Shown here: piece by piece, positions 1 through 64,000 of the stretch
Layout: every line of letters starts with the position of its first letter
Position numbering within the stretch: position 1 is the first letter of the stretch
Assembly: GCF_021129305.1 (NCBI RefSeq)
Contig: NZ_JAJOMB010000024.1
Span: forward strand, 100,273-164,272
Reading direction: 5' to 3'
Length of the DNA: 64,000 nt
From: Kineosporia babensis
GTDB lineage: Bacteria; Actinomycetota; Actinomycetes; Actinomycetales; Kineosporiaceae
The notes under the pieces: model-generated
What the model was told of the DNA's origin: nothing
Databases searched by the model: none
The model's input: the letters and a program-made list of their open reading frames with translations, nothing else
Translations under genes and position numbers: made by a program

Positions 1-1253
1 TTGCCGTCTGGGCTGATGTCGATGTCAGCCGCTGCACCGACAACCGGAGGTGGGGTTCCCCATCCGGGCGGCCTACTCAGACGCCCGTCCTCCCAGATAC
101 CCGAACGGCCTGGAGCGCTCAGAACCAGATCGTCTCCGGCCCAGATCGGCACAGCGCCTTGGAGAGAGGTCGGGAGATCTGCCGAGGTCAGAGCATCGTC
201 GTGCCAGACCCGTAGTCGAGTGCCGACCAGCGCCACCCGGTGACCGTCGTCAGAAACCGCTGGCCGAACAGGCCGGTTCCCGGGCTCAGCAGGCAGGTTC
301 CGCATCATGCTCCCAGCCGAGTTGTAGAGGGCGGCTGTTCCGTCCTCATACGCCACCGCTATGACGTTCCCGGAGCGAGAAGCTGCGAGCGCCTGCGCGG
401 TCCCCGGCAACTTCGTAGAAGTGTGGGGAGGGCTGGCTGCCAGGATCTCGCGGGCCAGAGAGGTCGTGCCCGGGCTGGGGTCGAGTTGGAGGGCTGCGTC
501 GGCCAGGAGACTCGGAATATCCGGTTCACCCTGCTCTAGAGCCTCTTTGGCCTTTCGAGCGAGCTGGGCGCCGCCGGACACGGCGGCTTCTCGCTGAGCC
601 CGCGCAGCGGACGTCTCGGCGCGAGAGCGCTCGATCAGGAGAACAGCGCTAGTCACCATGAGTACCAGCACCACGCCGAGGACGAGCAAGTAGTTTCGCC
701 GGCGATGCCGACGGTGCACGCTGCTGCTTTCCGACACGTAACGCCTGATCAGGGGGTGCCGATCCGGAATCGCTGCCAGAGCCAGGTCAGGTAGGTCCTC
801 GGCGATGGCAAGGGGCCTGCCGCGCAGGAGGTCAGCCGACCTCCTGCCGTTCTCCTCCCAGCGCTGGGCCTGCCTCAGGACACGGTTGAGGTCCTCGACC
901 CGGGCCACCCCCGCCCGGGCAAGCATCGCAACCTTGGCCGCGGCAGCCTCGTATCCGTTCTCGGGAATTCTCAGTTCCGACATCGACCCCTTCGGATTCT
1001 TCTCATCATCCGCGAAGACCACCGGAACGAAAACTTGATCAGGCGCGACAATGTCATCGGGGACGAGGGAATCGTCGGCGACGATCAGCAGTGTCAGCTC
1101 CACGGCGGGACCTGACTCGGTCACGTCGTGGATGGCAAGGCCCTGTTGCCGAAGGTGCTGCCTGAATCGCTCGGCCGGCCGGTCTGCCGCACCATTCGTC
1201 AGATCGATGATCCGGACGCTAGCCGGTAGTGACGGCTCTCTCTCGGTCGACAT
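1..1253 (-). CDS. Membrane-anchored beta-propeller (WD40-like) protein, 3' end outside window
   Basis: This reading frame is open on the minus strand from an ATG at 1253 to the window edge (417 codons seen, no stop). Residues 1-120 form an alpha/beta region with strands such as VELTLLIVAD, possibly TIR- or CHAT-like but without a recognisable catalytic motif. A basic stretch (HRRHRRR) precedes one membrane helix at about 188-207, then an Ala/Arg/Glu-rich helix, then beta-rich repeats from about 260 such as GNVIAVAYEDGTAALYNS and HRVALVGTRLRVWHDD that look like WD40 blades. The likely topology is a cytoplasmic N-domain, one helix and a propeller. Such multidomain proteins occur in actinobacterial conflict or signalling systems, but the function here is not established. 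The frame and architecture are clear; the family is inference. Confidence 0.75.
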   Translation of the reverse strand, partial: MSTEREPSLPASVRIIDLTNGAADRPAERFRQHLRQQGLAIHDVTESGPAVELTLLIVADDSLVPDDIVAPDQVFVPVVFADDEKNPKGSMSELRIPENGYEAAAAKVAMLARAGVARVEDLNRVLRQAQRWEENGRRSADLLRGRPLAIAEDLPDLALAAIPDRHPLIRRYVSESSSVHRRHRRRNYLLVLGVVLVLMVTSAVLLIERSRAETSAARAQREAAVSGGAQLARKAKEALEQGEPDIPSLLADAALQLDPSPGTTSLAREILAASPPHTSTKLPGTAQALAASRSGNVIAVAYEDGTAALYNSAGSMMRNLPAEPGNRPVRPAVSDDGHRVALVGTRLRVWHDDALTSADLPTSLQGAVPIWAGDDLVLSAPGRSGIWEDGRLSRPPGWGTPPPVVGAAADIDISPDG

Positions 1254-1325
1254 GAGATTCCCCCGATTGAACCCTTACCAAGGGTGAACGACTATATCGG
1301 GCAAATCGTCAACAGAGAGGGCCTT

Positions 1326-1802
1326 TTAGTGCTCTACCTCAGAAGCGCTCCTCAGCCAGGTCCTTCCATGCCTCGCAGTGGAGAGTCGACGGACGACCAC
1401 CGACGGCTTGATCAGGTGCTGAGGCGTTCCCAGGGCAACGGTCGACCGTACCAACTCACCACTGCGTTCGAAGGTGACAACGATTGACACCCTTGGCGCA
1501 TCTCGGGCTGCGCGGAAGCCGGAGCCCGGCGCGGCGGCCGGAATCAGCGGGTGGCTAAAGGGGCTGGTGGCGAGTGGCCACCTGGGAGGTGCCGATACCC
1601 CCGGAGCAGGCACGGCCTGCGCCAAGTGCGTTGCCGGAACAGTGTTATCACCTCGAATACTGCGATCCGTAGGCGATGAGGCCATGCGCGAATCACCGTG
1701 GTGCATGACTGGTCGGTAAGGCGCCAGAGCCAAGGGCCGGCCGGAAACGCCCTGGGCCGGCGGCCTGGCCGACACCCGCGAAGGCTGTTCCCGGATCGTC
1801 AT
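1326..1802 (-). pseudogene. Questionable 158-codon ORF coupled to an ABC ATPase relic; possibly a truncated permease start
   Basis: The ATG at 1802 overlaps the stop codon of the ABC ATPase tail in an ATGA arrangement, which is where the permease gene of an ABC-2 exporter normally starts. The encoded protein has no membrane segments and is rich in Pro, Ala and Arg, so only the first few codons might be a permease remnant fused to unrelated DNA. The C-terminal 50 residues (RVSIVVTFERSGELVRSTV and onward) look more protein-like. I recognise no family, and the whole frame may be non-coding. Confidence 0.25.
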
Positions 1803-1909
1803 CGCGGTGCCGCCTCGCCGTAGTAGCCCAGGAAGATCTCTTCCAGGTCCGGCTCGCGGATACTCAGGGAGCTGACGTCAGCCTCGGCAATGCTGCGCAA
1901 CATCGCGGC
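1799..1909 (-). pseudogene. 3' remnant of an ABC transporter ATP-binding gene
   Basis: The last 36 codons before the stop at 1799 read as the characteristic C-terminus of actinobacterial ABC-2-type export ATPases, with the signature REPDLEEIFLGYYGE. No Walker A, signature or Walker B region lies upstream; the frame breaks near 1909 into unrelated sequence. This is therefore a relic left after deletion. Its ATGA overlap with the following ORF preserves the original operon junction. Confidence 0.7.
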
Positions 1910-2331
1910 CACTGCCGACCAGCAGCAGGCTGGTCAGCGGCAGCCAGGACAGGCCTCGGGCAAGCGCCCCGGACAGGCCGTCCTGCGCCGCGTCGTCCTG
2001 CAGCCGCTGGCGCTGCGAGGCGATACCCCCTGATGCCGGCCAGGTCAGAGCCACAATCCCTCCCCGTTGATGAACCACAGATGAACAAAGGCCTACCAGA
2101 CGCCCGATCCATTGCGTACCGCCGGAGACTAATCAGAAAAGATGAGGGAAAAATGAGACGAACGAAATCCTGCGGGAATCCGCTTCAGCCCAACCGGTCA
2201 CGATCCGCAGCAGGCGCCAGTGGCCAACGAACCCGTAGGCCGGGAGAAGCCACCGCAGCCAACCGAACCCCCTTTCAGAGCCCGCAACCCAATTGCCGGA
2301 CCACATTCCTGCATTGCCGCAACCCGCCGGC
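1910..2331. other. Intergenic stretch without a convincing gene
   Basis: Only short overlapping ORFs of arbitrary composition occur here. A locally A-rich patch around 2130-2165 may contain a promoter, but no clear -35/-10 pair or conserved element could be assigned. A minus-strand segment at about 1940-2040 reads like a fragment of a membrane protein (LSWLPLTSLLLVGS) and may belong to the decayed ABC locus. Confidence 0.4.
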
Positions 2332-2610
2332 CTACCCTGTGCGGCCACCGACCTTCACCAGCCCGCCCTCGTAGGCCAGGATCACCAGCTGGGCCCGGTC
2401 CCGGCACCCGCACTTGCGCAGCGCCCGATTGACATGCGCCTTCGCGGTGGCCGGGCTGATCACCAGCCGTTGCGTGATCTCGGCATTGCTCAGCCCTTCG
2501 GCGACCAGCCGGACCGCCTCGCGTTCGCGCGGCGAGAGGATCGCGATCCGTTCGGCCGGCCCACCCGGCACCAGCATCGCCTGCGACGTGCGGGGACCGC
2601 GGCGCACCGG
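2332..2610 (-). pseudogene. LuxR-type response regulator, C-terminal HTH fragment only
   Basis: About 88 codons ending at 2332 encode a canonical LuxR/NarL DNA-binding domain: LSPREREAVRLVAEGLSNAE, then the recognition region SPATAKAHVNRALRKCGCRD. The receiver domain expected in front (about 120 residues) is absent; the frame upstream is antisense-like shadow of the PAP2 gene. A complete NarL-family regulator is about 210-220 residues. The fragment begins just after the PAP2 stop codon, so it could still be translated by coupling, but no start with a ribosome binding site is visible. It is most likely a truncated regulator. Confidence 0.65.
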
Positions 2611-2618
2611 CACCGGAT

Positions 2619-3347
2619 TCACGTCCATCGGCCGGGCGCAGGCCGCACAACGGCCACGGCCATGAGCAGGAGACCGGTCCCGGCCACCCCGTCGAGCCAC
2701 CAGTGGTTCGCGGTGAGAACCACGACTGCCACCGTGAACAGGGCGTGCAGCACGGCCGGGATCGCGATCCAGCGGGGTCCGGTGCGCACCACGACGTAGG
2801 CGATGAGCACCGCCCAGCCGATGTGCAGGCTGGGCATCGCGGCGAACTGATTCGCCACACCGGCGCTGGGTCCGTCGTAGGCGGATGGCCCGTAGACCGT
2901 CATTGAGTCGAGAAAGCCCCACTGCGGGAACATTCTCGGCGGGGCGAGCGGGAAGAGCAGGTGCACGACCAGGGCCAGGCCGGTCTGCACGATCAGCAGA
3001 TTCCGGGCCCAGCGGTACTCCGGCTGGGGACGGCCGAAGAATCCCCACAGGAGGAAGGCGATCATCAGCGGGAAGTGGACACCCACGTAGTACACGTTCA
3101 GCGTCGTGAAGGCTCCGGCCGAAGGTACCAGCGACTGCAGCCAGGCCTCTGAGGGCAGGTGCAGGGCTGCCTCCAGCCCGCGGATCAGCTGGGCGTTCTG
3201 AAACGCTAGCGGCTCCTTGCCCTGGGCCAGTGACCGGCCCAGCTTGTAGAGCCCGAACAGCCCCGCGATCAGAACGAATTCCCGCAGAACAGGGCTCAGG
3301 CCGGGCCTGGATTCCAGCCGCAAGGTCACCGCGACAGGGTGTTTCAT
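2619..3347 (-). CDS. PAP2-family membrane phosphatase / Aur1-like lipid phosphotransferase
   Basis: A 242-residue polytopic membrane protein. It carries the three PAP2 motifs in actinobacterial form: PLAPPRM at 133-139, MPSLHIGWA at 171-179 and NHWWLDG at 214-220, with His174, His215 and Asp219 as the expected catalytic residues. About six membrane segments are predicted by eye. Members of this branch resemble inositol-phosphorylceramide synthase and act on lipid phosphates or transfer phospho-head groups in the membrane. It is followed immediately by a truncated LuxR fragment, so the downstream side has been rearranged. The start at 3347 (MKHPVAVTL) is the first ATG in frame. The family is secure; the substrate is unknown. 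Confidence 0.88.
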   Translation of the reverse strand: MKHPVAVTLRLESRPGLSPVLREFVLIAGLFGLYKLGRSLAQGKEPLAFQNAQLIRGLEAALHLPSEAWLQSLVPSAGAFTTLNVYYVGVHFPLMIAFLLWGFFGRPQPEYRWARNLLIVQTGLALVVHLLFPLAPPRMFPQWGFLDSMTVYGPSAYDGPSAGVANQFAAMPSLHIGWAVLIAYVVVRTGPRWIAIPAVLHALFTVAVVVLTANHWWLDGVAGTGLLLMAVAVVRPAPGRWT

Positions 3348-3405
3348 GGTTCACCTCGGGGACAGCCGTCGCCCGCCCCACGCACCGGGGCGAGCGACGG
3401 TGCGG

Positions 3406-5517
3406 TCACACTCTTGCAGCCAACTCCTGGTCCTGCTCAGCGATCTCGGCCCGGCCCTCCTGAGCCTGTTCACGCCGCTCGAGGTACTGGTCCACCAGCA
3501 CGTTGAGCACCACCCCGGCAGCAGCCCAGATCCCGAGGGTGGCCAGGTTCTGCCCGGTGCCGACGCCGTCGAAATAGACCAGCGAACGGGCGATGTCGAC
3601 CGCAGCGGCGAGCGGCAGCACATCGTGCAGCGACCGGAAGAACTCCGGAACCATGTACAGCGACAGGCCGCCGCCGGAAGCCGGGACCCCGGCCATCATC
3701 AGCACCACCATCACCGGCACGATGGCCGCGATCCCGAAGAGCCGGGTGAACACCGCAGTCGCCAGCGAGACCGAGAAGATCGTGATCGCGCCGAAGCCGA
3801 TCAGCTGCCCGACCGGTGCGCTGACCGCACCGATCAGCACGTCGAACAGGAACCACAGCCACACCGACATCCCGATCGCCCAGCCGGCCAGGTGCGGCAG
3901 GAACTGCCGGAAGCGACGAAGATGCGGCGCTCCCCCACGCAGCACGGCCAGCAGCAGGAAGCCGGACATGATCCACGACATGCCCACGTACATGCTGTTA
4001 CTGCCCATGGTGTCGCTGTCGTGCAGCGGTGTGACGTCGTCGGTCTGCAACTGCATCTGCTGCGCCGCGGCGATCTGGCCGAAAATGGCCTGCACCATCA
4101 TCTGCTGACTCGACCCGGCCGCGGAGGAGGAGTACAACGTCGCGGGCCCCTGGGCGGAGGTGGGCAGTTCGAAGGCGGCCACGATCTCCTGGGCCCGGAT
4201 GTCCTCGACCGCCTGATCGACCGAGTCCGCGACCTTGACGTCCAGAATCTTGTCCATCTGCGCGTTCAGGCCCGCCGCAGTCTGTTCCGCGCCGGTCCCG
4301 ATCACGACCACCGGAATGTCGTGCGGCGTGGGTTTGTGCATCGCGAAACTCATCAGGCCCACCACCACGACCAGGATGGACAGCGGGAAGGCGACGAGGG
4401 TGGCGTAGCGGAACCGCTTGGAGCGGATCGGCCCACCGGCCAGGGCCGGGAGTTCGGCGTCCAACGGCGGGGCCCCCGGGGCGGTCTTGCCCGAGGCGCT
4501 GCGCTCGCGAAGAAGAATCAGAACGATGGACGCGGCGATCCAGACCCCGAGAACGGCCAGATGGGCGCCCACTCCCCGACCGTCGAAGTACAGGGCTGCG
4601 CGCAGAGCTTCACCCGCGGCCGGCAGCGGGAGCACACCGTGCAGGAACTGGAAGAACTCCGGCATGGTGTGGATCGACATGGCCAGGTTGGACGAGGGCA
4701 TGCCGAACGAGACCCACAACAGCATGCCCAGCAGTACGGCCAACGGCCCCAGGATCTTGCTGAACAACAGCTGGGCCAGCCCGACCGCGCTGGTGGCGAG
4801 CAGGCCCACCCCCAGGTAGACCAGGTAGTGCCCGTCGATCGCGCCGACGATCGGCCCCTGGATCAGCCAGATGATCGTGCTGGTCGCCACGGCCCAGCCC
4901 AGCATCACCGGCAGGAACCGGCGCAGGCGCAGCAACTGCGGGCTGTTCTGCAGCATGATGCTCAGCGGCACGTACCCGGCCAGCATCATGCCCATCGCCG
5001 CGAACATCACCGAGATCCCGGCCTGATCACCGTCGGGCAGCGGCGCCACCTCGTCCGAGACCACGGTCCAGTTCGCCGCGACGGCCACCGGGGTCAGGAG
5101 CTGGCGAGCCGTTGCCGCCTGGGAGGCTCCCGCTGCACTGGCGGTGAGAATCGCCGCCGGCTCTCCGGAGTTCGCCGGAGGCTGGAGAGCGGCCACGATC
5201 TCCTGATCACGCAGGAGATCGACGGCTGCTTCGCGAGTGGGCACCGAACGGGCCTCGACCGCATCGCCGCTCAGAGCGTCCTTGATCGACTCGGCCTCGG
5301 CACCGTTGCCGATCACCGCCACGGGCAGGTCCCGCGGATGCGGGGAGTGCATCGTGCCCATGTAGGTCGCGAACATCATCGTGATCATCAGGAACGGGAT
5401 CACGAAGAGGAACACGGTGCGGACGATGTGCTCCTTCCGGCTGGCACTGTCCGCATCACTTCCCGGTGCAACGGCACCACCGGACGTGTCGGCTACTGCA
5501 TCCACAAAGGTCTCCAC
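3406..5517 (-). CDS. Internally duplicated YhgE/DUF3533-like (ABC-2 fold) membrane protein
   Basis: A 703-residue protein made of two homologous halves (about 25-345 and 365-690). Each half has one N-terminal membrane helix, an extracytoplasmic segment (PRDLPVAVIGNGAEAE in the first, PHDIPVVVIGTGAEQ in the second, each followed by a QEIVAA motif), then about five membrane helices ending in a motif ending Y-FDGRGVGAHLAVLG or YFDGVGTGQNLATLG. Single-unit relatives (YhgE/Pip, DUF3533) resemble ABC-2 permeases without an ATPase and are linked to export of lipids or toxic compounds. A fused dimer in one chain is unusual. The divergent TetR gene and two palindromes in the 5' region suggest drug- or metabolite-induced expression. 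Confidence 0.82.
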   Translation of the reverse strand: METFVDAVADTSGGAVAPGSDADSASRKEHIVRTVFLFVIPFLMITMMFATYMGTMHSPHPRDLPVAVIGNGAEAESIKDALSGDAVEARSVPTREAAVDLLRDQEIVAALQPPANSGEPAAILTASAAGASQAATARQLLTPVAVAANWTVVSDEVAPLPDGDQAGISVMFAAMGMMLAGYVPLSIMLQNSPQLLRLRRFLPVMLGWAVATSTIIWLIQGPIVGAIDGHYLVYLGVGLLATSAVGLAQLLFSKILGPLAVLLGMLLWVSFGMPSSNLAMSIHTMPEFFQFLHGVLPLPAAGEALRAALYFDGRGVGAHLAVLGVWIAASIVLILLRERSASGKTAPGAPPLDAELPALAGGPIRSKRFRYATLVAFPLSILVVVVGLMSFAMHKPTPHDIPVVVIGTGAEQTAAGLNAQMDKILDVKVADSVDQAVEDIRAQEIVAAFELPTSAQGPATLYSSSAAGSSQQMMVQAIFGQIAAAQQMQLQTDDVTPLHDSDTMGSNSMYVGMSWIMSGFLLLAVLRGGAPHLRRFRQFLPHLAGWAIGMSVWLWFLFDVLIGAVSAPVGQLIGFGAITIFSVSLATAVFTRLFGIAAIVPVMVVLMMAGVPASGGGLSLYMVPEFFRSLHDVLPLAAAVDIARSLVYFDGVGTGQNLATLGIWAAAGVVLNVLVDQYLERREQAQEGRAEIAEQDQELAARV

Positions 5518-5526
5518 AAGCGTCTA

Positions 5527-5542
5527 TAAGTCATGTGACTTA
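5527..5542. promoter_or_regulatory. TetR operator candidate 1
   Basis: TAAGTCATGTGACTTA is a palindrome with perfect 7-base arms around TG. It lies 10 bases upstream of the membrane-protein start, in the divergent promoter region, and is nearly identical to a second site 26 bases away. Confidence 0.75.
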
Positions 5543-5552
5543 GACGGTAGCT

Positions 5553-5568
5553 TAAGTCGCGTGACTTA
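5553..5568. promoter_or_regulatory. TetR operator candidate 2
   Basis: TAAGTCGCGTGACTTA differs from the first site at positions 7 and 8 only. The 26-base centre-to-centre distance is about two and a half helical turns. Binding here would repress both the membrane protein and the TetR gene. Confidence 0.75.
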
Positions 5569-5654
5569 CAAAAGCCCGGTCGAACGGCCGTTCCAGATGC
5601 CGGTCGGCTAGGTTGAGGCCCCAGAAAACAGGACCGAGGCAAGGAGATCCGGAG

Positions 5655-6299
5655 TTGGCCAGGTCGGAGGCCGCGCGCACGGCATTACTGGACACCGCCG
5701 AAAGACTGTTCGCTCAGCACGGAGTGGCCTCGGTGTCCGACCGCAGGGTGGCCGACGAGGCCGGCAACACCAACCACTCGGCAGTTCGCTACTACTTCGG
5801 CGACCGCGACGGGCTACTGCGCGCGCTCCTGGAACGGCACACCAACGCGGTGGAGGCGATCCGGATCCAGTCCCCGGCCGAGGAGGACACCATCCTCGGC
5901 GACATCCGCACTCTGGTCATGCCGTCGATCAGCATGCTCGCCACGCTTCCCCGGCCGAGCTGGCGGGCCCGCTTCACCGCCCAGTCGATGCACGAACCAG
6001 GCCTGCGCGAGCTCAAGCGCGAGTTGCTCACCTCCTCCACGGTCTTCGGGCAACGTGTCCGGTCGCTCACCGAAAGGCTTTCCCATCTGGACCGTTCGGT
6101 GGTGCAGGGCCGCGCGATCCTGATCTCCCGGCTGGTGCTCAGCACCACGGCCGAGTACGAGGCGAAGACGGAACGGGAGGGGATCGAACCCTGCTGGCCG
6201 GAGGTCGGCTCGTTCCTGGCCGACGCCATCGCGGGCATGCTCAGCGCTCCGGTGACGAATCCCGTCGGCTCCGCTCCACTCGGCGCCGACGAGCTCTGA
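5655..6299 (+). CDS. TetR-family transcriptional regulator
   Basis: An N-terminal TetR helix-turn-helix (AARTALLDTAERLFAQHGVA, then NHSAVRYYFGDRDGLLRALL) precedes an all-helical ligand domain. I place the start at TTG 5655 because AAGGAG at 5641-5646 sits eight bases before it; the frame is open further upstream to 5613 but without a ribosome binding site. The protein is about 214 residues, normal for the family. It is transcribed divergently from the duplicated membrane protein, and the twin palindromes between them are the natural operators, so it is probably the local repressor. The ligand is unknown. Confidence 0.88.
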   Translation: MARSEAARTALLDTAERLFAQHGVASVSDRRVADEAGNTNHSAVRYYFGDRDGLLRALLERHTNAVEAIRIQSPAEEDTILGDIRTLVMPSISMLATLPRPSWRARFTAQSMHEPGLRELKRELLTSSTVFGQRVRSLTERLSHLDRSVVQGRAILISRLVLSTTAEYEAKTEREGIEPCWPEVGSFLADAIAGMLSAPVTNPVGSAPLGADEL

Positions 6300-6399
6300 G
6301 CCGGTCGACCCCAGGAACTCCTGCTGCGGGCCGGCCGTTAAGGTGAACGCGCATTCTGCGGGCATGGGCTCGCGCAGTTTGCCGACCGAGAGGGCAGCA

Positions 6400-6858
6400 G
6401 TGAACAGGGCAGGGCGGTCGGAGAAGATCGCGTTCGAGCAGGTCCTCCTGCACCGGTACGCGCTCTCGCCGGTGAACCGTCCTGGGCACCTGGACCGCAG
6501 CATCTTCATCATCCTGAGCCGGATCCACGATCAGGGCCCGATGACGATCGGTGAGCTCAGCGCCGCCTTCGGCCTCGATGTCTCGACGTTGAACCGGCAG
6601 ACCGCGAGCGCGCTGCGCCAAGGCCTGCTGGAACGGCTTCCGGCGACGAACGAGTGCATCGCCCGCCGGTTCGGGCTGACCCCGGCCGGGCAGAGTGCGC
6701 TGGACTCCCAGCACGAGATCGTCGTCGCCGTGCTCGACCAGGTCATGTCCACCTGGTCCGATCACGATGTCACCGAGTTCGGCTGCTACCTGGAGCGATT
6801 CAACCTGGAGCTCGAGAAGCGCACGGGGCGGCACTGGCCGCGCCACCCGCAGAACTGA
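6400..6858 (+). CDS. MarR-family transcriptional regulator
   Basis: A winged-helix regulator with DRSIFIILSRIHDQGPMTIG, LSAAFGLDVSTLNRQ as recognition helix, and a wing around RRFGLTPAGQ. I favour the GTG at 6400, preceded by GAGAGG at 6388-6393, giving 152 residues; an in-frame GTG at 6343 would add 19 residues. It follows the TetR gene by 100 bases on the same strand, so the two may be co-expressed. No clear target other than the neighbouring transporter-like gene is visible. Confidence 0.82.
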   Translation: MNRAGRSEKIAFEQVLLHRYALSPVNRPGHLDRSIFIILSRIHDQGPMTIGELSAAFGLDVSTLNRQTASALRQGLLERLPATNECIARRFGLTPAGQSALDSQHEIVVAVLDQVMSTWSDHDVTEFGCYLERFNLELEKRTGRHWPRHPQN

Positions 6859-7302
6859 TCGCTGCCGATGCGACATAGGGAGCTTTTCGACGAGGCAGTG
6901 GGACGGCCCGCGTTTCCAGAGCGGGCCGGTGGACCACATCGTCTCCGATCGGAAGGCCCTGCCCGGATGACCAGCGATCTGAAGATCAGCTCGAGTGACG
7001 TCACGCTGGCCGCCGATCACTGGGACAGTCCCCCGTATCGGTTCCCGAGGCCCATGGAGGCCCATGCTCACGGCTAGACGATCATGAAATCTGTAACGCA
7101 CCGCTACAAGATCACACAATTTGTGCCAGAACTCGTTTACGCGACCGGCCCGGCCCGGAGCATTCACCGTCCAACGCCGAATACCCCTGCCAAACGAAAC
7201 CGATTCCACCTCAGGAGCCCTCGCCCGAAACTTCTTGAAAGACCTGGGTTAACCGCTGACGCAGGTTGGAATGGGCTCAGTTGTCCTGGACAGCAACCGT
7301 CC
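6859..7302. other. Intergenic region, no gene recognised
   Basis: The stretch separates a rightward MarR gene from a leftward membrane-protein gene, so it should contain their terminators. Bases 7081-7260 are less GC-rich than the surroundings. Overlapping short ORFs on both strands have no family resemblance and no ribosome binding site. Confidence 0.4.
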
Positions 7303-7989
7303 TCAGCCGCGGCGGACCTCGCCTTTGAGCCCTGTCCGGTAGAGTTGCCAGCCGTCCGAAGGGGGCAGCGCTGCCGCTAGCTCTTCGGCGTAGACCTCGG
7401 CCAGACGCTCGTTCTGAGCACCGAATCGAACGACAGCCCCCGGATGCCGCGCCAAGAGCGAGGGTAGATTCTGGACCAGCTCTTCCCTCAGTCGTCGGCC
7501 CTGCCCTGCACCGACCCGCCGGGCGATGTGGGAATGCAAACTTAACTCGACCTGGTCTTCGTCCCCCTTTACACGAAGACCGATCAACGCGCTGCCGGCG
7601 TCATCGATAAGGAGGACACTGCGGCGATCGAAGAAGACGTAAGCCGTCGCGGCCGTCATGACCGGCCAGTACAGCGTGACCGCCAGGGCCAAGAGACCGG
7701 CGGCAATTGTCAGGAACGGCAGTGCGGGAAAGTATCGCCCGAACAACGCTACGTCAGCGAACCACACGAGGGCTCCGGTACCGACTACCAGCCCCCAGGT
7801 GGGCCAGTTACGGACGGCAGTACCGAGCATCCAAAGCGTCAGCGCTCGCCAGGTCTCACCGTACGAGGCGAGACGAACCTTGCCTGCCGTTACGGTTGCG
7901 ACTAGGTCCACCCTGAGTCGCAGAGCGGGATCGAAGTTGCCGTCGCTCTCCTCGATCCCGCTGCGCGACTGCCCGGCGGGGTCAGGCAC
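7303..7989 (-). CDS. Membrane protein of unknown function in toxin-like locus (candidate immunity protein)
   Basis: A 228-residue protein with two adjacent membrane helices (about 65-82 and 90-118: WGLVVGTGALVWFADVALF and PALPFLTIAAGLLALAVTLY) and a C-terminal cytoplasmic domain of about 100 residues. I do not recognise the family. Its start overlaps the end of the 198-residue protein upstream by 8 bases, so both are translated together, and both lie directly downstream of a secreted toxin-like gene. Membrane immunity proteins are common partners of secreted toxins; that role here is inferred from position only. Confidence 0.65.
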   Translation of the reverse strand: MPDPAGQSRSGIEESDGNFDPALRLRVDLVATVTAGKVRLASYGETWRALTLWMLGTAVRNWPTWGLVVGTGALVWFADVALFGRYFPALPFLTIAAGLLALAVTLYWPVMTAATAYVFFDRRSVLLIDDAGSALIGLRVKGDEDQVELSLHSHIARRVGAGQGRRLREELVQNLPSLLARHPGAVVRFGAQNERLAEVYAEELAAALPPSDGWQLYRTGLKGEVRRG

Positions 7990-8578
7990 GGTCTGCTAGG
8001 TAGGACCGCCGTGCGCGCCGCCAGCGAGGTCGCATGAAGGCCACGTAGCGGGGCCAGAACCGTCCCAAGCGGAGGTACATCGGAACCGGAGCATCCCACC
8101 TTCCTGGATGCTCCGCCTCCACCGCCCGCCTGTACAGGTCCGAGGTCGCATCGACCGGATCCCTCGGAACCACCCCGGTCGCAGCCCACAACGCCTCACG
8201 AACCCATTGCCCAGGACCATGAACCCTGAAGTTCCCGACCTTGGTGGCGTCATCACGACTGCGCTCGAGGATCACGACGATGCCGGACTCGTCCTCGGGA
8301 TCGTCGTCGGACTCGTCCCCGTCGCCAAACCCCTCGACCTCAAGAGCGGTGATATGCGCCGAGATGAACTCCTGATCCGTGATCCGTGCTTGGAACACCA
8401 CCAGGTCCTCCTCGACGTACTCGTCGAAGAAGCTGCCCTCCTGGGTGCCGACCGGCATCGGCTCGGCCCCCCAGGACTTCAGGAGACGGACGGCGTCTGC
8501 GACGGTCGACGCGTCGGGCACCTGGTAGTAGTCACGAGCCTGCGCCTGCTCGGCGGCGGAGTCAGCAGTGGTCATCAC
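7982..8578 (-). CDS. Acidic protein of unknown function, second gene of toxin-like locus
   Basis: A 198-residue soluble protein with a strongly acidic centre (GFGDGDESDDDPEDES) and a basic tail (FMRPRWRRARRSYLADRA). No domain is recognised. It begins 22 bases after the stop of the secreted toxin-like gene and overlaps the next gene by 8 bases, so the three form one transcription unit. An acidic, small, immediately downstream gene is the usual picture for a cytoplasmic immunity protein, but no sequence evidence goes beyond this. Confidence 0.65.
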   Translation of the reverse strand: MMTTADSAAEQAQARDYYQVPDASTVADAVRLLKSWGAEPMPVGTQEGSFFDEYVEEDLVVFQARITDQEFISAHITALEVEGFGDGDESDDDPEDESGIVVILERSRDDATKVGNFRVHGPGQWVREALWAATGVVPRDPVDATSDLYRRAVEAEHPGRWDAPVPMYLRLGRFWPRYVAFMRPRWRRARRSYLADRA

Positions 8579-8599
8579 GGTTCCGATCGCGAGGATGCT

Positions 8600-9574
8600 C
8601 TAAAGGGCACGACCATAGAACGAATGCATGTGCGGCGTGCGCCCATTGGGATGGTAGTGCCACATGTGGCCAGACCCGGCGCCGCCGTGAACCTCTTCGC
8701 GCACCGGGTTCAACCCGCCCTTGACGCCCTTGGCGATGGATTTGGCCCGAGCTTTTGTCGTGGACCACACGTCCTGGCTCTTCTTACCCCGCGCCACGGC
8801 CGCCGACGCGGTGAGTCCACGTCCGCTGATGTATACCTTGTTGTTCTGGACCTTGGCCGGGTAGTGGTAGCGCTTCTTGTCCTGTGAACGCTTCTTGTTC
8901 TCGTCGATGATCCGGCCGACCGCCCGACCCGCCTCGAGGGCTGCAATACCGCCGATCACGATCGCAGCACCAATGGCCATGTAGTAGAGCATGGTCGCCG
9001 CCGAGATTCCGACGAAAGCAATGGGGATCGCGAAAGCCGGTCCTGGGATGGACTCCTGGGCCGTGGCCGAGTCGTAGTCGTAGGTCCGTCCCGTGTCCGT
9101 GTCAGCCAGGGTGAAGACCGTACGCTCAGGAGTCGACGTCTCAACGTCGATGTCGTAGGTGGAGGTCACCGTTCGCCCACTAACGGCGTCGGTGACCGTG
9201 ACGGTCCCATGCGCAGTCTCGGGGTCCAGTCGCAGATCGATCGCATACGGGTCATTAGCGGCCTGTGCCTCAGCTTCGACCTGGATCTCGTCCAGACCGA
9301 TTTCGACCGACCCAGCCTCAAGCCCTTCCTGCTCCAGGCCTTCGGCGACGATCTCCTCACCGGTCATACCCTCGGTGTCAAACCCCAAGTCTTCAAGCGG
9401 CTTGGTGGCACTTAGGGCAGCGACCCCGGCGCTGTTCTGCGTGAACGCGTGGTCGGACGCCGATGCCGACGTGCCCCCCAGAGCGGTCAGTACCAGAGCA
9501 GCGGTGACCGGCACCGCTACAGTGCGCAGACCTGCGGTCAGGCGGGTGATGTGTTCCGGATGACTCGATTTCAC
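8600..9574 (-). CDS. Secreted multidomain toxin-like protein with His-rich C-terminus
   Basis: The GTG at 9574 gives an N-terminus that fits a Sec signal peptide (basic start, VAVPVTAALVLTALGG core, TSASA cleavage region); the longer frame from ATG 9640 would bury it. A variable beta-rich region follows, then a hydrophobic helix near FVGISAATMLYYMAIGAAIV, a basic linker, and a C-terminal 60-residue block ending SGHMWHYHPNGRTPHMHSFYG. Such a small conserved tail with clustered His and Gly after a secretion signal resembles polymorphic or SAR2788-like toxin ends. Total length is 324 residues. Two small genes directly downstream could be immunity genes. The secretion signal is clear; toxicity is inference. 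Confidence 0.7.
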   Translation of the reverse strand: MKSSHPEHITRLTAGLRTVAVPVTAALVLTALGGTSASASDHAFTQNSAGVAALSATKPLEDLGFDTEGMTGEEIVAEGLEQEGLEAGSVEIGLDEIQVEAEAQAANDPYAIDLRLDPETAHGTVTVTDAVSGRTVTSTYDIDVETSTPERTVFTLADTDTGRTYDYDSATAQESIPGPAFAIPIAFVGISAATMLYYMAIGAAIVIGGIAALEAGRAVGRIIDENKKRSQDKKRYHYPAKVQNNKVYISGRGLTASAAVARGKKSQDVWSTTKARAKSIAKGVKGGLNPVREEVHGGAGSGHMWHYHPNGRTPHMHSFYGRAL

Positions 9575-9640
9575 GGGATCATGATCACAGATTTCCCATA
9601 TGAAACGAATACTTTCTAAGGCGTTGAAAGCGTGACGCAC

Positions 9641-10171
9641 GTATCATTGCACTCACAGCTAGTCGTCATCTAAGCAAGGATCCATTCCGAGTAACGGGTG
9701 GCGACTCGGAGCAGTTTGATCGCGCTGAACGGCGAGCTCGCAGTGATCTTCGGCGAGGTGCGGCGTGGCTGCCCGATTCAGGCCGCGGAACCTCGATAGG
9801 ATGGAACCTCTCACGGTGTCTGTCACAGAGATCCCGCGCGTAGATGAGCGTCTTATGTGAAGGGGTTTCTCGAGGTATCCGAGGGCCTTGTCAGGCGTCG
9901 CTGAGGAAGCCGACCAACGAGGGGTTTCCGTCATCGAAGATGCCGACTGCCGAACCCCTTGATCGGCACCGCCACCGTGCCGACAGACACGACCACGACC
10001 TGATGCCCACTCGATCCACCGCCGAGGCTGTCGGCGCCCTGCCGGTCTCGGTCCGGACCGACCCGAGGGCCCGAAATGACCTTGGCCCGTCGGCGATCAA
10101 CACGAGATGACCCCTGCCCGTGCCGGCCTCTGGTAGGCAAGGGTGGTCAACCGTGACAGGAGCCCGACCCG
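9641..10171. other. Intergenic region before insertion-sequence graveyard
   Basis: No gene is supported. A minus-strand frame at 9659-9934 and plus-strand frames near 9844-10110 lack family resemblance and ribosome binding sites. The region should contain the promoter of the toxin-like operon, and its right part may be eroded mobile-element DNA associated with the DUF6431 gene. Confidence 0.4.
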
Positions 10172-10768
10172 GTGATCATCGTTGTGGACCCTCAGCAGGC
10201 CGAGTCAGACCTGCGGGCCGGCCGCCTGGCCTGCCCCTCCTGCGGCGCGAGCCTGCAGGCCTGGTCGCACGCACGAGCACGCCGCATCCGGCAACTGAGC
10301 GGCCCAGACCTGCTGATCCGGCCCCGACGCGCCCGCTGCCGCCACTGCTCCCGCACACATGTGCTCCTGCCGTCCACATGCCAGCCGCGCCGCGCCGACG
10401 CCACCGAGGTCATCGCAAACGCTCTGCACGCCAGCGTCTTCGGGCACGGGCGACGCCGGATCGCCGCCACACTGGGACGGCCTGAGTCCACCGTCCGCCG
10501 ATGGCTGCGGGCAGGCCGGCCCGCGCACGCCACACGCCTCTACCACCAGGCAGCCCGGCTGCTCATCGAACTCCGCGCAGACATCTTCAACGCCCTGGCC
10601 CACGACCGAGACACCGTCAACGCCAGTCCGCTACGCCAGGCCCTGACCATGATCGGCGCCTGCATCGCCGCCATCACAGCCCGAACGCCCTCGACCGGCC
10701 ACCACCGCCCGGCGCTCATCGGGGCCATCACCGACGGACGCCTGATCCCACCAGCCACTCCCGGATAA
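10172..10768 (+). CDS. DUF6431-type zinc-ribbon/HTH protein (transposon-associated)
   Basis: A 198-residue protein starting at a GTG with AGGAG about ten bases upstream. It begins MIIVVDP and contains a four-cysteine zinc ribbon (CPSC, then CRHC) followed by a conserved THVLLP segment and a helix-turn-helix (RRRIAATLGRPESTVRRWL). This is the arrangement of DUF6431 proteins in actinobacteria, which usually accompany a Mu/IS481-like integrase gene. No such partner gene follows here; instead a decayed IS5 transposase does. The gene itself appears intact, but it is probably an orphan of a broken mobile element. Confidence 0.72.
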   Translation: MIIVVDPQQAESDLRAGRLACPSCGASLQAWSHARARRIRQLSGPDLLIRPRRARCRHCSRTHVLLPSTCQPRRADATEVIANALHASVFGHGRRRIAATLGRPESTVRRWLRAGRPAHATRLYHQAARLLIELRADIFNALAHDRDTVNASPLRQALTMIGACIAAITARTPSTGHHRPALIGAITDGRLIPPATPG

Positions 10769-10984
10769 CGACCCCAGCCGTCCGGCGCCCTCTCACGCCC
10801 GGAGACTGCCACCACCATGCCGACGAACCCACATCGGCACCATCACCAAGCCGACCAGCCCGTCGCCCTGCCGACAAGACAGCCATTTTCATCGGCATCC
10901 TGAACGACGTCTACGTCGGCATGTTCAACGCCGCCGAACAGGGCCTCGTGCTGTTCCTGTCCGTCTCACTGGCCGCCGGACGTG

Positions 10985-11674
10985 ATCGGTGTGGCACACG
11001 TTCGGGCGCAAGGGCTTTAACTCCCTACTGGCAAGCGGTTCTGGTGTTGCGGTGGCTCATCGACGACACCCGGATGATCGTGTTAGCCAGAGACAACAAG
11101 ATCTCTGTCTCGACGGCCTACAGCTACCAGAGCGAGGGCATCACGGTGCTGGCCGCGCGCCAGCCCGGGCCGCCGGTCACACGCACGTGATCCTGGACGG
11201 GACCCTGATCGAGACCGACCGTATCCACACCCGCGGGCCCACACCCGGGGTGGATCTGTGGTGGTCGGGCAAGCACGCCCGTCACGGCGGGAACATTCAG
11301 GCCGTCTCCGCGCCAGAGGGCTGGCCGTTGTGGACCTCGAACGTACGCCCAGGCAACAAACACGACACCACCGCGGCCCGCTCCGATGCGCACCTGCTCG
11401 ACACCGAGCACAAGGCGCTGGCGGACCGGCTACGAAGGCGAAAAGGACGTGCTACTTGTTCCCGTTCAAGACACCCGCGAGCGGCAGCCTGGCCATGAGC
11501 CAGAAGGCCCACAACAGCCTCCGCAGTGCCGTACGGGCCCTGGGTGACCCGTCAACCCGGTCCTGAAAACAACGTTCAAGGCCTTACGCCGCTGGCACGG
11601 GTGCCCCTGGCGCGTCGGCGGCATCGTCGCCGCAGCCCTCGTTCTTCTCCACCACGAAGGTGGCCGCACGACAT
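10985..11674 (+). pseudogene. IS5-family transposase, frameshifted remnant
   Basis: Pieces of one IS5-type DDE transposase are spread over three frames. The first (about 11000-11165) reads YWQAVLVLRWLIDDTRMIVL and the HTH-like VSTAYSYQSEGITVLA. After a frame change at about 11165, HTHVILDGTLIETDRI (first catalytic Asp) and PGVDLWWSGKHARHGG follow. Further changes lead to YEGEKDVLL near 11430 and the C-terminal FKALRRWHGCPWRVGG ending at 11674. At least three frameshifts and small deletions make it non-functional. Confidence 0.85.
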
Positions 11675-11719
11675 GATCACGGTCTGTTTGATGCGGCTAC
11701 TCGGGCAGACTCACTAGGT

Positions 11720-12481
11720 CTATTCGTTACTCATTGGGATAAAACCACGCGGCTCCTCCAGCTCACCTGTGACTAACTGCTGCAGCACATCCCGCGCAAC
11801 CACGGCGGCCGCGATCGAGGTGCCGGACTCGGTTCGCACGACCCCGTCCGGACCGACCACGGGCACATTCACACCTGCTGCGAACGTATCCACCGGCTCG
11901 CTGGCCGAGAGCTCCCAGAGACGCCCGTCCCGATACCGAGCCCCGACAGAGAGCACATCCGGGTAGCGCGCTGGGTAGTCCGCCGGAAGAAACCGAACAT
12001 TTCCTGCTGCCGCCACGACCATGGCGCCGTGCGAACTGGCTTGCTGCACAGCCGCTTGCAGAGCATCTGCGCCCCGGCGCACTCCACGGCTGACGAGAAT
12101 GACGTCGGCCCCCCGATCAACGGCCCTGCCGATGCCCCGGGCAATCGCATCAGCACCGACGTCGGTACCCGCATCGATGTTGATGCTCAGAACCTCGACC
12201 AAGTCTGGATCAACAGCCTCCGCACTGAGACCGTTTACACCGAGGGCGACCGAGGCCATCATCGTGCCGTGGCTGCTCGACACGAAATCGGTGTCTCGGG
12301 AGATCGAGTACTCGCGGAAAACATTTAAATTAGCCGCTATCCCAGAATCCACCACCGCCAAGCGGACCACCGCGTCCGGCCGTGCCGAATCCTGTTGCCA
12401 GGAGCACCCACTCAGGACAGCCAGGGTGACGACGGACAGTGACGCAACGGCGGCGCCGGAACGCCCGAATCTCGGAGGCAT
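11720..12481 (-). CDS. Small subtilisin-family (S8) serine protease lipoprotein
   Basis: A 253-residue protein with a lipoprotein signal (lipobox LSGC, Cys26) and a compact S8 domain. The catalytic triad is visible: Asp45 in VVDSG, His71 in SSHGTMMAS and Ser222 in SGTSIAAAV, with Asn161 of AAAGN as the oxyanion residue. It should be secreted and tethered to the outer face of the cytoplasmic membrane. Compared with usual S8 proteases (at least 270 residues for the domain) it is short and lacks a propeptide. It stands alone between two transposase remnants. No substrate is indicated; mycosin-like processing of a cell-surface protein is only one possibility. Confidence 0.88.
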   Translation of the reverse strand: MPPRFGRSGAAVASLSVVTLAVLSGCSWQQDSARPDAVVRLAVVDSGIAANLNVFREYSISRDTDFVSSSHGTMMASVALGVNGLSAEAVDPDLVEVLSINIDAGTDVGADAIARGIGRAVDRGADVILVSRGVRRGADALQAAVQQASSHGAMVVAAAGNVRFLPADYPARYPDVLSVGARYRDGRLWELSASEPVDTFAAGVNVPVVGPDGVVRTESGTSIAAAVVARDVLQQLVTGELEEPRGFIPMSNE

Positions 12482-12572
12482 CTGAGCACCCTAGCCTTGA
12501 TCCTGCAGGAAGCCCGACGGGGTGGTGCTCGCAGAATGGTGAGAGTGCCCGTCCGACAGTGAGATTCTCATC

Positions 12573-14083
12573 TTGTCTAAGAAGTCAGAAGCATGTCCGG
12601 GGAGCACTCTCTGGGTGAAGAGTATCGGCGCACGGTCGTGGCCGGAGGTCACGACCGATGGAACGGGTGTGGTCAGCCACGCCGGGACGCTTCTGTTGCG
12701 GGAACTGGCTGAGCGGTTGGGCCGGCGTGCTGGGTTGTCGGAGGCGGCTGATGGTTTGCGTCTCCGCAGTTCAGGGCACGATCCGGGTCAGATTCTCACG
12801 GATTTGGCGGCGATGCTGGCTGGTGGCGGCGAAGCGATCAGCGGCATGGCCGCGTTGAACGATCGATCGCGGTTGCACGGCCCGGTGGTCTCGACCGCAA
12901 CAGCGTGGAGGGGCCTGGACGAAGGCATGCAGGGCGAGCCGGGCGCGGCGCGGGCCGCCGCACGGCACCGGGCGTGGCTAGTCTTAGCGGAACTGACCGG
13001 CCGGATGCTGCCGCCGGCTTGTGCTGCCGGGCGGGTGCTGGATTATGCGGTGCTGGACCTGGAGGCCACGCTGGTTAAGGTCCGTTCAGATCAGAAAGAG
13101 CAGGCGGCAGCCCATTTCAGGGGCGGTTCGGGTTCCATCCGCTGCTGTGCTTTCTGGACAACACCAACGAGGCCCTGGCCGGGATGAGATCCAGCGCCCG
13201 GGCAACGCCGGCGCGAACACCGCCGCCGACCACATCACCGCCCTGGAATCGGCCCTGGACCAGCGGCCCGCAGCCGTAAGGGCTGAGATGGTCCTGGTGC
13301 GCACCGACGGCGCCGGGTTCTCCCACGCGTTCACCGAGCACCTCACTGCTCAAGGGCTCTGATATTCGATCGGTACGCCGTCACCGAGGACGTTCGGGCT
13401 ACGATAGCGATGCTGACCGAATGGGTCTGAGGCATCGCCGATGGCCACGACGGACGCCGCCGCGAGGGAGCACAGGCGCGAGCTGACCCAGCCCTTGGCC
13501 GAGGCCACCCGGCTGCGCCGGGCGGCCTCCCGCCGCGCCCGCCTTCTCACCGGCAAACCTGCCAAGAACGGCAAGGGCCAGAGCCTGGCCCGAGGGGATG
13601 CTGATCATCGTTCGCCGCGAACGCCCTTACCCAAGAGCACAACTGGATGCCTTCGAGGATCGCGACGGCTGGTGCTAACGGACCTTTGCCACGAACACCT
13701 GCACCGATCAGATCGCCTTCCTCGAAGCCCGCCACCAGGCTCACGTACGCGTCGAGAACCGCATCCGCCAGGCCCAGAACGCCGGCCGGCACCGGCTGCC
13801 CTCCCGGCTCTTCTCGATCAACCAGGCGTGGCTGCAGCTTGCACTGATCGCCGCGGACCTCCCGGCTTGGACCCAGAGCATGCTCCTGATCAGTTGCGAT
13901 AACGAGACCAAGGCCCTGGCCAGGGCGGAGTGGAAGACGATCCGTTACCGACTCCTGCCCACCGGAGCCCGCCTTGACCGCACCGGCCGGTGCACCTTCC
14001 TACGCCTGGCCGAGGGCTGGCCCTGGGCCCACACCCTGACCAGGGTCTTCACAATGCTCCGCCAAATACTGCTGCCAACTTGA
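12573..14083 (+). pseudogene. IS1380-family transposase, multiply disrupted
   Basis: Fragments of an IS1380 DDE transposase run through this interval. The 5' part (12616-13110) reads in frame with VVSHAGTLLLRELAERLG, RSSGHDPGQILTDLA and VLDYAVLDLEATLV. A frameshift near 13120 leads to NTAADHITALESALDQ and VLVRTDGAGFSHAFTEHL. A stop follows near 13361, then an unrelated insert (about 13440-13590, AREHRRELTQPLAEATRLRR). The 3' part (13600-14083) continues with RRERPYPRAQLDAFEDRDGW, ENRIRQAQNAG and RLAEGWPWAHTLTR up to the stop at 14081-14083. It is clearly inactive. Confidence 0.87.
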
Positions 14084-14542
14084 CTATCCGCAGCACCACG
14101 CACCGATCCGCGAGCATGCGAATAGCCTGCAGAAATCCCACCAAACCAGCCCCAGAAACCTCAGCCCTGCGCCGAGCAAATCATCACAGCCGAAGAAGTC
14201 TCGAATCAGATTCGATTTTCGATCGATCAGAGTCGCACCCTTGCTGCAAGGCCAGGGCTAGAGGCGAGAGCCAGTACCGCCGGCGGCTGATCGAGGGGTT
14301 TCGACCTTGGTTACCATCCATCACCTCGCCTCTACGCCAGCAGCCGAGCATCAGTCAGGAACATCTGGACCGACTGATCCACCGGGTTCCAACTTAGAAT
14401 GGCACGGATGCCGGACCACGGAACGTGATCGGAGCGAGAAGGCGAACGGCGCCCGCGCTGGCTCTCGACGAGAGCTAGATCGCAGCGTTTGGCGCCAATT
14501 TGGCGCCGCGAGCCCCGCTGGGAGCCCTTCAGGTCAAAGCAG

Positions 14543-14566
14543 AAAAGGGGGCCTTTCGGCCTCCTA
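14543..14566 (-). terminator. Rho-independent terminator downstream of the tRNA 3' fragment
   Basis: On the minus strand GGAGGCC-GAAA-GGCCCCC is followed by TTTT. It lies about 17 bases beyond the 3' end of the tRNA fragment at 14583, so it is the original terminator of that tRNA gene and belongs to the chromosomal side of the attachment site. Confidence 0.7.
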
Positions 14567-14582
14567 CCTGCTTCTTTCTCGG

Positions 14583-14619
14583 GTGGGCGATACTGGGTTC
14601 GAACCAGTGACCCCTGCCG
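14583..14619 (-). other. Attachment site: 3' part of a tRNA gene (Val-like T-arm and acceptor)
   Basis: Read on the minus strand, this contains a T-stem/loop ACTGG-TTCGAAC-CCAGT, then acceptor strand ATCGCCC, discriminator A and CC. The 5' half of the tRNA (acceptor GGGCGAT, D-arm) is missing. The T-arm and acceptor match tRNA-Val types of actinobacteria, but the isotype is uncertain because the anticodon region cannot be assigned. The integrase gene starts 159 bases to the right and reads away, which is the standard layout of an att site left after integration. Confidence 0.72.
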
Positions 14620-14777
14620 TGGGAACGCGGTTCCAACGTCTTCCAGTCCTGCGGCCCGCGATCATCCAAATTGATAAAGTGCAGGTCAGAGGGCATTTCT
14701 GGTTCGCAGGCGTCCGGTCTCAGTCGGTGGAGTCCGGCAGCGTCTGCCCCCAAATTGCCCCCAGGCCGATCTTAGGG

Positions 14778-16247
14778 ATGAGCATGGCGTGGGTTGAGGA
14801 ACGAGTCGGCCGGAGTGGGAAGATCACCTACACGGCTCGCTACCGTGATAAGAGGAACCGCCGTCGGGTAGCCGGCACCTTCCCCTCCTACCGGGCAGCA
14901 GAGCGCGCCGGAAACGCGGCGGAGAACAGCACCGCCGCGGCCCAGGTCGGTGATCCCCGCCGGGGTCGGCAGACCCTGGAGGCCTACGTCGAGACCCAGT
15001 GGTTCCCCAACCACGTCATCGAGGCCAGCACCCGCGAGACCTACCGGAACCGGCTCGACCTCTACGTGATCCCTGAGCTCGGGACTATGCGGCTGCAGGA
15101 GATCCTCGCCAGCGACCTTCGGGCGTGGATCACCACGCTCCAAGGGCCGGACTACGGCGCGTCCCCCGCCACGATCGCCAAGTGCAAGGTGATCGTGGAC
15201 GCCATCTTCACGACGGCCTTCAACGATCAGATCGTGCCGGTCCACCCCGGCCGTGGCGTGAAGACCCCGCCGGTTCCGACCCGGCCGCGCCGCATCCTGA
15301 CTCCGGAGATGTACGACCAGGTCCACCTCGCCCTGCCCGGCGAGACGATGCGCCTCCTGGTCGAGACCGACATCGAGTCGGGACTGCGCTGGGGCGAGCT
15401 GACTGAGTTGCGGCCCAAGGACCTCGACCTGCAGACCCGCATGCTTGTCGTCTCGCGAGCCGTCACCGAGCTGACGTCCAAGGACCGGCCCGACGGTCAG
15501 CGCTTCATCGTCAAGGCTTACCCGAAGGACCAGGAGTACCGGTCGTTCAAGCTCAGTCAGCACCTCGTGGACAAGATCGCCCTGCACATCGAGGCGCGGG
15601 GACTCGGGGCCGACGATCTGCTCTTCGAAGCGCCCGAGGCCACTACCGCCCGCCGAAGCCGGCCGGAAGTCCTCCCCGATCCCGAGACCCTCGGACGGAC
15701 CGAGCCGAACGCTCAGGGACGCACCTTCCTTCACGGCACCACGTCCGTGTACGGACCGGGCAAGTGCCGCTGCCAGTACTGCAAGGACGCCGTTGCGGCG
15801 TACCGGGCGCAGCGTCGAGCCGGTGGGAAGGATGCTCCGAGGAAGCCGCGGGCGGTGGCCACCGACGGGCACATCGGCCGCGGATGGTTCCGGACGAACG
15901 TCTGGATGAAGGCGCTCGCCAAGGCCGAGCTCGGCTTCCACGTGACACCGCATGGGCTGCGCCACGCTCACGCCTCATGGCTGCTGGCTGGCGGGGCCGA
16001 TCTGCAGGTGGTGAAGGAACGGCTCGGGCACGCGTCGATCAGCACGACCGAACGGTACCTGCACACTTTGCCGAATGCTGACGAGACCGCGCTTGACGCG
16101 TTGGCGGTCATGCGGCAGGGCACCCGGCCTGCGACCGAGCCCGAGACGAGCCAGGAGCGTGAGGCCGAACTGGCTGAGCTGGAACAGCTTCGGGCGACAG
16201 TTGCGAAGGTCAGGCAGCTTCACGAAACGCTTGGTCTTGCGATCTGA
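14778..16247 (+). CDS. Tyrosine recombinase (integrase) of integrative element 1
   Basis: A 489-residue phage-type integrase. It has an N-terminal arm-binding region ([16 protein letters not shown]), a SAM-like core-binding domain (about 65-160) and a catalytic domain with Arg204 (SGLRWGEL), His392-x-x-Arg395 (HGLRHAHAS), His418 (RLGHAS) and Tyr427 (TERYLHT). Between the first Arg and the His/Arg pair lies an insert of about 75 residues with a cysteine cluster (C330, C332, C335) and a conserved DGHIGRGWF motif. The start is ATG 14778; the open frame continues upstream across the att site but that part is not coding. It should integrate and excise the element at the adjacent tRNA site. A close relative lies at 39876-41339. 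Confidence 0.92.
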
Positions 16248-16668
16248 TGGCTGCTGCTGGGAAACGCTGGTGACCGTGTGCCAGGGCCGAGCCACCAGCA
16301 CCTTCGGCTGTCTCTGACCCCAGTCTGCAGCGCTCGGAAGACAGGCAGACTGCTCGTGCCCGAACGGGCATCAACGAGGCGACCACTTGACGCCCGGTTC
16401 TACACCGAGGGCCCCGGCACAGTGATCAGCCCACCGTGGCTTGACAGCTGAAGACCGACACGGCTTGCGGATCCTGCACGAGTACCCGCCGCCGTGAGGG
16501 CCACGTACAGCGGACACCTCCCCGCTGCCATGAGCATGCCGCTGCAGCTCAGAGGGTATTTGGCCAAGATTGTCGGTGGTGCAACGTATGGTCACTTCTG
16601 GAATCGGACCATCACTTGCTAGGGGGCAGGGTTGAGTCTGCACGGGGCAGTACGGCATTACCCGACGG
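16248..16668. promoter_or_regulatory. Non-coding leader upstream of the Wadjet operon with an inverted repeat
   Basis: No gene is supported in this stretch; the minus-strand frame at 16371-16964 overlaps jetA and looks like a shadow. An inverted repeat ATGGTC (16588-16593) and GACCAT (16607-16612), separated by 13 bases, lies about 60 bases upstream of jetA and is a candidate operator. Otherwise it is plain promoter-bearing DNA between integrase and defence genes. Confidence 0.4.
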
Positions 16669-18315
16669 TTGTCGCTGAATCGAAGGACGGCCGAAACAGG
16701 GCGCGACGAACGCCCGGCGCAGGGCGCCCGAAAGTGGGCTGGTGAGGTGAAGCCAGCTCCACGCCAGTGGTGGCGCCATGTCGACGCGGATGCGTGGCGC
16801 AATTTCGCCGAGCCGGATGCCTTGGCTCGGGAACGCAAGGCAGCCGTCTTGGCAGCTTTGGAGGAGTTATCGACGCGAGCTCCGATGTCGACGGCTCCTG
16901 AGATCATCAAGCAGGTCCGAGAGATCGGATTTCGGGATCCGCTGACCGAGCTGGACCTGCGCAAGGCCCTGGACCATCTGACCGATTCGGACCTTGTAGA
17001 GCCGTTTCGTGACTATGCAGCCATGAGCTCTGGGTACGACGCTGTAATCCGTCGTCAAGAGGCGTGGGCGCTGACGCAGCTCGGCCGAGGTGTCGTAGCG
17101 GCTGTCCGGGTAGCGACGATGGACGCTGGTCGGGCTCTGCAGTTGCCAGCCCGGCTCTTGGACGGCGTTGAGAGAACGCTTCGCGACCTGCTGGACCATC
17201 GGACCGCGGATCCCGGGCTCTTGCCGACGGCTTTCGGGGACGTCCGTTCACGTATCGACGAACTTCAGCGGGTGACGGCCGACTTCTACGCGGCGTTGGC
17301 TCAAATTGTGCAGTCCGATGTCACTGACGATGCACTCTTCGGCGACAACCGCGATCGTGTGGTCGAAGCCCTGCGCCAGTTTCCCCGAGAATACGGTCTC
17401 GCCCTGCGACGAGTTGATCAAGCGCTCGCCGACTTGGCGAACATAGGACCTCGTGGCTTGGCCGAAGCCGCGGTGGCGCATGCGGGCCTCATCGATGCAG
17501 AAGATCAGCAGGAGTGGATCGAGGAGCGGGTACGTCTCCTCGACGACCTGGCTGCCTGGTTCGCTCCCGAAGGATCCGTGAACCGGCTCATCTCCTCAGC
17601 GACCGGCGCCGTGCACACCCTTCTTATCGCGATTGATCGCCGTTACACGGCAATGCGCCGAGGATCAGACCTTGGCGCAGACTTTCGCGAGCTTGCCTAC
17701 AGCCTGCATTCCCAGCCGACGCCCGAAGCCGCTCGGAGCGTCTACAACGCGGCCTTCGGAAACTGGCCGTCGCATCACGTGCTGGTCTCCAACGATGAAG
17801 ACGTCGCTCACGCCACGATGGCACGCGCCGGCGAAAGCAGTCGCGTTGTCGAGTTGACATTGCGGGAACACGAACGACATGGATCCGCTGCTGGACGCCC
17901 GAAGAAGCTCGCCGATACAAGCGTTGAGCGGACCGAGGCATTGGCCCGGGCGTCTCACATCGCACGCATCCGAAAGAACCTAGCCAGCAAGTTGATAACC
18001 AAGGGTGAGGTAGATCTTTCGCATTTTTCGGGGCTCGACCACGAGGCCGCGGCTGTGTTGCTGAGCGCCGTCGAAGTTGCCATCCAGACCTTTGACCACG
18101 AAGCCGGATACGGTCAGGCGCAGGCTGAGAGAGCAGGCGTCGTTCTTCGTGTGACTCACATAGACCTGGGTGAGACTGTCACCATCGACCTCGCCGAGGG
18201 GCGGCTGACGGGCCCTCTCATCCGGATGATTGTGCTCCCCGCATCAGCGGCCAGCGACGCCGATTTCAGCGATATCAGTGAAACTTTAGGGTTAGCTAGC
18301 GGGGGTGCCGCATGA
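16669..18315 (+). CDS. jetA: Wadjet JetA (DUF2397 / TIGR02677 family)
   Basis: A 548-residue helical protein. By order, length and sequence it matches the DUF2397 subunit of Wadjet-type SMC defence complexes, with winged-helix-like N-terminal regions (LRKALDHLTDSDLVEPFRD) and the C-terminal landmark AAFGNWPSHHVLV. In known Wadjet systems JetA acts as the kleisin-like subunit that bridges the SMC heads. I keep the TTG at 16669, but a GTG at 16747 just after GGTGAG is an alternative start. The stop overlaps the jetB start by four bases (ATGA), showing translational coupling. Base composition by eye is less GC-biased than the flanking chromosomal genes. Confidence 0.85.
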   Translation: MSLNRRTAETGRDERPAQGARKWAGEVKPAPRQWWRHVDADAWRNFAEPDALARERKAAVLAALEELSTRAPMSTAPEIIKQVREIGFRDPLTELDLRKALDHLTDSDLVEPFRDYAAMSSGYDAVIRRQEAWALTQLGRGVVAAVRVATMDAGRALQLPARLLDGVERTLRDLLDHRTADPGLLPTAFGDVRSRIDELQRVTADFYAALAQIVQSDVTDDALFGDNRDRVVEALRQFPREYGLALRRVDQALADLANIGPRGLAEAAVAHAGLIDAEDQQEWIEERVRLLDDLAAWFAPEGSVNRLISSATGAVHTLLIAIDRRYTAMRRGSDLGADFRELAYSLHSQPTPEAARSVYNAAFGNWPSHHVLVSNDEDVAHATMARAGESSRVVELTLREHERHGSAAGRPKKLADTSVERTEALARASHIARIRKNLASKLITKGEVDLSHFSGLDHEAAAVLLSAVEVAIQTFDHEAGYGQAQAERAGVVLRVTHIDLGETVTIDLAEGRLTGPLIRMIVLPASAASDADFSDISETLGLASGGAA

Positions 18316-19586
18316 ACCAGCTTTTGGATCCGGATCTGGCGGAGGCCGCGCGGCGCCTGCTCGCCACTTGCCGGGTATCGGCGGCCGAAGAACCCGTTCT
18401 GTACCGTACGATTCTTCAGGGCCGCCGAGAACTGATCGAGTTCTTCCGCAGCGAGCTGGGCTGGCGGCTCGAGATACACAAAGTTCCCGCCTTGGTACGG
18501 CTTCATAAGCGTCGCGACGACATCCCGACAGATCGCGGCCCCTACCTCAACCGCGCCGGACGTAGAGCGCACCCAGCAGATCCGCAGGTCCTGGTATTGG
18601 TCGCCCTGATCTGCGAACAGCTGTGGCGGCGCCCCCGAATGACCCTTCGAGAGTTGCTGCAGTCGGTTTCGCAGGTTTGTGCGGCCGAATCGGCATCAGA
18701 TCGTCTGCCTGTCTTCCGGATCGTGGCATCGGAAGGAATCCGCAAGCAGGAGGCTCAACAGAATCGCCGCAATATTGTTGACGCGCTCAAACTGCTGGAG
18801 TACGAGGGCGAGATCATCGTTGACTCAGACCTCGAACGTGCCGCGGACGATGAGGATGCAGATTTAGTTATCACCGCCGATCGCGACAGCCTGGCGACAA
18901 AGTTTGCATCACTGTCACCGACACGACTTGAGTTGAGCAGACGACCGGTCCATGAACACGCGAAGGCCCTCAGCGCGAACTCTCTTTCACGCAACGACCA
19001 GGCAGACGCCGGCAACAGCCAGCCAGATCCCCTGGAAGAGCGACGCCTTACCGCCGTCCGCCGTGTCATTGACGACCCTGCTGCTGACCCTTTGGATGAC
19101 CCAGCTACTCGAAGCGGCGGCCTGGGCTACCTCTCAACAGACTCGGGACGGGAGCGTGCATTGAACGATGCCGCCGCGCTGGGGCTGAAAGTCACCGTTC
19201 GTCAAGACTGGTGGGAGGTATCAGACCCCAGCGGGGCAGCGACCGCTATCGATTTTCCACTTGGTCGGCGCAGTGAGCGCCAGGCTGCCTTGTCTCTGCT
19301 ACACGAAATGGTTCGGAACGGCAACCCTGAGCGGAACGTCACGCTCGCTCAGATGATTGAGCACTTCACGGTTGTACGGACGTCGCTGCCTAAATGGGCG
19401 GCCTCGTACGGTGAACGACTGCATCTCCTGGCCCGGGCTGCCGCCGATGAACTGGTCACTGCTGGTCTCCTACGCAGGTCAGATGACCCAGACACCTGGA
19501 TACCTACGCCAGGCGTATTCCTGTGGCGCGTAAAGCTACGACAATCAGCAGTTGATAGCCCAGTAGCTCCCGAGGAATCGCAGTAG
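18312..19586 (+). CDS. jetB: Wadjet JetB (DUF2398 / TIGR02678 family)
   Basis: A 424-residue protein with the DUF2398 pattern: an N-terminal ARRLLATCRV region, RRELIEFFRSELGWRLEIHK, and WRRPRMTLRELLQSV, then mid-protein LLEYEGEII and a C-terminal winged-helix region (LARAAADELVTAGLLRR). JetB is the KITE-like subunit of the SMC complex. It overlaps jetA by four bases and is followed by jetC after 79 bases. An acidic, low-complexity linker of about 60 residues lies around 215-265. Confidence 0.86.
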   Translation: MNQLLDPDLAEAARRLLATCRVSAAEEPVLYRTILQGRRELIEFFRSELGWRLEIHKVPALVRLHKRRDDIPTDRGPYLNRAGRRAHPADPQVLVLVALICEQLWRRPRMTLRELLQSVSQVCAAESASDRLPVFRIVASEGIRKQEAQQNRRNIVDALKLLEYEGEIIVDSDLERAADDEDADLVITADRDSLATKFASLSPTRLELSRRPVHEHAKALSANSLSRNDQADAGNSQPDPLEERRLTAVRRVIDDPAADPLDDPATRSGGLGYLSTDSGRERALNDAAALGLKVTVRQDWWEVSDPSGAATAIDFPLGRRSERQAALSLLHEMVRNGNPERNVTLAQMIEHFTVVRTSLPKWAASYGERLHLLARAAADELVTAGLLRRSDDPDTWIPTPGVFLWRVKLRQSAVDSPVAPEESQ

Positions 19587-19665
19587 ACCGTCCGCTCGGA
19601 CAACCTTCTGTCCTTTCCCGCGACCTCTCATCACATGCGCCCCACCGAGCGAAAGTGATTACCTG

Positions 19666-22600
19666 ATGGGCAGTCAGCCGCCGGCCAAGACCATCGATCT
19701 ACGAACCGGACAGGCAGTTTCTGGGAAACCCTTGGAAGCTTCTTCGGCAACCTTTCAGGCAGGGATTCCCGGCCGTATTGGACGATGGCAGCCTACGAGA
19801 GCGGGCGTCGTAAACTCCTGGACCTGGTCCGAGGAGGGTTTCATCTTTGCCGACGGATGGGCAGCCCTGGCCGGAGCAAACGGATCAGGCAAATCACTTA
19901 CGGCCTCGATGCTTTGGACCCTTCTCCTGGACGGAGATCACTCCGGTAAAGCCCTCTCGGTCTCCGGCGAGGCATCTGGCACGTTGCTGAGCCGCCATAC
20001 GGACCGAAATGAGAAAGAAGATCGGACTGGTGTCTGGTGGATGGAGTACGGCTTCCGACCCGCCGTAGGCCAAGAAGTCGACTACTTCACGACCGGGCTT
20101 TGGTTGCGTTCGGTCAGTGGCACCCTGCAACGTGTCTTTTTCACGACATCAGCCCGCGTCGGCGAGGAACTCAACCTCGCGCAGGACCGAGAGCCGGTGA
20201 GCATCGAAGTTCTGGCTCGGCAAGTCGCGGCTAGCGGCGGCCGACTGTTCACCGATGTGCAGCGACTCAAGGCGAAGCTCAGTGGACTTCTCCAGTCGAG
20301 CGAAAAGGTAGGCCTCGGGGCCGAAGGGGAGTACAAGGAAGATATTCGGTCGCATCTCTTCGCAACCCTAGACGAGGTCCAGTTCGATGCGCTGATCAGC
20401 GTGCTGCGGAGCGTGCGGAGTGTCCGCACAAGCGAGGGAATCTCGCCGAACCAGATGCGAGAAGTCCTGACCGAAGCTCTACCGGCCCTGAATAAGGGCC
20501 AATTGACTGTCATCGCCGAGAGCATGGAACGTATCCACCAACAGGAACTGAGGCTCGCCCAAGGACGGGAAGAGGCCAAGCAGCTTCAGGTAGCGGATAC
20601 TGCCTATCGAGAGTACCTGAACAAGAGCCTAGATCTTGAGTGCGCCTCACTCGTCACCAGAGAAAAAGCGCTAGCCAAGCAGACTGGCAGAAAAGAAGAG
20701 ATCACAGCCAATCTAGAGAAGGCGCAGCGACAATCACGAGAAGCTCAAGCCAAGTGCGATCGGCTGGCGGGTCTGATCACCGATGCAGAGGGAACGCTGC
20801 AAGGGTGCGAAAGTTCACTTCGCGATCATGCCGGCGCAGAACTTCCCGAGATGGAAAAACGGCTCACAGAGCTACGCGCTCAGGAATCAGAATCCTATGA
20901 GCGGCTGGAAAAAGCCGAAGGTCGAGCCCGCGATGGACGCAACGACCTGTCCGAGAAGCAGGATATTGCAAGATCGGCTCAGCATCACCTACAGGAGATC
21001 GGGCAGGAACTCGTCGGCATTAGCGCGGTCACATCTGCCGGGGCTGCACTCGAACGTCTTTTCGAATCCGGAACCGCCATTGCCTCGGCCTCCCTCACCG
21101 AGCAGATTCTGTCAGCGGGAACCGGCCAGGAGAGTTCCTCGCTGTCGGACACTTCGCCGGCAACCGTGGTCTCCACACCGTTGGCTTGGGTGGAGATGCG
21201 AAGGGGGACGTCCCGAAAGGTCTCCCAGGCACTGCGGGCACAATCGCAGGCGGCCAACACGCTTGAGCTCCTGGCCGAACAGTCACGAGCGAGCGAAAGC
21301 ACACTGGAGCAGGCTGAACTGACCGAGGCCAAGGCTGAAACTATCCGCGAAGCAGCAGAACAGGCTTTCAAAGAAAGCTGCACAGCCTGGGGTGATCAGC
21401 GAATAGAGCTTTCGCCATTGCCTGAACAATTTCTGATCACCGATGATCGCATTGCACCTGCCGCAATCGTGAGGTGGCTCGAAGGCGCCTGGTTGGCTGC
21501 ATCCAAGCGCATCGATCTTCCCGGGTGCGAACGCAAGGTCGGCACCGCGGACGCTTTGGAAGCGGGAGCAAGGAACAGACTCGACCAAGCGGCTCAAGCC
21601 CTGGCGCGAGCCGAGACGTCTGTGCTGGAAGCCGATCAGCAGGTCATGATCACCGAGTCAGCTGTCCAGGCCAAACATGAGAAGCTCTCCGATTCCCGCC
21701 GACGCGCCGAAACTTCTTATGAGGAAGCCATCATGACGGCCAATGGGGTGACGTCGAAGGCAGAGATCGAATTGTCGGACGGACACGCCTCGGCCTCAAT
21801 CTCAGCTCGAGACTGGGTTCAGCGGGTGATGGTGTGGAAATCTGAACTGATACAGCTGCGTGAAATTCTCCATTCAGGACCGGATTCCGAAATTCTGTTT
21901 ACAGCACTCGCCTTAAGCGCAAACGATGATAGCAACGTCAACGAGCTCATCTCGCCTCAAACGGTCTCCGAAACAGTCGAACGCGCCTATCAGACGGTTG
22001 CCAGGACTCTGGCAGCGAGAATGGCAGAGGCCGATACCGAGGTTCGGAATGCTCAGAAGCTCCTGAGCGAAAAGAGCGAACAAGTTCGTTATGCCCGAAC
22101 AACAGCGCCGGTACCCTCCAGCCCGGCGTGGCGCCCTGAACGTGACACCACCGTAGGCCAGCCGCTGTACGAACTCGTGAGTTTCGCGGACTATGTCAGC
22201 GCAGAAGAAGCCAACCGGGTCGAAGGTGCCTTGCTGGTATCGGGGCTCCTGGACGCCGTCGTCACGATCGACGGTCGCCTGCTGACCGGAGACCTCACAC
22301 TGGATCCGACACCCATTGACCGTCACACCCGCTCTCAAACGCCCAGGGTTCTGGCTGATGTTCTCGTTGTTGAAGACGAAACGCTCGTCCCTGCCGATCG
22401 GGTCCACGCGATCCTGTCTTCGGTTGTGCTGGACCCGACCCGCGAAACACGAGCATCGAGTCACGAGGAAATCCACTCCGGAATCGTTGAGATAGGAACC
22501 CTAACGGCTTCAGCGCCCAGCCATTATCAGGCTGCTTTCATCGGTCGCACAACGCGAGAACGCGCTCGTAAGGAACACCTTGCAAGACTCTTGTCGGAGG

Positions 22601-24858
22601 AAGCGGCAGCGCAGAAGGCCGTCGATACCGCCATATCGGCTCGACAGAGGCTGACCGACGACGAGAAGTCGGCTGGTCGGGAACGTGAGTCACTACCGGC
22701 AGATTCTGCCGTCCTGGCTACGCGCGCAGCGGTCGCTCGGTTGACTTCGGCACTTGAACAAGCCAAAGTCGCGACCGCACGTGAGATCGCTCAGGCGGAA
22801 GTGGCCAAAGAACGCGTTCTGGCCCAGCTCGCAGCAGACGGAGCACGCGCCGACAACGAACTCACACAAGCACGGACCGCAGCCGGGCAGGCTCGGGATT
22901 CTCGAAATACCGCTGTTTCGGCCCAGAGCAGAGCCTTTTCTGAGCACCAAGGCTGCCTCGAATCCCAGACTAAAGCTCTGAATGAGAGTAAGTCTGCGGA
23001 GGAAGCACTGGCTCGTGCTGAGCACGAACGCGACACCTTTCCTCAAACATCAGATCTTGAAAAAGCTCTCGTTGCCGAGGATAGCGCCGGCAACGAGAGG
23101 TCTCGGGCGCATTCTGAGGCAACCGCTGCACGGTCGAAGATGAATGCGGCGTCGAAGGAGAACCGTGAAAGGCTACGACAGGTTCATGAAGCTGCTGCTC
23201 AGAGCGACGGAACCATGTTGCCGACAACTCTCGAAGCACTCGAGACCTTAGACGCAGGGCTCAACAGACTGGCTGAGACAACGGCAGGATGGCGAGAGGC
23301 TGCAAATCGAGCTCTGGATCTGGTTCCGCGGGCTCGTCAGGCACTCGTGACTGTCGGAGCGACCCAGCGCGAAGCAGAAGCAGCCCGGCGCGAAGCCAGT
23401 TCCAAGAAGACTAAAGCTGACCTGCTTGCGAGAACCATTGATGCTCGCAGGGAACTGTACGGCGCCGAGTATGAGGAACTGCTCGCCCGCAAGGGCGAGG
23501 CCGCCACTACGCTCGAGTCCTTGCGCGGAGAGGCCCAATCATCTGCGAACGCTTTGACGCAGGCCAATCTAAAGGCTGGGGTAGCGGAGACAGACCTGCG
23601 CAACGCCGAGTCGCAATGGCTCAGCCTGCAGGAAGCCCGCGAAACTCAATGTTCCAGGCTTAGTCTCATGGTCACGATGCGGCTGGCCTCTGTCCCTGAA
23701 GGAATCCTCATCGACAGCACCGGTCGGCCTCGGAACCTGGAGGCAGCTTTAGAGTGGGCCGGACACCAGCTCAAAGGCAAGCTGGCAGACAGTCTTCGTC
23801 TGCCGATTCTGACGGCTGGACGCGATGATGCGCTGACCAACCTTCAGACGAAAGTCCATGAGGCGAGCGAGAAACTACGTCCGTACGATCAAAATCTGAT
23901 GGTTCTGACACCTCAGGGAACCGACTGGCGGACCGTCAGTCACTTCGGTCCTCACGCAACAGCGGGCGAAGACATCAGAATCGCCCTGCACAGCCTTCAG
24001 ATGGCAAACACGACCATCGAGAACGAGCTCCGCGGCGAAACCAAGACCGTGGTCAAGGCTTCCCTCTTCGCGAAGCTTCGAAGCGACATCCAGCAACGCA
24101 GGCAGCTTGCTGTGGAGCTTGTACAGCAGATTCGACGGACCCTTGCCGGTGTGCGCACGGGCGTTGCCGACGTCGGGGTGGAGGTCGACTGGGTTATCCG
24201 CGAAACCCCAGATGCGCAGCGCATGATGGAGCTCATTACCGCGGCGCCTTCGGATGAAACCTTCGAGCAGATGTATCAGGTGCTGCGCCAGCGCATGGAT
24301 GAAGTCGTGGGCGGGGCCTGGTCCGACCGAGTAGCGCATGCCTTCGACTACCGCACCTGGCACGAGTGGAAGATCTCCGTCGCTCACGCCAGTTTCCCGA
24401 GCGACGGCACCGGGCGAGGCGGGTTCAAGTCCGTGACCTCAAGATCAAATCCTCTGAAGAGCTTGTCCACTGGTGAATCTCGCCTCGCCACCATGCTCCC
24501 CCTGCTTGCGGCCGCCTGGTCGATGTACTCAGGTCCGGACTATGTCGGGCCGAGGCTCCTGTCGATCGACGAGATCGATGCAGCTTTCGACGACCCGAAC
24601 CTTCGTCAGGTGTTGTCACTTCTACGAGAATGGGACTTCGATGTCCTTTCGACGACTCCAAGCATGCCGCCCTTGATCAAACGTGAATCCGAGCGGGTCG
24701 TCATCCACGAGGTCATCACGTCCGGCAACAAGAGAGTGACGGTCCCGTGGCTTTGGGAAGGGCACGGTGACGCGAAACCACTCTCCTTCGAGGAGCCGAC
24801 CCTTGATGGGATGAGCGAGAATCTCACCGAAGGACAGCTTATGATCGAGGAGAACTAG
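19666..24858 (+). CDS. jetC: Wadjet JetC, SMC/SbcC-like ATPase (TIGR02680 family)
   Basis: A 1730-residue SMC-type ATPase. Walker A is GANGSGKS at 70-77. Two long coiled coils follow, separated by a globular hinge-like region at about 815-965 (YELVSFADYVSAEEANRVEG, then LADVLVVEDETLVPADRV). The C-terminal head has the signature STGESRLATMLPLL and a Walker B with LLSIDEIDAAFDD near 1630. It is longer than most family members (about 1300-1400 residues), mainly through coiled coil. In Wadjet complexes this subunit extrudes DNA loops and senses small closed circular DNA. No strong ribosome binding site precedes ATG 19666. Its stop is separated from jetD by one base. Confidence 0.9.
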   Translation: MGSQPPAKTIDLRTGQAVSGKPLEASSATFQAGIPGRIGRWQPTRAGVVNSWTWSEEGFIFADGWAALAGANGSGKSLTASMLWTLLLDGDHSGKALSVSGEASGTLLSRHTDRNEKEDRTGVWWMEYGFRPAVGQEVDYFTTGLWLRSVSGTLQRVFFTTSARVGEELNLAQDREPVSIEVLARQVAASGGRLFTDVQRLKAKLSGLLQSSEKVGLGAEGEYKEDIRSHLFATLDEVQFDALISVLRSVRSVRTSEGISPNQMREVLTEALPALNKGQLTVIAESMERIHQQELRLAQGREEAKQLQVADTAYREYLNKSLDLECASLVTREKALAKQTGRKEEITANLEKAQRQSREAQAKCDRLAGLITDAEGTLQGCESSLRDHAGAELPEMEKRLTELRAQESESYERLEKAEGRARDGRNDLSEKQDIARSAQHHLQEIGQELVGISAVTSAGAALERLFESGTAIASASLTEQILSAGTGQESSSLSDTSPATVVSTPLAWVEMRRGTSRKVSQALRAQSQAANTLELLAEQSRASESTLEQAELTEAKAETIREAAEQAFKESCTAWGDQRIELSPLPEQFLITDDRIAPAAIVRWLEGAWLAASKRIDLPGCERKVGTADALEAGARNRLDQAAQALARAETSVLEADQQVMITESAVQAKHEKLSDSRRRAETSYEEAIMTANGVTSKAEIELSDGHASASISARDWVQRVMVWKSELIQLREILHSGPDSEILFTALALSANDDSNVNELISPQTVSETVERAYQTVARTLAARMAEADTEVRNAQKLLSEKSEQVRYARTTAPVPSSPAWRPERDTTVGQPLYELVSFADYVSAEEANRVEGALLVSGLLDAVVTIDGRLLTGDLTLDPTPIDRHTRSQTPRVLADVLVVEDETLVPADRVHAILSSVVLDPTRETRASSHEEIHSGIVEIGTLTASAPSHYQAAFIGRTTRERARKEHLARLLSEEAAAQKAVDTAISARQRLTDDEKSAGRERESLPADSAVLATRAAVARLTSALEQAKVATAREIAQAEVAKERVLAQLAADGARADNELTQARTAAGQARDSRNTAVSAQSRAFSEHQGCLESQTKALNESKSAEEALARAEHERDTFPQTSDLEKALVAEDSAGNERSRAHSEATAARSKMNAASKENRERLRQVHEAAAQSDGTMLPTTLEALETLDAGLNRLAETTAGWREAANRALDLVPRARQALVTVGATQREAEAARREASSKKTKADLLARTIDARRELYGAEYEELLARKGEAATTLESLRGEAQSSANALTQANLKAGVAETDLRNAESQWLSLQEARETQCSRLSLMVTMRLASVPEGILIDSTGRPRNLEAALEWAGHQLKGKLADSLRLPILTAGRDDALTNLQTKVHEASEKLRPYDQNLMVLTPQGTDWRTVSHFGPHATAGEDIRIALHSLQMANTTIENELRGETKTVVKASLFAKLRSDIQQRRQLAVELVQQIRRTLAGVRTGVADVGVEVDWVIRETPDAQRMMELITAAPSDETFEQMYQVLRQRMDEVVGGAWSDRVAHAFDYRTWHEWKISVAHASFPSDGTGRGGFKSVTSRSNPLKSLSTGESRLATMLPLLAAAWSMYSGPDYVGPRLLSIDEIDAAFDDPNLRQVLSLLREWDFDVLSTTPSMPPLIKRESERVVIHEVITSGNKRVTVPWLWEGHGDAKPLSFEEPTLDGMSENLTEGQLMIEEN

Positions 24859-24859
24859 G

Positions 24860-26020
24860 ATGCCGGCCGATATCCAGAGGCTCGCAGCGGATCCTGACCT
24901 GCTACCTCTGTGGCAAGCGGTACACGACCGCCTCGCCTCGGGATCAAAGTCTACGGAACTGGCTACGATTCGAATCAGAAGTCTCAACCGGGCCGGAATT
25001 TCGGTTCTCCGATCCTATCTCGACACGACACCCCGTCATCGGCGGGGAAGCTCATCGGTCCGCGTGAAGGCAGGCGACACCGTGGTGTCTCTGCGTGAGC
25101 TTCTCGACAGGTTTGAACTCTCGCCCGAAGTTCTTCCGTCGCTCGTGGTTCAGGCAGTCGGTCGACCCATCGTCGATCGCAGCGAAGCGGCGCGCCAGGC
25201 AAGGAGTCTGAGAGACGAGGTGTGGGACTTCGCGCGACAGAGACTCCACCGTGTGCCTGGACTCGTCGCGAGCATGCGGAGCGCTGGTTTTGGAGAAGAC
25301 GAAGCACCCACCCGGCGCCAGATCGACGCACTGGGAGAGATTCTCGATCAGGTGCCCATACGCCGAAAAGTCAGCCTTGCAAAGCTCAGTCATGATGTCG
25401 CCCAAGACCCGCACTACTTTGATTTGGACACTCTGGCAGGTAAGCGACTGGTGTTGGCGGTTGCCGAAGCCCTCGCCGTCGAGGCGCCTGAGCGTCCTGA
25501 TCTTGTTCGATCGCTTCTGGGGAAGGCCGGAATCATTGGGGATCGCTTTTCCGCAACCGTTTTGGTCATGAACGCAGAAACAACCGGGAGTGGGGTCATC
25601 GATCGCCGCCTGCGAGAGGCAGTTGGCCCTGTCTCTCTGAACCTCTTCGACTTGACGGAGACACCACCCACCTTTGCGCGGCAGACCCTGACCGTCGTCG
25701 AAAACCCCTCAGTAATAGAACAAGCCGTTCAGCAAGGGATCAAGAGGCCGCTCGCCTGCACCAGCGGACAGTTGCGAGCTGTCGATCACGTGCTGCTCGG
25801 CCTTGCGAGGGACTGCCAGGTCGACCTGCAGTATGCAGGCGACCTGGATGTACACGGGCGGCAGATTGCCGCCGTGGTTTCAGGCCTGTATAGCGCGAAG
25901 ATCATTGCTATGGATGAAGATGATCTTTGCGGGGACAATGCGGAGTCCATCTCGTCAGATCCTGTGATCTACCAAGAACATGATGCCTGCCTTCGTCAGA
26001 TCTTCGGACAGGCGGACTGA
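24860..26020 (+). CDS. jetD: Wadjet JetD, TOPRIM nuclease (DUF2399 / TIGR02679 family)
   Basis: A 386-residue protein. The C-terminal TOPRIM part is visible: the glutamate motif in LTVVENPSVIEQA at about 285 and the DxD motif in YAGDLDVHGRQIAA at about 330. The N-terminal two thirds match DUF3323/TIGR02679 (for example VSLRELLDRFELSPEVLPS). JetD cleaves plasmid DNA after recognition by the SMC complex. The gene starts one base after the jetC stop, completing a jetABCD operon of the DUF2397-DUF2398-SbcC-DUF2399 class, usually called type III. All expected catalytic acidic residues are present, so the system looks intact. Confidence 0.88.
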   Translation: MPADIQRLAADPDLLPLWQAVHDRLASGSKSTELATIRIRSLNRAGISVLRSYLDTTPRHRRGSSSVRVKAGDTVVSLRELLDRFELSPEVLPSLVVQAVGRPIVDRSEAARQARSLRDEVWDFARQRLHRVPGLVASMRSAGFGEDEAPTRRQIDALGEILDQVPIRRKVSLAKLSHDVAQDPHYFDLDTLAGKRLVLAVAEALAVEAPERPDLVRSLLGKAGIIGDRFSATVLVMNAETTGSGVIDRRLREAVGPVSLNLFDLTETPPTFARQTLTVVENPSVIEQAVQQGIKRPLACTSGQLRAVDHVLLGLARDCQVDLQYAGDLDVHGRQIAAVVSGLYSAKIIAMDEDDLCGDNAESISSDPVIYQEHDACLRQIFGQAD

Positions 26021-26087
26021 CGGTCACCGGTACCCGCAAATTGCGGCAACTGATTTCACCAGGACAAGGCGCGAAGGACCAGTTGTG

Positions 26088-26648
26088 ATGATGACACCGT
26101 TGGGGGCGAGGCGGCTTGCGGAAACCCAGCTTCGGGAAGGGCTTCCACGTCGCTGGCAGCACTCACTAGGAGTTTCCGAGCGGACGCGGCAGTTGACGCC
26201 CCTGATGCAGGAGCATGCGGAAACACTCGAAGCTGCAGCAGTGCTGCATGACATCGGGTACGCCCCGAACCTGACGAAGACGGGCTTTCATCCACTCGAC
26301 GGCGCTCGGTTCCTTCGGTCAAGCGGAGTTGATGAGCTGGTCGTTCGTCTTGTGGCGAACCATTCCTACGCGCTCCTCGAGGCCGAGGAGCGCGGCCTGC
26401 GTGACGTGCTCAGTTCCGAGTTTCCTCTCGTCGATCAGCCGCTGCTGGTGGATGCGCTGGTGTTCTGCGACATGACCACCACGCCCGACGGCCTGCCGAC
26501 CAGCTCTGAGGAACGGGTCGGCGAGATCTTGTCCCGCTACGGGCGGGAGAGCATCGTCGGCCGGTTCATCCGCCGGGCGGCACCGGAGATCCATGCCAGT
26601 GTGGATCGGATTCGGACGGCCGCCGCGACCGCGGGCGTCGTGCTCTGA
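26088..26648 (+). CDS. HD-domain phosphohydrolase
   Basis: A 186-residue protein with an HD metal-binding signature: His in RRWQHSLGVSERT, the HD pair in AAAVLHDIGYAP, a second His in VANHSYA and an Asp in DALVFCDMTTTPDG. Such single-domain HD proteins hydrolyse phosphate esters or nucleotides; the substrate is unknown. Starts at 26085 (GTG) and 26088 (ATG) are both possible behind GAAGGA at 26072-26077. It lies 67 bases after jetD on the same strand and may be read through from that operon, but close relatives occur without Wadjet, so a defence role is not implied. Confidence 0.85.
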   Translation: MMTPLGARRLAETQLREGLPRRWQHSLGVSERTRQLTPLMQEHAETLEAAAVLHDIGYAPNLTKTGFHPLDGARFLRSSGVDELVVRLVANHSYALLEAEERGLRDVLSSEFPLVDQPLLVDALVFCDMTTTPDGLPTSSEERVGEILSRYGRESIVGRFIRRAAPEIHASVDRIRTAAATAGVVL

Positions 26649-26652
26649 GGCA

Positions 26653-27120
26653 TCACCCGAGGTAGGGGTAGGTGCCCGCCAGGTAGTGGCCGATCTGCTC
26701 GTGCATGCTCGGATGGATGTCGAGATCGGTCAGGTTCTCGGGGCTGACCCAGCGCACGCCGTCGGCTTCGTCGTTGATGGTGGGCTCGCCGCCGATCGGG
26801 CGGCCGATGTAGGCGACCTCGAACTGCTGGCGGACCTCCCCGTCGGTGTAGGCCACGATGTGGGACGGGTTGGAGTAGACCCCGAGGAAGCCGGTCACCT
26901 CGGCGATGATGCCGGTCTCTTCCTCACATTCGCGTACCGCGCACTGCGCGGCGGTCTCGCCGATGTCCTGCGCGCCACCGGGGAGCGCCCACTGGCCGGT
27001 GTCGCGGCGTCGCTGCAGGAGGATCTCGCCGGCTTCGTTGACGACGAGCAGGTTGCTGGCCGGCACCAGGGAGTTGGCCTTGGGGGCGGTGTTGTCGTAG
27101 TAGTACTCGGTCCTGCCCAT
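26653..27120 (-). CDS. NUDIX hydrolase
   Basis: A 155-residue NUDIX protein with an intact box (GGAQDIGETAAQCAVRECEE, then ETGI) and the common N-terminal strand ASNLLVVNEAGEILLQRRRD. It should hydrolyse a nucleoside-diphosphate-linked substrate using Mg2+. The gene lies ten bases downstream of the DUF5919 regulator gene and in the same direction, so the two form an operon. The longer open frame upstream of ATG 27120 overlaps the regulator in another frame and is not used. Confidence 0.9.
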   Translation of the reverse strand: MGRTEYYYDNTAPKANSLVPASNLLVVNEAGEILLQRRRDTGQWALPGGAQDIGETAAQCAVRECEEETGIIAEVTGFLGVYSNPSHIVAYTDGEVRQQFEVAYIGRPIGGEPTINDEADGVRWVSPENLTDLDIHPSMHEQIGHYLAGTYPYLG

Positions 27121-27130
27121 GGTGGTGCTC

Positions 27131-27880
27131 CTACTTCTCGGGCGCCCAGGGACGCGTGGTGCTCCAGATGGCGTCGAAGCTCTGCTCGTACTGGTTGAAC
27201 CATTCGGCATCGGTGCTGTCGATCCGTCTCAGCTGGAACAGTGGGTTGGCGCTGGCGGGCTGCCCCCAGATGTGCGGGTTGACCAGGAGCTGGTCGTCGT
27301 ACCGGAAGAGTGAGTTGTACAGCGTGGTGTCGTGCAGGTGGACCTCACAGCCGGGGCGACCGACGAGCGTTCGGTAGTACGTCAGCGACGCGCGGATCTT
27401 TGCGGCCAGGCTCTCACCGATTCCCTCTTCCTCGCCCCTCAGCCGGACGGCCTGGCCCTCCGGGTCGCCGAAGCACAGCCGGACGTGGGCACCAGCCTCG
27501 GCTCGTTCTTGCAGCATGCGGGCGATGTGCGGGTTGGTCTGGGCGAAGAAGGTGCCGGAGAAGACCAGCACGTCGATGTGCTTCGAGGCCCCTCGGAGCA
27601 ACTCCAGCCACAGGTCGCGGGGAACGCTGGCGCGGTTGGCGAAGGTAGCCGCGATCTCCCCGCTGGCGTTGGACACTCCCAAACCGTTGTCCAGTGCCTC
27701 CGGCCAGAGGTGTTCCTCGTCCAGGCCGAGCAGGTGGGCGATGCTCCAGCGGTGCCGTCGCTGGGGTACACGTCCGCTGACCCATCGGCTGGCGGTCTTG
27801 GGATCGACGCCGCACTCGGCCGCGACTTCTGCCACGGTCAGCCCCCGCTGCACCAGAGCGGAACGCAATCGCTCGTTCAC
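27131..27880 (-). CDS. XRE-family regulator with DUF5919 C-terminal domain
   Basis: A 249-residue protein with an N-terminal helix-turn-helix (LTVAEVAAECGVDPKTASRW, then VSGRVPQRRHRW) and a C-terminal DUF5919 region resembling a phospholipase D-like fold (LRGASKHIDVLVFSGTFF, FRYDDQLLVNPHIWG). This actinobacterial family is regularly found next to NUDIX and HAD genes, as here. It is divergent from the HAD gene; an inverted repeat lies between the two start codons. The regulator probably controls itself, the NUDIX gene and the HAD gene. Confidence 0.85.
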   Translation of the reverse strand: MNERLRSALVQRGLTVAEVAAECGVDPKTASRWVSGRVPQRRHRWSIAHLLGLDEEHLWPEALDNGLGVSNASGEIAATFANRASVPRDLWLELLRGASKHIDVLVFSGTFFAQTNPHIARMLQERAEAGAHVRLCFGDPEGQAVRLRGEEEGIGESLAAKIRASLTYYRTLVGRPGCEVHLHDTTLYNSLFRYDDQLLVNPHIWGQPASANPLFQLRRIDSTDAEWFNQYEQSFDAIWSTTRPWAPEK

Positions 27881-27893
27881 TCAGCACAGCAAA

Positions 27894-27912
27894 CCCGATG
27901 TCTCGTATCGGG
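27894..27912. promoter_or_regulatory. Inverted repeat in the divergent regulator/HAD promoter
   Basis: CCCGAT-gtctcgt-ATCGGG is a perfect 6-base inverted repeat with a 7-base spacer, 14 bases upstream of the DUF5919 regulator start and 67 bases upstream of the HAD start. It is a plausible autoregulatory operator. Confidence 0.45.
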
Positions 27913-27978
27913 CGCAAGAACGCATTTCAACCACCGTGCACTCTGCCCTCGACCCGTGGCGTCCTACGCTGGGGCAGC

Positions 27979-28668
27979 GTGCCGCTCATCGTGCTCTGGG
28001 ACATCGACCACACGCTGATCGAGAACAACGGCGTGAGCAAGCAGATCTACGCCGATGCGTTCACCCGCCTCACTGGCCGACCACCTGTTCACCGTGCGAG
28101 GACGGAGGGACGAACCGACAGACTCATCTGCCGGCAGATGTTCCTCGACCACGGTCTCGAGCCTCCGGACTGGGACCTCATGGCTCCTGCCCTGGAGGCT
28201 GCTGGGGCCGGCATGGAAATCGAGCTGGCTCGTAGGGGCGAAGTACTTCCCGGTGTTCGAGAGGTTCTCATGCTCGCGGCTGCGGAACGGGACTTCGTCT
28301 CGTCGGTCCTTACGGGCAACATCGCGGCCAATGCTCTGGTGAAGGTTCGGGCCTTCGGGCTCGATCACCTGCTGGACCTGGAGTGCGGGGCGTACGGCGA
28401 GCATTCCGAAGATCGCGGGGCGCTGGTCGAGGTCGCGAGGAGACGTGTCCACCAGCATCACGGCTTGCCTCTCGCTACGCCGGTCGTGCTCATTGGAGAC
28501 ACTCCGCGTGATGTGCAGGCGGCTCAGGATGCTGGGGCTCACGTCGTCGCCGTCGCGACCGGCGTGGACAGCGCTGAAACGCTCCGTTCGGCTGGTGCGC
28601 CCTTGGTGCTCAGCGACCTCCGGGAAGGTTCCAGCCTGATCGACTACCTGCACTCGCTCACCCACTGA
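27979..28668 (+). CDS. HAD-superfamily hydrolase (phosphatase)
   Basis: A 229-residue HAD hydrolase. Motif I is LWDIDHTLIENNG (with Asp-x-Asp), motif II is the threonine in SSVLTGN, and motif IV is VVLIGDTPRDVQAAQDAGAH; the cap is helical. It should be a small-molecule phosphatase of the phosphoglycolate-phosphatase type. I prefer the GTG at 27979 because homologous proteins begin with this strand; an ATG at 27898 in frame would add 27 residues across the inverted repeat. It is divergent from the DUF5919/NUDIX pair. Confidence 0.86.
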   Translation: MPLIVLWDIDHTLIENNGVSKQIYADAFTRLTGRPPVHRARTEGRTDRLICRQMFLDHGLEPPDWDLMAPALEAAGAGMEIELARRGEVLPGVREVLMLAAAERDFVSSVLTGNIAANALVKVRAFGLDHLLDLECGAYGEHSEDRGALVEVARRRVHQHHGLPLATPVVLIGDTPRDVQAAQDAGAHVVAVATGVDSAETLRSAGAPLVLSDLREGSSLIDYLHSLTH

Positions 28669-28673
28669 GAACC

Positions 28674-28706
28674 GGGGGACGTTCAGGGACGTCCCCGAAA
28701 CGTCCC
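28674..28706. terminator. Hairpin after the HAD gene
   Basis: GGGACGTT and AACGTCCC flank a loop that itself contains GGGACGTCCC. It begins within ten bases of the HAD stop codon. There is no U-tract, as is common for high-GC terminators. Confidence 0.5.
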
Positions 28707-28792
28707 TCGGCGAGGTTCGTCGTCCCTGCCTTCTCAGGCATTCTCAATGAGGCCGCCGGAGGCTGAATCCCTCCTCGGCCGCCGGTACGCAG

Positions 28793-28839
28793 ACGAACTC
28801 GGCTCTGATTGGTGAGGCTGTCGTCGGAGCCGAGTTCGT
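28793..28839. repeat. 13-bp perfect inverted repeat in the leader of the MSYDH operon
   Basis: ACGAACTCGGCTC (28793-28805) and GAGCCGAGTTCGT (28827-28839) are perfectly complementary with a 21-base loop. It lies 57 bases upstream of the pentapeptide gene. It could be an operator, a terminator-like attenuator or a leader-RNA stem. Confidence 0.6.
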
Positions 28840-28895
28840 GTCTGGTTCGTCCGCCGCTCGCCTCAGGTATCTGCTTCGACGGGAGGAGGTTCGTG

Positions 28896-28913
28896 ATGTC
28901 CTACGACCACTGA
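28896..28913 (+). CDS. Pentapeptide precursor MSYDH, biarylitide-like (MxYxH) minimal RiPP gene
   Basis: This 18-base gene (ATG, Ser, Tyr, Asp, His, TGA) is preceded by a near-perfect ribosome binding site, GGGAGGAGG at 28881-28889, six bases before the ATG. The product fits the MxYxH pattern of biarylitide precursors, in which a co-encoded cytochrome P450 crosslinks Tyr3 and His5 side chains (known for BytA/BytO of Planomonospora). A P450 gene begins 84 bases downstream. The Asp at position 4 is notable, because an Asp/Asn-hydroxylase-type oxygenase is encoded in the same operon. A strong hairpin follows the stop codon. The ribosome binding site, spacing and motif are seen; crosslinking is inferred. 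The gene is far too short for standard gene finders. Confidence 0.82.
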   Translation: MSYDH

Positions 28914-28921
28914 TTCTGCTG

Positions 28922-28952
28922 CCGGCCCGGAGCGCAGCAAGCTCCGGGCCGG
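28922..28952 (+). promoter_or_regulatory. Strong stem-loop between precursor gene and P450 gene
   Basis: CCGGCCCGGAGC pairs with GCTCCGGGCCGG over 12 bases with a 7-base loop, starting nine bases after the MSYDH stop codon. No U-tract follows. It probably acts as a partial terminator or mRNA stabiliser, giving more precursor than enzyme transcripts. Confidence 0.65.
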
Positions 28953-28996
28953 GCGAAACCCTTTCCGCATCAGACCAATCCACGGGGAGGTGAGCC

Positions 28997-30160
28997 GTGT
29001 CTGTCGTTGATCGGTACAACCCGCTGGACGCCGACACCTTGGCGAACCCCTACCCGCTCCTGAGCGATCTGCGACGCGAAGCTCCAGTCTTCTGGCATGA
29101 AGGGATGCAGTCCTGGGTGCTGACGCGGTACGCGGATTGCGTCCGGGTCCTTCGCGATCATCAGACCTTCGCCCGCGATCCGCGTCGCAGCGGACGAGAC
29201 GTCCCAGCTGAAAGCCAGAGCGTCCAGACCCTCGACCCTCCCGAACAGGGGCACATCCGATCGCTTTTCATGAATGCCTTGCACGCTCAGCCCCTGTTGG
29301 CGGTGGAGGCGCGCACGCGCCGGTTCGCCAAGCAACGATTGGACGAGCTCACGGACAGGGAAGAGTTCGACGTCATCGCGGAGCTTGCGGTGCCCCTGTC
29401 CCTGTCGTTGATGGGAGATCTGCTGGGGGTGAAGACCCCTCCTTACCAGGAGTTCGCAGAGGTCTCGGACGCCATCATGCGCAGTATGGACGGCGGACTG
29501 AACCCCGCCCTGGTCGAGCCAGGACGGAAGGCCCGCCAGGAACTGAGCGACCTGGTCGACGGCTGGTACGCCGGACAGCGAGGTACGGGGCTCCTGGCCC
29601 AGGTTCGTCGAGCGACCAGGGATGACAAAGAACTCGTCCAGCTGTACGTGAAAAACACTGCCCGCGTGATGTTCCAGGGTGGATACAGCACCATGTCGGC
29701 TGCCATCGGCAACTCCATCGGAGTCCTTCTCACGCACCCTGAGATCCTGGAAAGGCTTAAAGAAGGTGGTCCCTTGGGCACCGCTGTTGACGAACTGGTC
29801 CGGTTCGACGGCCCAGTTCAGGGAACGACTCGCGTCGCCCTGGTTTCCGCCGGCATCGGTGGAGTTCAGATCGCGCCTGGGCAGAAAGTGATTCCGTTGT
29901 TCGTCGCGGCCAACCGCGACCCGGATGCCTTCGCGGAACCGGATCGGATCCTTCCGGAGCGTTCCCCGAATCCTCACCTCGGGTACGGATGGGGAACCCA
30001 TGCGTGTATCGGGACGACCGCCGCTGCCGCGGGACTGCGTGCGCTGATCTCTGCCCTCGCCGACCATCCAGCCCACTTGGAGCCGGTGGGCACAGGGAAG
30101 CGGCGCCCCACAGCCACGATGCGAGCCTTCGACGTCCTACCGGCAGCACTCCGCATCTGA
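28997..30160 (+). CDS. Cytochrome P450, candidate Tyr-His crosslinking enzyme
   Basis: A 387-residue bacterial P450 starting at GTG with GGGGAGGTGA just upstream. The haem-ligand loop is GYGWGTHACIG with Cys337, and the ExxR motif is E266-L-V-R269. The I-helix reads FQGGYSTMSAAIG, lacking the usual acid-alcohol pair (Asp/Glu-Thr), a feature that also occurs in P450s acting on peptides. Its length and position directly behind a five-residue MxYxH gene match biarylitide P450s, which couple Tyr and His side chains. As the first large gene of a five-enzyme operon it likely performs the first maturation step. Reductase partners are not encoded nearby. Confidence 0.9.
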   Translation: MSVVDRYNPLDADTLANPYPLLSDLRREAPVFWHEGMQSWVLTRYADCVRVLRDHQTFARDPRRSGRDVPAESQSVQTLDPPEQGHIRSLFMNALHAQPLLAVEARTRRFAKQRLDELTDREEFDVIAELAVPLSLSLMGDLLGVKTPPYQEFAEVSDAIMRSMDGGLNPALVEPGRKARQELSDLVDGWYAGQRGTGLLAQVRRATRDDKELVQLYVKNTARVMFQGGYSTMSAAIGNSIGVLLTHPEILERLKEGGPLGTAVDELVRFDGPVQGTTRVALVSAGIGGVQIAPGQKVIPLFVAANRDPDAFAEPDRILPERSPNPHLGYGWGTHACIGTTAAAAGLRALISALADHPAHLEPVGTGKRRPTATMRAFDVLPAALRI

Positions 30161-30198
30161 TCTCAATTCAAAGCGATTTCAGCGCTATTGGGGACTCC

Positions 30199-31608
30199 AT
30201 GAGAATCCTGATCGGCAACCACATCGACCCGTCGATCCGCGAACGCACGGACATGAGGGCCTGGACCCAACGCGTCCTCTGGTTCGCTCACCCGAGAGAC
30301 CTGATCGTATTGTGCTGCCAGCCTGACGCCGGATTCCTCGAGTACGCCCTCGCCCACACCGGCGTTCCTCGCGACGAACTGACCATCACCGTCGCTCCTG
30401 CTGGAACGTGGGGCGACAAGGTCCTCGATCCGGCGTCTCTCGAAAACCCCGATCTGATAGCTGAGGTCCGGGCGACGCTCGGGCCATCGGGAACGGCTGC
30501 AGTCCACGAGGTCTTCGCCCTGTGGCCGTCGGCGTCGGTAGCGCGGTTCGCTGACGCGATAGGTGTCAGCGCCCAGTTTCCCGGAGCTGCCTTCTTCTCT
30601 CAGGGAGGAGGCGAGATCGGCAACAACAAGGCCAACTTTCGAGCGCTTGCCGCCGCAGCTGGAGTCCGGATCCCCGTCGGCCGGGTCTGCCGAAGCCAGG
30701 TCGAAGCCGTGGCAGCCACGAACGCACTGCTGGAACGGTCGGGCGATCGCGCCGTCATGGTGAAGCAGGCCCACAACGGCGCCGGCGTCGGCAACCAGCT
30801 GCTGGTGCGCGACTCGCGCCTTCTCGTGGACCACGTCGGCGCACGCCACCTTCACCAACTGGCGCCCGGAACAAGCGGTGTCGAAGCGTACTGGCGAGAG
30901 CGATGGAGCTGGGCCAGCAGCAGCGACCGCTGGCCCGTGGTCATCGAGGAGTTCGCGGTCAACGCGTCCGCGGTCTACTCCGAGCACTACGCCTCCGACA
31001 ACGGCACTCACCCCACAGAGACAGGGCACCTGATCTACGTGGCCCGCCGCCTGAGCCATCAGGTCGTGCCGCTGTCTCCCAACGTGCCCGAGCAGACCCG
31101 AACCGCACTCCTGGACGGCGGCGCTCGCCTGGCCGAGGCCTACCGCGCCTTTGGCTACCGCGGGTACCTCAGCGCCGATGCCCTGGTGCTGCCCGACGGG
31201 CAGGTGGTGTTCACCGAGGTCAACGCCCAGGTCTCCGGGTCGCTGCACATCTACCAGACAATCGCTCAGCAGATCGTCGATGTCCACGCCGAGCCTTGTC
31301 GCAGTGTGGTGGAGTATCACGTGCCGCCCACCTGGGCAGTCCCCAGCTTCGAGGCGTTCCTGACGGCGCTGGACGACCTGGACCTGCGCTACGACGACGT
31401 GACCCGGACCGGAGTGATCGTGTCCATGCCGGCGATCCCGCTGACGCCAGGGGCGCCGGTGCAGTTCGTCTTCTGCATCGCCTTCGACCCTGCTGTCGGG
31501 TACGAGGTGACCTTCGGGCGCCTGGATGAACGCTTTGCAGCGATTCCCGCCGACTCGATCGACCCCAGTCAGCACGTGGGAACCACGGCGCTGAGCTTCT
31601 CGTCGTAA
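30199..31608 (+). CDS. PGM1-like ATP-grasp peptide ligase
   Basis: A 469-residue ATP-grasp protein. The lid and nucleotide-binding region read GEIGNNKANFRALAAAAGVR, VMVKQAHNGAGVGNQ and VVIEEFAVNAS, and the metal-binding end is VVFTEVNAQVSGSLHIYQTI. The overall pattern, including a long N-terminal domain starting MRILIGNHIDP, resembles PGM1, which joins a guanidino acid to the N-terminus of ribosomal peptides in pheganomycin biosynthesis. An amidinotransferase in the same operon supports a similar reaction here. I place the start at ATG 30199, 38 bases after the P450 stop; the open frame upstream overlaps the P450 gene and is a shadow. The substrate is inferred. Confidence 0.82.
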   Translation: MRILIGNHIDPSIRERTDMRAWTQRVLWFAHPRDLIVLCCQPDAGFLEYALAHTGVPRDELTITVAPAGTWGDKVLDPASLENPDLIAEVRATLGPSGTAAVHEVFALWPSASVARFADAIGVSAQFPGAAFFSQGGGEIGNNKANFRALAAAAGVRIPVGRVCRSQVEAVAATNALLERSGDRAVMVKQAHNGAGVGNQLLVRDSRLLVDHVGARHLHQLAPGTSGVEAYWRERWSWASSSDRWPVVIEEFAVNASAVYSEHYASDNGTHPTETGHLIYVARRLSHQVVPLSPNVPEQTRTALLDGGARLAEAYRAFGYRGYLSADALVLPDGQVVFTEVNAQVSGSLHIYQTIAQQIVDVHAEPCRSVVEYHVPPTWAVPSFEAFLTALDDLDLRYDDVTRTGVIVSMPAIPLTPGAPVQFVFCIAFDPAVGYEVTFGRLDERFAAIPADSIDPSQHVGTTALSFSS

Positions 31609-31632
31609 ACCCTCTTCAGATCAGGAGGATTC

Positions 31633-32625
31633 ATGAGTACCTACGCCGCGACCCGGCTGGCTCTCGATCTCGACGCACGCCGTCTGCAGGACGAACTCTC
31701 GGGCGTCACCGGCCACACGTGGGACCTTCAGCGTTCGCACACCGTCCACGGAATCAGCGAACCGGCCGTCATCGACTGGCGCATCCTGCCGCTGCACAGC
31801 CCGGGCGGCGACTCTGAGCGCACCGACCCCGGCGGACCCGGGTGCGAACCGTTCGCGCCGACCTTCTGGCTCGGACAGTTGCCATACCTGGCGCAGGTGC
31901 TGGAATCCATTCCCGCTCCGCGCAACGCAGCACGGCTGATGGCCCTGGGACCGGGAGCCGTCATCGCCCCGCATCGGGATCTCAAACACCAGCTCGACCG
32001 AGGATTCATGCGTCTGCACATCCCGATCGTCACGACGCCCGAAGCGGTGCTGACGCTCGACGGCGTCGAGCACTGCTGGCAGCCGGGAACCTTCTGGTAC
32101 GGCGACTTCTCCCGCGAGCACTCCGTCCGCAACACCAGCACGACCACCCGCGTCCACGCCGTCATCGACGTCCTGCTGACACCAGAACTGACGCGGCTCT
32201 TCCCGGACTCCTGGCAGGATCTGCTCCACAGCGATCAAGTACTGCTGAACCACTACACCTCGAAAGTGCCACGGGATCGGCCTCACTCATCCGCGGTCGA
32301 CTGCCTCGTGCCTACCCAGTTCATCGACTTCCAGTCGGACGACTCGCTGGAAGGCTCGCTCGTCCCGGCGCAGATCAAGCACACCGAGGGGAGCCTGAGT
32401 CTGACCGTGGACGATCGCATCCTCGCTCTGGTGCCGGCCGGAGCAGACGGCGAATGGCGTTTCTCAGGATGGAGCGAACAGCGCACCGTGCAGGTCGTCA
32501 GCAGCGGCGCACTCCTCCTCCGGACCCGCCAAGGTGGGAAGGTCAGCGAACGGCTCGTCCACGTCGTTCCTGATGACGGGCCGGTGGACGTCGTCTTTGA
32601 GGGGGCCGGTTCAGTATGCGCCTGA
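31633..32625 (+). CDS. Aspartyl/asparaginyl beta-hydroxylase-like 2-oxoglutarate oxygenase
   Basis: A 330-residue protein with strong AGGAGG before its ATG. The double-stranded beta-helix core shows the Fe(II) ligands His114-x-Asp116 (APHRDLKHQ) and His163 (SREHSVRN), with a conserved Arg173 in TTRVHAVIDVLL for 2-oxoglutarate binding. The order matches the Asp/Asn beta-hydroxylase family (PF05118). A further C-terminal domain of about 130 residues is not recognised. In this operon the obvious candidate substrate residue is Asp4 of MSYDH, giving beta-hydroxyaspartate; the amino acid attached by a ligase is an alternative. Its end overlaps the amidinotransferase start by ten bases. Confidence 0.85.
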   Translation: MSTYAATRLALDLDARRLQDELSGVTGHTWDLQRSHTVHGISEPAVIDWRILPLHSPGGDSERTDPGGPGCEPFAPTFWLGQLPYLAQVLESIPAPRNAARLMALGPGAVIAPHRDLKHQLDRGFMRLHIPIVTTPEAVLTLDGVEHCWQPGTFWYGDFSREHSVRNTSTTTRVHAVIDVLLTPELTRLFPDSWQDLLHSDQVLLNHYTSKVPRDRPHSSAVDCLVPTQFIDFQSDDSLEGSLVPAQIKHTEGSLSLTVDDRILALVPAGADGEWRFSGWSEQRTVQVVSSGALLLRTRQGGKVSERLVHVVPDDGPVDVVFEGAGSVCA

Positions 32626-33761
32626 ACAGTTACGACGACTTCACCCCGCTGCACGAGGTCATCGTCGGGTCAGCAGCCAACTACATGGGTCATGACCGTG
32701 ACCTCTCCTTCGAGCTCTTCTATCACGAGAGCATCACCGGGTTCCGTTCCGACTGGGCCTACCCTCGGCTCACGAGCTCGAACGGCATGAACGCGGAGAC
32801 CTGGAAGATCAACCAGCGTTACGCCGACGAACTGCACGAGGACGTTGAACAGCTCGCGCAGACCCTCGCCGCTTTGGGCGTGACCGTTCATCGACCGTTG
32901 CCCCTGCCCGAGGACGCAACGCCGATTGCAGGCCTGGGGTGGCAGGCCGCTCCGACACCGGCGCTCAACGTCCGTGACAACACGCTCGTCATCGGCGATC
33001 AGATCATCGAGACACCACCGGCGATTAGATCCCGCTACCTGGAAACCCAGCTGCTGCATGGCGTCTTCCAGAACTACGCGCGCTCCGGCGCGCAGTGGAG
33101 CGTCATGCCGCGGCCGACGCTCAGCGACGCATCTTTCGACTTGTCCTATGCTCGCGACTCCACGACGACGTTGGGCGGCCCCACCGAGTCCATCGCTGAT
33201 CCCCGGTCCGGACCGTACGACGTCGGTCACGAGATGATGCTCGACGGTGCCCAGGTGCTGCGGCTGGGGCGCGACCTGATAGTCAACGTCGCCCAGGACA
33301 ACCACGAGCAAGGACTGCGCTGGCTCCGAACCCACCTGGGGAAACGGTTCCGACTTCATCGGGTCTGGAGGATGGCCGACAACCACATCGACTCGATGCT
33401 CCTCGCCCTGCGCCCAGGCGTCTTCCTGACCCGCCACCACGGCATCCGCGACCTCATGCCCGAGAGCTTCCGCTCCTGGCGCTTCATCGTTCCGCCAGAG
33501 CCCGACCACGGCGCGTTCCCGGTCTACGACGATTACGACGACCTCGTGCTGACGAGCCCGTACATCGACCTGAACATCTTCTCGATCAACGAGCACACCG
33601 TCCTGGCGAACGAGGACTGCACCGGCCTCATCAAGGCCCTCGAAACCGAGGGCTTCGACGTCATCCCGGTCCGGCACCGCCATCGACGGCTTTTCGGCGG
33701 CGGTTTCCACTGCTTCACCCTGGACACCCACCGCGATGGAGGGCCGGAGGACTACACCTGA
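32616..33761 (+). CDS. Arginine:glycine-type amidinotransferase
   Basis: A 381-residue amidinotransferase. The catalytic triad of the family is present: Asp210 in MLDGAQVLRLGRDL, His257 in DNHIDSM and the nucleophile Cys366 in GGGFHCFTLD. Such enzymes move the amidino group of arginine to an amine, giving a guanidino compound and ornithine. The protein is close in length to glycine amidinotransferase and to streptomycin or resorcinomycin-type enzymes. It lies between the oxygenase and the second ATP-grasp gene with overlaps on both sides, so it is part of the same biosynthetic unit. A guanidino acid for the PGM1-like ligase is the likeliest product. Confidence 0.9.
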   Translation: MRLNSYDDFTPLHEVIVGSAANYMGHDRDLSFELFYHESITGFRSDWAYPRLTSSNGMNAETWKINQRYADELHEDVEQLAQTLAALGVTVHRPLPLPEDATPIAGLGWQAAPTPALNVRDNTLVIGDQIIETPPAIRSRYLETQLLHGVFQNYARSGAQWSVMPRPTLSDASFDLSYARDSTTTLGGPTESIADPRSGPYDVGHEMMLDGAQVLRLGRDLIVNVAQDNHEQGLRWLRTHLGKRFRLHRVWRMADNHIDSMLLALRPGVFLTRHHGIRDLMPESFRSWRFIVPPEPDHGAFPVYDDYDDLVLTSPYIDLNIFSINEHTVLANEDCTGLIKALETEGFDVIPVRHRHRRLFGGGFHCFTLDTHRDGGPEDYT

Positions 33762-35002
33762 TGACGGCTCCCGCTGTGCTTCTGATCGATGCCACGGGTC
33801 CGGACGCCGAGCGACTGCTGAAGGCCGCTGCTGACCGCCGGATCACCATCCACGCAGCGACCAGCCACGATCAGGATCAAGCGGTTCTGCCCGTCGGGGT
33901 GAGTGGGGTTGTCGCCGTTGACTTCGCACAGACTGACCGCGCGGTTGCCGAGATCGTCGAGTACTGCCGCCGACACCAGATAGAGGCGGTACTGACCTTC
34001 AACGAGTACCTCACCGTCGTCGTCGCACAGGTGTGCGCCGCCTTGGGGCTCCCAGGCAACGAACCGAGGCGTGCTCCCGCTGCCCGTGACAAGGAGGCTA
34101 TGGCCACCGCATTGACCAGGGCCGGGGTGCGCGTTCCTGCGACAGTCGTCCTCCACGACCAGCACGATCTCCGTGGGATGCAGGTCGCGACCCCGTGCGT
34201 CGTCAAGCCGGCCAGCGGTGCCGGTTCGGTCGGGGTCTCTGTGGTCACGGCACCCGCTGACTTGCCTGCAGCTGTACACGCCGCGCGCTCGGCACGAGGT
34301 ATGTACGGAAACGAAAATCGGCGCGTACTGATCCAGCCGTTGATCAGGGGGCATGAGTACAGCGTCGAATCCGTCGTCCAGGATGGCGTCGCTCGGCACC
34401 TGGCTGTGACCCGCAAGACAGTGACCGGCTACCCCCACCGGGTCGAGACTGCGCACCACGTCCCCGCCGTCCTGGCCTTCGACCAGCAGAGAGCCCTGAA
34501 GCGCGAAGCAGAACGCGCCATCCGAGCGGTCGGCATCCGCAATGGCGCAGCGCACACCGAGCTCATCCTCGGCCACGACGGAACATGCACGGTGATCGAG
34601 ATCGGTGCGCGACTGGCGGCCGGCCAGATCGGGCTCCTCCTCCGCTACGCCTTGGCCATCGACGTCTACGCCGTGCTGCTCGACATCGCGCTCGGCCGTC
34701 CAGCCGCCGTTCAGCAGGACAGAGGCGGTCACGCCATGGTCCGCTTCGTCACAGCCCCTGAAGGCGGCCGCCTCGTCGCCGTTGAGGGCCTGCCAGCGGT
34801 CGGTCCTGGCGTCCCCTACGTCCGGCAGCGCTTCAACCCGGGAGAACGGGTCACGACCGCCCTATCGAACCGTGACCGAGTGGCAGAGTTCGTCGTTGCC
34901 GGAACCGACCCTGTCGAGGTCGAGGCACGGGCTGAGAACCTCGCCGATCAGATCCGCGTCAGGGTTCGATCAGAGAGTGGTCTCGCTACGTCAGCTGGTT
35001 GA
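33761..35002 (+). CDS. ATP-grasp ligase (carnosine-synthase/amino-acid-ligase type)
   Basis: A 413-residue ATP-grasp enzyme starting in a TGATG overlap with the amidinotransferase stop. The pre-ATP-grasp fold begins PAVLLIDATGPDAERLL, and the ATP-binding core shows RDKEAMATALTRAGVRVPAT, CVVKPASGAGSVGV, HEYSVESVVQDG and the metal site GAAHTELILG with VIEIGARLAAGQIG. Members activate a carboxylate as acyl phosphate and join it to an amine. It is not closely similar to the PGM1-like ligase of this operon, so a second, different bond is expected. Its 3' end overlaps the convergent phosphotransferase gene by 17 bases. Confidence 0.87.
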   Translation: MTAPAVLLIDATGPDAERLLKAAADRRITIHAATSHDQDQAVLPVGVSGVVAVDFAQTDRAVAEIVEYCRRHQIEAVLTFNEYLTVVVAQVCAALGLPGNEPRRAPAARDKEAMATALTRAGVRVPATVVLHDQHDLRGMQVATPCVVKPASGAGSVGVSVVTAPADLPAAVHAARSARGMYGNENRRVLIQPLIRGHEYSVESVVQDGVARHLAVTRKTVTGYPHRVETAHHVPAVLAFDQQRALKREAERAIRAVGIRNGAAHTELILGHDGTCTVIEIGARLAAGQIGLLLRYALAIDVYAVLLDIALGRPAAVQQDRGGHAMVRFVTAPEGGRLVAVEGLPAVGPGVPYVRQRFNPGERVTTALSNRDRVAEFVVAGTDPVEVEARAENLADQIRVRVRSESGLATSAG

Positions 35003-35972
35003 GGATCGCTTCCATAGCCGGGTAGCTGTCGGCGACGAGATCGTCCTTCCCGAGCCGGAGCCGTTCCAGTCGGATCCCGCCCAGGTGACGTGCCTCGTAG
35101 ACCAGCTCTCGCCAACGCGCCTCGGGCGTCTCTGACGTCTGGCCGTAGGTCTCCCAGAAGGCCTGACGCTCATCCTGTTTGGCCTTGGCCATGCGGATGG
35201 TCCAGTCAGCTGCCGGGTCACCGAACCAGGTCCGATCGAAGTCCAGGACGCCGGTGATCGTCGGCTCCGGGGCTCCGGACGCCAGGAGGCAGTTGATCGT
35301 CCACAGATCACCGGTCAGCAGCATCGGCTCGGTGATCTCGTCCAGCGTGGGCCGCGCATCGGACGCGATCGCCATGACCTTCTGGAGGTCGGCTGAGTCC
35401 AGACCCGCGGTGTCGAGGTCGAAGGCGATCGAGTCGAACGACGCCAGCAACGCGTCACTCCAGGACCCATAGGCGGGGCCAGCCACAGGCCCGAAGTGAT
35501 CACCGCGCACGTCGTGCACCGAGCGGGTGATCGCTCCCATCTGCCGGAAGTACCCCGGGAAGGTGTCTCGCGGGTAAGTGCTCAAGATGTCAGGGGCGGG
35601 GACACCGTCGAGGTAGGTCTGAATCATCCAGTCCCGCTCGATCACGGAACCGGTCCAGTCCGCGGCAACGACCTGCGGCATGAACTGGGCGATCGGCGCC
35701 AGCCACGGCTGGCTGGCGAACTCGTTGCGCATCAAATGACGCTCACTACGGAACTGACGTTCCGCAGGCGGAGCCGCCCGCAGAATCAGAGGTGCGCTCT
35801 GACCGGTCACCGTGACGCGGTAAACGTTGTTGTACAGGCCGGCGCCCAGCTCGACCACGGCAGTGGGTTCTGCGTCGCCACGGAAAACGTGAGCGAAGAC
35901 CGCCCGCACCTCATCAGCCGACAGCGACTGCTGAAAGGCATCCGCCGGCCGTTCGACAGGACGGAAATCCAC
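34986..35972 (-). CDS. Aminoglycoside phosphotransferase-like (APH) kinase with altered catalytic loop
   Basis: I start it at GTG 35972, five bases after AGGGGGG, giving 328 residues. The APH fold is visible: a glycine-rich ELGAGLYNNVYRV loop, then PLILRA for the ATP-side lysine region (Arg instead of Lys), the catalytic loop LLTGDLWTINCLL and the metal motif GVLDFDRTWFGDP. The usual HGD catalytic triplet reads TGD, so His is replaced by Thr while Asp and Asn are kept. It converges on the RiPP-like operon, overlapping its last gene by 17 bases. It could phosphorylate the product for self-protection or be unrelated; nothing decides this. Confidence 0.82.
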   Translation of the reverse strand: MDFRPVERPADAFQQSLSADEVRAVFAHVFRGDAEPTAVVELGAGLYNNVYRVTVTGQSAPLILRAAPPAERQFRSERHLMRNEFASQPWLAPIAQFMPQVVAADWTGSVIERDWMIQTYLDGVPAPDILSTYPRDTFPGYFRQMGAITRSVHDVRGDHFGPVAGPAYGSWSDALLASFDSIAFDLDTAGLDSADLQKVMAIASDARPTLDEITEPMLLTGDLWTINCLLASGAPEPTITGVLDFDRTWFGDPAADWTIRMAKAKQDERQAFWETYGQTSETPEARWRELVYEARHLGGIRLERLRLGKDDLVADSYPAMEAILNQLT

Positions 35973-36327
35973 TGCAACCCCCCTACACCGCAAAACCTGA
36001 TCCTCGGCGGGATCCTACCGACCGAAGAGCCATGCCCAGTCATCCAGGCGAGCGCCTCGTCAGGTAGCCGAGGACCATGCCTCGCTAGCAGAGCATTCGA
36101 CGCCAGTAGGAGCGGAAAACCAGAGACACCTCTTGCACGACATGTACTCTGTGGTCACGAAAACAATTGCTAATGAGTCCATTTCAAGTCGTACGGGTTC
36201 GGAGAGTATCAGGAGAGGTCGGTGAAGTTCATGAGCGTCCACAGCAGTTCAGGGACGGATCCGGCGACTGAACCTGCCGACCGAAAGGACGCTCTGGTGG
36301 TGGGCCGCGCAGCTTGTGGGGCCGCTT

Positions 36328-36392
36328 CTCACGCCTCAAGAGCCCTTCGGGTCCCTGCGGGACGCCCCTTCGGGCCGCTCTTGACCCGTGAG
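36328..36392. repeat. Nested inverted repeats upstream of the relaxase, oriT candidate
   Basis: Outer arms at 36328-36343 (ending TCAAGAGC) and 36377-36392 (starting GCTCTTGA) match at 14 of 16 bases. Inside them sit three short hairpins: CCCTTCGGG, GTCCCTGCGGGAC and again CCCTTCGGG. The stretch from 35973 to 36568 has no convincing gene; an open frame at 36222-36563 behind AGGAGAGG crosses these hairpins and has shadow-like composition. The position about 180 bases in front of a MobF relaxase makes an origin of transfer likely, but the nic site cannot be read. Confidence 0.55.
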
Positions 36393-36568
36393 CCTCGGCG
36401 GCTCCCACGACCAGTCCGTGACGGTCAGGCCGGAGGCCTGCCCGCTGCCCGCACGGCCCACCACCAGAGCTCACGACCAGACCCGAAAGCGTACCCCAAG
36501 CCGTTCGAAATCCGAGCAGTCGGTGGCTTTGGCCATCGCTCGCACGACATGGCCAAGGGCTGACCGCC

Positions 36569-39460
36569 GTGGTCATGACGATCGCGAAGCTGACTGCCGG
36601 AGACGGCTACCTGTATCTGATGCGGGACATCGCCACCGCCCACGTCGATGCGCGGGCCAAGCCGGGCCAGGACGTGAGCGCGTACTACACGGCTGAAGGC
36701 AACCCGCCCGGCATCTGGATCGGCCGAGGACTGCACCTGCTGGGCCTGGCCCCGGACCAGGGCCAGCCCGCCCGCATCGTGCAGGCCGAGCAGATGCAAG
36801 CGTTGTTCGGGATGGGTCTGCACCCCGACGCCGACGCTCGAATCCGGGCCTACCAGCGCGAGCGCATCACCGCCGGCATGGCCCCGGAGGAGCTGGAGAA
36901 GGTCAGCGCCGAGGCTCTGCGCAGCGTCACTCTCGGACGCCCGTTCGCCGCGTACACCCCGCTGGAGCCGTTCGAGGAGCGGGTCCAGGAACGCGTAGCG
37001 GCCGTGATCGAGGAGACCGGACGCCCACCGACTCCGGCCGAGGACAAGCGGGTCCGGGTCGAGGAAGCCCGCCGCCACCGCGGGTCCGTCGCCGGGTACG
37101 ACCTCGTCTTCGCCCCGGTGAAATCCGCTGCTCTGCTATGGGCTCTAGACGAACGCGCTTGGGTTCGTAACGCGGTCATCGCAGCGCATCACGAGGCCAA
37201 GGACGCCACTCTGGCGATGCTGGAGCAGCACGCGGCGTTTACGAGGACAGGCACCGGCGGGGTGGCACAGATCGAGACCAAGGGCCTGATCGGCGTCTCC
37301 TTCGACCACTACGACAGCCGCGACGGCGACCCCAACCCCCACACCCACGTGGCCATCAGCAACAAGGTCCAGGGCATCGACGGCATCTGGCGGACCTTGG
37401 ACGGACGCGCGTTGTTCCGCCTCACCGTCGCCGCCTCCGAGCACTACAACACGGCCTTCCAGATCGCCTTGGCGGCCCGGACCGGTGTGCAGTTCGAGCC
37501 GAGAGACGGAGGCCGTGGCAAGCAGCCGGTGTACGAGATCGCCGGTATTGACCCGGCCCTGATCAAGGATTTCTCCCGCCGCCGTAGTGCCCTGGCGGCC
37601 CGGTACGAGGAGCTGACCAGCGCCTACCGCTCCGAGCACGGACACGACCCGTCCGCGTCCGTGGCGCACAAACTGGCCCGCCGCGCGAACCTCGACACCC
37701 GCCGGGCGAAGCGGGCTCCTCGATCGCTACCCGAGATGCGCGCAACCTGGCGAGAGCAGGCTCTGACCCGCCATGGTCGCGATGCCGTCACCCAACTCAT
37801 GGCGGCCGTTCCGACCCCAGAGAATCACGCCAGCGCCAACGTGAAGCCGATCTCCGTCCAAGCTCTGGCAGCTCAGGTCATGGCGAACGTCGCGGAGAAG
37901 CGCTCTACCTGGACCGTGTTGAATCTGCGGGCCGAGGCCGAACGCCTCGTGAAAGTCACTGCCTCCCGGCATCAACCGATCATCGGCATCAACCTGATCA
38001 GCATCGCTCCAGGCGTCGCGCCGAAAGTCGACGACGACCTTCCTGTTCAGTCGGCGGCGTTGTCCGTCGCTGGTTTGAAGGAGCACCAGGCCGCCGTGAC
38101 AGCGGTGGTCGAACGGGCGATTGCACCGGGCCACAGCATCAGCATCGAGGCACCCGTTCTTCTGGCCGAGCCCGAGAACCTGAAGCGCGCGGACGGGTCG
38201 TCGGTGTTCGTGCAGCACGGGGCCGGCCGTTACACCAGCCAAGCGATCCTGGACGCCGAACAGCGCCTCGTGAACGCCGCCACCAGCCCCGCTGCCGAGA
38301 CCAATTCCGTCCCCTCCTCAGCGTGGATGAGCGCCACACTGGAAGGATTTGAGGCCGTTCACGGGCGCGTCCTGGACGCCGGCCAGCGGGCGATGGTGAC
38401 CGCCTTCGCGACCGACGAACGCCTCCTGTCCGTGGGGATTGGCGCGGCCGGTACCGGGAAGACGACGGCGATGGTCGCCTACCTGCACACCCTGCAAGCG
38501 CAGCAGCGCAGACTCATCCCGCTGGCCACGTCCGCGGCCTCCGCCGCCGTACTCGCCAACGACTTGAACGTCCCGGCCGAGAACGCGCACAAGTTTCTGC
38601 ACGAGCACCTGTCCGGCCGCCACAGCTACGCCTTCGAGACCGGCCGCATCCAGAATCTGCCGCCGAGCCTGCGTACCCTGGCCGTCCGCTCAGGGGACGT
38701 CATCCTGGTGGACGAGGCGGGGATGGCCGGCACGTTCACCCTGGACCGGATCACCGCGATCGCCGCCCACCACGGCGCAACTGTGCGCCTGCTCGGCGAT
38801 TACCGCCAGCTGTCTGCGGTGGAGTCCGGTGGCGCGCTTCGCCTGATCGCTGCCGAGGCGGGCGCGGTGGAACTAGCCACCCTGCACCGCTTTAACGACC
38901 CTGACGAAGCCGCCGCGACCCTACAGATCCGCATCGGCGACACGAACGCACTCCGCTTCTACGAGGAGCGTCAGCGGATCCACGGAGGCTCGGTCGAGGC
39001 AATGACCGACGCCGCCTACCGAGGCTGGTGGGCGGACGTTCAGGCCGGAAACGTCTCGGTGATGGTGGCTGCGACCAACGCCGACGTCACCGCCCTCGCA
39101 GCCCGAGCCCGCGCCGACCGCGTCAAGGCCGGGCAGGTCGAGGTCGACGGTATCGACCTGCACGACGGAAACTTGGCCGGAACCGGGGACTGGATCGTCA
39201 CGCGCCAGAACCAACGCCGCCTGTCCACCCATCGAGGCAATGACTTCGTCCGCAACGGAGACGCCTGGCACGTCCTGGAGCGCCACGAGAACGGTTCACT
39301 TCAAGTCCGTCATCTGGAACACGGCGGCCAGATTCGGCTTCCGGCCGTGTACGTCCGCGAGAACGTCGAACTGCTCTACGCGTCCACGGTCCACCGCACC
39401 CAGGGCTCCACCGTCGGGATGCTCACTTTGGCCTTCACCGTCTCCGGGCGGACAGACTGA
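36569..39460 (+). CDS. MobF-family relaxase-helicase (TrwC/TraI-like), C-terminally truncated
   Basis: A 963-residue protein with the TrwC relaxase start (MTIAKLTAGDGYLYLMRDIA), active-site tyrosines in SAYYTAEGNPPGIWIG and the metal-binding PHTHVAISNKV. The helicase half has Walker A GIGAAGTGKTTAMVAY, Walker B VILVDEAGM, and later LLGDYRQL. The RecD-like motif HRTQGSTV appears only about 22 residues before the stop and the following helicase motif VI (usually YVALTRAR-like) is missing, replaced by GMLTLAFTVSGRTD. Full-length relatives are clearly longer. The break near 39415 lies close to the second att site. Relaxase activity may survive; full helicase activity is doubtful. Confidence 0.88.
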   Translation: MVMTIAKLTAGDGYLYLMRDIATAHVDARAKPGQDVSAYYTAEGNPPGIWIGRGLHLLGLAPDQGQPARIVQAEQMQALFGMGLHPDADARIRAYQRERITAGMAPEELEKVSAEALRSVTLGRPFAAYTPLEPFEERVQERVAAVIEETGRPPTPAEDKRVRVEEARRHRGSVAGYDLVFAPVKSAALLWALDERAWVRNAVIAAHHEAKDATLAMLEQHAAFTRTGTGGVAQIETKGLIGVSFDHYDSRDGDPNPHTHVAISNKVQGIDGIWRTLDGRALFRLTVAASEHYNTAFQIALAARTGVQFEPRDGGRGKQPVYEIAGIDPALIKDFSRRRSALAARYEELTSAYRSEHGHDPSASVAHKLARRANLDTRRAKRAPRSLPEMRATWREQALTRHGRDAVTQLMAAVPTPENHASANVKPISVQALAAQVMANVAEKRSTWTVLNLRAEAERLVKVTASRHQPIIGINLISIAPGVAPKVDDDLPVQSAALSVAGLKEHQAAVTAVVERAIAPGHSISIEAPVLLAEPENLKRADGSSVFVQHGAGRYTSQAILDAEQRLVNAATSPAAETNSVPSSAWMSATLEGFEAVHGRVLDAGQRAMVTAFATDERLLSVGIGAAGTGKTTAMVAYLHTLQAQQRRLIPLATSAASAAVLANDLNVPAENAHKFLHEHLSGRHSYAFETGRIQNLPPSLRTLAVRSGDVILVDEAGMAGTFTLDRITAIAAHHGATVRLLGDYRQLSAVESGGALRLIAAEAGAVELATLHRFNDPDEAAATLQIRIGDTNALRFYEERQRIHGGSVEAMTDAAYRGWWADVQAGNVSVMVAATNADVTALAARARADRVKAGQVEVDGIDLHDGNLAGTGDWIVTRQNQRRLSTHRGNDFVRNGDAWHVLERHENGSLQVRHLEHGGQIRLPAVYVRENVELLYASTVHRTQGSTVGMLTLAFTVSGRTD

Positions 39461-39627
39461 GAGCTCCCGCTGTCCGCAGCTGCACCTGGGACCAGCGACA
39501 CGTCGATCCTCTCCGACTCTCAGTTCCCGCCTGTTGTGATGCAGACCACAAAGGAGATTTCGTTGCTGATGTGCGGTCAAGTTCGGCGAAGTCTGTCAAC
39601 AAATACTCAACAAGCCCCGCCAAACAA

Positions 39628-39661
39628 GAAAAGGTCAGGAGCTCTTACGAACTCCTGACCT
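39628..39661 (-). terminator. Rho-independent terminator of the tRNA-Pro fragment
   Basis: On the minus strand AGGTCAGGAG pairs with CTCCTGACCT across a 10-base loop and is followed by TTTTCTTG. It lies ten bases beyond the tRNA CCA end, as expected for the native tRNA terminator. Confidence 0.82.
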
Positions 39662-39670
39662 GTACTTATA

Positions 39671-39714
39671 TGGTCGGGCTGACAGGATTTGAACCTGCGA
39701 CCCCCTGACCCCCA
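39671..39714 (-). other. Attachment site: 3' part of tRNA-Pro(GGG)
   Basis: Forty-four bases on the minus strand run from the anticodon loop CTGGGGG through the stem, the T-arm GCAGG-TTCAAAT-CCTGT and the acceptor to an encoded CCA. The 5' half of the tRNA is absent and foreign sequence begins exactly at the anticodon loop, which is a typical crossover region for tyrosine recombinases. The integrase gene starts 162 bases to the right, the same geometry as at the 14.6 kb site. Confidence 0.82.
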
Positions 39715-39875
39715 GCGGTGATTCGCGTCAATCGAAGCCCTCATGTCATCAGGCTAGCACTTGCTAAAGTGCATGCAGGACAAGCAATTTGAGTCCGCAC
39801 TAGGCCGCGACGGTTCATCGAGTATCGGCAGAGTTCGCACCCAAATTGCTCCCAGCACGGAAGCAGGAGCAACGC

Positions 39876-41339
39876 ATGGGCTACCTCGAGATCAGGACAG
39901 GCCGTAACGGTCGCGTCACGTACAGAGCCAGGTACCGCGACATCCACGGACGTCTTCAGACGGCCGGCACGTACACCAACGAGCGCGAGGCCGACCGGGC
40001 ATGGCAGCGGGCAGAGAACCTGTCCGGCGCCGCCCGCATCGGCGATCCACGCCGCGGAAGGGTCAAGTTCGGCAAGTACATCGAGGAGACCTGGTTCCCG
40101 AACCACGTGATCGAGGCATCGACCCGCGAGAACTACCGGTACACCTTGGACGCATACATTTTGCCCGAACTCGGGGACATGAGAATTGGGGAGATTCTTC
40201 CCAATGATATTCGGGAGTGGATCGTCACCCTCCAGGGACCGGACTACCGATTGAATCCGCCTACGATCCGAGTTTGCAAGGTGATCGTGGATGCCATCTT
40301 CACGACGGCCTTCAATGACCACGTGACGATCATCCATCCCGGCAAGGGAGTGAAGACCCCTCCCCTGGCTTCCCGCCCCAAGGAAATCATCACAGCAGAG
40401 CAGTTCGATGAAATCTACCGAGCTCTACCCAACGACTTCATGCGCCTCTTGGTCGAGACTGATATCGAGTCAGGTCTTCGCTGGGGTGAGCTGACCGAAC
40501 TCCGAGCCAAGGACCTGAACTCAAGAACCGGCATGCTCACCGTCTCACGAGCCGTCGTTCAACTTACGGCCAAGGATCGGCCGGATAATCAGAACTTCGT
40601 GGTCAAGGAATACCCGAAGGATCGCGAATGGAGGCGCTTTCGCATCGCCTCCCATCTCGCGGACAAGCTTGCAGCTCATATAACTGCCGCCAACCTTGGC
40701 CCAGACGATCTGCTCTTCACGATGCCCGTTCAGCGAACCGCCCGAAGGAACCGGCCAGCCGTTCTCCCCGATCCGGAAAGCCTGGGAAGAACTGAACCCA
40801 ACGCAAAGGACCGAACCTATCTTCACGGGACTTGCTCGGCGTACACCGCGGGCAAATGCCGATGCCAGTTCTGCCGAGATGCCATGGCCACGTACCGGGC
40901 CGAGCGTCGCGCCACCAACAAAGATTCACCACGCACGCCACGCACCGTGGCGACGGACGGCCATATCGGCCGCGGATGGTTTCGAAACGCGATCTGGATA
41001 CCAACGCTCTCCAAGGTTAATCTTGGCTTCAATTTCACTCCACATGGGCTGCGCCACGCCCATGCTTCCTGGTTGCTGAACGGTGGAGCCGACCTTCAGG
41101 TGGTCAAAGAACGCCTCGGGCACGCTTCAATCACAACGACCGAGAAATATCTTCACACTCTGCCCACAGCAGATGAAACTGCGCTGGATGCTCTCGACGC
41201 CGTCCGGCGGCCGACCCGAGAAGCATCGCCCTCAGCGCCCAACACAGCGACCGCTACCGAGCTGGCAGAGCTCCATGAGTTGCGTCAAACGCTCGCAAAG
41301 GTACGTCAGCTTCATGAAGCGCTCGGCCTCAAGCCCTAA
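39876..41339 (+). CDS. Tyrosine recombinase (integrase) of integrative element 2
   Basis: A 487-residue integrase starting at ATG 39876, behind AGGAG. It is closely related along its full length to the integrase at 14778-16247, sharing [46 protein letters not shown] and [14 protein letters not shown], and including the same insert with CRCQFC and DGHIGRGWF. All catalytic residues (Arg, His-x-x-Arg, His, Tyr in TTEKYLHT) are kept. Base composition is visibly less GC-rich than that of its relative. No further element genes follow on the right, so element 2 is either reduced to its integrase or continues outside recognition. Confidence 0.92.
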   Translation: MGYLEIRTGRNGRVTYRARYRDIHGRLQTAGTYTNEREADRAWQRAENLSGAARIGDPRRGRVKFGKYIEETWFPNHVIEASTRENYRYTLDAYILPELGDMRIGEILPNDIREWIVTLQGPDYRLNPPTIRVCKVIVDAIFTTAFNDHVTIIHPGKGVKTPPLASRPKEIITAEQFDEIYRALPNDFMRLLVETDIESGLRWGELTELRAKDLNSRTGMLTVSRAVVQLTAKDRPDNQNFVVKEYPKDREWRRFRIASHLADKLAAHITAANLGPDDLLFTMPVQRTARRNRPAVLPDPESLGRTEPNAKDRTYLHGTCSAYTAGKCRCQFCRDAMATYRAERRATNKDSPRTPRTVATDGHIGRGWFRNAIWIPTLSKVNLGFNFTPHGLRHAHASWLLNGGADLQVVKERLGHASITTTEKYLHTLPTADETALDALDAVRRPTREASPSAPNTATATELAELHELRQTLAKVRQLHEALGLKP

Positions 41340-41529
41340 CCACGAACAGAGTCGTTCCGATCAACAATGATTCGAGGTCTCGTCCAGCCGACAAGGGCTT
41401 TTCAGAAGGGCAATATCTCCGGCATCGGACCAGCAAGCCGAGGTGCTCCGGTCCCCGACGTGCTCCTCACTGAGGCGATCTCCTTCATGCCCAACGCTCG
41501 GAGTCGATTTGCGACGGCCTTTAGTTGAG

Positions 41530-41572
41530 GTGCGCGGTGGCCACTGGGTTGATACCGGTGGCCACCACGCAC
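41530..41572 (-). terminator. Hairpin terminator between catabolic operon and integrase 2
   Basis: Arms of 15 bases (41530-41544 and 41558-41572, with core GGTGGCCAC) match at 14 positions. It lies 26 bases beyond the stop of the FAH gene on the minus strand and between convergent genes. No U-tract is present. Confidence 0.65.
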
Positions 41573-41597
41573 GTCTTGATTGCGCGGGTGCTGGTCT

Positions 41598-42434
41598 TCA
41601 GCCGATCGTGGTGCGCAGAACGCCCAGGCCCGGGGCGGAGACCTCCACGATGTCTCCTGCGGTCAGGAAGCGTGGTGGGGTGAATCCGATGCCGACTCCG
41701 GCGGGGGTTCCGGTGGCGATGATGTCGCCGGGCTGCAGGGTAAGGACCGAGGAGATCGTGGCGATCAGGGTGGGGACGTCGAAGATCAGGTCAGCGGCGC
41801 TGGCCTTCTGCCGCAGCTCGCCGTTGACCGTGCCGGTCAGGACGAGCTCGTCCAGGTTCACCTCGTCGGCGGTGACGGCGAGCGGGCCCATCGGCGCGAA
41901 GCCGTCCGGAGACTTGCCCAGGAACCACTGCTTGTGATCGCGCTGGAGGTCCCGGGCCGTGAGGTCGTTGATCAGCGTGTATCCCCAGACGTGGCTCATT
42001 GCCTCGTCCTTGGTGATGTCCCGGCCTCCGCGGCCGATGATCACGGCGAACTCGGCCTCGTAGTCGGTCTCCTTCACCACGGACGGCGGCACCACGGTCG
42101 TGTCCGGGCCGGTGACCGAGCTGGGCGCCTTGGTGAAGATGATCGGGAACTGAGGCACGACGACATCGGCGCCGCCGTCGTAGCCGCTGCCCGCGAACTC
42201 GCTGGCGTGCTCGCGGTAGTTCTTGCCCACGCACATGATGTTGCGGGCCGGCTCCGGGATCGGAGCGAGGATCGTCAGGTCGGTGTAGGCGTGCTCTGCG
42301 CCCAGGGGCAGGTCGCCGCCGGTGGTGATCACCTCCGGCAGGCCGCCGGCCACGAGTACCTCGGTGACGGTGCTGGGTGAGGTGAGCAGCCCGACCCGGG
42401 GGCCGTCGGCGCTCAGGAAAGTGACGTACTTCAT
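41598..42434 (-). CDS. Fumarylacetoacetate hydrolase (FAH) family protein
   Basis: A 278-residue FAH-fold enzyme with typical motifs: IMCVGKNYREHASE, the metal-binding ETDYEAEFAVIIG, YTLINDLTARDLQ, and TLQPGDIIATGTPAGVG. Family members cleave C-C bonds or decarboxylate or hydrate acyl-pyruvates in aromatic and other catabolic routes. It is the last gene of a leftward seven-gene operon and follows the amidohydrolase gene by 16 bases. The precise substrate is unknown. Confidence 0.9.
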   Translation of the reverse strand: MKYVTFLSADGPRVGLLTSPSTVTEVLVAGGLPEVITTGGDLPLGAEHAYTDLTILAPIPEPARNIMCVGKNYREHASEFAGSGYDGGADVVVPQFPIIFTKAPSSVTGPDTTVVPPSVVKETDYEAEFAVIIGRGGRDITKDEAMSHVWGYTLINDLTARDLQRDHKQWFLGKSPDGFAPMGPLAVTADEVNLDELVLTGTVNGELRQKASAADLIFDVPTLIATISSVLTLQPGDIIATGTPAGVGIGFTPPRFLTAGDIVEVSAPGLGVLRTTIG

Positions 42435-42450
42435 CGGAGGGGACTCCCGC

Positions 42451-43884
42451 TCATTCGGCCGCGGCGTTCTCGGCGCCGATCTTCTCTGACTTGCGCACGT
42501 CGTTGACCATGTCCATGCGCCTTTCCTTGGTCCAGTCCAGCTGGGTCAGTTCCCGGTCGCCGCCCTCGAAGGCCCGCTCGTAGGAGAGGATCTCCCAGCC
42601 GTACTCGTGCGGCAGGTAGTCGTTGCGGATCCACCGGGTGCGGATGTCGTCGGGGAACACCTGGACCTGGCCGTTGAGGATCACGGTCTCGACCCGGCCC
42701 GGCTGGTAGAGCACCTTGATGTCCTTCACCGGGTCGCCGTTCACGACGATGATGTCGGCCAGCTTGCCCTCGGCGATGACGCCCAGGTCGTCGGGCAGGC
42801 CCATCGCGTTGGCGCCGTGCTTCGTGCCGGCCTGGATCGCCTGCAGCGAGCTCATCCCGGTGTAGAGCATCAGCATTTCCAGCTCGCGGGCGTGGAACTC
42901 GCCGTACGGCACGGTGGCGAAGCCCGAGTCGGTGCCCATCGCGAACTTCACCCCGGCCGCGTGGGCCCGGTGCAGCGACTCCATGGTCGCCTCGTTCATC
43001 TGGTCGGTGGCCGAGACGATCGAGGGCCGGTTGCCGGAGATCTTCGCGAACTCGACGATGTGGTGCATGAACAGCTGGGTCGGGGCCAGCGGGATCTGCG
43101 ACTTCGCCAGGTTCTCGATGGTCGCGTCGGTCATGAAGTTGCCGTGCATGATGTGGTCGAAGCCGGCGTTCACGGCCGCGTTGGTCTCGGCCGAGCCGCG
43201 GGCGTGGATGGTGATCTTCAGGCCGAGCTGGTGGGCCAGGTCGGCGGCCATCTTCAGCTCGTCGTTGGTGAACGCCTGGAAATCGCCGTAGGGGCTGTCG
43301 GCGAGCTTGATCAGGTCGACGCCGGCCTTCTTCTGCCGGCGGATCTCGGCCTTCATCTCATCCGGCGTGTTGGTCAGCTTGCCGATCGAGGACTCCGGGT
43401 TGCCGGTGGCGTCCGGGAACCAGTCGGTCAGGCCGTTGCTGGTGGTGAGATACCTTCCGGCGCTGGTCATCCGGGGACCGTGGACGATGCCGCGCTTGAT
43501 CCCCTCGCGCAGGCCGACGCCGATGAAGTAGCTGCCACCGGGCTGGGAGATGCTGGTGACGCCGGCGCTGAGCACCTTCTCCACGTTCTGCGCGGCGATC
43601 AGCGTGCGCAGCTCCGGCGGGGTGTAGATGCTGATCTCTTCTTCGGTGCGGGCCAGGCCGTAGGTCATGTGGCAGTGGATGTCGATGAGGCCTGGCATCA
43701 CCGTCTTGCCGGTGGCGTCGATCACTCGCAGGTCTTCGCCGCGTGGGATGTCCACCTCACGGTCGATCTTGCCGAGCTTGACGATGCGGGCGTCCTTGAC
43801 CAGGACGTCGCAGTTCTCGATCGGCGGCGTGAGGTCGCCGTCGATGACGGTGCCGTTCTCGATCAGCAGCCATTTGGAAGGCAT
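42451..43884 (-). CDS. Metal-dependent amidohydrolase
   Basis: The ATG at 43884 directly follows AAAGGAG, so I use it rather than a TTG 15 bases upstream; the product has 477 residues. Amidohydrolase-superfamily ligands are in place: HCH in PGLIDIHCHMTYG, Lys in AGVDLIKLAD, His in KITIHARG and DHIMHGN, and Asp in KFAMGTDSGF. The C-terminal barrel-flanking domain has the usual ADIIVVNGDP. Enzymes of this imidazolonepropionase/prolidase-like branch hydrolyse cyclic amides, lactones or peptides. An uncommon 60-residue C-terminal tail (RMDMVNDVRKSEKIG) is present. It lies in a catabolic operon with an ABC importer. Confidence 0.88.
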   Translation of the reverse strand: MPSKWLLIENGTVIDGDLTPPIENCDVLVKDARIVKLGKIDREVDIPRGEDLRVIDATGKTVMPGLIDIHCHMTYGLARTEEEISIYTPPELRTLIAAQNVEKVLSAGVTSISQPGGSYFIGVGLREGIKRGIVHGPRMTSAGRYLTTSNGLTDWFPDATGNPESSIGKLTNTPDEMKAEIRRQKKAGVDLIKLADSPYGDFQAFTNDELKMAADLAHQLGLKITIHARGSAETNAAVNAGFDHIMHGNFMTDATIENLAKSQIPLAPTQLFMHHIVEFAKISGNRPSIVSATDQMNEATMESLHRAHAAGVKFAMGTDSGFATVPYGEFHARELEMLMLYTGMSSLQAIQAGTKHGANAMGLPDDLGVIAEGKLADIIVVNGDPVKDIKVLYQPGRVETVILNGQVQVFPDDIRTRWIRNDYLPHEYGWEILSYERAFEGGDRELTQLDWTKERRMDMVNDVRKSEKIGAENAAAE

Positions 43885-43919
43885 AGCTTCTCCTTTCAAT
43901 CACCCAGGTAGTCGAGTCG

Positions 43920-44786
43920 TCAGACGGACTCGGCGACGAACTGGTTCAGGCACCCCACGAAGGCGTCAGGGTCCTCGAAATAGGGCGCGTGCCCGCAGCC
44001 GGGCATCACCACCAAGCGGGAGCCGGGTAGCAACTCGTGACAGATCCCGGCCATCGTGACCGGTGTCCAGCGGTCGTTCTCGCCCCAGACGATCAGGATC
44101 GGCAGGTCCGGGCGAAGCGTGGTCAGGCGATGAGTCTGGTTGTCGGCGTTGGCCTGCTCGTTCAGGTGGCGCGCTGCCGTCTCCAGGGCCTGCGCGGCCC
44201 CTTCGGAGGAGTTGATCATCGACTCCTCGCGAACCCACTCGTCGGTAACCATCGCCGGGTCGGAGACCAGGAAACCCAGCTTCTCACGCACACCTTCGGG
44301 CGATCCGTTGGCCACGTTCTTCGGAGGCACCATGTCCGCTTCAGCCAGCGGTGCAATCCCCATGGTCCCGATCAGCACGAGTTTGCTGACCAGGTCCGGA
44401 CGATCGACCGCGATCCGGGAACCGACCAGGCCGCCCAGAGACGTTCCGACCAGGGTCACCCCGGACAGCTTCAGCTCGTCCAGCACCCCGGCCACGAACG
44501 CGGCGAACGCCTGCGGCCGGTAGTCGATGTCGGGACGCTTGTCGGCCAGCCCGTGCCCCGGGTAGTCCAGGACGAAGACGTGGAAACCGGCCTCGACCAG
44601 CCCGGGGATGGTCGGGGTGAACCGGTCGGCCCGCGAGCCGACGCCGTGCATGCAGACCAGGATGTTGTCGCCGGCCTCATTGGTCGAACCGGCTTCCAGC
44701 ACGCGGGTGCGGACCCCGCCGACCGTGACCGGGTAGGAGATCACCTGGTCACGGCCGTGGGTGAACGAGTAGTGAGTCGCGGTCAT
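43920..44786 (-). CDS. Alpha/beta-hydrolase
   Basis: A 288-residue alpha/beta hydrolase with oxyanion region CMHGVGSRADRF, nucleophile Ser in GTSLGGLVG, acid Asp in VWGENDRWTPV and His in GCGHAPYFEDP. The layout is like meta-cleavage-product hydrolases and lactonases. It begins within the stop of the RidA gene (TGATG overlap), so the two are translationally coupled, and it precedes the amidohydrolase by 35 bases. Confidence 0.88.
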   Translation of the reverse strand: MTATHYSFTHGRDQVISYPVTVGGVRTRVLEAGSTNEAGDNILVCMHGVGSRADRFTPTIPGLVEAGFHVFVLDYPGHGLADKRPDIDYRPQAFAAFVAGVLDELKLSGVTLVGTSLGGLVGSRIAVDRPDLVSKLVLIGTMGIAPLAEADMVPPKNVANGSPEGVREKLGFLVSDPAMVTDEWVREESMINSSEGAAQALETAARHLNEQANADNQTHRLTTLRPDLPILIVWGENDRWTPVTMAGICHELLPGSRLVVMPGCGHAPYFEDPDAFVGCLNQFVAESV

Positions 44787-45172
44787 CACTTCGGGATCCG
44801 GGCCAGGGCCTCGATCTCCACCACGAACTGCGGCTCGACCAGACCGGCCACGATCAGCAGCGTGTTCGGCGGGTACTCGCCGGAGGGATAGATCTCGGCG
44901 AAGACCTCCTTGCGCACCTTCATGAAGGTCGGGATGGTCTCCCGGCCGACCAGGTAGGTCCGGAACTGGAAGACGTCCTCGAAGCCGAGACCGGCTGCCG
45001 CCAGCGCCTTCCCGACGCTCTCGAAGGAACCCCGGACCTGGACGTCCGGCTCGATCCCGTCGGTCCCGAACTGGCCGGCCACCGCCACGATGTCCCCGGA
45101 GACCGAGACCGGCGAGTAGTCGCCGAACGAGCCGAGGCCCTCGACCTTGGTGATGTACTTGATGTCGCCCAC
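44786..45172 (-). CDS. RidA-family (YjgF/UK114) protein
   Basis: A 128-residue RidA-like protein with VSVSGDIVAVAGQFGTD, FEDVFQFRTYLVG and PPNTLLIVAGLVEPQFVVEI; the C-terminal region carries the usual conserved Glu. The substrate-binding Arg is present in FQFRTYLVG. RidA proteins hydrolyse reactive enamines or imines. In catabolic operons such variants act on pathway-specific imines or carbamates. It lies between the ABC transporter genes and the hydrolases. Confidence 0.88.
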   Translation of the reverse strand: MGDIKYITKVEGLGSFGDYSPVSVSGDIVAVAGQFGTDGIEPDVQVRGSFESVGKALAAAGLGFEDVFQFRTYLVGRETIPTFMKVRKEVFAEIYPSGEYPPNTLLIVAGLVEPQFVVEIEALARIPK

Positions 45173-45191
45173 TACATGGTTCCTTTCATCA

Positions 45192-45222
45192 GCGCCGATG
45201 CGAACGACTCGTTCATCGGCGC
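45192..45222. repeat. Intercistronic hairpin between binding-protein and RidA genes
   Basis: GCGCCGATG and CATCGGCGC form a 9-base stem, extended by an inner AACGA/TCGTT pairing. Positioned between the substrate-binding protein gene and the enzyme genes, it may stabilise the binding-protein part of the transcript, as is common in importer operons. Confidence 0.6.
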
Positions 45223-45260
45223 ATTGCTTACGTTTTCAGCCTTATCGAGCGCGCCGTCGG

Positions 45261-46277
45261 TCAGCACTCACCGGCGGTGATCTTCTCCTTGGCCTCCGTC
45301 ACGCTGTCGGAGTCGATCTGCAGCGTGGGGATTTCCAGGACCCGCTCGGCGGGCTTGGTGCCGTTGCGCAGGAAGTCCAGCATCAGTTCGGTGCTACGGA
45401 CACCGGTGACGTAGCCGCACAGGCTGACGGTCATGTCGAGGGTGCCGGCCTCGACGGCTGCGATCGCGTCCGGGGTGCCGTCGCCACCGATGACGACGAT
45501 GTCGTCACTGTCGATGCCACGCTGCTGAATGGCGGTGATGCCGCCCAGGGCCAGGTCGTCGTTGTCGAAGTAGATGGCGTCGAGGTCCGGGTGTGCGGTG
45601 AGCAGGTTCTCTGCGGTGGTCAGACCCGCGTCGGAGGAGAAGGCGCCCGCGTAGCCTCCGTCGATGATCTCCAGGCCGGGGTTCTCCGCGAAGACCTCCT
45701 TGGCGCCGACGAACTGCTCCTCGGTGAAGCTGTTTCCTCGGATGGCGTGGATGTAGCCGACCTTTGCCTTGGATCCTAGGGTTTCGGCCAGGTACTGGGC
45801 TTTGACCCGGCCCACTTCCTCGTAGTTGGCTCCCACGTGAGCGGTCTGGACCTGCTGGCCGGCCTCGGTCAGATCATTGGCGACTGTGACTACCGGAACG
45901 CCGCTGGTGGAGGCCTGCTGAAGGACCGGAACCACCGAGGCGGCATCCATCGGCACCACCATCAAGGCGTCGGGGCTGGTGCTGAGTGCGCTTTCGAGCT
46001 GGCTGTACTGCATCTGAGGGTCAACCTCGCCGTAGGTGACCTTGAGGTCGAGGTTCCCGTCGGCGTCGCCCGCGGCCTGCGCGCCCTTGACGATCTGCTG
46101 GAAGTACGGAAGTTCGCGGGAGTAGAGGTTCATGGCGACCGTGACCTTGCCTTCGGATGTCCCGCCTTCGGCCGTTGCCGGGGATGCCGACGAGCATGCG
46201 GAGGTCAGCAGGACGGCCGCCGTTGCAGCCGCTAAGGGAAGGCGTGCGCCGTTGGCGGAGGCGTTGAGCAGGTTCAT
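45261..46277 (-). CDS. Sugar-type ABC transporter substrate-binding lipoprotein (RbsB-like)
   Basis: A 338-residue periplasmic-binding-fold protein with a lipoprotein signal (lipobox TSAC, about residue 28). It has the family pattern LYSRELPYFQQIVKGAQAAG, ALMVVPMDAASVVPVLQQA, VGYIHAIRGNSFTEEQFVG and VVIGGDGTPDAIAAV. It would bind a solute outside the membrane and deliver it to the permease encoded next. The family name suggests a sugar, but RbsB-like proteins in this class also bind other small molecules, and the enzymes downstream do not look like sugar enzymes. Confidence 0.9.
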   Translation of the reverse strand: MNLLNASANGARLPLAAATAAVLLTSACSSASPATAEGGTSEGKVTVAMNLYSRELPYFQQIVKGAQAAGDADGNLDLKVTYGEVDPQMQYSQLESALSTSPDALMVVPMDAASVVPVLQQASTSGVPVVTVANDLTEAGQQVQTAHVGANYEEVGRVKAQYLAETLGSKAKVGYIHAIRGNSFTEEQFVGAKEVFAENPGLEIIDGGYAGAFSSDAGLTTAENLLTAHPDLDAIYFDNDDLALGGITAIQQRGIDSDDIVVIGGDGTPDAIAAVEAGTLDMTVSLCGYVTGVRSTELMLDFLRNGTKPAERVLEIPTLQIDSDSVTEAKEKITAGEC

Positions 46278-46421
46278 GAGAGGTCCTTCGAGAGGGAGTG
46301 TTGAGCTGGGTTGACGATCGATCGCTGGGCGGGATCGCTGGGGCGGGGTGGCCCCGATGCAGGATCAGGCAGTCGTTCACAGCAGGGCTGCTGGAAGGTA
46401 TTGGCTGCCGTGTAGAAGTTT

Positions 46422-47438
46422 TCAGGCTGTGGGTTGCAGTCGCGGCTTGCTGCGGACGAGGCGCCGGCGCATGAAGTCTGCGGACGCTGCCAGAATGAAG
46501 ACGCAGCCGAGAACGATGTTCTTGTAATCCTCGCTGATGCCGCTGATGTCGAGGCCATTGCGCAAGACGACGATCAGCAGGACACCCCACAGCGTTCGGG
46601 TCACCGCTCCCCTGCCCCCGGCGAGGCTGGTGCCGCCGACCACGACCGCTGCGATGGCTTCCAGTGCCAGGGTGTCGTTGGCGTTGGGCTGGCCCGACTG
46701 GACGCGGATCAGGAGGGCGAGCCCGGCGAGAGCGGCAGCCACGCCCGAGACGACGAACACCAGTAGCCGGACGCGCGGGACGTTGATGCCTGAAAGGCGT
46801 GCGGCTTCGGCGTTCCCACCGACCGCCAGGGCACGGTAACCGAAAACCGTCTTGCTCTGCAGCCACCATGCAGCGAGGAAGACCACGGCGGTGGCGATCA
46901 CCAGGAGGGGCAGTCCGGCGATCCGCAGGAGGGACAGTTCCGAGATCAGCGTAGGCAGGCCCGTGACGATGCCGCCGTCGGTCAGTGCCAGTCCGGCGGC
47001 CTGGCAGATGATCATCACGCCGAGAGTGGCGATGAAGGAGGGAACTTGGAGGAACGCCACCAAGAAGCCGTTGACCAGACCGACGATGAGGCCGAGCAGC
47101 AATGCCGCAGCGAAGCCCAGGGCCACTGAGCCGGTATTGGCCATGACCATGGCCCCGACGACACTGATCAGGGCCGAAGCCGTACCAACCGACAGATCGA
47201 GTTCACCCGTGTTGATGACGATGGTCATGGCGAACGCGACGATCGCAAGGATCGCGGCCTGGCTCAGGACCGTGATGATGTTGATCCGCGACAGGAAAGC
47301 GTCGTTGCTCACGGCGAGGTAGGCGACAAGCAGGACCAGGATGGCAGGGACGAACAGAAGATCGAAGAGCTCGCCCGCCGGGCGGCGGACTCGTTCACTC
47401 GCGCGGGAGACCTTGAGCGCGTTGGGAGCGTACGACAT
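46422..47438 (-). CDS. Sugar-type ABC transporter permease (RbsC-like)
   Basis: A 338-residue permease with about ten membrane segments and the BPD_transp_2 signature region AFAMTIVINTGELDLSVG, together with VGGTSLAGGRGAVTRTLWG near the C-terminus. It lies between the ATPase and binding-protein genes on the same strand. It would form the membrane channel as a homodimer. Confidence 0.92.
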   Translation of the reverse strand: MSYAPNALKVSRASERVRRPAGELFDLLFVPAILVLLVAYLAVSNDAFLSRINIITVLSQAAILAIVAFAMTIVINTGELDLSVGTASALISVVGAMVMANTGSVALGFAAALLLGLIVGLVNGFLVAFLQVPSFIATLGVMIICQAAGLALTDGGIVTGLPTLISELSLLRIAGLPLLVIATAVVFLAAWWLQSKTVFGYRALAVGGNAEAARLSGINVPRVRLLVFVVSGVAAALAGLALLIRVQSGQPNANDTLALEAIAAVVVGGTSLAGGRGAVTRTLWGVLLIVVLRNGLDISGISEDYKNIVLGCVFILAASADFMRRRLVRSKPRLQPTA

Positions 47439-47507
47439 GCAGGTGGCCTTCTCGGGACGTGTCAGGGCATGGACGTGGAGCCGGGGCGAATGCGGATCTT
47501 GTGCTGC

Positions 47508-49043
47508 TTAAACCGTTTCATGGACGCCGGCGACCAGAGCGGCAAGGCTGTGCTCGTCCAGGTGCTCACGGTCGGCGTGATGGATCATCTCGCCGTGGCG
47601 GAAGACGTAGACGGTGTCGGCCAGGGCCAGCACCTCGTCGGTGTCGGTGGAGAACAGCAGGACGCTTCCTCCACCGTCAACGAACTCACGCAGCAGGTCG
47701 TGGATCTGGGACCGCCCTCCGATGTCAACGCCTTGGCTGGGCTCGGCCACGGCCATGATCTGGAACTGTGCCGCCAGCAGCCTGGCCACCATGACCTTCT
47801 GCTGATTACCTCCGGACAGCGAGGAGATCGGCGCGTTGACATCGCCCATCTTGATCTGAAGACGAGAGCGGAAGTGCTCGGCACGCTGCCTCAGCGACCG
47901 GGCCGAAACCATACCTGCGCGAGAGATCCGAGCCAGCGAGGACAAGGACATGTTCACCGCACAGGACTGCATGAGCACCACGCCGCGGCCCTTGCGGTCC
48001 TCAGGAATGAACCCGATACCCGCCTTCTGAGCATCACGGACGTGACGCAGACGAATGCTCTGCCCATCCCGAACAGCCTGACCGTCCAGGGGGACGTCCC
48101 CACCGACCATCGAAACCACCGTGGCTGCGCCGGATCCAACCAGACCGGTGACCGCGACGACCTGACCGGCGTGCAGATCGACATCGAAGTGTCCTGCCCC
48201 CACGGATGATTTGCGCAACTGCAGCATCAGCGGACCGGGCGGCGTCGAGGCCCGGGCAGCTGCCTGTTCCGCCTTCTGACCGATCATCAGCTCGGTGAGC
48301 CGAGACGGCGTCAGTCCCGCTACCTCGCCGGTGGCGACCAAGGCCCCATCCCGCAGAATGCTGTACCGGTCGGCGGCCTGGAGCACCTCGTCCAGTCGGT
48401 GCGAGACGAACACCACCCCGATGCCCTGCGCCCGCAGCGTACGCATGAGATCCAGCACCTGGGTGGCCGCATCAGGTTCCAGCGAAGCAGTGGGTTCGTC
48501 CAGGATGAGGAACCTCGGTTCCGACAGCATGGCGCGGGCTATCTCGACGAACTTGCGCTCCGCCGGGCCCAGCTCCGAAACCTTCACCGCTGCATCGACA
48601 CTGACCCCCAGACGATCCAGAACACCCTGCACCTTCGCACGCCAGGACCGCTCGTCGATGGCGTTGAGGGCCGCCCGACGTCGGGGCACCTTGCTGGCCG
48701 TCGCCAGGAGATTCTTCTCCACGCTCAGCTCAGGAAACAGGTTGTAGTTCTGATGGACGACAGCGATACCGGCACTCGTCGATGCCTGCGGCGTTGCGAA
48801 AGACACTTCCTGGCCGTCCAGGGACAACTGCCCCGACGACGGCGAGAGCGCACCGGTGAGGACCTTGATCAGCGTGCTCTTCCCCGAGCCGTTCTGACCC
48901 AGCAGCGCGTGGATCTCACCGCCCCGGATAGCCAGGTCAACCTCGCGCAGCACCACGACGCCGCTGTAGTCGTGGACGATCGACTCCGCCCTCAGGACGC
49001 TCGCCGGCAACGTACCGGCCGGCGCGGACCAGGTGGCACTCAC
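47508..49043 (-). CDS. Sugar-type ABC transporter ATP-binding protein (RbsA-like, two ATPase domains)
   Basis: I start it at GTG 49043, which overlaps the stop of a 39-codon leader ORF, giving 511 residues. The first ATPase has Walker A GQNGSGKSTLIK, signature ELGPAERKFVEIARAM and Walker B RFLILDEPTASLE. The second half lacks an intact Walker A (TGLVGSGAATVVSM), as is normal for RbsA, but keeps SSLSGGNQQKVMVARLL. In MglA/RbsA-type importers one such double protein serves the permease dimer. It is the first large gene of the seven-gene leftward operon. Confidence 0.9.
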   Translation of the reverse strand: MSATWSAPAGTLPASVLRAESIVHDYSGVVVLREVDLAIRGGEIHALLGQNGSGKSTLIKVLTGALSPSSGQLSLDGQEVSFATPQASTSAGIAVVHQNYNLFPELSVEKNLLATASKVPRRRAALNAIDERSWRAKVQGVLDRLGVSVDAAVKVSELGPAERKFVEIARAMLSEPRFLILDEPTASLEPDAATQVLDLMRTLRAQGIGVVFVSHRLDEVLQAADRYSILRDGALVATGEVAGLTPSRLTELMIGQKAEQAAARASTPPGPLMLQLRKSSVGAGHFDVDLHAGQVVAVTGLVGSGAATVVSMVGGDVPLDGQAVRDGQSIRLRHVRDAQKAGIGFIPEDRKGRGVVLMQSCAVNMSLSSLARISRAGMVSARSLRQRAEHFRSRLQIKMGDVNAPISSLSGGNQQKVMVARLLAAQFQIMAVAEPSQGVDIGGRSQIHDLLREFVDGGGSVLLFSTDTDEVLALADTVYVFRHGEMIHHADREHLDEHSLAALVAGVHETV

Positions 49044-49159
49044 GACTGGCCGACCCGAGTACCGGTGCGGAGGTCCGACTGGGCGGCTACCCAACTCCGC
49101 CTGGACGTCGCAACCGGTTTGGTCACGCCCGCGCCCATCACCTCTGTCGTGCTTGCCAT
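49040..49159 (-). CDS. 39-codon leader peptide coupled to the ABC ATPase gene
   Basis: An ATG at 49159 follows a good ribosome binding site (GAGGAG) and opens a 39-codon frame (MASTTEVMGAGVTKP onward) that ends in TGA at 49040, overlapping the GTG start of the ATPase gene (GTGA). The ATPase start itself lacks a ribosome binding site, so its translation seems to depend on this upstream frame. The peptide has no recognised domain. It may be a translational leader or a frame-shifted former N-terminus. Confidence 0.55.
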   Translation of the reverse strand: MASTTEVMGAGVTKPVATSRRSWVAAQSDLRTGTRVGQS

Positions 49160-49269
49160 GACTCTCCTCGGATGCTCGTCATGTGCGCGGAAGCTGTGCT
49201 GGCCCCGCTGAGAGCCTGCAGACAGGCCTGCTCGCCCGAACCCGACGACTGCGACTGACAATCGAGCGG

Positions 49270-49285
49270 ATTGGTTGTATTGGTC
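49270..49285. promoter_or_regulatory. TTGGTT repeat element upstream of the ABC/catabolic operon
   Basis: ATTGGTTGTATTGGTC contains two TTGGT units nine bases apart, about 110 bases upstream of the leader ORF. Similar repeated units flank the start of the FadR gene pair, so this may be a common operator for one of those regulators. Confidence 0.45.
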
Positions 49286-49358
49286 GCAGCCTTGCGACTG
49301 CTGCAGCGCGATCGTCGCTCATGAAACGACCGCCAATCCAGAGCATCCCACTGTTGAC

Positions 49359-49913
49359 TTAGCGTGTTTCGAAATCGTTTCCGGAGCGGAGCTGCAGTTC
49401 GTGAACGAGGGCTATGCACTGCAAGGCCACCTTTTCCTGACGAATCAGGACCTGATCACGTGAGCGTGTGGTGACAGACGGATCGCCCGCAGCCTTACCC
49501 TCTGCACCGCCCAGCGCTGCGCTCAGCACTGCGCTCAGCGCCTCCTCGGGCCGTGTGGTGCCTGCGCCGGCGCCGGCGCGGCAGGAGAGGCGATCGGCAA
49601 GGGTGATGAACGGGGCAATGCCCAGTCGCTGACGTGCTCGGACGATGGCGCCAGATGTCGGGGGGTCGTACCTGAGCGAGATACCCAGAGCATCGGGCAC
49701 CACCCGCCAGATCAGGCGAGCCACGTCCTGGTACGCCAGGCGCGGAGCCACGGGCATGGCCAGCACCAGATAACCGGTGAGCCAGGCAGGCAGGGCCCGC
49801 GTCCGCTGGTCCCGAATGCCGTTGACCGAGAGGACCTCGGACATCAGCGAGCCAGGCACCTCGTGAAGGATGACAGCGAGCGACATCCGAAGTCCGAGAT
49901 CGGTGGATTCCAT
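49359..49913 (-). pseudogene. IS4-family transposase, N-terminal fragment
   Basis: The 184-codon frame begins with the IS4-type N-terminal domain: VPGSLMSEVLSVNGIRDQRT, RALPAWLTGYLVLAMPVAPR and ARLIWRVVPDAL, with SGAIVRARQRLG as the helix that precedes the catalytic part. After about residue 105 the similarity ends, and no DDE domain follows. Complete transposases of this type are about 400 residues or more. The fragment lies exactly between the divergent ABC operon and FadR regulators and so interrupts their shared upstream region. Confidence 0.7.
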
Positions 49914-49971
49914 TGGCTTAAGTCAGTCCAGAGGAGAGGGATGAATCTTGGTCTGTTACAAGCTTTTCACT

Positions 49972-50025
49972 CAACCATTCCAACCATTGCTCCCTGAACT
50001 TCAAGCTATTGGTTATCTTTGGTTG
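49972..50025. promoter_or_regulatory. Repeated AACCATT / TTGGTT elements upstream of the FadR pair
   Basis: CAACCATTCCAACCATT (49972-49988) is followed by ATTGGTTATCTTTGGTT (50008-50024) in the opposite sense. Each block contains two TTGGTT-like units spaced about ten bases. The arrangement, 28-80 bases before the regulator start, suggests autoregulation. Confidence 0.5.
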
Positions 50026-50052
50026 AGACCAGAGACCACAGGAGTGCACGCC

Positions 50053-50736
50053 ATGTTGACCGGTGCCCCGTCGCAGATCCGGCGCAGTCTTGACGAACTG
50101 ATCAGCGCAGCGGCGCTGGCGGCTGACGACGAACGTCGCCTTCCTCCAGAACGTGCGCTGGCTCAGCAGTTCGGCTGCACGAGAGCTGAGATCCGCAGTG
50201 CGATGATCCAGTTCGAAGAGGAGGGCAGGGTCTCTCGCCACGTCGGGCGCGGCACCTTCGCGGTTGCCGCCGTCGCGCGGCCCGAGCAGATCGACTCGGC
50301 CGGTGAGGGCTTCTCGCCATCAGCCGTCATGACCGTCTCCTTGCTGTTCGAGCCCGAGGTGGCCGCGCTGGCGGCCCTGTCGGCGACCCAGTCGGACATT
50401 GACGAACTGGAGCATTGCCTGGCACGTGCCCAGGACGTCCAGGGGAGCTGGGAGGATTTTGAGGCATGGGACATCTCCGTTCACCGTACCGTCGCCGCAG
50501 CCACTCATAATCCGGAAATCGTTGCAATGGTGGACATTCTGAACTCGGCCCGTAACACGCTCGGCTGGGTGGAGCGGAAGAACCGAGGGGTCACCGTGCG
50601 GACACGAGCTGAGACCTATGATCACCACCGGGATTTGGTCGCGGCCATCCGCGGGCGGGACCGGCAGGCCGCCGCCGAATCCATGGCCGGTCACGTACGA
50701 TCCGTCCGCCATTCGGTCCTGGGAATCGACCAGTGA
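50053..50736 (+). CDS. GntR/FadR-family regulator, first of a coupled pair
   Basis: A 227-residue FadR-type regulator. The winged helix reads ERRLPPERALAQQFGCTRAE, IRSAMIQFEEEGRVSRHVGR and GTFAV; the FCD ligand domain has the Asp and His residues around EAWDISVHRTVAAATHN and AGHVRSVRHSVLG. ATG 50053 lies seven bases after AGGAG; the open frame extends further upstream but that part is not coding. It overlaps the second regulator by four bases. The ABC/catabolic operon on the other side of an IS4 fragment is the likely target. Confidence 0.87.
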   Translation: MLTGAPSQIRRSLDELISAAALAADDERRLPPERALAQQFGCTRAEIRSAMIQFEEEGRVSRHVGRGTFAVAAVARPEQIDSAGEGFSPSAVMTVSLLFEPEVAALAALSATQSDIDELEHCLARAQDVQGSWEDFEAWDISVHRTVAAATHNPEIVAMVDILNSARNTLGWVERKNRGVTVRTRAETYDHHRDLVAAIRGRDRQAAAESMAGHVRSVRHSVLGIDQ

Positions 50737-51383
50737 CACAGCGCCCTGACCTTTCCACGTTCATAGAGGAGCAGTTGAGTTCGGGACACCTGCTGCTGGG
50801 CCAGCGTCTGCCCCCGGAACGGGTGCTGGCTGAGCGCCTGGGCTGTTCCCGGCACGTGCTACGTGGGCAACTCGCTCTCCTGGAGCAGCAGGGCCGGATC
50901 ACCAGAACCGTCGGACGCGGGACCTATCTGTCCGCCACCGCGCCTGCCCGAAGGCAGACGACCTCCAGTCCGGATGCGGTACTGGAGGCGAGGATCGCCT
51001 GGGAGCCGCGACTGATGCATTTGGTCGCGATCCGCGCCACCGACGGGGACTTCGAGCGGTTCGAGCGGTGCCTGGCGCAGGGCGTGGCCGCTCAAACGGT
51101 GCAGGAGCGGGAGGAGGCGGACATGGTGTTTCACCGCGCACTGGCCGCCGGGGCTCACAACGAGGTCGTCGATCGCATGCATGCTCTGCTGGAGGAGAGC
51201 CGCTCGTCGTTGACCTGGGGGCGGGTCGGGGACGAGATCTACACACAGGCCAACTGGGCAAGCTGCCGAGACGAGCACGAGTCCATCGCCGACGCGCTGC
51301 GCGAACGTGACGCTGCGACGGCTTCCCAGCGTATGCGCACGCACTTGCTCAACGTTCGCCGCCAGTTCTTCGCAGATTTGTGA
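50733..51383 (+). CDS. GntR/FadR-family regulator, second of a coupled pair
   Basis: A 216-residue paralogue starting at a GTG that overlaps the stop of the first regulator (GTGA). The winged helix reads GQRLPPERVLAERLGCSRHV, LRGQLALLEQQGRI and TRTVGRGTYLS; the FCD domain includes EADMVFHRALAAGAHNEV and SCRDEHESIADALRERD. Tight coupling of two FadR proteins suggests a heteromeric or jointly produced repressor pair for the neighbouring catabolic operon. Confidence 0.87.
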   Translation: MTQRPDLSTFIEEQLSSGHLLLGQRLPPERVLAERLGCSRHVLRGQLALLEQQGRITRTVGRGTYLSATAPARRQTTSSPDAVLEARIAWEPRLMHLVAIRATDGDFERFERCLAQGVAAQTVQEREEADMVFHRALAAGAHNEVVDRMHALLEESRSSLTWGRVGDEIYTQANWASCRDEHESIADALRERDAATASQRMRTHLLNVRRQFFADL

Positions 51384-51837
51384 CCCAGGCCGGCGAGACC
51401 CTGCGGGCCCGCACCCCCAGAGCGGCACCAGGGCGTCCCGGTTCTTGTGCCCCTCTGGACATTCTGCCCGCAAGCACCGGCCAGGACCTTGTCACCACCG
51501 TGTGGAGAATCGTCCTGAACGGACGGTGCGCTCTTGACCAGGTGGGCCTCTCCGCTGCCACGGCCAGCAGCACAGACCTAGCCACAAAGGCCCGAAACGT
51601 TCCGGTCTGAAGCGTTTCCGTTCGCCGCGAACGCCGGCACCACCTTGGATCCCCCGTGACCGCACCGACGGGGCAAGGCGGCGATCTTCACACAGGACGA
51701 GGTGAAGAGCGTCAAGAGCGAACGACGCGACGGGATCCGCGCCGGGCAAGGCTCCGCCGGATTGTCGTGCTGGGGCTACGGCCACCCGTTGCCGCATCCG
51801 GGTGACGGGTAAGAGCTTCTGCGCCATGATGCGGCGT
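51384..51837. other. Intergenic region between FadR pair and MarR gene, nothing recognised
   Basis: Short frames on both strands have no family resemblance. The only structure I see is a GAAACG (51594-51599) and CGTTTC (51613-51618) inverted repeat with a 13-base spacer, which is weak. Both neighbouring genes end here, so no promoter is required; decayed gene content is possible. Confidence 0.4.
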
Positions 51838-52464
51838 CTAGGTTCTCGGGGCGTCAACCGCGTCGGTGATCGTGGCAATGGACGACCTCAGACATGTCCT
51901 GGCGTGAGGCGTGAGGGGCTCAAGGGCGCCGGAGAGCTGATGGGTGACGCCCTGGTGGAAAGCGGTCGCTGTGTCCCTGCCCTGCCGCGTGAGGGTGACC
52001 TGGATGACGCGTCGGTCATCGGGCACGAGCGTTCGCTCGACCAGGCCACGTTGCGCCGCACGATCGACAAGTCCGGTGAGATTGGCCTTGCCGACACCGA
52101 GCATTCCCGCCAGCTGGGCCATGCCCGCCGGACAGGGCAGCAGCACGCACAGCATGCGCGCCTGAACGGCGGTCAGCCCGTGCTCGGCCGCCACGCGCCC
52201 GAAGGTGGACTGAACCAGCACTGACAACCGCATGAGCGCCTCGGCCTCCAGTACGGCAGCCGCTTCCTGGATGGCGCCCACAGCCATCACCGGCGCCGGG
52301 TCCGGGCTCGTTGCCAGGTGAGCACGCGCGGCCTGTCCGGCACGGTCACACGGGCCGCCGCAACGTTCAGGCAGCCCCTCGGCCCACGCCTGCGGAGCGG
52401 CCTCCGGGGTGGCTTCCGGGGTGGCCGCGAGGGCTTGGGGTTCAGTTGGACGCTCGCGGGACAT
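51838..52464 (-). CDS. MarR-family transcriptional regulator
   Basis: A 208-residue protein: a Pro/Ala-rich, probably disordered 60-residue start, then a MarR winged helix (HGLTAVQARMLCVLLPCPAG, MAQLAGMLGVGKANLTGLVD and ERTLVPDDRRVIQVTLTRQG). A shorter start at an internal ATG near residue 60 is possible. It is divergent from the FMN reductase gene, and a 22-base element in the shared promoter recurs in front of a second MarR gene at 56997. It likely represses the reductase/SDR pair in response to a redox or phenolic signal. Confidence 0.85.
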   Translation of the reverse strand: MSRERPTEPQALAATPEATPEAAPQAWAEGLPERCGGPCDRAGQAARAHLATSPDPAPVMAVGAIQEAAAVLEAEALMRLSVLVQSTFGRVAAEHGLTAVQARMLCVLLPCPAGMAQLAGMLGVGKANLTGLVDRAAQRGLVERTLVPDDRRVIQVTLTRQGRDTATAFHQGVTHQLSGALEPLTPHARTCLRSSIATITDAVDAPRT

Positions 52465-52490
52465 AGGACTATGGTACCCGACATAAACAG

Positions 52491-52512
52491 TTCACTTACT
52501 GCACTATCCAGT
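52491..52512. promoter_or_regulatory. Shared MarR promoter element, copy 1
   Basis: A 22-base element beginning TTCACTT and ending CAGT, with ACTG and CAGT as short inverted arms. It matches 19 of 22 bases with the element at 56955-56976. Both copies lie just upstream of MarR genes, pointing to a common regulator or paralogous operators. Confidence 0.6.
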
Positions 52513-52548
52513 GGGTGGATGACCGTCGGTGAGAAGAGAGATCTGGTC

Positions 52549-53127
52549 ATGACCCGTATCGGGATCATCCTGGGAAGCACCCGTCCAAACCGTGCCGGTG
52601 AGCAGGTCGCCCGCTGGGTGCTGGAACTGGCGTCGAAGCGTGAGGACGCACAATTCGAGCTGGTGGATCTGCGGGACTTCCCGCTGCCGCACCTGGACGA
52701 GCCGATGCCGCCGTCGTTCGGGCAGTACCAGAACGAGCACACCGTGCAGTGGGCCCAGAAGGTCGCCTCGTTCGACGGTTTCGTGATCGTCACCCCGGAG
52801 TACAACCACAGCACGTCCGGTGTGCTGAAGAACGCCCTGGACTACCTGTTCGCCGAATGGAACAACAAGGCTGTGGGTTTCGTGTCCTACGGCGCGCACG
52901 GCGGGGTCCGGGCGGTGGAGCACCTGCGGGTCATGGCCGGTGAGCTGATGATGGCCGACGTGCGCGCGCAGGTGGTCCTGCCCTTCGCCACCGAGTTCCA
53001 GAACTACCGCGACTTCGAGCCGGGCGAGTACTGCCTGCCGCAGCTGGCCGGGATGCTCGACCAGGTCATCGGCTGGAGCCAGGCGCTCGCGCCGCTGCGT
53101 GCCCAGCCGTCCGGGGCCCTGCAGTGA
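52549..53127 (+). CDS. NADPH-dependent FMN reductase-type flavoprotein
   Basis: A 192-residue flavodoxin-fold protein. The phosphate-binding loop is GSTRPNRAGEQVARW, and PEYNHSTSGVLKNALDYL is the classic family motif, followed by GFVSYGAHGGVRAVEHLR. It reduces FMN or quinones with NAD(P)H in the cytosol. ATG 52549 is chosen for the position of the first strand; an ATG at 52519 would add ten residues. It is coupled to the SDR gene by a four-base overlap and is divergent from a MarR regulator. Confidence 0.9.
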   Translation: MTRIGIILGSTRPNRAGEQVARWVLELASKREDAQFELVDLRDFPLPHLDEPMPPSFGQYQNEHTVQWAQKVASFDGFVIVTPEYNHSTSGVLKNALDYLFAEWNNKAVGFVSYGAHGGVRAVEHLRVMAGELMMADVRAQVVLPFATEFQNYRDFEPGEYCLPQLAGMLDQVIGWSQALAPLRAQPSGALQ

Positions 53128-53909
53128 CAGTGCCCTCGAGCCCGCAACCGCAGCAGCCCGCCGGGGCAGGCGCCCGGGATCTGTCCGGCCGGGACGTCGT
53201 CGTGGTGGGAGGAACCGGGAATGTCGGGTTCTTCCTGGTGGAGGGTTTCGCTCGGGCCGGTGCCCGGGTCCTGGTCCCCTCCCGCTCACCGCAGAAGGCG
53301 GAGCGTCTCCTGGCCCGCCTGTCCCCCGAGCACCGCCAGAGCGTGGTGACGTTCACCGGTGACATCGGCACGCCCGAGGGAGCAGCCGGTGTGCAGGCGC
53401 AGGTGCGGCGGCTGAGCGAAGGGCTGCAGGCGGTGGCTGCGGCGCCGGCCGGCTGGCACCAGACGCCCTCGATGCTGCAGTCGGGCTTCGGGGACTTCAA
53501 AGCGGTGATGGAGAACAGCCTGTACCCGCACTATCTGGCGGCGCAGACCCTCCTGCCGATGCTCTCACCGGATGGCTCGTACACCAGCATCAACGGTCCG
53601 GTCGGCTCCATGGGCGCCCCCGGCCCCGGTATGGGCCCGATGGCGGTGGTGTCGGTCGCGCAGAACAAGCTGATGCAGGCGATCGGCGTCGAGACCGGTG
53701 GCCGGCCCCGGGTCAACGACCTGATCATGGTGGCCTTCCTCGGGCCGCAGGGCACCCGGCCCGGTTCACGCATCACCGGAGAGCAGGTCGGCGAGTACGT
53801 CGCGGCCCTGGCCGGGCCGGCCGGCGCCGCGGTGCACGGACAGACCCTGCGCCTGCACGAACCGGCTCAGATCGAGGCCGCTACCGGCGGCGACTTCAGC
53901 TCATACTGA
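53124..53909 (+). CDS. SDR-family NAD(P)-binding oxidoreductase
   Basis: A 261-residue Rossmann protein starting at GTG in the stop of the reductase gene. The nucleotide-binding motif is VVVVGGTGNVGFFLVEGFARAG, and the family region YTSINGPVGSMG precedes VAQNKLMQAI. The usual catalytic YxxxK reads VAQNK, that is, without the tyrosine, so it may not be a standard dehydrogenase. Coupled expression with the FMN reductase suggests a joint role in redox detoxification. Confidence 0.82.
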   Translation: MTVPSSPQPQQPAGAGARDLSGRDVVVVGGTGNVGFFLVEGFARAGARVLVPSRSPQKAERLLARLSPEHRQSVVTFTGDIGTPEGAAGVQAQVRRLSEGLQAVAAAPAGWHQTPSMLQSGFGDFKAVMENSLYPHYLAAQTLLPMLSPDGSYTSINGPVGSMGAPGPGMGPMAVVSVAQNKLMQAIGVETGGRPRVNDLIMVAFLGPQGTRPGSRITGEQVGEYVAALAGPAGAAVHGQTLRLHEPAQIEAATGGDFSSY

Positions 53910-53969
53910 GGGTTTTTCGATCTTCCTGGTGGATGCCACCAGCGTCCGCCGGCAGGCAGCCCTCGGCGT

Positions 53970-54007
53970 GACCCACTCTCTCGACCATGACCCACTCTCT
54001 CGACCAT
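53970..54007 (+). repeat. Two perfect 19-bp tandem copies
   Basis: The unit GACCCACTCTCTCGACCAT occurs twice without a gap, ending immediately before the GGAGG ribosome binding site of the NTF2-like gene. It may be a recent slippage duplication or paired operators. Confidence 0.8.
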
Positions 54008-54017
54008 GGAGGTCGTC

Positions 54018-54413
54018 ATGACATCCCCTGCCCAGAGCGAGATCCCGGCCCCCGCCCGCGCCTACTTCGAGGCCTGGCGTACCAACCGGCCGCAGGACCT
54101 GGTCGGCGTGTTCGCCCCGGACATCCGGGTCAACGGGCCGCTGGGCCAGATCGACGGCGACGAGCAGTACCAGCAGTCCATCGCCCGGATCTTCTCCGTC
54201 ACCAAGGACATCACGATCCGCAGGCAGTGGATCGACGGCAACGACGTGATGACCTGGTTCGACCTGCACCCCCACGGTGAGCACGAGTCCTGGCCCGTGG
54301 CGAACTGGGTGACCGTCGAGAACGGCCAGATCACCCGCGTGCACGTCACCTTCGACCTGACCAAACTGCTCGCGGCCGGTGGTGACCCGCGCCGGGCCTC
54401 CGACCAGAACTGA
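54018..54413 (+). CDS. NTF2/SnoaL-like protein
   Basis: A 131-residue cone-shaped-fold protein (ARAYFEAWRTNRPQDLVGVF, then IDGDEQYQQSIARIF and WVTVENGQITRVHVTFD). The ATG at 54018 follows GGAGG with correct spacing. SnoaL-like proteins are small isomerases, cyclases or ligand carriers; no catalytic residues can be assigned. It lies downstream of the SDR gene in the same direction within a redox gene cluster. Confidence 0.82.
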   Translation: MTSPAQSEIPAPARAYFEAWRTNRPQDLVGVFAPDIRVNGPLGQIDGDEQYQQSIARIFSVTKDITIRRQWIDGNDVMTWFDLHPHGEHESWPVANWVTVENGQITRVHVTFDLTKLLAAGGDPRRASDQN

Positions 54414-54634
54414 GCCCAGCCGCTCCCGCGGGGCACGTCAGGCGTGCCCCGCCCTGCGGACAGGCACTGCCCGGACGGGACTGCTTGGACCGGCACCAGC
54501 CGCTGGTGGGCACGAGAGCGCGTCAGGCACTCGTGCCCACCTGCCCGGCAGCCGTCCCTCACGACGGTGCCGTCCGATGATCGTTGAACACCTGCGGACT
54601 TTCCGAGAACCCCGAGAACAGCTGCGAGGAAACC

Positions 54635-55555
54635 ATGACCATGCCTCCTGCCGATAACGCTCCCGTCCTGGTGGTCGGTGCGACCGGTTCCGTCGGCGGT
54701 CAGGTCGTCGATGAACTGCTCCAGCGCGGCAAGCACGTTCGCGCGCTGGTACGGCCCACGAGCGACGCCAGCCGCCTGGAGGCCAAGGGCGTGCAGATCG
54801 CCCGCGGCGACATGCTCGACCTGGACTCCCTGACCACCGCGATGACCGGCGCCGACGCAGTCATCACCACCGCCGCCGGTTACACCGGTAGCAACAAGAA
54901 CGCCCACGACATCGATACGCTCGGCAACGCGAACCTGTCCGAGGCCGCCGCCCGCAGCGGCATCCGGCGCTTCGTGCTGACCAGCATCCTGACCAGCGAC
55001 CTGACCCCCGAGGTCACGCACTTCTGGCACAAGAAGCTCGCCGAGGACGAACTCGAGCGCCGCCACGTACCGTTCGTGGCCCTGCGCCCGGGCGCCTTCC
55101 TCGATCAGATCGTCAGCATGGGCGGCAATCCCCTGGACAAGGGACGCCTGATCTGGATGGGCAAGAGCACCGTCCCGATGACGTTCGTGCACACCGCCCA
55201 CCTCGCGGCCTACCTGGCCGCCGCCGTGGACGCCGACACCGACGACGGCGAACGTATCGACATCGGCTGGGAACAACCTGCCACCCTCGCCGAGATCGCC
55301 GGCCTGATGAGCAGCCAGGCCGGCACCCCCATCAAGGTCCGCGCCATTCCCCCGGTGATCACCCGGACCGCCGGAGCCCTGGTCGGCGGATTCGTCCCCC
55401 TGGTCAAGGACATGGCCGCCATGTTCGCCTGGTTCGACAGCGGCCGCTACGTCGCCGACACCCGCCGCCAGGCCCAGCTGTTCGGCCCGCCTCCGACCGC
55501 CGAGGCCACCGTCAGCCAGCTCGTCGCCGAACTCAGCGCCACCGCCAAAGCCTGA
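54635..55555 (+). CDS. NmrA-like / atypical SDR NAD(P)H-binding protein
   Basis: A 306-residue protein with the nucleotide-binding motif VLVVGATGSVGGQVVDELL, followed by VRALVRPTSDASRLEAKGV and GDMLDLDSL as in NmrA/quinone-oxidoreductase-type atypical SDRs. RRFVLTSILTSD and a FVALRPGAF segment agree with the family. ATG 54635 follows GCGAGGA. Such proteins bind NADPH and act as redox sensors or quinone reductases. A strong hairpin terminator lies 68 bases downstream. Confidence 0.88.
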   Translation: MTMPPADNAPVLVVGATGSVGGQVVDELLQRGKHVRALVRPTSDASRLEAKGVQIARGDMLDLDSLTTAMTGADAVITTAAGYTGSNKNAHDIDTLGNANLSEAAARSGIRRFVLTSILTSDLTPEVTHFWHKKLAEDELERRHVPFVALRPGAFLDQIVSMGGNPLDKGRLIWMGKSTVPMTFVHTAHLAAYLAAAVDADTDDGERIDIGWEQPATLAEIAGLMSSQAGTPIKVRAIPPVITRTAGALVGGFVPLVKDMAAMFAWFDSGRYVADTRRQAQLFGPPPTAEATVSQLVAELSATAKA

Positions 55556-55623
55556 ACACCCGTACGGGAAACCCTGCAAAGGACCACACCGGCTGCAGCG
55601 CAGGAACGATCGAACAGACCCTG

Positions 55624-55665
55624 GGGGTTGGTTCGGGTGCAGGAGGGGGCACCCGAACCAACCCC
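55624..55665. terminator. 17-bp perfect hairpin, bidirectional terminator candidate
   Basis: GGGGTTGGTTCGGGTGC and GCACCCGAACCAACCCC form a perfect 17-base stem with an 8-base loop between convergent genes. No U-tract follows on either side. The interval 55556-55898 holds no other recognisable feature. Confidence 0.75.
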
Positions 55666-55898
55666 GGGACCCGGTCGTCGAAACCGATGCCCTACTCAGC
55701 AGAGAGCTCACCGTTCGACACCAGGTACCTGCGACGCTGTCAGGATCGACGCAGCGTTGCGGAATCAGACCATCCCGCCGATCGCTAACGGATTTCTCGA
55801 TGGCGTCGGCGGAACTGGGCAGACGTTCGCAAACGTGCGAGTTACCGGCGACCTACCGGCAACGTATGGGAGCAAGCGCCGCCCGCGGCGGAGTACGG

Positions 55899-56324
55899 CT
55901 ATTCGGTGGAGCGGGTCAGTTCCAGGACCGGAATGGCGCGGATGCCCTGTGTTTTGGCCGCGTAATCTGCGAAGCCGGGATATTTCTGGGCCTGTGTGGC
56001 GTAACGGCGATCTCGTTCGTCGCCGTTCACTTCACGCACCAGGACCGGGTAGGTCTCCCCGCCACGTTCCACCACCGCGCTGCCGGCGGCCGTCAGGTTG
56101 TAGTACCAGCCCGGGTTCTCCGGCGCCCCGCCCTTGGACGCGAACACGAAGATGACATCCGGGTCGTCCTCGTGCGGTAGGTACATCATCGGGCTGAGCA
56201 TCTCACGGCCACTCTTGCGCCCACGATGATGCACCAGAACCATCGGCGCTCCGGCGAACGGGCCACCGACGCGGCCCTCGTTCGCCCGGAACTCCTCGAT
56301 GATCTTCGTGTTCCAGTCGCTCAT
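55899..56324 (-). CDS. Deazaflavin (F420)-dependent nitroreductase-family protein
   Basis: A 141-residue split-barrel protein of the Ddn/DUF385 family: FRANEGRVGGPFAGAPMVLV, HHRGRKSGREMLSPMMYL, FASKGGAPENPGWYYNL and ATQAQKYPGFADYAAKT. This is the standard pattern of actinobacterial F420H2-dependent quinone or nitro reductases. ATG 56324 lies behind AGAGGTGA. The longer open frame upstream is not coding. The family is restricted to F420-producing bacteria, supporting an actinobacterial host. Confidence 0.9.
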   Translation of the reverse strand: MSDWNTKIIEEFRANEGRVGGPFAGAPMVLVHHRGRKSGREMLSPMMYLPHEDDPDVIFVFASKGGAPENPGWYYNLTAAGSAVVERGGETYPVLVREVNGDERDRRYATQAQKYPGFADYAAKTQGIRAIPVLELTRSTE

Positions 56325-56476
56325 GTTCACCTCTCCCTTGCCTACGGCCGACCAGCCATCACCGCCACAGCACGGCATGGCACGGCACGGCATTAGCGGG
56401 GCCTGCTCACCGGATCGGGCCGATCCGGTGAGCAGGCCTGGCCCGAGATCCGGTTCGGGCCGATCCGGTTCGGCCT

Positions 56477-56893
56477 TTAGCGGCCGGCTTTCCAGGGGGC
56501 CAGAGCCAGAGCCCAGGCACCACCGACGAACACGTGCATCGCCGCCAGGGCCACCCCCGTCGCGGTGTCCTCGGCACCGACCAGGGGCGAGATGATCGAC
56601 AGCAGTGCCACCACCAGACCGCCCCACCCGAACCACTTCACGGCAGCAGGCCGGCGCCGGGACAGGAACCCGACGAACAGTCCCCCGAGCAGGATCGGAA
56701 CGATCGAGGCGCCAGCCACCGCGACCGCGTTGATCTCGTACGGCGTGCCCTCCACCTTCATCGAGGCATCAGCCGCCCCGGCAACGGCGAAGGCCGCCAG
56801 GTCCAGCACCGCGGCGGCCGCCGCGAAAGCGGCCAGGCGCGCGATGGTGAGCGGCGAGGTCGTAGGGGCGGCGTGTGCCGATGTAGCGGTCAT
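56477..56893 (-). CDS. Four-helix membrane protein, DUF6069-like
   Basis: A 138-residue membrane protein with four hydrophobic segments (about 20-42, 60-78, 86-103 and 112-130) and the pattern EINAVAVAGASIVPILLGG. Actinobacterial DUF6069 proteins share this size and layout. Its function is unknown. It is divergent from a MarR gene, and the 22-base MarR-promoter element lies between the two start codons, so it is probably controlled by that regulator. Confidence 0.82.
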   Translation of the reverse strand: MTATSAHAAPTTSPLTIARLAAFAAAAAVLDLAAFAVAGAADASMKVEGTPYEINAVAVAGASIVPILLGGLFVGFLSRRRPAAVKWFGWGGLVVALLSIISPLVGAEDTATGVALAAMHVFVGGAWALALAPWKAGR

Positions 56894-56954
56894 GAAGTCT
56901 CTCCGTACGCGTTATGGGGCCCGGTGGGGCCAGGCCCGAGCATACCAAGAATGA

Positions 56955-56976
56955 TTCACTTTCTGAACTATTCAGT
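56955..56976. promoter_or_regulatory. Shared MarR promoter element, copy 2
   Basis: This 22-base element begins TTCACTTTCTGAA and ends CAGT, and differs from copy 1 (52491-52512) at three positions. It lies 20 bases in front of the MarR gene and about 60 bases in front of the DUF6069 gene. Confidence 0.6.
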
Positions 56977-56996
56977 CGAGGATGTAGCTTGCTCTC

Positions 56997-57431
56997 ATGG
57001 ACGGCACCGAGGAATCCCTGGCTCAGTCACGCGCCCTGACGCGTTCGCTGATTCTGCTGGCCGAGAGAGTCAAGGCCGACTTCGCCGACGCGGTGGCCCC
57101 CCTGGACATGCCCGCCTCCACCGCGCGCGTCCTGCTGGTCCTGGCCCAGCCGACACGGATGAGCGACCTGGCCGAGCAACTGGGAGCCAACCGTTCCTAC
57201 GCCAGCGGTGTGGCCGACCAGCTCGAGAAACAGGGACTCCTGACCCGTGTCACCGGCTCCGACCGCAGAGTCCGCCTGGTCGCGCTCACTGAACAGGGCC
57301 ACCAGTTGCGTGAGAAGGTCGCCGAGGCCGTCACCGCAGGCGTCATGATCACTCAGATCGTCACCGAGCAGGAACGCCAGACCCTTCAGCCCATCCTGGA
57401 AGCCGTACTGGCCCGCTATGCGGCGCGATAG
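56997..57431 (+). CDS. MarR-family transcriptional regulator
   Basis: A 144-residue MarR protein (LDMPASTARVLLVLAQPTRM, SDLAEQLGANRSYASGVADQ and DRRVRLVALTEQGHQLREK). Length and winged-helix pattern are normal. It is divergent from the DUF6069 gene. The operator-like 22-base element is shared with the MarR gene at 51838-52464, suggesting cross-talk between the two regulators across this redox cluster. Confidence 0.88.
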   Translation: MDGTEESLAQSRALTRSLILLAERVKADFADAVAPLDMPASTARVLLVLAQPTRMSDLAEQLGANRSYASGVADQLEKQGLLTRVTGSDRRVRLVALTEQGHQLREKVAEAVTAGVMITQIVTEQERQTLQPILEAVLARYAAR

Positions 57432-57576
57432 CCCCGCGCCCGTCGATCAGCGCGCATCCGTCGTCGGACGTCGTCCGCCCCAGGGATACAGGACATGAAT
57501 CAGATTCCTTCCGGGAGCCCACCACCGACCGGACCCCGCCTGGTAGTGGCACGGTCGTGATCTTCCTATCCAACGC

Positions 57577-59901
57577 TTAAAGGCTTGAAGGCTCGGAGAC
57601 TTTGGAAAGCTCATGACGTTCATGCGAACGAGCGTCCGGCGATTCCGCGCGTCGGCGGGTGGCGCGGACGCCGTTGCCGATGACGAGGACTTCGCCGAGT
57701 TCGTGTGCGGCGACCACCACGGCGAGGCCGAGCACTCCCAGTGCTGAGAGCGGTACGAGGATCAGGAGGATGAGCGTGGACAGCACCAGGCTCTGGACCA
57801 TGATCCGCCGGGCTCGTCGGGCGTGGGCGAGGGCGACGGGCAGGTGGCGCAGGTCTTCGCCCATCAGGGCCACGTCGGCGGTCTCGATGGCCACGTCGGT
57901 GCCCATGGCGCCCATCGCGATCCCGACGTCGGCGGTGGCCAGGGCCGGGGCGTCGTTGATGCCGTCGCCGGCCATTGCGACCCCGCCCCGGTTGCCGGTG
58001 CGGAGTTGCTCGATGATGCGGGCCTTGTCCTCGGGGCGCAGGTCGGCGTGGACCTGATCGATGCCGGCCTGAGCCGCGAGTGCGTGGGCGGTGCGGGCGT
58101 TGTCGCCGGTCAGCATGGCCACGGCGATCCCGAGTCGGCGCAGTTCGGCGACCGTCTCGCGGGCCTCGGGGCGCAGTTCGTCACGCACGGCCACGATGCC
58201 GAGTACTTGTCCTTCGCGCTCGACCAGGACAGCGGTCGCTCCGGCTTCCTGGAGGCGCCGAACGTCAGGGTTGAGGGTCCCGGGGTCGATGAATCCGGGG
58301 CGTCCGAGCCGGGCTGGTTGTCCCTCGACGGTGCCTTCCAGTCCCGATCCGGCGAGCGCGGTGACGTCGGTGGCGGGGCGGGCTGGGGTGGGGTTGGCGG
58401 CGAGGATGGCTGCGGCGAGGGGGTGTTCGCTGTGGGCTTCCAGGGCTGCGGCGACGCTGAGGACGTCCTGGCGGGTGGAGCCTTGGGTGGGGACGATCTC
58501 GATCACGACCGGCTTGCCGCGGGTGAGGGTTCCGGTCTTGTCCAGGGCGACGGTGCGGATGTTGCCCAGGGCTTCGAGGGCGGCGCCGCCCTTGACCAGG
58601 ACGCCGAAGCGGGCTGCGGAGCCGATCGCGGTGACGACGGCGACCGGGACGGAGATGGCCAGCGCGCAGGGGGCTGCGGCGACGAGGACGACCAGGGCTC
58701 GTTCCAGCCACACGGATGGGTCCCCGAAGATGCTGCCGAGCAGGGCGATCAGTGCCGACAGGACCATCACGGCGGGCACCAGGGGCCGTGCGAGGCGGTC
58801 GGCCAGGCGTTGTGCCGAGCCTTTGCGTTCCTGGGCTTCTTCGACGATGTGGACGACCCGGGCCAGGGAGTTGTCGGCGGTGGTCGCGGTGACCTCGACC
58901 TCCAGGACGCCGCCGCCGTTGATGGTGCCGGCGAAGACTTCGGCGCCGGGTCCGGTCTCGACGGGGATGGATTCACCGGTGACGGCGGAGGTGTCGAGGG
59001 AGGAGCGCCCGGAGCGCACGACGCCGTCGGTGGCGATCCGTGCTCCTGGGCGGACCAGGAGCAGGTCTGCAACTCTCAGGTCTTCGGGGTGAACGGTCAC
59101 GGTGGCGCCGCCGCGCAGGACCAGGGCCTCGTCGGGGACCAGGTCCAGTAGGGCGCGCAGACCGCGCCGGGTCCGGGTGACCGCGTAGCCTTCCAGGCCT
59201 TCGGCGATGGAGAACAGGAAGGCCAGCATCGCGGCCTCGCCCACTTCGCCCAGGGCCACCGCGCCGGCGGCGGCGATCGTCATGAGGGTGCCCACGCCGA
59301 GTCGCCCGCGCAGCAGGTTGCGCAGGGCCTCGGGGACGAAGGTCCATCCGCCGGCCAGTAGGGCGCCGACCTCCAGCACGGTTCCGGTCGGGCCGTTGAC
59401 CCAGCGGCCCAGGATCAGGCCGGCCACCAGCAGGACGCCTGAGACGACTGCGAATCGCAGGGCCGGGACGTCGCGCAGACGTTCGGGCTGGGCTTCGGTA
59501 TCGAACTCTCCGTCGAAACTGCAGCAGTCATCGACCACGGCGGAACCGCGGCTACCGTTCCCGGCAGGTTCTGCACCGTGCTCGTTTGCGCAACTGCATG
59601 TTTCGCCCGCGCAGCAGCCGCCTGTTTCCACCGATGCTCGCGATCCTGGGACCAGGAGCGGGGAAAGCGCTGAGGGAGCCTGGGCGATCAGCAACTGCGT
59701 CCGGCCCGCGGGCGCGGACGGATGCTCATGGCTGTCCTCATGGCGCTTTGAGAACGGGGTGTCGTTTCCGCAGCAGGAGCAGCCATCGCCGCAGGCATCC
59801 GCCGTGCCCGTTTCGAGGTTCACGGGGGCGGGCGCTGGGCGTGTTTTCGCGTGGGTACGCACGGATGGTTCTGGCTCGTTCGGGCCGCAGCAGGGGTCCA
59901 T
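57577..59901 (-). CDS. Heavy-metal-translocating P-type ATPase (Cd/Zn/Pb type)
   Basis: A 774-residue P1B-type ATPase. Residues 1-140 form a cysteine-rich, otherwise low-complexity N-terminus (MDPCCGP, CGDGCSCCG, GGCCAGETCSC, DDCCSF) instead of a normal HMA domain. Next come membrane helices, the TGES actuator motif, the metal site AAPCALAIS, DKTGTLT with the phosphorylated Asp near 452, the nucleotide-binding SEHPLA and GDGINDAPALA. The final membrane region HELGEVLVIGNGVRA resembles the CadA/ZntA group. It exports divalent soft metals using ATP. The ArsR sensor gene lies 71 bases upstream in the same direction. Confidence 0.92.
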   Translation of the reverse strand: MDPCCGPNEPEPSVRTHAKTRPAPAPVNLETGTADACGDGCSCCGNDTPFSKRHEDSHEHPSAPAGRTQLLIAQAPSALSPLLVPGSRASVETGGCCAGETCSCANEHGAEPAGNGSRGSAVVDDCCSFDGEFDTEAQPERLRDVPALRFAVVSGVLLVAGLILGRWVNGPTGTVLEVGALLAGGWTFVPEALRNLLRGRLGVGTLMTIAAAGAVALGEVGEAAMLAFLFSIAEGLEGYAVTRTRRGLRALLDLVPDEALVLRGGATVTVHPEDLRVADLLLVRPGARIATDGVVRSGRSSLDTSAVTGESIPVETGPGAEVFAGTINGGGVLEVEVTATTADNSLARVVHIVEEAQERKGSAQRLADRLARPLVPAVMVLSALIALLGSIFGDPSVWLERALVVLVAAAPCALAISVPVAVVTAIGSAARFGVLVKGGAALEALGNIRTVALDKTGTLTRGKPVVIEIVPTQGSTRQDVLSVAAALEAHSEHPLAAAILAANPTPARPATDVTALAGSGLEGTVEGQPARLGRPGFIDPGTLNPDVRRLQEAGATAVLVEREGQVLGIVAVRDELRPEARETVAELRRLGIAVAMLTGDNARTAHALAAQAGIDQVHADLRPEDKARIIEQLRTGNRGGVAMAGDGINDAPALATADVGIAMGAMGTDVAIETADVALMGEDLRHLPVALAHARRARRIMVQSLVLSTLILLILVPLSALGVLGLAVVVAAHELGEVLVIGNGVRATRRRAESPDARSHERHELSKVSEPSSL

Positions 59902-59972
59902 GACCAGTCACCTCGTCCTTCAGTGAGTTAGGGGGTCCTTCAGGGAGCGGGGATCGTCTGGATCCGAGGGAT

Positions 59973-60368
59973 TCAGATGGTCTTCTGCGCGTTTTCCAGG
60001 TCAGCTGCCTCGGGCGCGAGGAGCACCACTTCGGGGAGGAGCGCCTGCAGCAGGGTCTGCCCCGTCGGGGTCAGGCGGTACATCACGAGCCGCCCGTCGC
60101 GGCGGGAGGCGGCGACGCCGGCCGAGCGGAGGTTGCGGGCGTGGTGGGACACGAGGTTCTGCGCCAGGCCGCAGACCCAGGCCAGGTCGCAGACGCACAG
60201 TTCCCCGCCGGTGGCCAGGGCAGCGGCCACCCGCAGGCGGGTCGGGTCTCCGAGCGCTTTGGCCTGATCTGCCCGTTCCTGAGCTCGATCCAGTATCGGC
60301 AGGGCCTCGCGGACGGCTTCCGCGTGGGGAAGGTCCAGGCAGAGAAGATCGCACTCGTCTCGGGTCAC
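59973..60368 (-). CDS. ArsR/SmtB-family metal-sensing repressor (CmtR/CadC-like)
   Basis: A 131-residue winged-helix repressor with the metal-binding motif ELCVCDLAWVCGL in the recognition region and further cysteines in DECDLLCLDLPHAE at the N-terminus. HTH residues are LAQNLVSHHARNLRSAGV. The cysteines suggest Cd/Pb/Zn sensing. The GTG start at 60368 has no ribosome binding site in front, so the mRNA may be leaderless. It is the first gene of the unit with the P-type ATPase and should repress both. Confidence 0.9.
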   Translation of the reverse strand: MTRDECDLLCLDLPHAEAVREALPILDRAQERADQAKALGDPTRLRVAAALATGGELCVCDLAWVCGLAQNLVSHHARNLRSAGVAASRRDGRLVMYRLTPTGQTLLQALLPEVVLLAPEAADLENAQKTI

Positions 60369-60377
60369 ACCAACAAA

Positions 60378-60391
60378 CTAACAGTCATTAG
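60378..60391. promoter_or_regulatory. Short inverted repeat upstream of the ArsR gene
   Basis: CTAA-cagtca-TTAG lies 10-23 bases before the start codon, within the presumed core promoter. It is a candidate ArsR operator; with only four-base arms the evidence is weak. Confidence 0.4.
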
Positions 60392-60920
60392 AACGTTGGG
60401 CTATGAGTGAGGCCGCCGGAGCCGCCGTGCGCGGCGAAAGCCACACCCGCAGGCCGATGACCAGGAGCGCGACCCCGGTACTGATCCAGACGTCGGCCAG
60501 GTTGAACGCGGGTCACCAGCCGGTGTGGAAGTAGTCACTCACGTGCCCGTCACCCCAGCGGTCAAGGAGATTGCCCAGCGCCGCAACGAACAGCAGCGCC
60601 AGGCCGATCTGCTCAGCAGGTCTGGACAATCGCGAACTGCACGCCAGGACGAACATCCGCCGTCATGGCACCGGTGATGCTGCGGATGAGCCAGGACGGG
60701 CAGGTCGTCGCCCCAGGGAGAAGGCCGCCGGAGTTGAAACCGAGCCTCAGGTCCAGCGCGCCCAGCGCCACCGGGCACCTATGGGCCGGCTCTCGGCGAT
60801 CGCCGTCACCGCCAAGTCGGACACGATGGCTACGAGCACCATGGTTCCCGAGAACAGGAGCCGCCGAGACCGTGCGCTACGAAGGCCGCTCGTGCGCTGG
60901 GCAGGGGCCGCCATGGTCAT
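60378..60920 (-). pseudogene. lspA: Lipoprotein signal peptidase gene, decayed
   Basis: Minus-strand fragments in three frames match signal peptidase II. The first frame gives MAAPAQRTSGLRSARSRRLL and FSGTMVLVAIVSDLAVTAIA (first membrane helix with the Asp region). A middle part is scrambled, with GDDLPVLA visible near 60700. The C-terminal part has ALLFVAALGNLLDRWGDGHV, SDYFHTGW, then a TGA in place of one residue, then PAFNLADVWISTGVALLV. Both catalytic Asp motifs (GNLLDR and FNLAD) can be recognised, but frameshifts and the stop make it non-functional. lspA copies often accompany metal-resistance cassettes. Confidence 0.85.
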
Positions 60921-61039
60921 CCCAGTTACCGTCGGTCCGCTCTGGCGTAGCGACGTTTTTGGTGAGATCGGTCCGGCGATCATGGCTGCCGCTGCTGGTT
61001 CTGGCGGCTCTTTTGATACCGCATGGTTCGGCGAGGGGC

Positions 61040-62614
61040 CTACATCCGAAAGCCTGACACCAGCCCCTCGAGATCCGCTGCGGCCTGGGAAACTTCCTGA
61101 GCCGTCTCAGCTGTTCTTGAGGCGTGCACGGTGGTCTGGCCGGCGGACGCCGCTACTCCCGCCACGTTCTCGGCGATCTCACCGGCCGCCCCTGAGACGT
61201 CCGAGACGTTGCGGACCATCTCGGAGGTGGTCGCGGACTGCTCTTCGACGGCGGAGGCGACGACCGTCTGCAGATCATCGATCTGGCTGATGACATCCTT
61301 GATCGCGGTGATGGACGCGACAGCCGCCTTGGCATCTTCGCGGGCAACTCCCACGCGGTTCGTGATGTCCTCGGTAGCCCGTGCCGTCTGCCCGGCCAGC
61401 ATCTTGACCTCCTCGGCGACAACAGCAAAGCCGGTGCCGGCTCTTCCGGCCCTGGCCGCCTCGATCGTGGCGTTCAGCGCGAGCAGCTTGGTCTGCGCCG
61501 CGATGTTCGTGATCAGGTCCACCACCTGACCGATCTCGTCGCTGGAGGACTCGAGCCGCTGCACGGTGACGCCTGCCTGGATGGCCGCGGAGACCGCCTC
61601 AGCCGCGGTGGCCGAAACCTGATGGCTGGAGCGGGCGATGTTCTCGATGGCCGATGACATCTCTTGGCCACCCTGGGCAACGGTGGCGATACTTGCCCCG
61701 ATCTGCCGGCTCGCATCGGCAACGACTCTGGACTGTGCCGCCGATGAGGCCGCGCCGCCCGACAACTCGTGCGCGAGGGTCGTCAGCCCAACCGACATGC
61801 CCGACAGTGAGCCAGCGTTGTCGGCGATCTTGCGCACCATCTCAGCCAGTCGCTCGACGGCCGAGTTGGTCGCCGCCGCGAGCTGCCCGACCTCGTCAGC
61901 GCTGGTGTGCTGCACGCGGCGATCGAGCCTTCCCTCGGCGAGGCCGACGAGCACCTGGACCGTTGCAGCCAGCGGACGGGCGATACTGCGCCCCACCAGG
62001 ATCGACAGACCCACCGCGGTGATGATGGCCACCAATCCTGTCGCGAGCATCAGCAGAACCGACCGGCGGTAGGCCTCGTGTCCCGCCGCCGCGATAGCAG
62101 CAGCCGACTCGGACTCGGACTCGCGCATAGATCCGAGGGCATCGCTGATCTCGAGAACGGCCTGCGACAGTGCCGCCCGGGCAGCAACGAAGTCCGCGAC
62201 GTCGCCGCTCAGAGCTGCCTGTTTGACCGGTTGCAGGGCTGCTCGGTAATCACGCATGCTCTCCTCGAGAGATGCTCGCTCCTGCGCCGACGCGGAGGGC
62301 CTGGAGTCCTGGTACATGGCCCATGTCATGTCGAAGCGGATGTCGTCGGCCTCCAGGCGCTGCAAGACCGCTGAGTACTGCGTGATGTCCGAGACGAGGA
62401 CGAGGTCGGCCAGATCCAGGCGGACCTGCACGAAGGACGTCATCGCGCGGTCGATGGAATCGACCGCCCGTAGCCCCTTACCCGACATATCACTCAGATC
62501 AGCCTGGGCGCGACCTAGACGGCTGATTCCTACCCCCATCACAGCCGCCAGCAATAAACAGACCAGCCCGAAACACATGACGGCGGCCATGCCAAGCTCC
62601 CCGTAGGCGGCCAT
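61040..62614 (-). CDS. Methyl-accepting chemotaxis protein
   Basis: A 524-residue chemoreceptor. A membrane helix at about 8-28 precedes a four-helix-bundle-type sensor domain, a second helix at about 187-207 ([20 protein letters not shown]), a HAMP domain and a long signalling coiled coil. The tip reads [20 protein letters not shown] with [18 protein letters not shown]. It would cluster in the membrane and control CheA. The first codons are unusually short, and the start codon lies only about 14 bases from the IS21-type end repeats at 62628, so the N-terminus may have been trimmed or replaced by the insertion. No ribosome binding site of normal spacing is seen. Confidence 0.88.
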
Positions 62615-62627
62615 TTACCGCCCCACT

Positions 62628-62668
62628 GATGGCCAGGGTTCTCCCCGCGGATGGCCAGATACCTCCCC
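62628..62668 (+). repeat. Terminal repeats of an IS21-type element (left end)
   Basis: Two 19-base units, 62628-62646 and 62650-62668, share GATGGCCAG at the start and TCCCC at the end and differ only in the central five bases. CCCCACTG also occurs on both sides. Multiple short repeats at the ends are characteristic of IS21 elements. They stand 40-80 bases before istA. Confidence 0.7.
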
Positions 62669-62707
62669 ACTGGCTGGGTCCGATTGCCGGTCGGCGAGGG
62701 TCGTCCG

Positions 62708-64000
62708 GTGAAGAACAGCAGGGAGATCATGGAGATCCTCGAGGCGTATGACCTCACGGGTAGTTACCGCGCTGCGGCGGAGCTGGCCGGGTGTGACCAT
62801 CACACGGTGGCCCGTTATGTGAAGATGCGGGCGGCGGGTCAGCACCCGGACAAGCGTCAGCACCGGGCGCGGTCGATCGATGAGTTCCTGCCCAAGATCG
62901 AAGAACTGGTGGTCCGTTCTCACGGGAAGGTCCGTGCGGACGTGGTCCACCGGCGGATCGTCGCGATGGGCTTCACCGGTGGTGAACGCACGACCCGCCG
63001 CACGGTCGCGGAGGCCAAGTCGCAGTGGCGGGCCGGGCGGCGGCGGGTTTACCGGCCGTGGGTCGTCGAGCCTGGCCTGTGGTTGCAGTACGACTACGGT
63101 CACGGTCCGATGGTCGGTGGCCGGCAGACGGTGCTGTGGTGCGCGTGGCTGGCCTGGTCACGGTTTCGGGTGGTGATCCCGATCTGGGACAAGACCGTCC
63201 CGACCGTGACAGCGTGCCTTGATGCGACGTTCCGGCGGATCGGTGGAGTCCCTGCCTACGTCCTGACGGACAACGAGAAGACCGTCACCACAGACCATGT
63301 CGCCGGGATCGCCATCCGCAACCCGGAGATCGTGGAAGTCGCCCGGCATTACGGGACCACGATCCGCACCTGCGTGCCGGCCGACCCGGAGACCAAGGGC
63401 GGCTCGGAGGCCACGGTCCGGATCGCGAAGGCCGACCTGGTGCCCACCGACGCGAACCTGCTGGGCGACTACCGCACCTTCGGAGAGCTCGAGGCGGCCT
63501 GCCGGGCCTTCTGCGAGGAAGTCAACACCCGCGTTCACCGCGAGAGCCGGGCCCGCCCGGTTGAGCGGCTGGCCGAGGAGCGTCAGCGGCTGCATCCGCT
63601 GCCCGCAAAGCCGTTCACGGCAGCGTTCGGCACGACCCGGCGAGTGAACTGGGACGGCACGATCTCGGTTGAGGCCGTGCGCTACTCGGTCCCGCACCAG
63701 CTGATCGACACCCGGGTCTGGGCCCGTTTCCACGGCGAGGAACTCATCGTCACCGCGGTGAACGAGCAGGGCCAGACCAGCGAGGTTGCCCGCCACCAGC
63801 GGGGAACACCCGGAAACCCGGTCCTGGACGAAACCCACTACCCACCGCGCGAAGACAAGAACGGCGACCGGACTCCACGCGCCCGCACCAGCGCCGAGGC
63901 GCAGTTTCTGGCCCTGGGACCGGGTGCTGCGGCCTGGCTGGTCGAGGCCGGCGCGGCGGGCGCCCGGCGGGTTCCGGCGAAGATGGCCGAGGCCGTGGCC
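62708..64000 (+). CDS. istA: IS21-family transposase IstA, 3' end outside window
   Basis: The frame is open from GTG 62708 to the window edge (431 codons). The N-terminal HTH (EILEAYDLTGSYRAAAELAG, then CDHHTVARYVKMR) is followed by an rve-type DDE domain: Asp129 in QYDYGHG, the second Asp in YVLTDNEKTV, and Glu in KGGSEATVRIAKADL. A C-terminal beta-domain starts at AAFGTTRRVNWDGTISVEA. No frame break is visible, so this copy may be active. The partner istB is expected just beyond the window. Confidence 0.92.
   Translation, partial: MKNSREIMEILEAYDLTGSYRAAAELAGCDHHTVARYVKMRAAGQHPDKRQHRARSIDEFLPKIEELVVRSHGKVRADVVHRRIVAMGFTGGERTTRRTVAEAKSQWRAGRRRVYRPWVVEPGLWLQYDYGHGPMVGGRQTVLWCAWLAWSRFRVVIPIWDKTVPTVTACLDATFRRIGGVPAYVLTDNEKTVTTDHVAGIAIRNPEIVEVARHYGTTIRTCVPADPETKGGSEATVRIAKADLVPTDANLLGDYRTFGELEAACRAFCEEVNTRVHRESRARPVERLAEERQRLHPLPAKPFTAAFGTTRRVNWDGTISVEAVRYSVPHQLIDTRVWARFHGEELIVTAVNEQGQTSEVARHQRGTPGNPVLDETHYPPREDKNGDRTPRARTSAEAQFLALGPGAAAWLVEAGAAGARRVPAKMAEAVA

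What the first reader, a model, noticed from the sequence alone, without database searches (positions are those of the whole stretch)
28896..35002. Five-residue ribosomal precursor MSYDH heading an expanded biarylitide-like cluster
Seen: an 18-base gene with a near-perfect ribosome binding site, MxYxH product, a P450 gene 84 bases downstream, then PGM1-like ATP-grasp, Asp/Asn-hydroxylase-type oxygenase, amidinotransferase and a second ATP-grasp, all tightly spaced or overlapping. Known: biarylitide BytA pentapeptides are crosslinked Tyr3-His5 by the P450 BytO, and those clusters are usually minimal (precursor plus P450). PGM1 of pheganomycin attaches a guanidino acid to the N-terminus of ribosomal peptides. 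Inferred: here the crosslinked Tyr-Asp-His core would be further hydroxylated and capped with one or two ligated building blocks, one of them a guanidino acid. I do not know of a described cluster with this combination, so it may be a new RiPP/ligase hybrid class.
Basis: partly seen in the sequence, partly recalled or inferred. Interest (0 to 1): 0.95.

Follow-up and report, generated by a model that had tools for sequence, protein, structure and literature searches.

The report
Five-residue peptide gene heads antibiotic-like cluster
An 18-base gene for the five-residue peptide MSYDH heads a conserved, sometimes plasmid-borne gene cluster in actinobacteria; its enzymes are predicted to tie the peptide into a ring and add a guanidine-bearing building block, and a kinase gene found with the cluster almost everywhere suggests that the product is likely an antibiotic from which the maker must protect itself.

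Summary
MSYDH (28896-28913) has a strong ribosome-binding site, is the only match of its pattern in the 9.4-Mb host genome, and precedes a biarylitide-type P450, a PGM1-like ligase, a PF05118 oxygenase, an amidinotransferase and an L-amino-acid-ligase-type ATP-grasp. Of 26 loci found by the ligase alone, 24 have an MxYDH gene and this P450; the other two lack both. A scan for MxYDH alone hit 13 of 392 Streptomyces genomes and none with the reversed pattern: 7 this cluster, 1 a rearranged form, 3 a second type without PGM1, 2 with no P450 nearby. The amidinotransferase is 55% identical to that of a pheganomycin-type cluster, which supports the guanidino-acid idea. The class is not unseen: Padva et al. 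2026 (PMC13417212) report PGM1 homologues with Asp4 precursors in 47 clusters, no product known. New here are the full conserved anatomy, the kinase, an unusual P450 active-site signature, the second type and plasmid carriage. All chemistry is inferred.

The parts
28881..28889 (+). Shine-Dalgarno GGGAGGAGG, 6 bases before the ATG
   Evidence: identical in Kineosporia relative L068
28896..28913 (+). 18-base precursor gene, MSYDH
   Evidence: 32 distinct sites, residue 2 S, T, F, R or G, residues 3-5 always YDH in a scan that left them partly or wholly free
28922..28952 (+). GC-rich hairpin just after the precursor gene (12-bp stem, 7-base loop), a likely attenuator or 3' stabiliser
   Evidence: the 60 bases after 26 of 32 MxYDH genes fold with z of -2.0 or lower (range -0.3 to -5.2); shuffles kept single-base content only
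28997..30160 (+). biarylitide-type cytochrome P450, predicted Tyr3-His5 cross-linker
30199..31608 (+). PGM1-like ATP-grasp peptide ligase
31633..32625 (+). PF05118 oxygenase, H114, D116 and H163 invariant among 15 aligned; nearest solved relative L-proline cis-4-hydroxylase
32616..33761 (+). amidinotransferase of the pheganomycin-cluster kind
33761..35002 (+). L-amino-acid-ligase-type ATP-grasp (LAL_C2)
34986..35972 (-). APH-family kinase, convergent with the operon; GTG start inferred from the alignment (the ORF runs to 35993); likely self-protection

Best explanation
The window holds a conserved gene cluster whose 18-base gene encodes MSYDH, which a biarylitide-type P450 is predicted to cross-link between Tyr3 and His5, after which two ATP-grasp ligases would extend the Tyr-Asp-His ring, one likely with a guanidino acid that the amidinotransferase would make, while an APH-family kinase likely protects the producer. 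Steps, in order. (1) MSYDH is translated from a strong ribosome-binding site; the hairpin after it likely keeps precursor message above enzyme message. (2) The P450 joins Tyr3 to His5; the bond type cannot be read across from known enzymes, because the I-helix differs at positions that set specificity in P450Blt (H234, E238 and S239 are Q, S and T here). (3) A host protease removes M-S; no peptidase gene is conserved in the cluster. (4) The amidinotransferase makes an N-alpha-amidino acid and the PGM1-like ligase couples it to the free N-terminus, as in pheganomycin. (5) The LAL-type ligase adds a second amino acid, at which end is open. (6) The oxygenase hydroxylates one building block or residue and is dispensable. 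(7) The kinase phosphorylates a hydroxyl of the product, plausibly the Tyr phenol, since the kinase is kept where the oxygenase is lost. The reading frame and signal of step 1 are sequence evidence; steps 2-7 are inferred.
For: 26 loci taken by the ligase protein alone: MxYDH + P450 in 24, amidinotransferase in 26, LAL in 25, oxygenase in 23, kinase in 25 (some are pieces, see Tried and rejected). Outside the span from P450 to kinase no ORF family reached more than 11 of the 27 stretches compared, and the 11-stretch family looks like antisense reading. The P450 joins RufO, P450Blt, 22yx and a Bacillus P450 with 100/99 support against three outgroup P450s. Its ten best PDB sequences have E 1e-64 or better, the next 1e-39 (8SPP, 9DUJ, 9EBY are named RufO and 8U2M P450Blt in passages of PMC12186263; 22yx, 9m47, 8spc, 9jv0 and 9jvj were not traced). 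The pheganomycin-type plasmid cluster L034 has an amidinotransferase 55% and a PGM1 37% identical to the window's; PGM1 couples acids to peptide N-termini (PMC8359417 passage). APH relatives lie on 12 plasmid records: 4 carry the full cluster, 2 what looks like a decayed one (L071, L072), 4 more that I opened show no other cluster gene within 8 kb, and 2 were not opened. Peptide antibiotics met by APH-family kinases are known: ComG inactivates corramycin (PMC10996006 abstract and passages) and Cph gives capreomycin resistance (PMC10730852, start of abstract in the listing).
Confidence: 0.6

Rival explanations
1. The peptide is only a scaffold: as in rufomycin, the P450 alters the tyrosine of MSYDH in another way (not cross-linking), the modified residue is cut out, and the ligases build a small non-ribosomal peptide from it.
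For: RufO, a close relative, nitrates Tyr3 of MRYLH and the residue is released (PMC13417212 and PMC12186263 passages). The I-helix is changed in 31 of 32 YDH P450s to one shared motif, RV[ML]FQGGYST.
Against: Nitration as such is unlikely: of 6 genomes with the cluster, 2 (G015, G201) have no nitric oxide synthase hit (PF02898), and in the window's genome and G004 the only hit is weaker and on another contig.
Confidence: 0.15
2. The amidinotransferase caps the peptide itself (N-terminal guanidination of the Tyr or of the added residue), and PGM1 and LAL add amino acids elsewhere.
For: The L084 (sav-like) cluster has precursor, P450, oxygenase and amidinotransferase but no ligase found by my queries; the published sav cluster has the same four genes.
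Against: The amidinotransferase is 55-59% identical to that of L034 and of 10 further stretches with dpgA, where PGM1 links a ready guanidino acid to the peptide (PMC8939145 passage). Padva et al. saw no amidination of YVH.
Confidence: 0.15
3. The kinase is a biosynthetic step, not protection: a phosphate activates or masks an intermediate.
For: Found with the cluster in 25 of 26 loci and convergent with it. Metabolic kinases share the fold.
Against: Present at full length beside L071 and L072, which lack PGM1 and P450 hits, and on four further plasmid stretches without other cluster genes, as expected of an immunity gene but not of a pathway step.
Confidence: 0.25
4. MSYDH is a regulatory upstream ORF or a chance ORF, and the P450 acts on a small molecule.
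For: A hairpin follows it, as in attenuators.
Against: In type B clusters it lies downstream of the P450 (L078, L079), in L052 between PGM1 and a gene of unknown function, not next to the P450. Residue 2 and the stop codon vary while YDH does not. Pattern-first scan: 13 of 392 genomes, 0 with the reversed pattern, 11 of the 13 beside a P450 of this clade (in L082 only part of it is matched).
Confidence: 0.03

Closest known systems
Biarylitides (BytA/BytO; P450Blt; myxarylin)
   Same: 18-base MxYxH gene, nearby P450 of the same clade, no dedicated protease conserved in the cluster
   Different: Five further conserved genes (two ligases, oxygenase, amidinotransferase, kinase) and, in some loci, a methyltransferase or an unknown protein; other I-helix residues (Q/S/T for H/E/S of P450Blt)
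PGM1 + Asp4 biarylitide hybrids of Padva et al. 2026 (PMC13417212; abstract, sections 5, 8, 12, 13 and passages read; supplements not available)
   Same: Very probably the same group: PGM1 homologue with Asp at position 4, 47 clusters reported
   Different: The main text holds neither 'kinase' nor 'phosphotransferase', uses 'plasmid' only for vectors, and gives no product for the group; Table S1 could not be read
Pheganomycin-type clusters (PGM1)
   Same: PGM1-like ligase (37% to L034) and amidinotransferase (55%)
   Different: No dpgA or radical SAM gene of the L034 kind in the window or L004-L033 nor in L043-L052 and L068, no longer precursor, a different P450
sav cluster, Saccharothrix variisporea (MRYVH)
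   Same: Precursor, P450, amidinotransferase, PF05118 oxygenase
   Different: No PGM1, LAL or kinase hit; P450 34%, oxygenase 40%, amidinotransferase 58% identical in the matching locus L084 (genome unnamed; that it is the published strain is not shown)
ComG and Cph kinases (corramycin, capreomycin)
   Same: APH-family kinase tied to a peptide antibiotic
   Different: No sequence hit to any PDB chain at E 0.01; substrate unknown
Rufomycin RufO system
   Same: Pentapeptide gene + P450 of the same clade
   Different: Nitration with a nitric oxide synthase; feeds an NRPS

Membership tests
biarylitide | 18-base gene, MxYx(H/W/Y), with ribosome-binding site | tested here: met
biarylitide | P450 in the BytO/P450Blt clade | tested here: met
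   (100/99); support was lost when divergent rows and two long outgroups were used
biarylitide | Tyr3-to-residue-5 cross-link in the product | not testable with these tools
   needs enzyme assay or MS/NMR
biarylitide | I-helix residues of P450Blt (A231, H234, E238, S239) | tested here: not met
   V, Q, S, T in the window. The MRYVH-type P450 of L084 differs from P450Blt too (Q, V, S, S), so this is not a strict requirement of the family
PGM1/Asp4 hybrid group (PMC13417212) | PGM1 homologue and Asp at precursor position 4 | tested here: met
   feature read
PGM1/Asp4 hybrid group (PMC13417212) | Window's P450 or its orthologues listed among the 47 clusters | not testable with these tools
pheganomycin-type | PGM1-like ligase and amidinotransferase | tested here: met
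pheganomycin-type | dpg genes for a dihydroxyphenylglycine-derived guanidino acid | tested here: not met
   no dpgA hit at E 1e-8 in the window or L004-L033
pheganomycin-type | Ligation of a guanidino acid to a ribosomal peptide N-terminus | not testable with these tools
   -
APH self-resistance kinase | APH fold with GD-x3-N and DxD motifs | tested here: met
   model mean pLDDT 92.3
APH self-resistance kinase | Phosphorylates and inactivates the cluster's product | not testable with these tools
   -

The most novel reading that the evidence does not exclude
Biarylitides so far look inert because only the stripped-down ones were made. This family is their armed form: a plasmid-spread antibiotic built on a five-residue ribosomal core, closed by P450s with a new active-site code (Q/S/T in type A, N/G/T in type B) that may form a new Tyr-His bond, lengthened at the ends by amide ligases, capped with a guanidino acid, and paired with a dedicated kinase as immunity gene that now circulates on its own.
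Probability: 0.35. Interest if true: 0.85.

Novelty: new variant of a known kind. Interest (0 to 1): 0.63.

Why it matters
The biological function of biarylitides is unknown and published assays found no activity (section read), apart from possible plant effects of related peptides. A kinase of the antibiotic-inactivating fold that accompanies the ligase-extended clusters, and is also found alone on plasmids, says that the finished product is probably toxic to its maker. It names which clusters to express and which gene to delete to find an active biarylitide, and it gives one system in which ribosomal synthesis, P450 macrocyclisation and two amide ligases act on three residues. The sav experiment stopped at the bare ring; these clusters supply ligases that sav lacks.

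Tried and rejected
Chance or regulatory ORF for MSYDH: rejected. PGM1-only logic for Asp4: weakened, because type B clusters L078 and L079 have MSYDH, a related P450 (45-47% to the window's) and an LAL_C2 ATP-grasp but no PGM1 or amidinotransferase. L082 has MSYDH and part of such a P450 beside stand-alone NRPS parts and no LAL hit. L080 and L081 have MxYDH but no P450 in the stretch (L080 is near a contig end). Asp4 as the oxygenase's target: left open, see evidence. An 'upstream gene conserved in 11 loci' was G-rich antisense reading and dropped. The unknown ~330-aa gene between LAL and kinase in six loci has no Pfam hit. AlphaFold of the oxygenase was poor (pLDDT 55) and not used. The kinase fold search does not decide between antibiotic and metabolic kinases; ComG and Cph are not among the 50 rows shown, Cph001 is rank 32. 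Literature searches for this combination in the held open-licence library: of the papers listed only PMC13417212 bears on it directly; 'MSYDH' and 'YDH' do not occur in its main text.

Limits of counts: present means a tblastn hit. L011 (PGM1 and kinase cut short), L023 (contig ends in LAL, before the kinase) and L027 (PGM1 and oxygenase in pieces) are counted as having the genes hit; other odd ORF lengths are. In L033 the amidinotransferase reads GGGAHC, not GGGFHC. The sites and the genome scans fixed YDH by pattern; searches did not.


Full report
What is there. MSYDH is encoded at 28896-28913 behind GGGAGGAGG. P450, PGM1-like ligase, PF05118 oxygenase, amidinotransferase and LAL-type ATP-grasp follow on the same strand to 35002, and an APH-family kinase runs back from 35972 to 34986, overlapping the last gene by 17 bases. 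The host is a Kineosporia: the 93%-identical ligase P0006 is from Kineosporia sp. NBRC 101731 on a contig of 486,665 bases, the same length as contig C6 of G004, a genome of the window's own genus.

Is it more than chance. One site in 9.4 Mb fits SD + ATGNNNTAYNNNCAYTGA. The scan of genome contigs used only the ligase alignment, yet 24 of the 26 loci carry MxYDH with an SD and a P450 54-67% identical to the window's. L028 has no P450 or mini-gene and lacks the start of PGM1, with other DNA in their place; Nocardia L029 has no P450, no LAL and no MxYDH in the locus, nor by the SD + MxYDH pattern in its genome. A relaxed scan that let residue 3 be Y/F/W/H, residue 4 anything and residue 5 H/W/Y/F found one site in each of 32 stretches (window, L004-L027, L030-L033, L046, L052, L068) and nothing else in them: always YDH, residue 2 being S, T, F, R or G. 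Both TGA and TAA stops occur. In the Kineosporia pair the SD and gene are identical while flanks differ in places. Pattern first: 13 of 392 Streptomyces genomes have SD + MxYDH, against 0 for the reversed pattern. Seven are canonical clusters, one is the rearranged L052, three are type B (L082 with only part of a P450 matched), two have no P450 nearby. Three canonical clusters (G388, G095, G088) were missed by this pattern because their SD differs.

The missed gene. The kinase is hit in 25 of 26 loci; L023 ends before it and L011 shows only a fragment. Its identity to the window's is 49-66% there, in loci whose flanks share little else: no outside ORF family is in more than 11 of 27 stretches. 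Its GD-x3-N and DxD motifs are conserved. On plasmids 12 records hold a relative: 4 with the full cluster, L071 with a cut amidinotransferase and L072 with a cut LAL (neither with a PGM1 or P450 hit) but a whole kinase, 4 opened records without other cluster genes, and 2 not opened. That pattern fits an immunity gene that outlives its pathway. Loci L019 and L025 keep the kinase without the oxygenase, so the phosphorylated hydroxyl, if on the product, is probably not the one the oxygenase would add. Against it: no kinase hit in L052, L078, L079 or L082, and the fold is shared with metabolic kinases.

The P450. PDB relatives fall into two tiers: ten sequences at E 1e-64 or better, among them RufO and P450Blt, then 1e-39. 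With three outgroup P450s all YDH P450s, RufO, P450Blt, 22yx and a Bacillus P450 form one group at 100/99; in a second tree with type B and MRYVH P450s and two long outgroups the split had no support. The window and L068 join five Streptomycetaceae rows at 98/96, which suggests transfer between families. Of 32 YDH P450s, 31 share RV[ML]FQGGYST; L052 has GVMFNASYGT. P450Blt's H234 and E238, which help place His-5 and set specificity (PMC12186263 and PMC10929621 passages), are thus Q and S. Type B P450s have N and G. The bond formed can therefore not be read off from known enzymes. Nitration as in RufO is unlikely: nitric oxide synthase is not found in 2 of 6 carriers searched, and in the window's genome and G004 the one, weaker hit lies on another contig.

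Building block. The amidinotransferase is 55% identical to that of pheganomycin-type cluster L034, whose record is annotated with a pheganomycin-family precursor and DpgABC, but 31-33% to other amidinotransferases of one carrier. Among 392 Streptomyces genomes, 24 had a hit at E 1e-100 or better (28 places; 27 were fetched and G015 is covered by L004). All 10 at 73% or more are this cluster. L052 (67%) is a hybrid; of the 15 stretches with lower values 10 hold dpgA. So this enzyme is a near relative of the guanidino-acid makers, but with no dpgA in the window or L004-L033 the acceptor is probably an ordinary amino acid. PGM1 is known to acylate peptide N-termini (PMC8359417). In the sav experiment the isolated YVH product has m/z 458, 42 above cross-linked YVH by my arithmetic, which would fit acetylation at a free N-terminus; that reading is mine.

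Two types. Type A (window): MxYDH first, then P450-PGM1-(oxygenase)-amidinotransferase-LAL, kinase convergent. Type B (L078, L079): MSYDH after the P450, LAL_C2 ATP-grasp, a flavin-dependent oxidoreductase-like gene, no PGM1 or amidinotransferase. Bacillus plasmid L077 has MNYNH 69 bases after a related P450 and two LAL_C2 ATP-grasps nearby. The thread common to these is the LAL-type ligase, not PGM1 (L082, with NRPS parts in place of an LAL hit, is an exception). This widens the published PGM1-Asp4 association.

Mobility. All four plasmid PGM1 hits above 50% identity (of 8 hits) lie in full type A clusters on Streptomyces plasmids, one typed conjugative with MOBF. The window has a MobF relaxase gene 0.6 kb past the kinase (36569-39460).

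Against print. PMC13417212 (abstract, sections 5, 8, 12, 13 and passages read) reports 277 biarylitide clusters and PGM1 homologues with Asp4 in 47. Those 47 very likely include relatives of this cluster. Its main text holds neither 'phosphotransferase' nor 'kinase', gives no product for the group, and reports that an amidinotransferase + oxygenase cluster yielded only the ring without those modifications. Papers seen as passages only: PMC12951456, PMC12186263, PMC10929621, PMC6511847, PMC8359417, PMC8939145, PMC10996006 (also abstract); PMC11943689 passages and introduction; others as search listings. Verdict: real, conserved, partly anticipated, chemically unproven.

Noticed in passing
window 16669-26020 (+): Wadjet type II defence operon (JetA2, B2, C2, D2 models in PADLOC) a few genes upstream of the peptide cluster.
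   Followed up: partly
window 36569-39460 (+): MobF relaxase/helicase; a second copy, 76% identical, on contig C20 of the host genome.
   Followed up: partly
window 27131-27880 (-) and 27898-28668 (+): HTH regulator and HAD hydrolase directly upstream; both kept in the Kineosporia relative L068 (94 and 93%). Several Streptomyces clusters have a longer divergent regulator there: two plasmid ones annotated HTH, and L017 and L032 with TPR hits.
   Followed up: partly
L077 5980-7230: Bacillus arachidis plasmid: MNYNH mini-gene 69 bases downstream of a biarylitide-type P450 (41% to the window's), with two LAL_C2 ATP-grasps, a PLP-dependent enzyme and a methyltransferase close by.
   Followed up: partly
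   Followed up: partly
L015 14875-15879 and five further loci: Unknown ~330-aa protein between LAL and kinase in six type A loci, no Pfam hit.
   Followed up: no
L029 1393-13158: Nocardia transvalensis: amidinotransferase, PGM1 and kinase of this family with an FAD aromatic hydroxylase, a TPP enzyme and an MFS transporter but no P450 or mini-gene: possibly another product that the same kinase type guards.
   Followed up: partly
L075 8001-14370: Stand-alone relative of the kinase a few genes from YcaO and TfuA genes on a Streptomyces plasmid.
   Followed up: no
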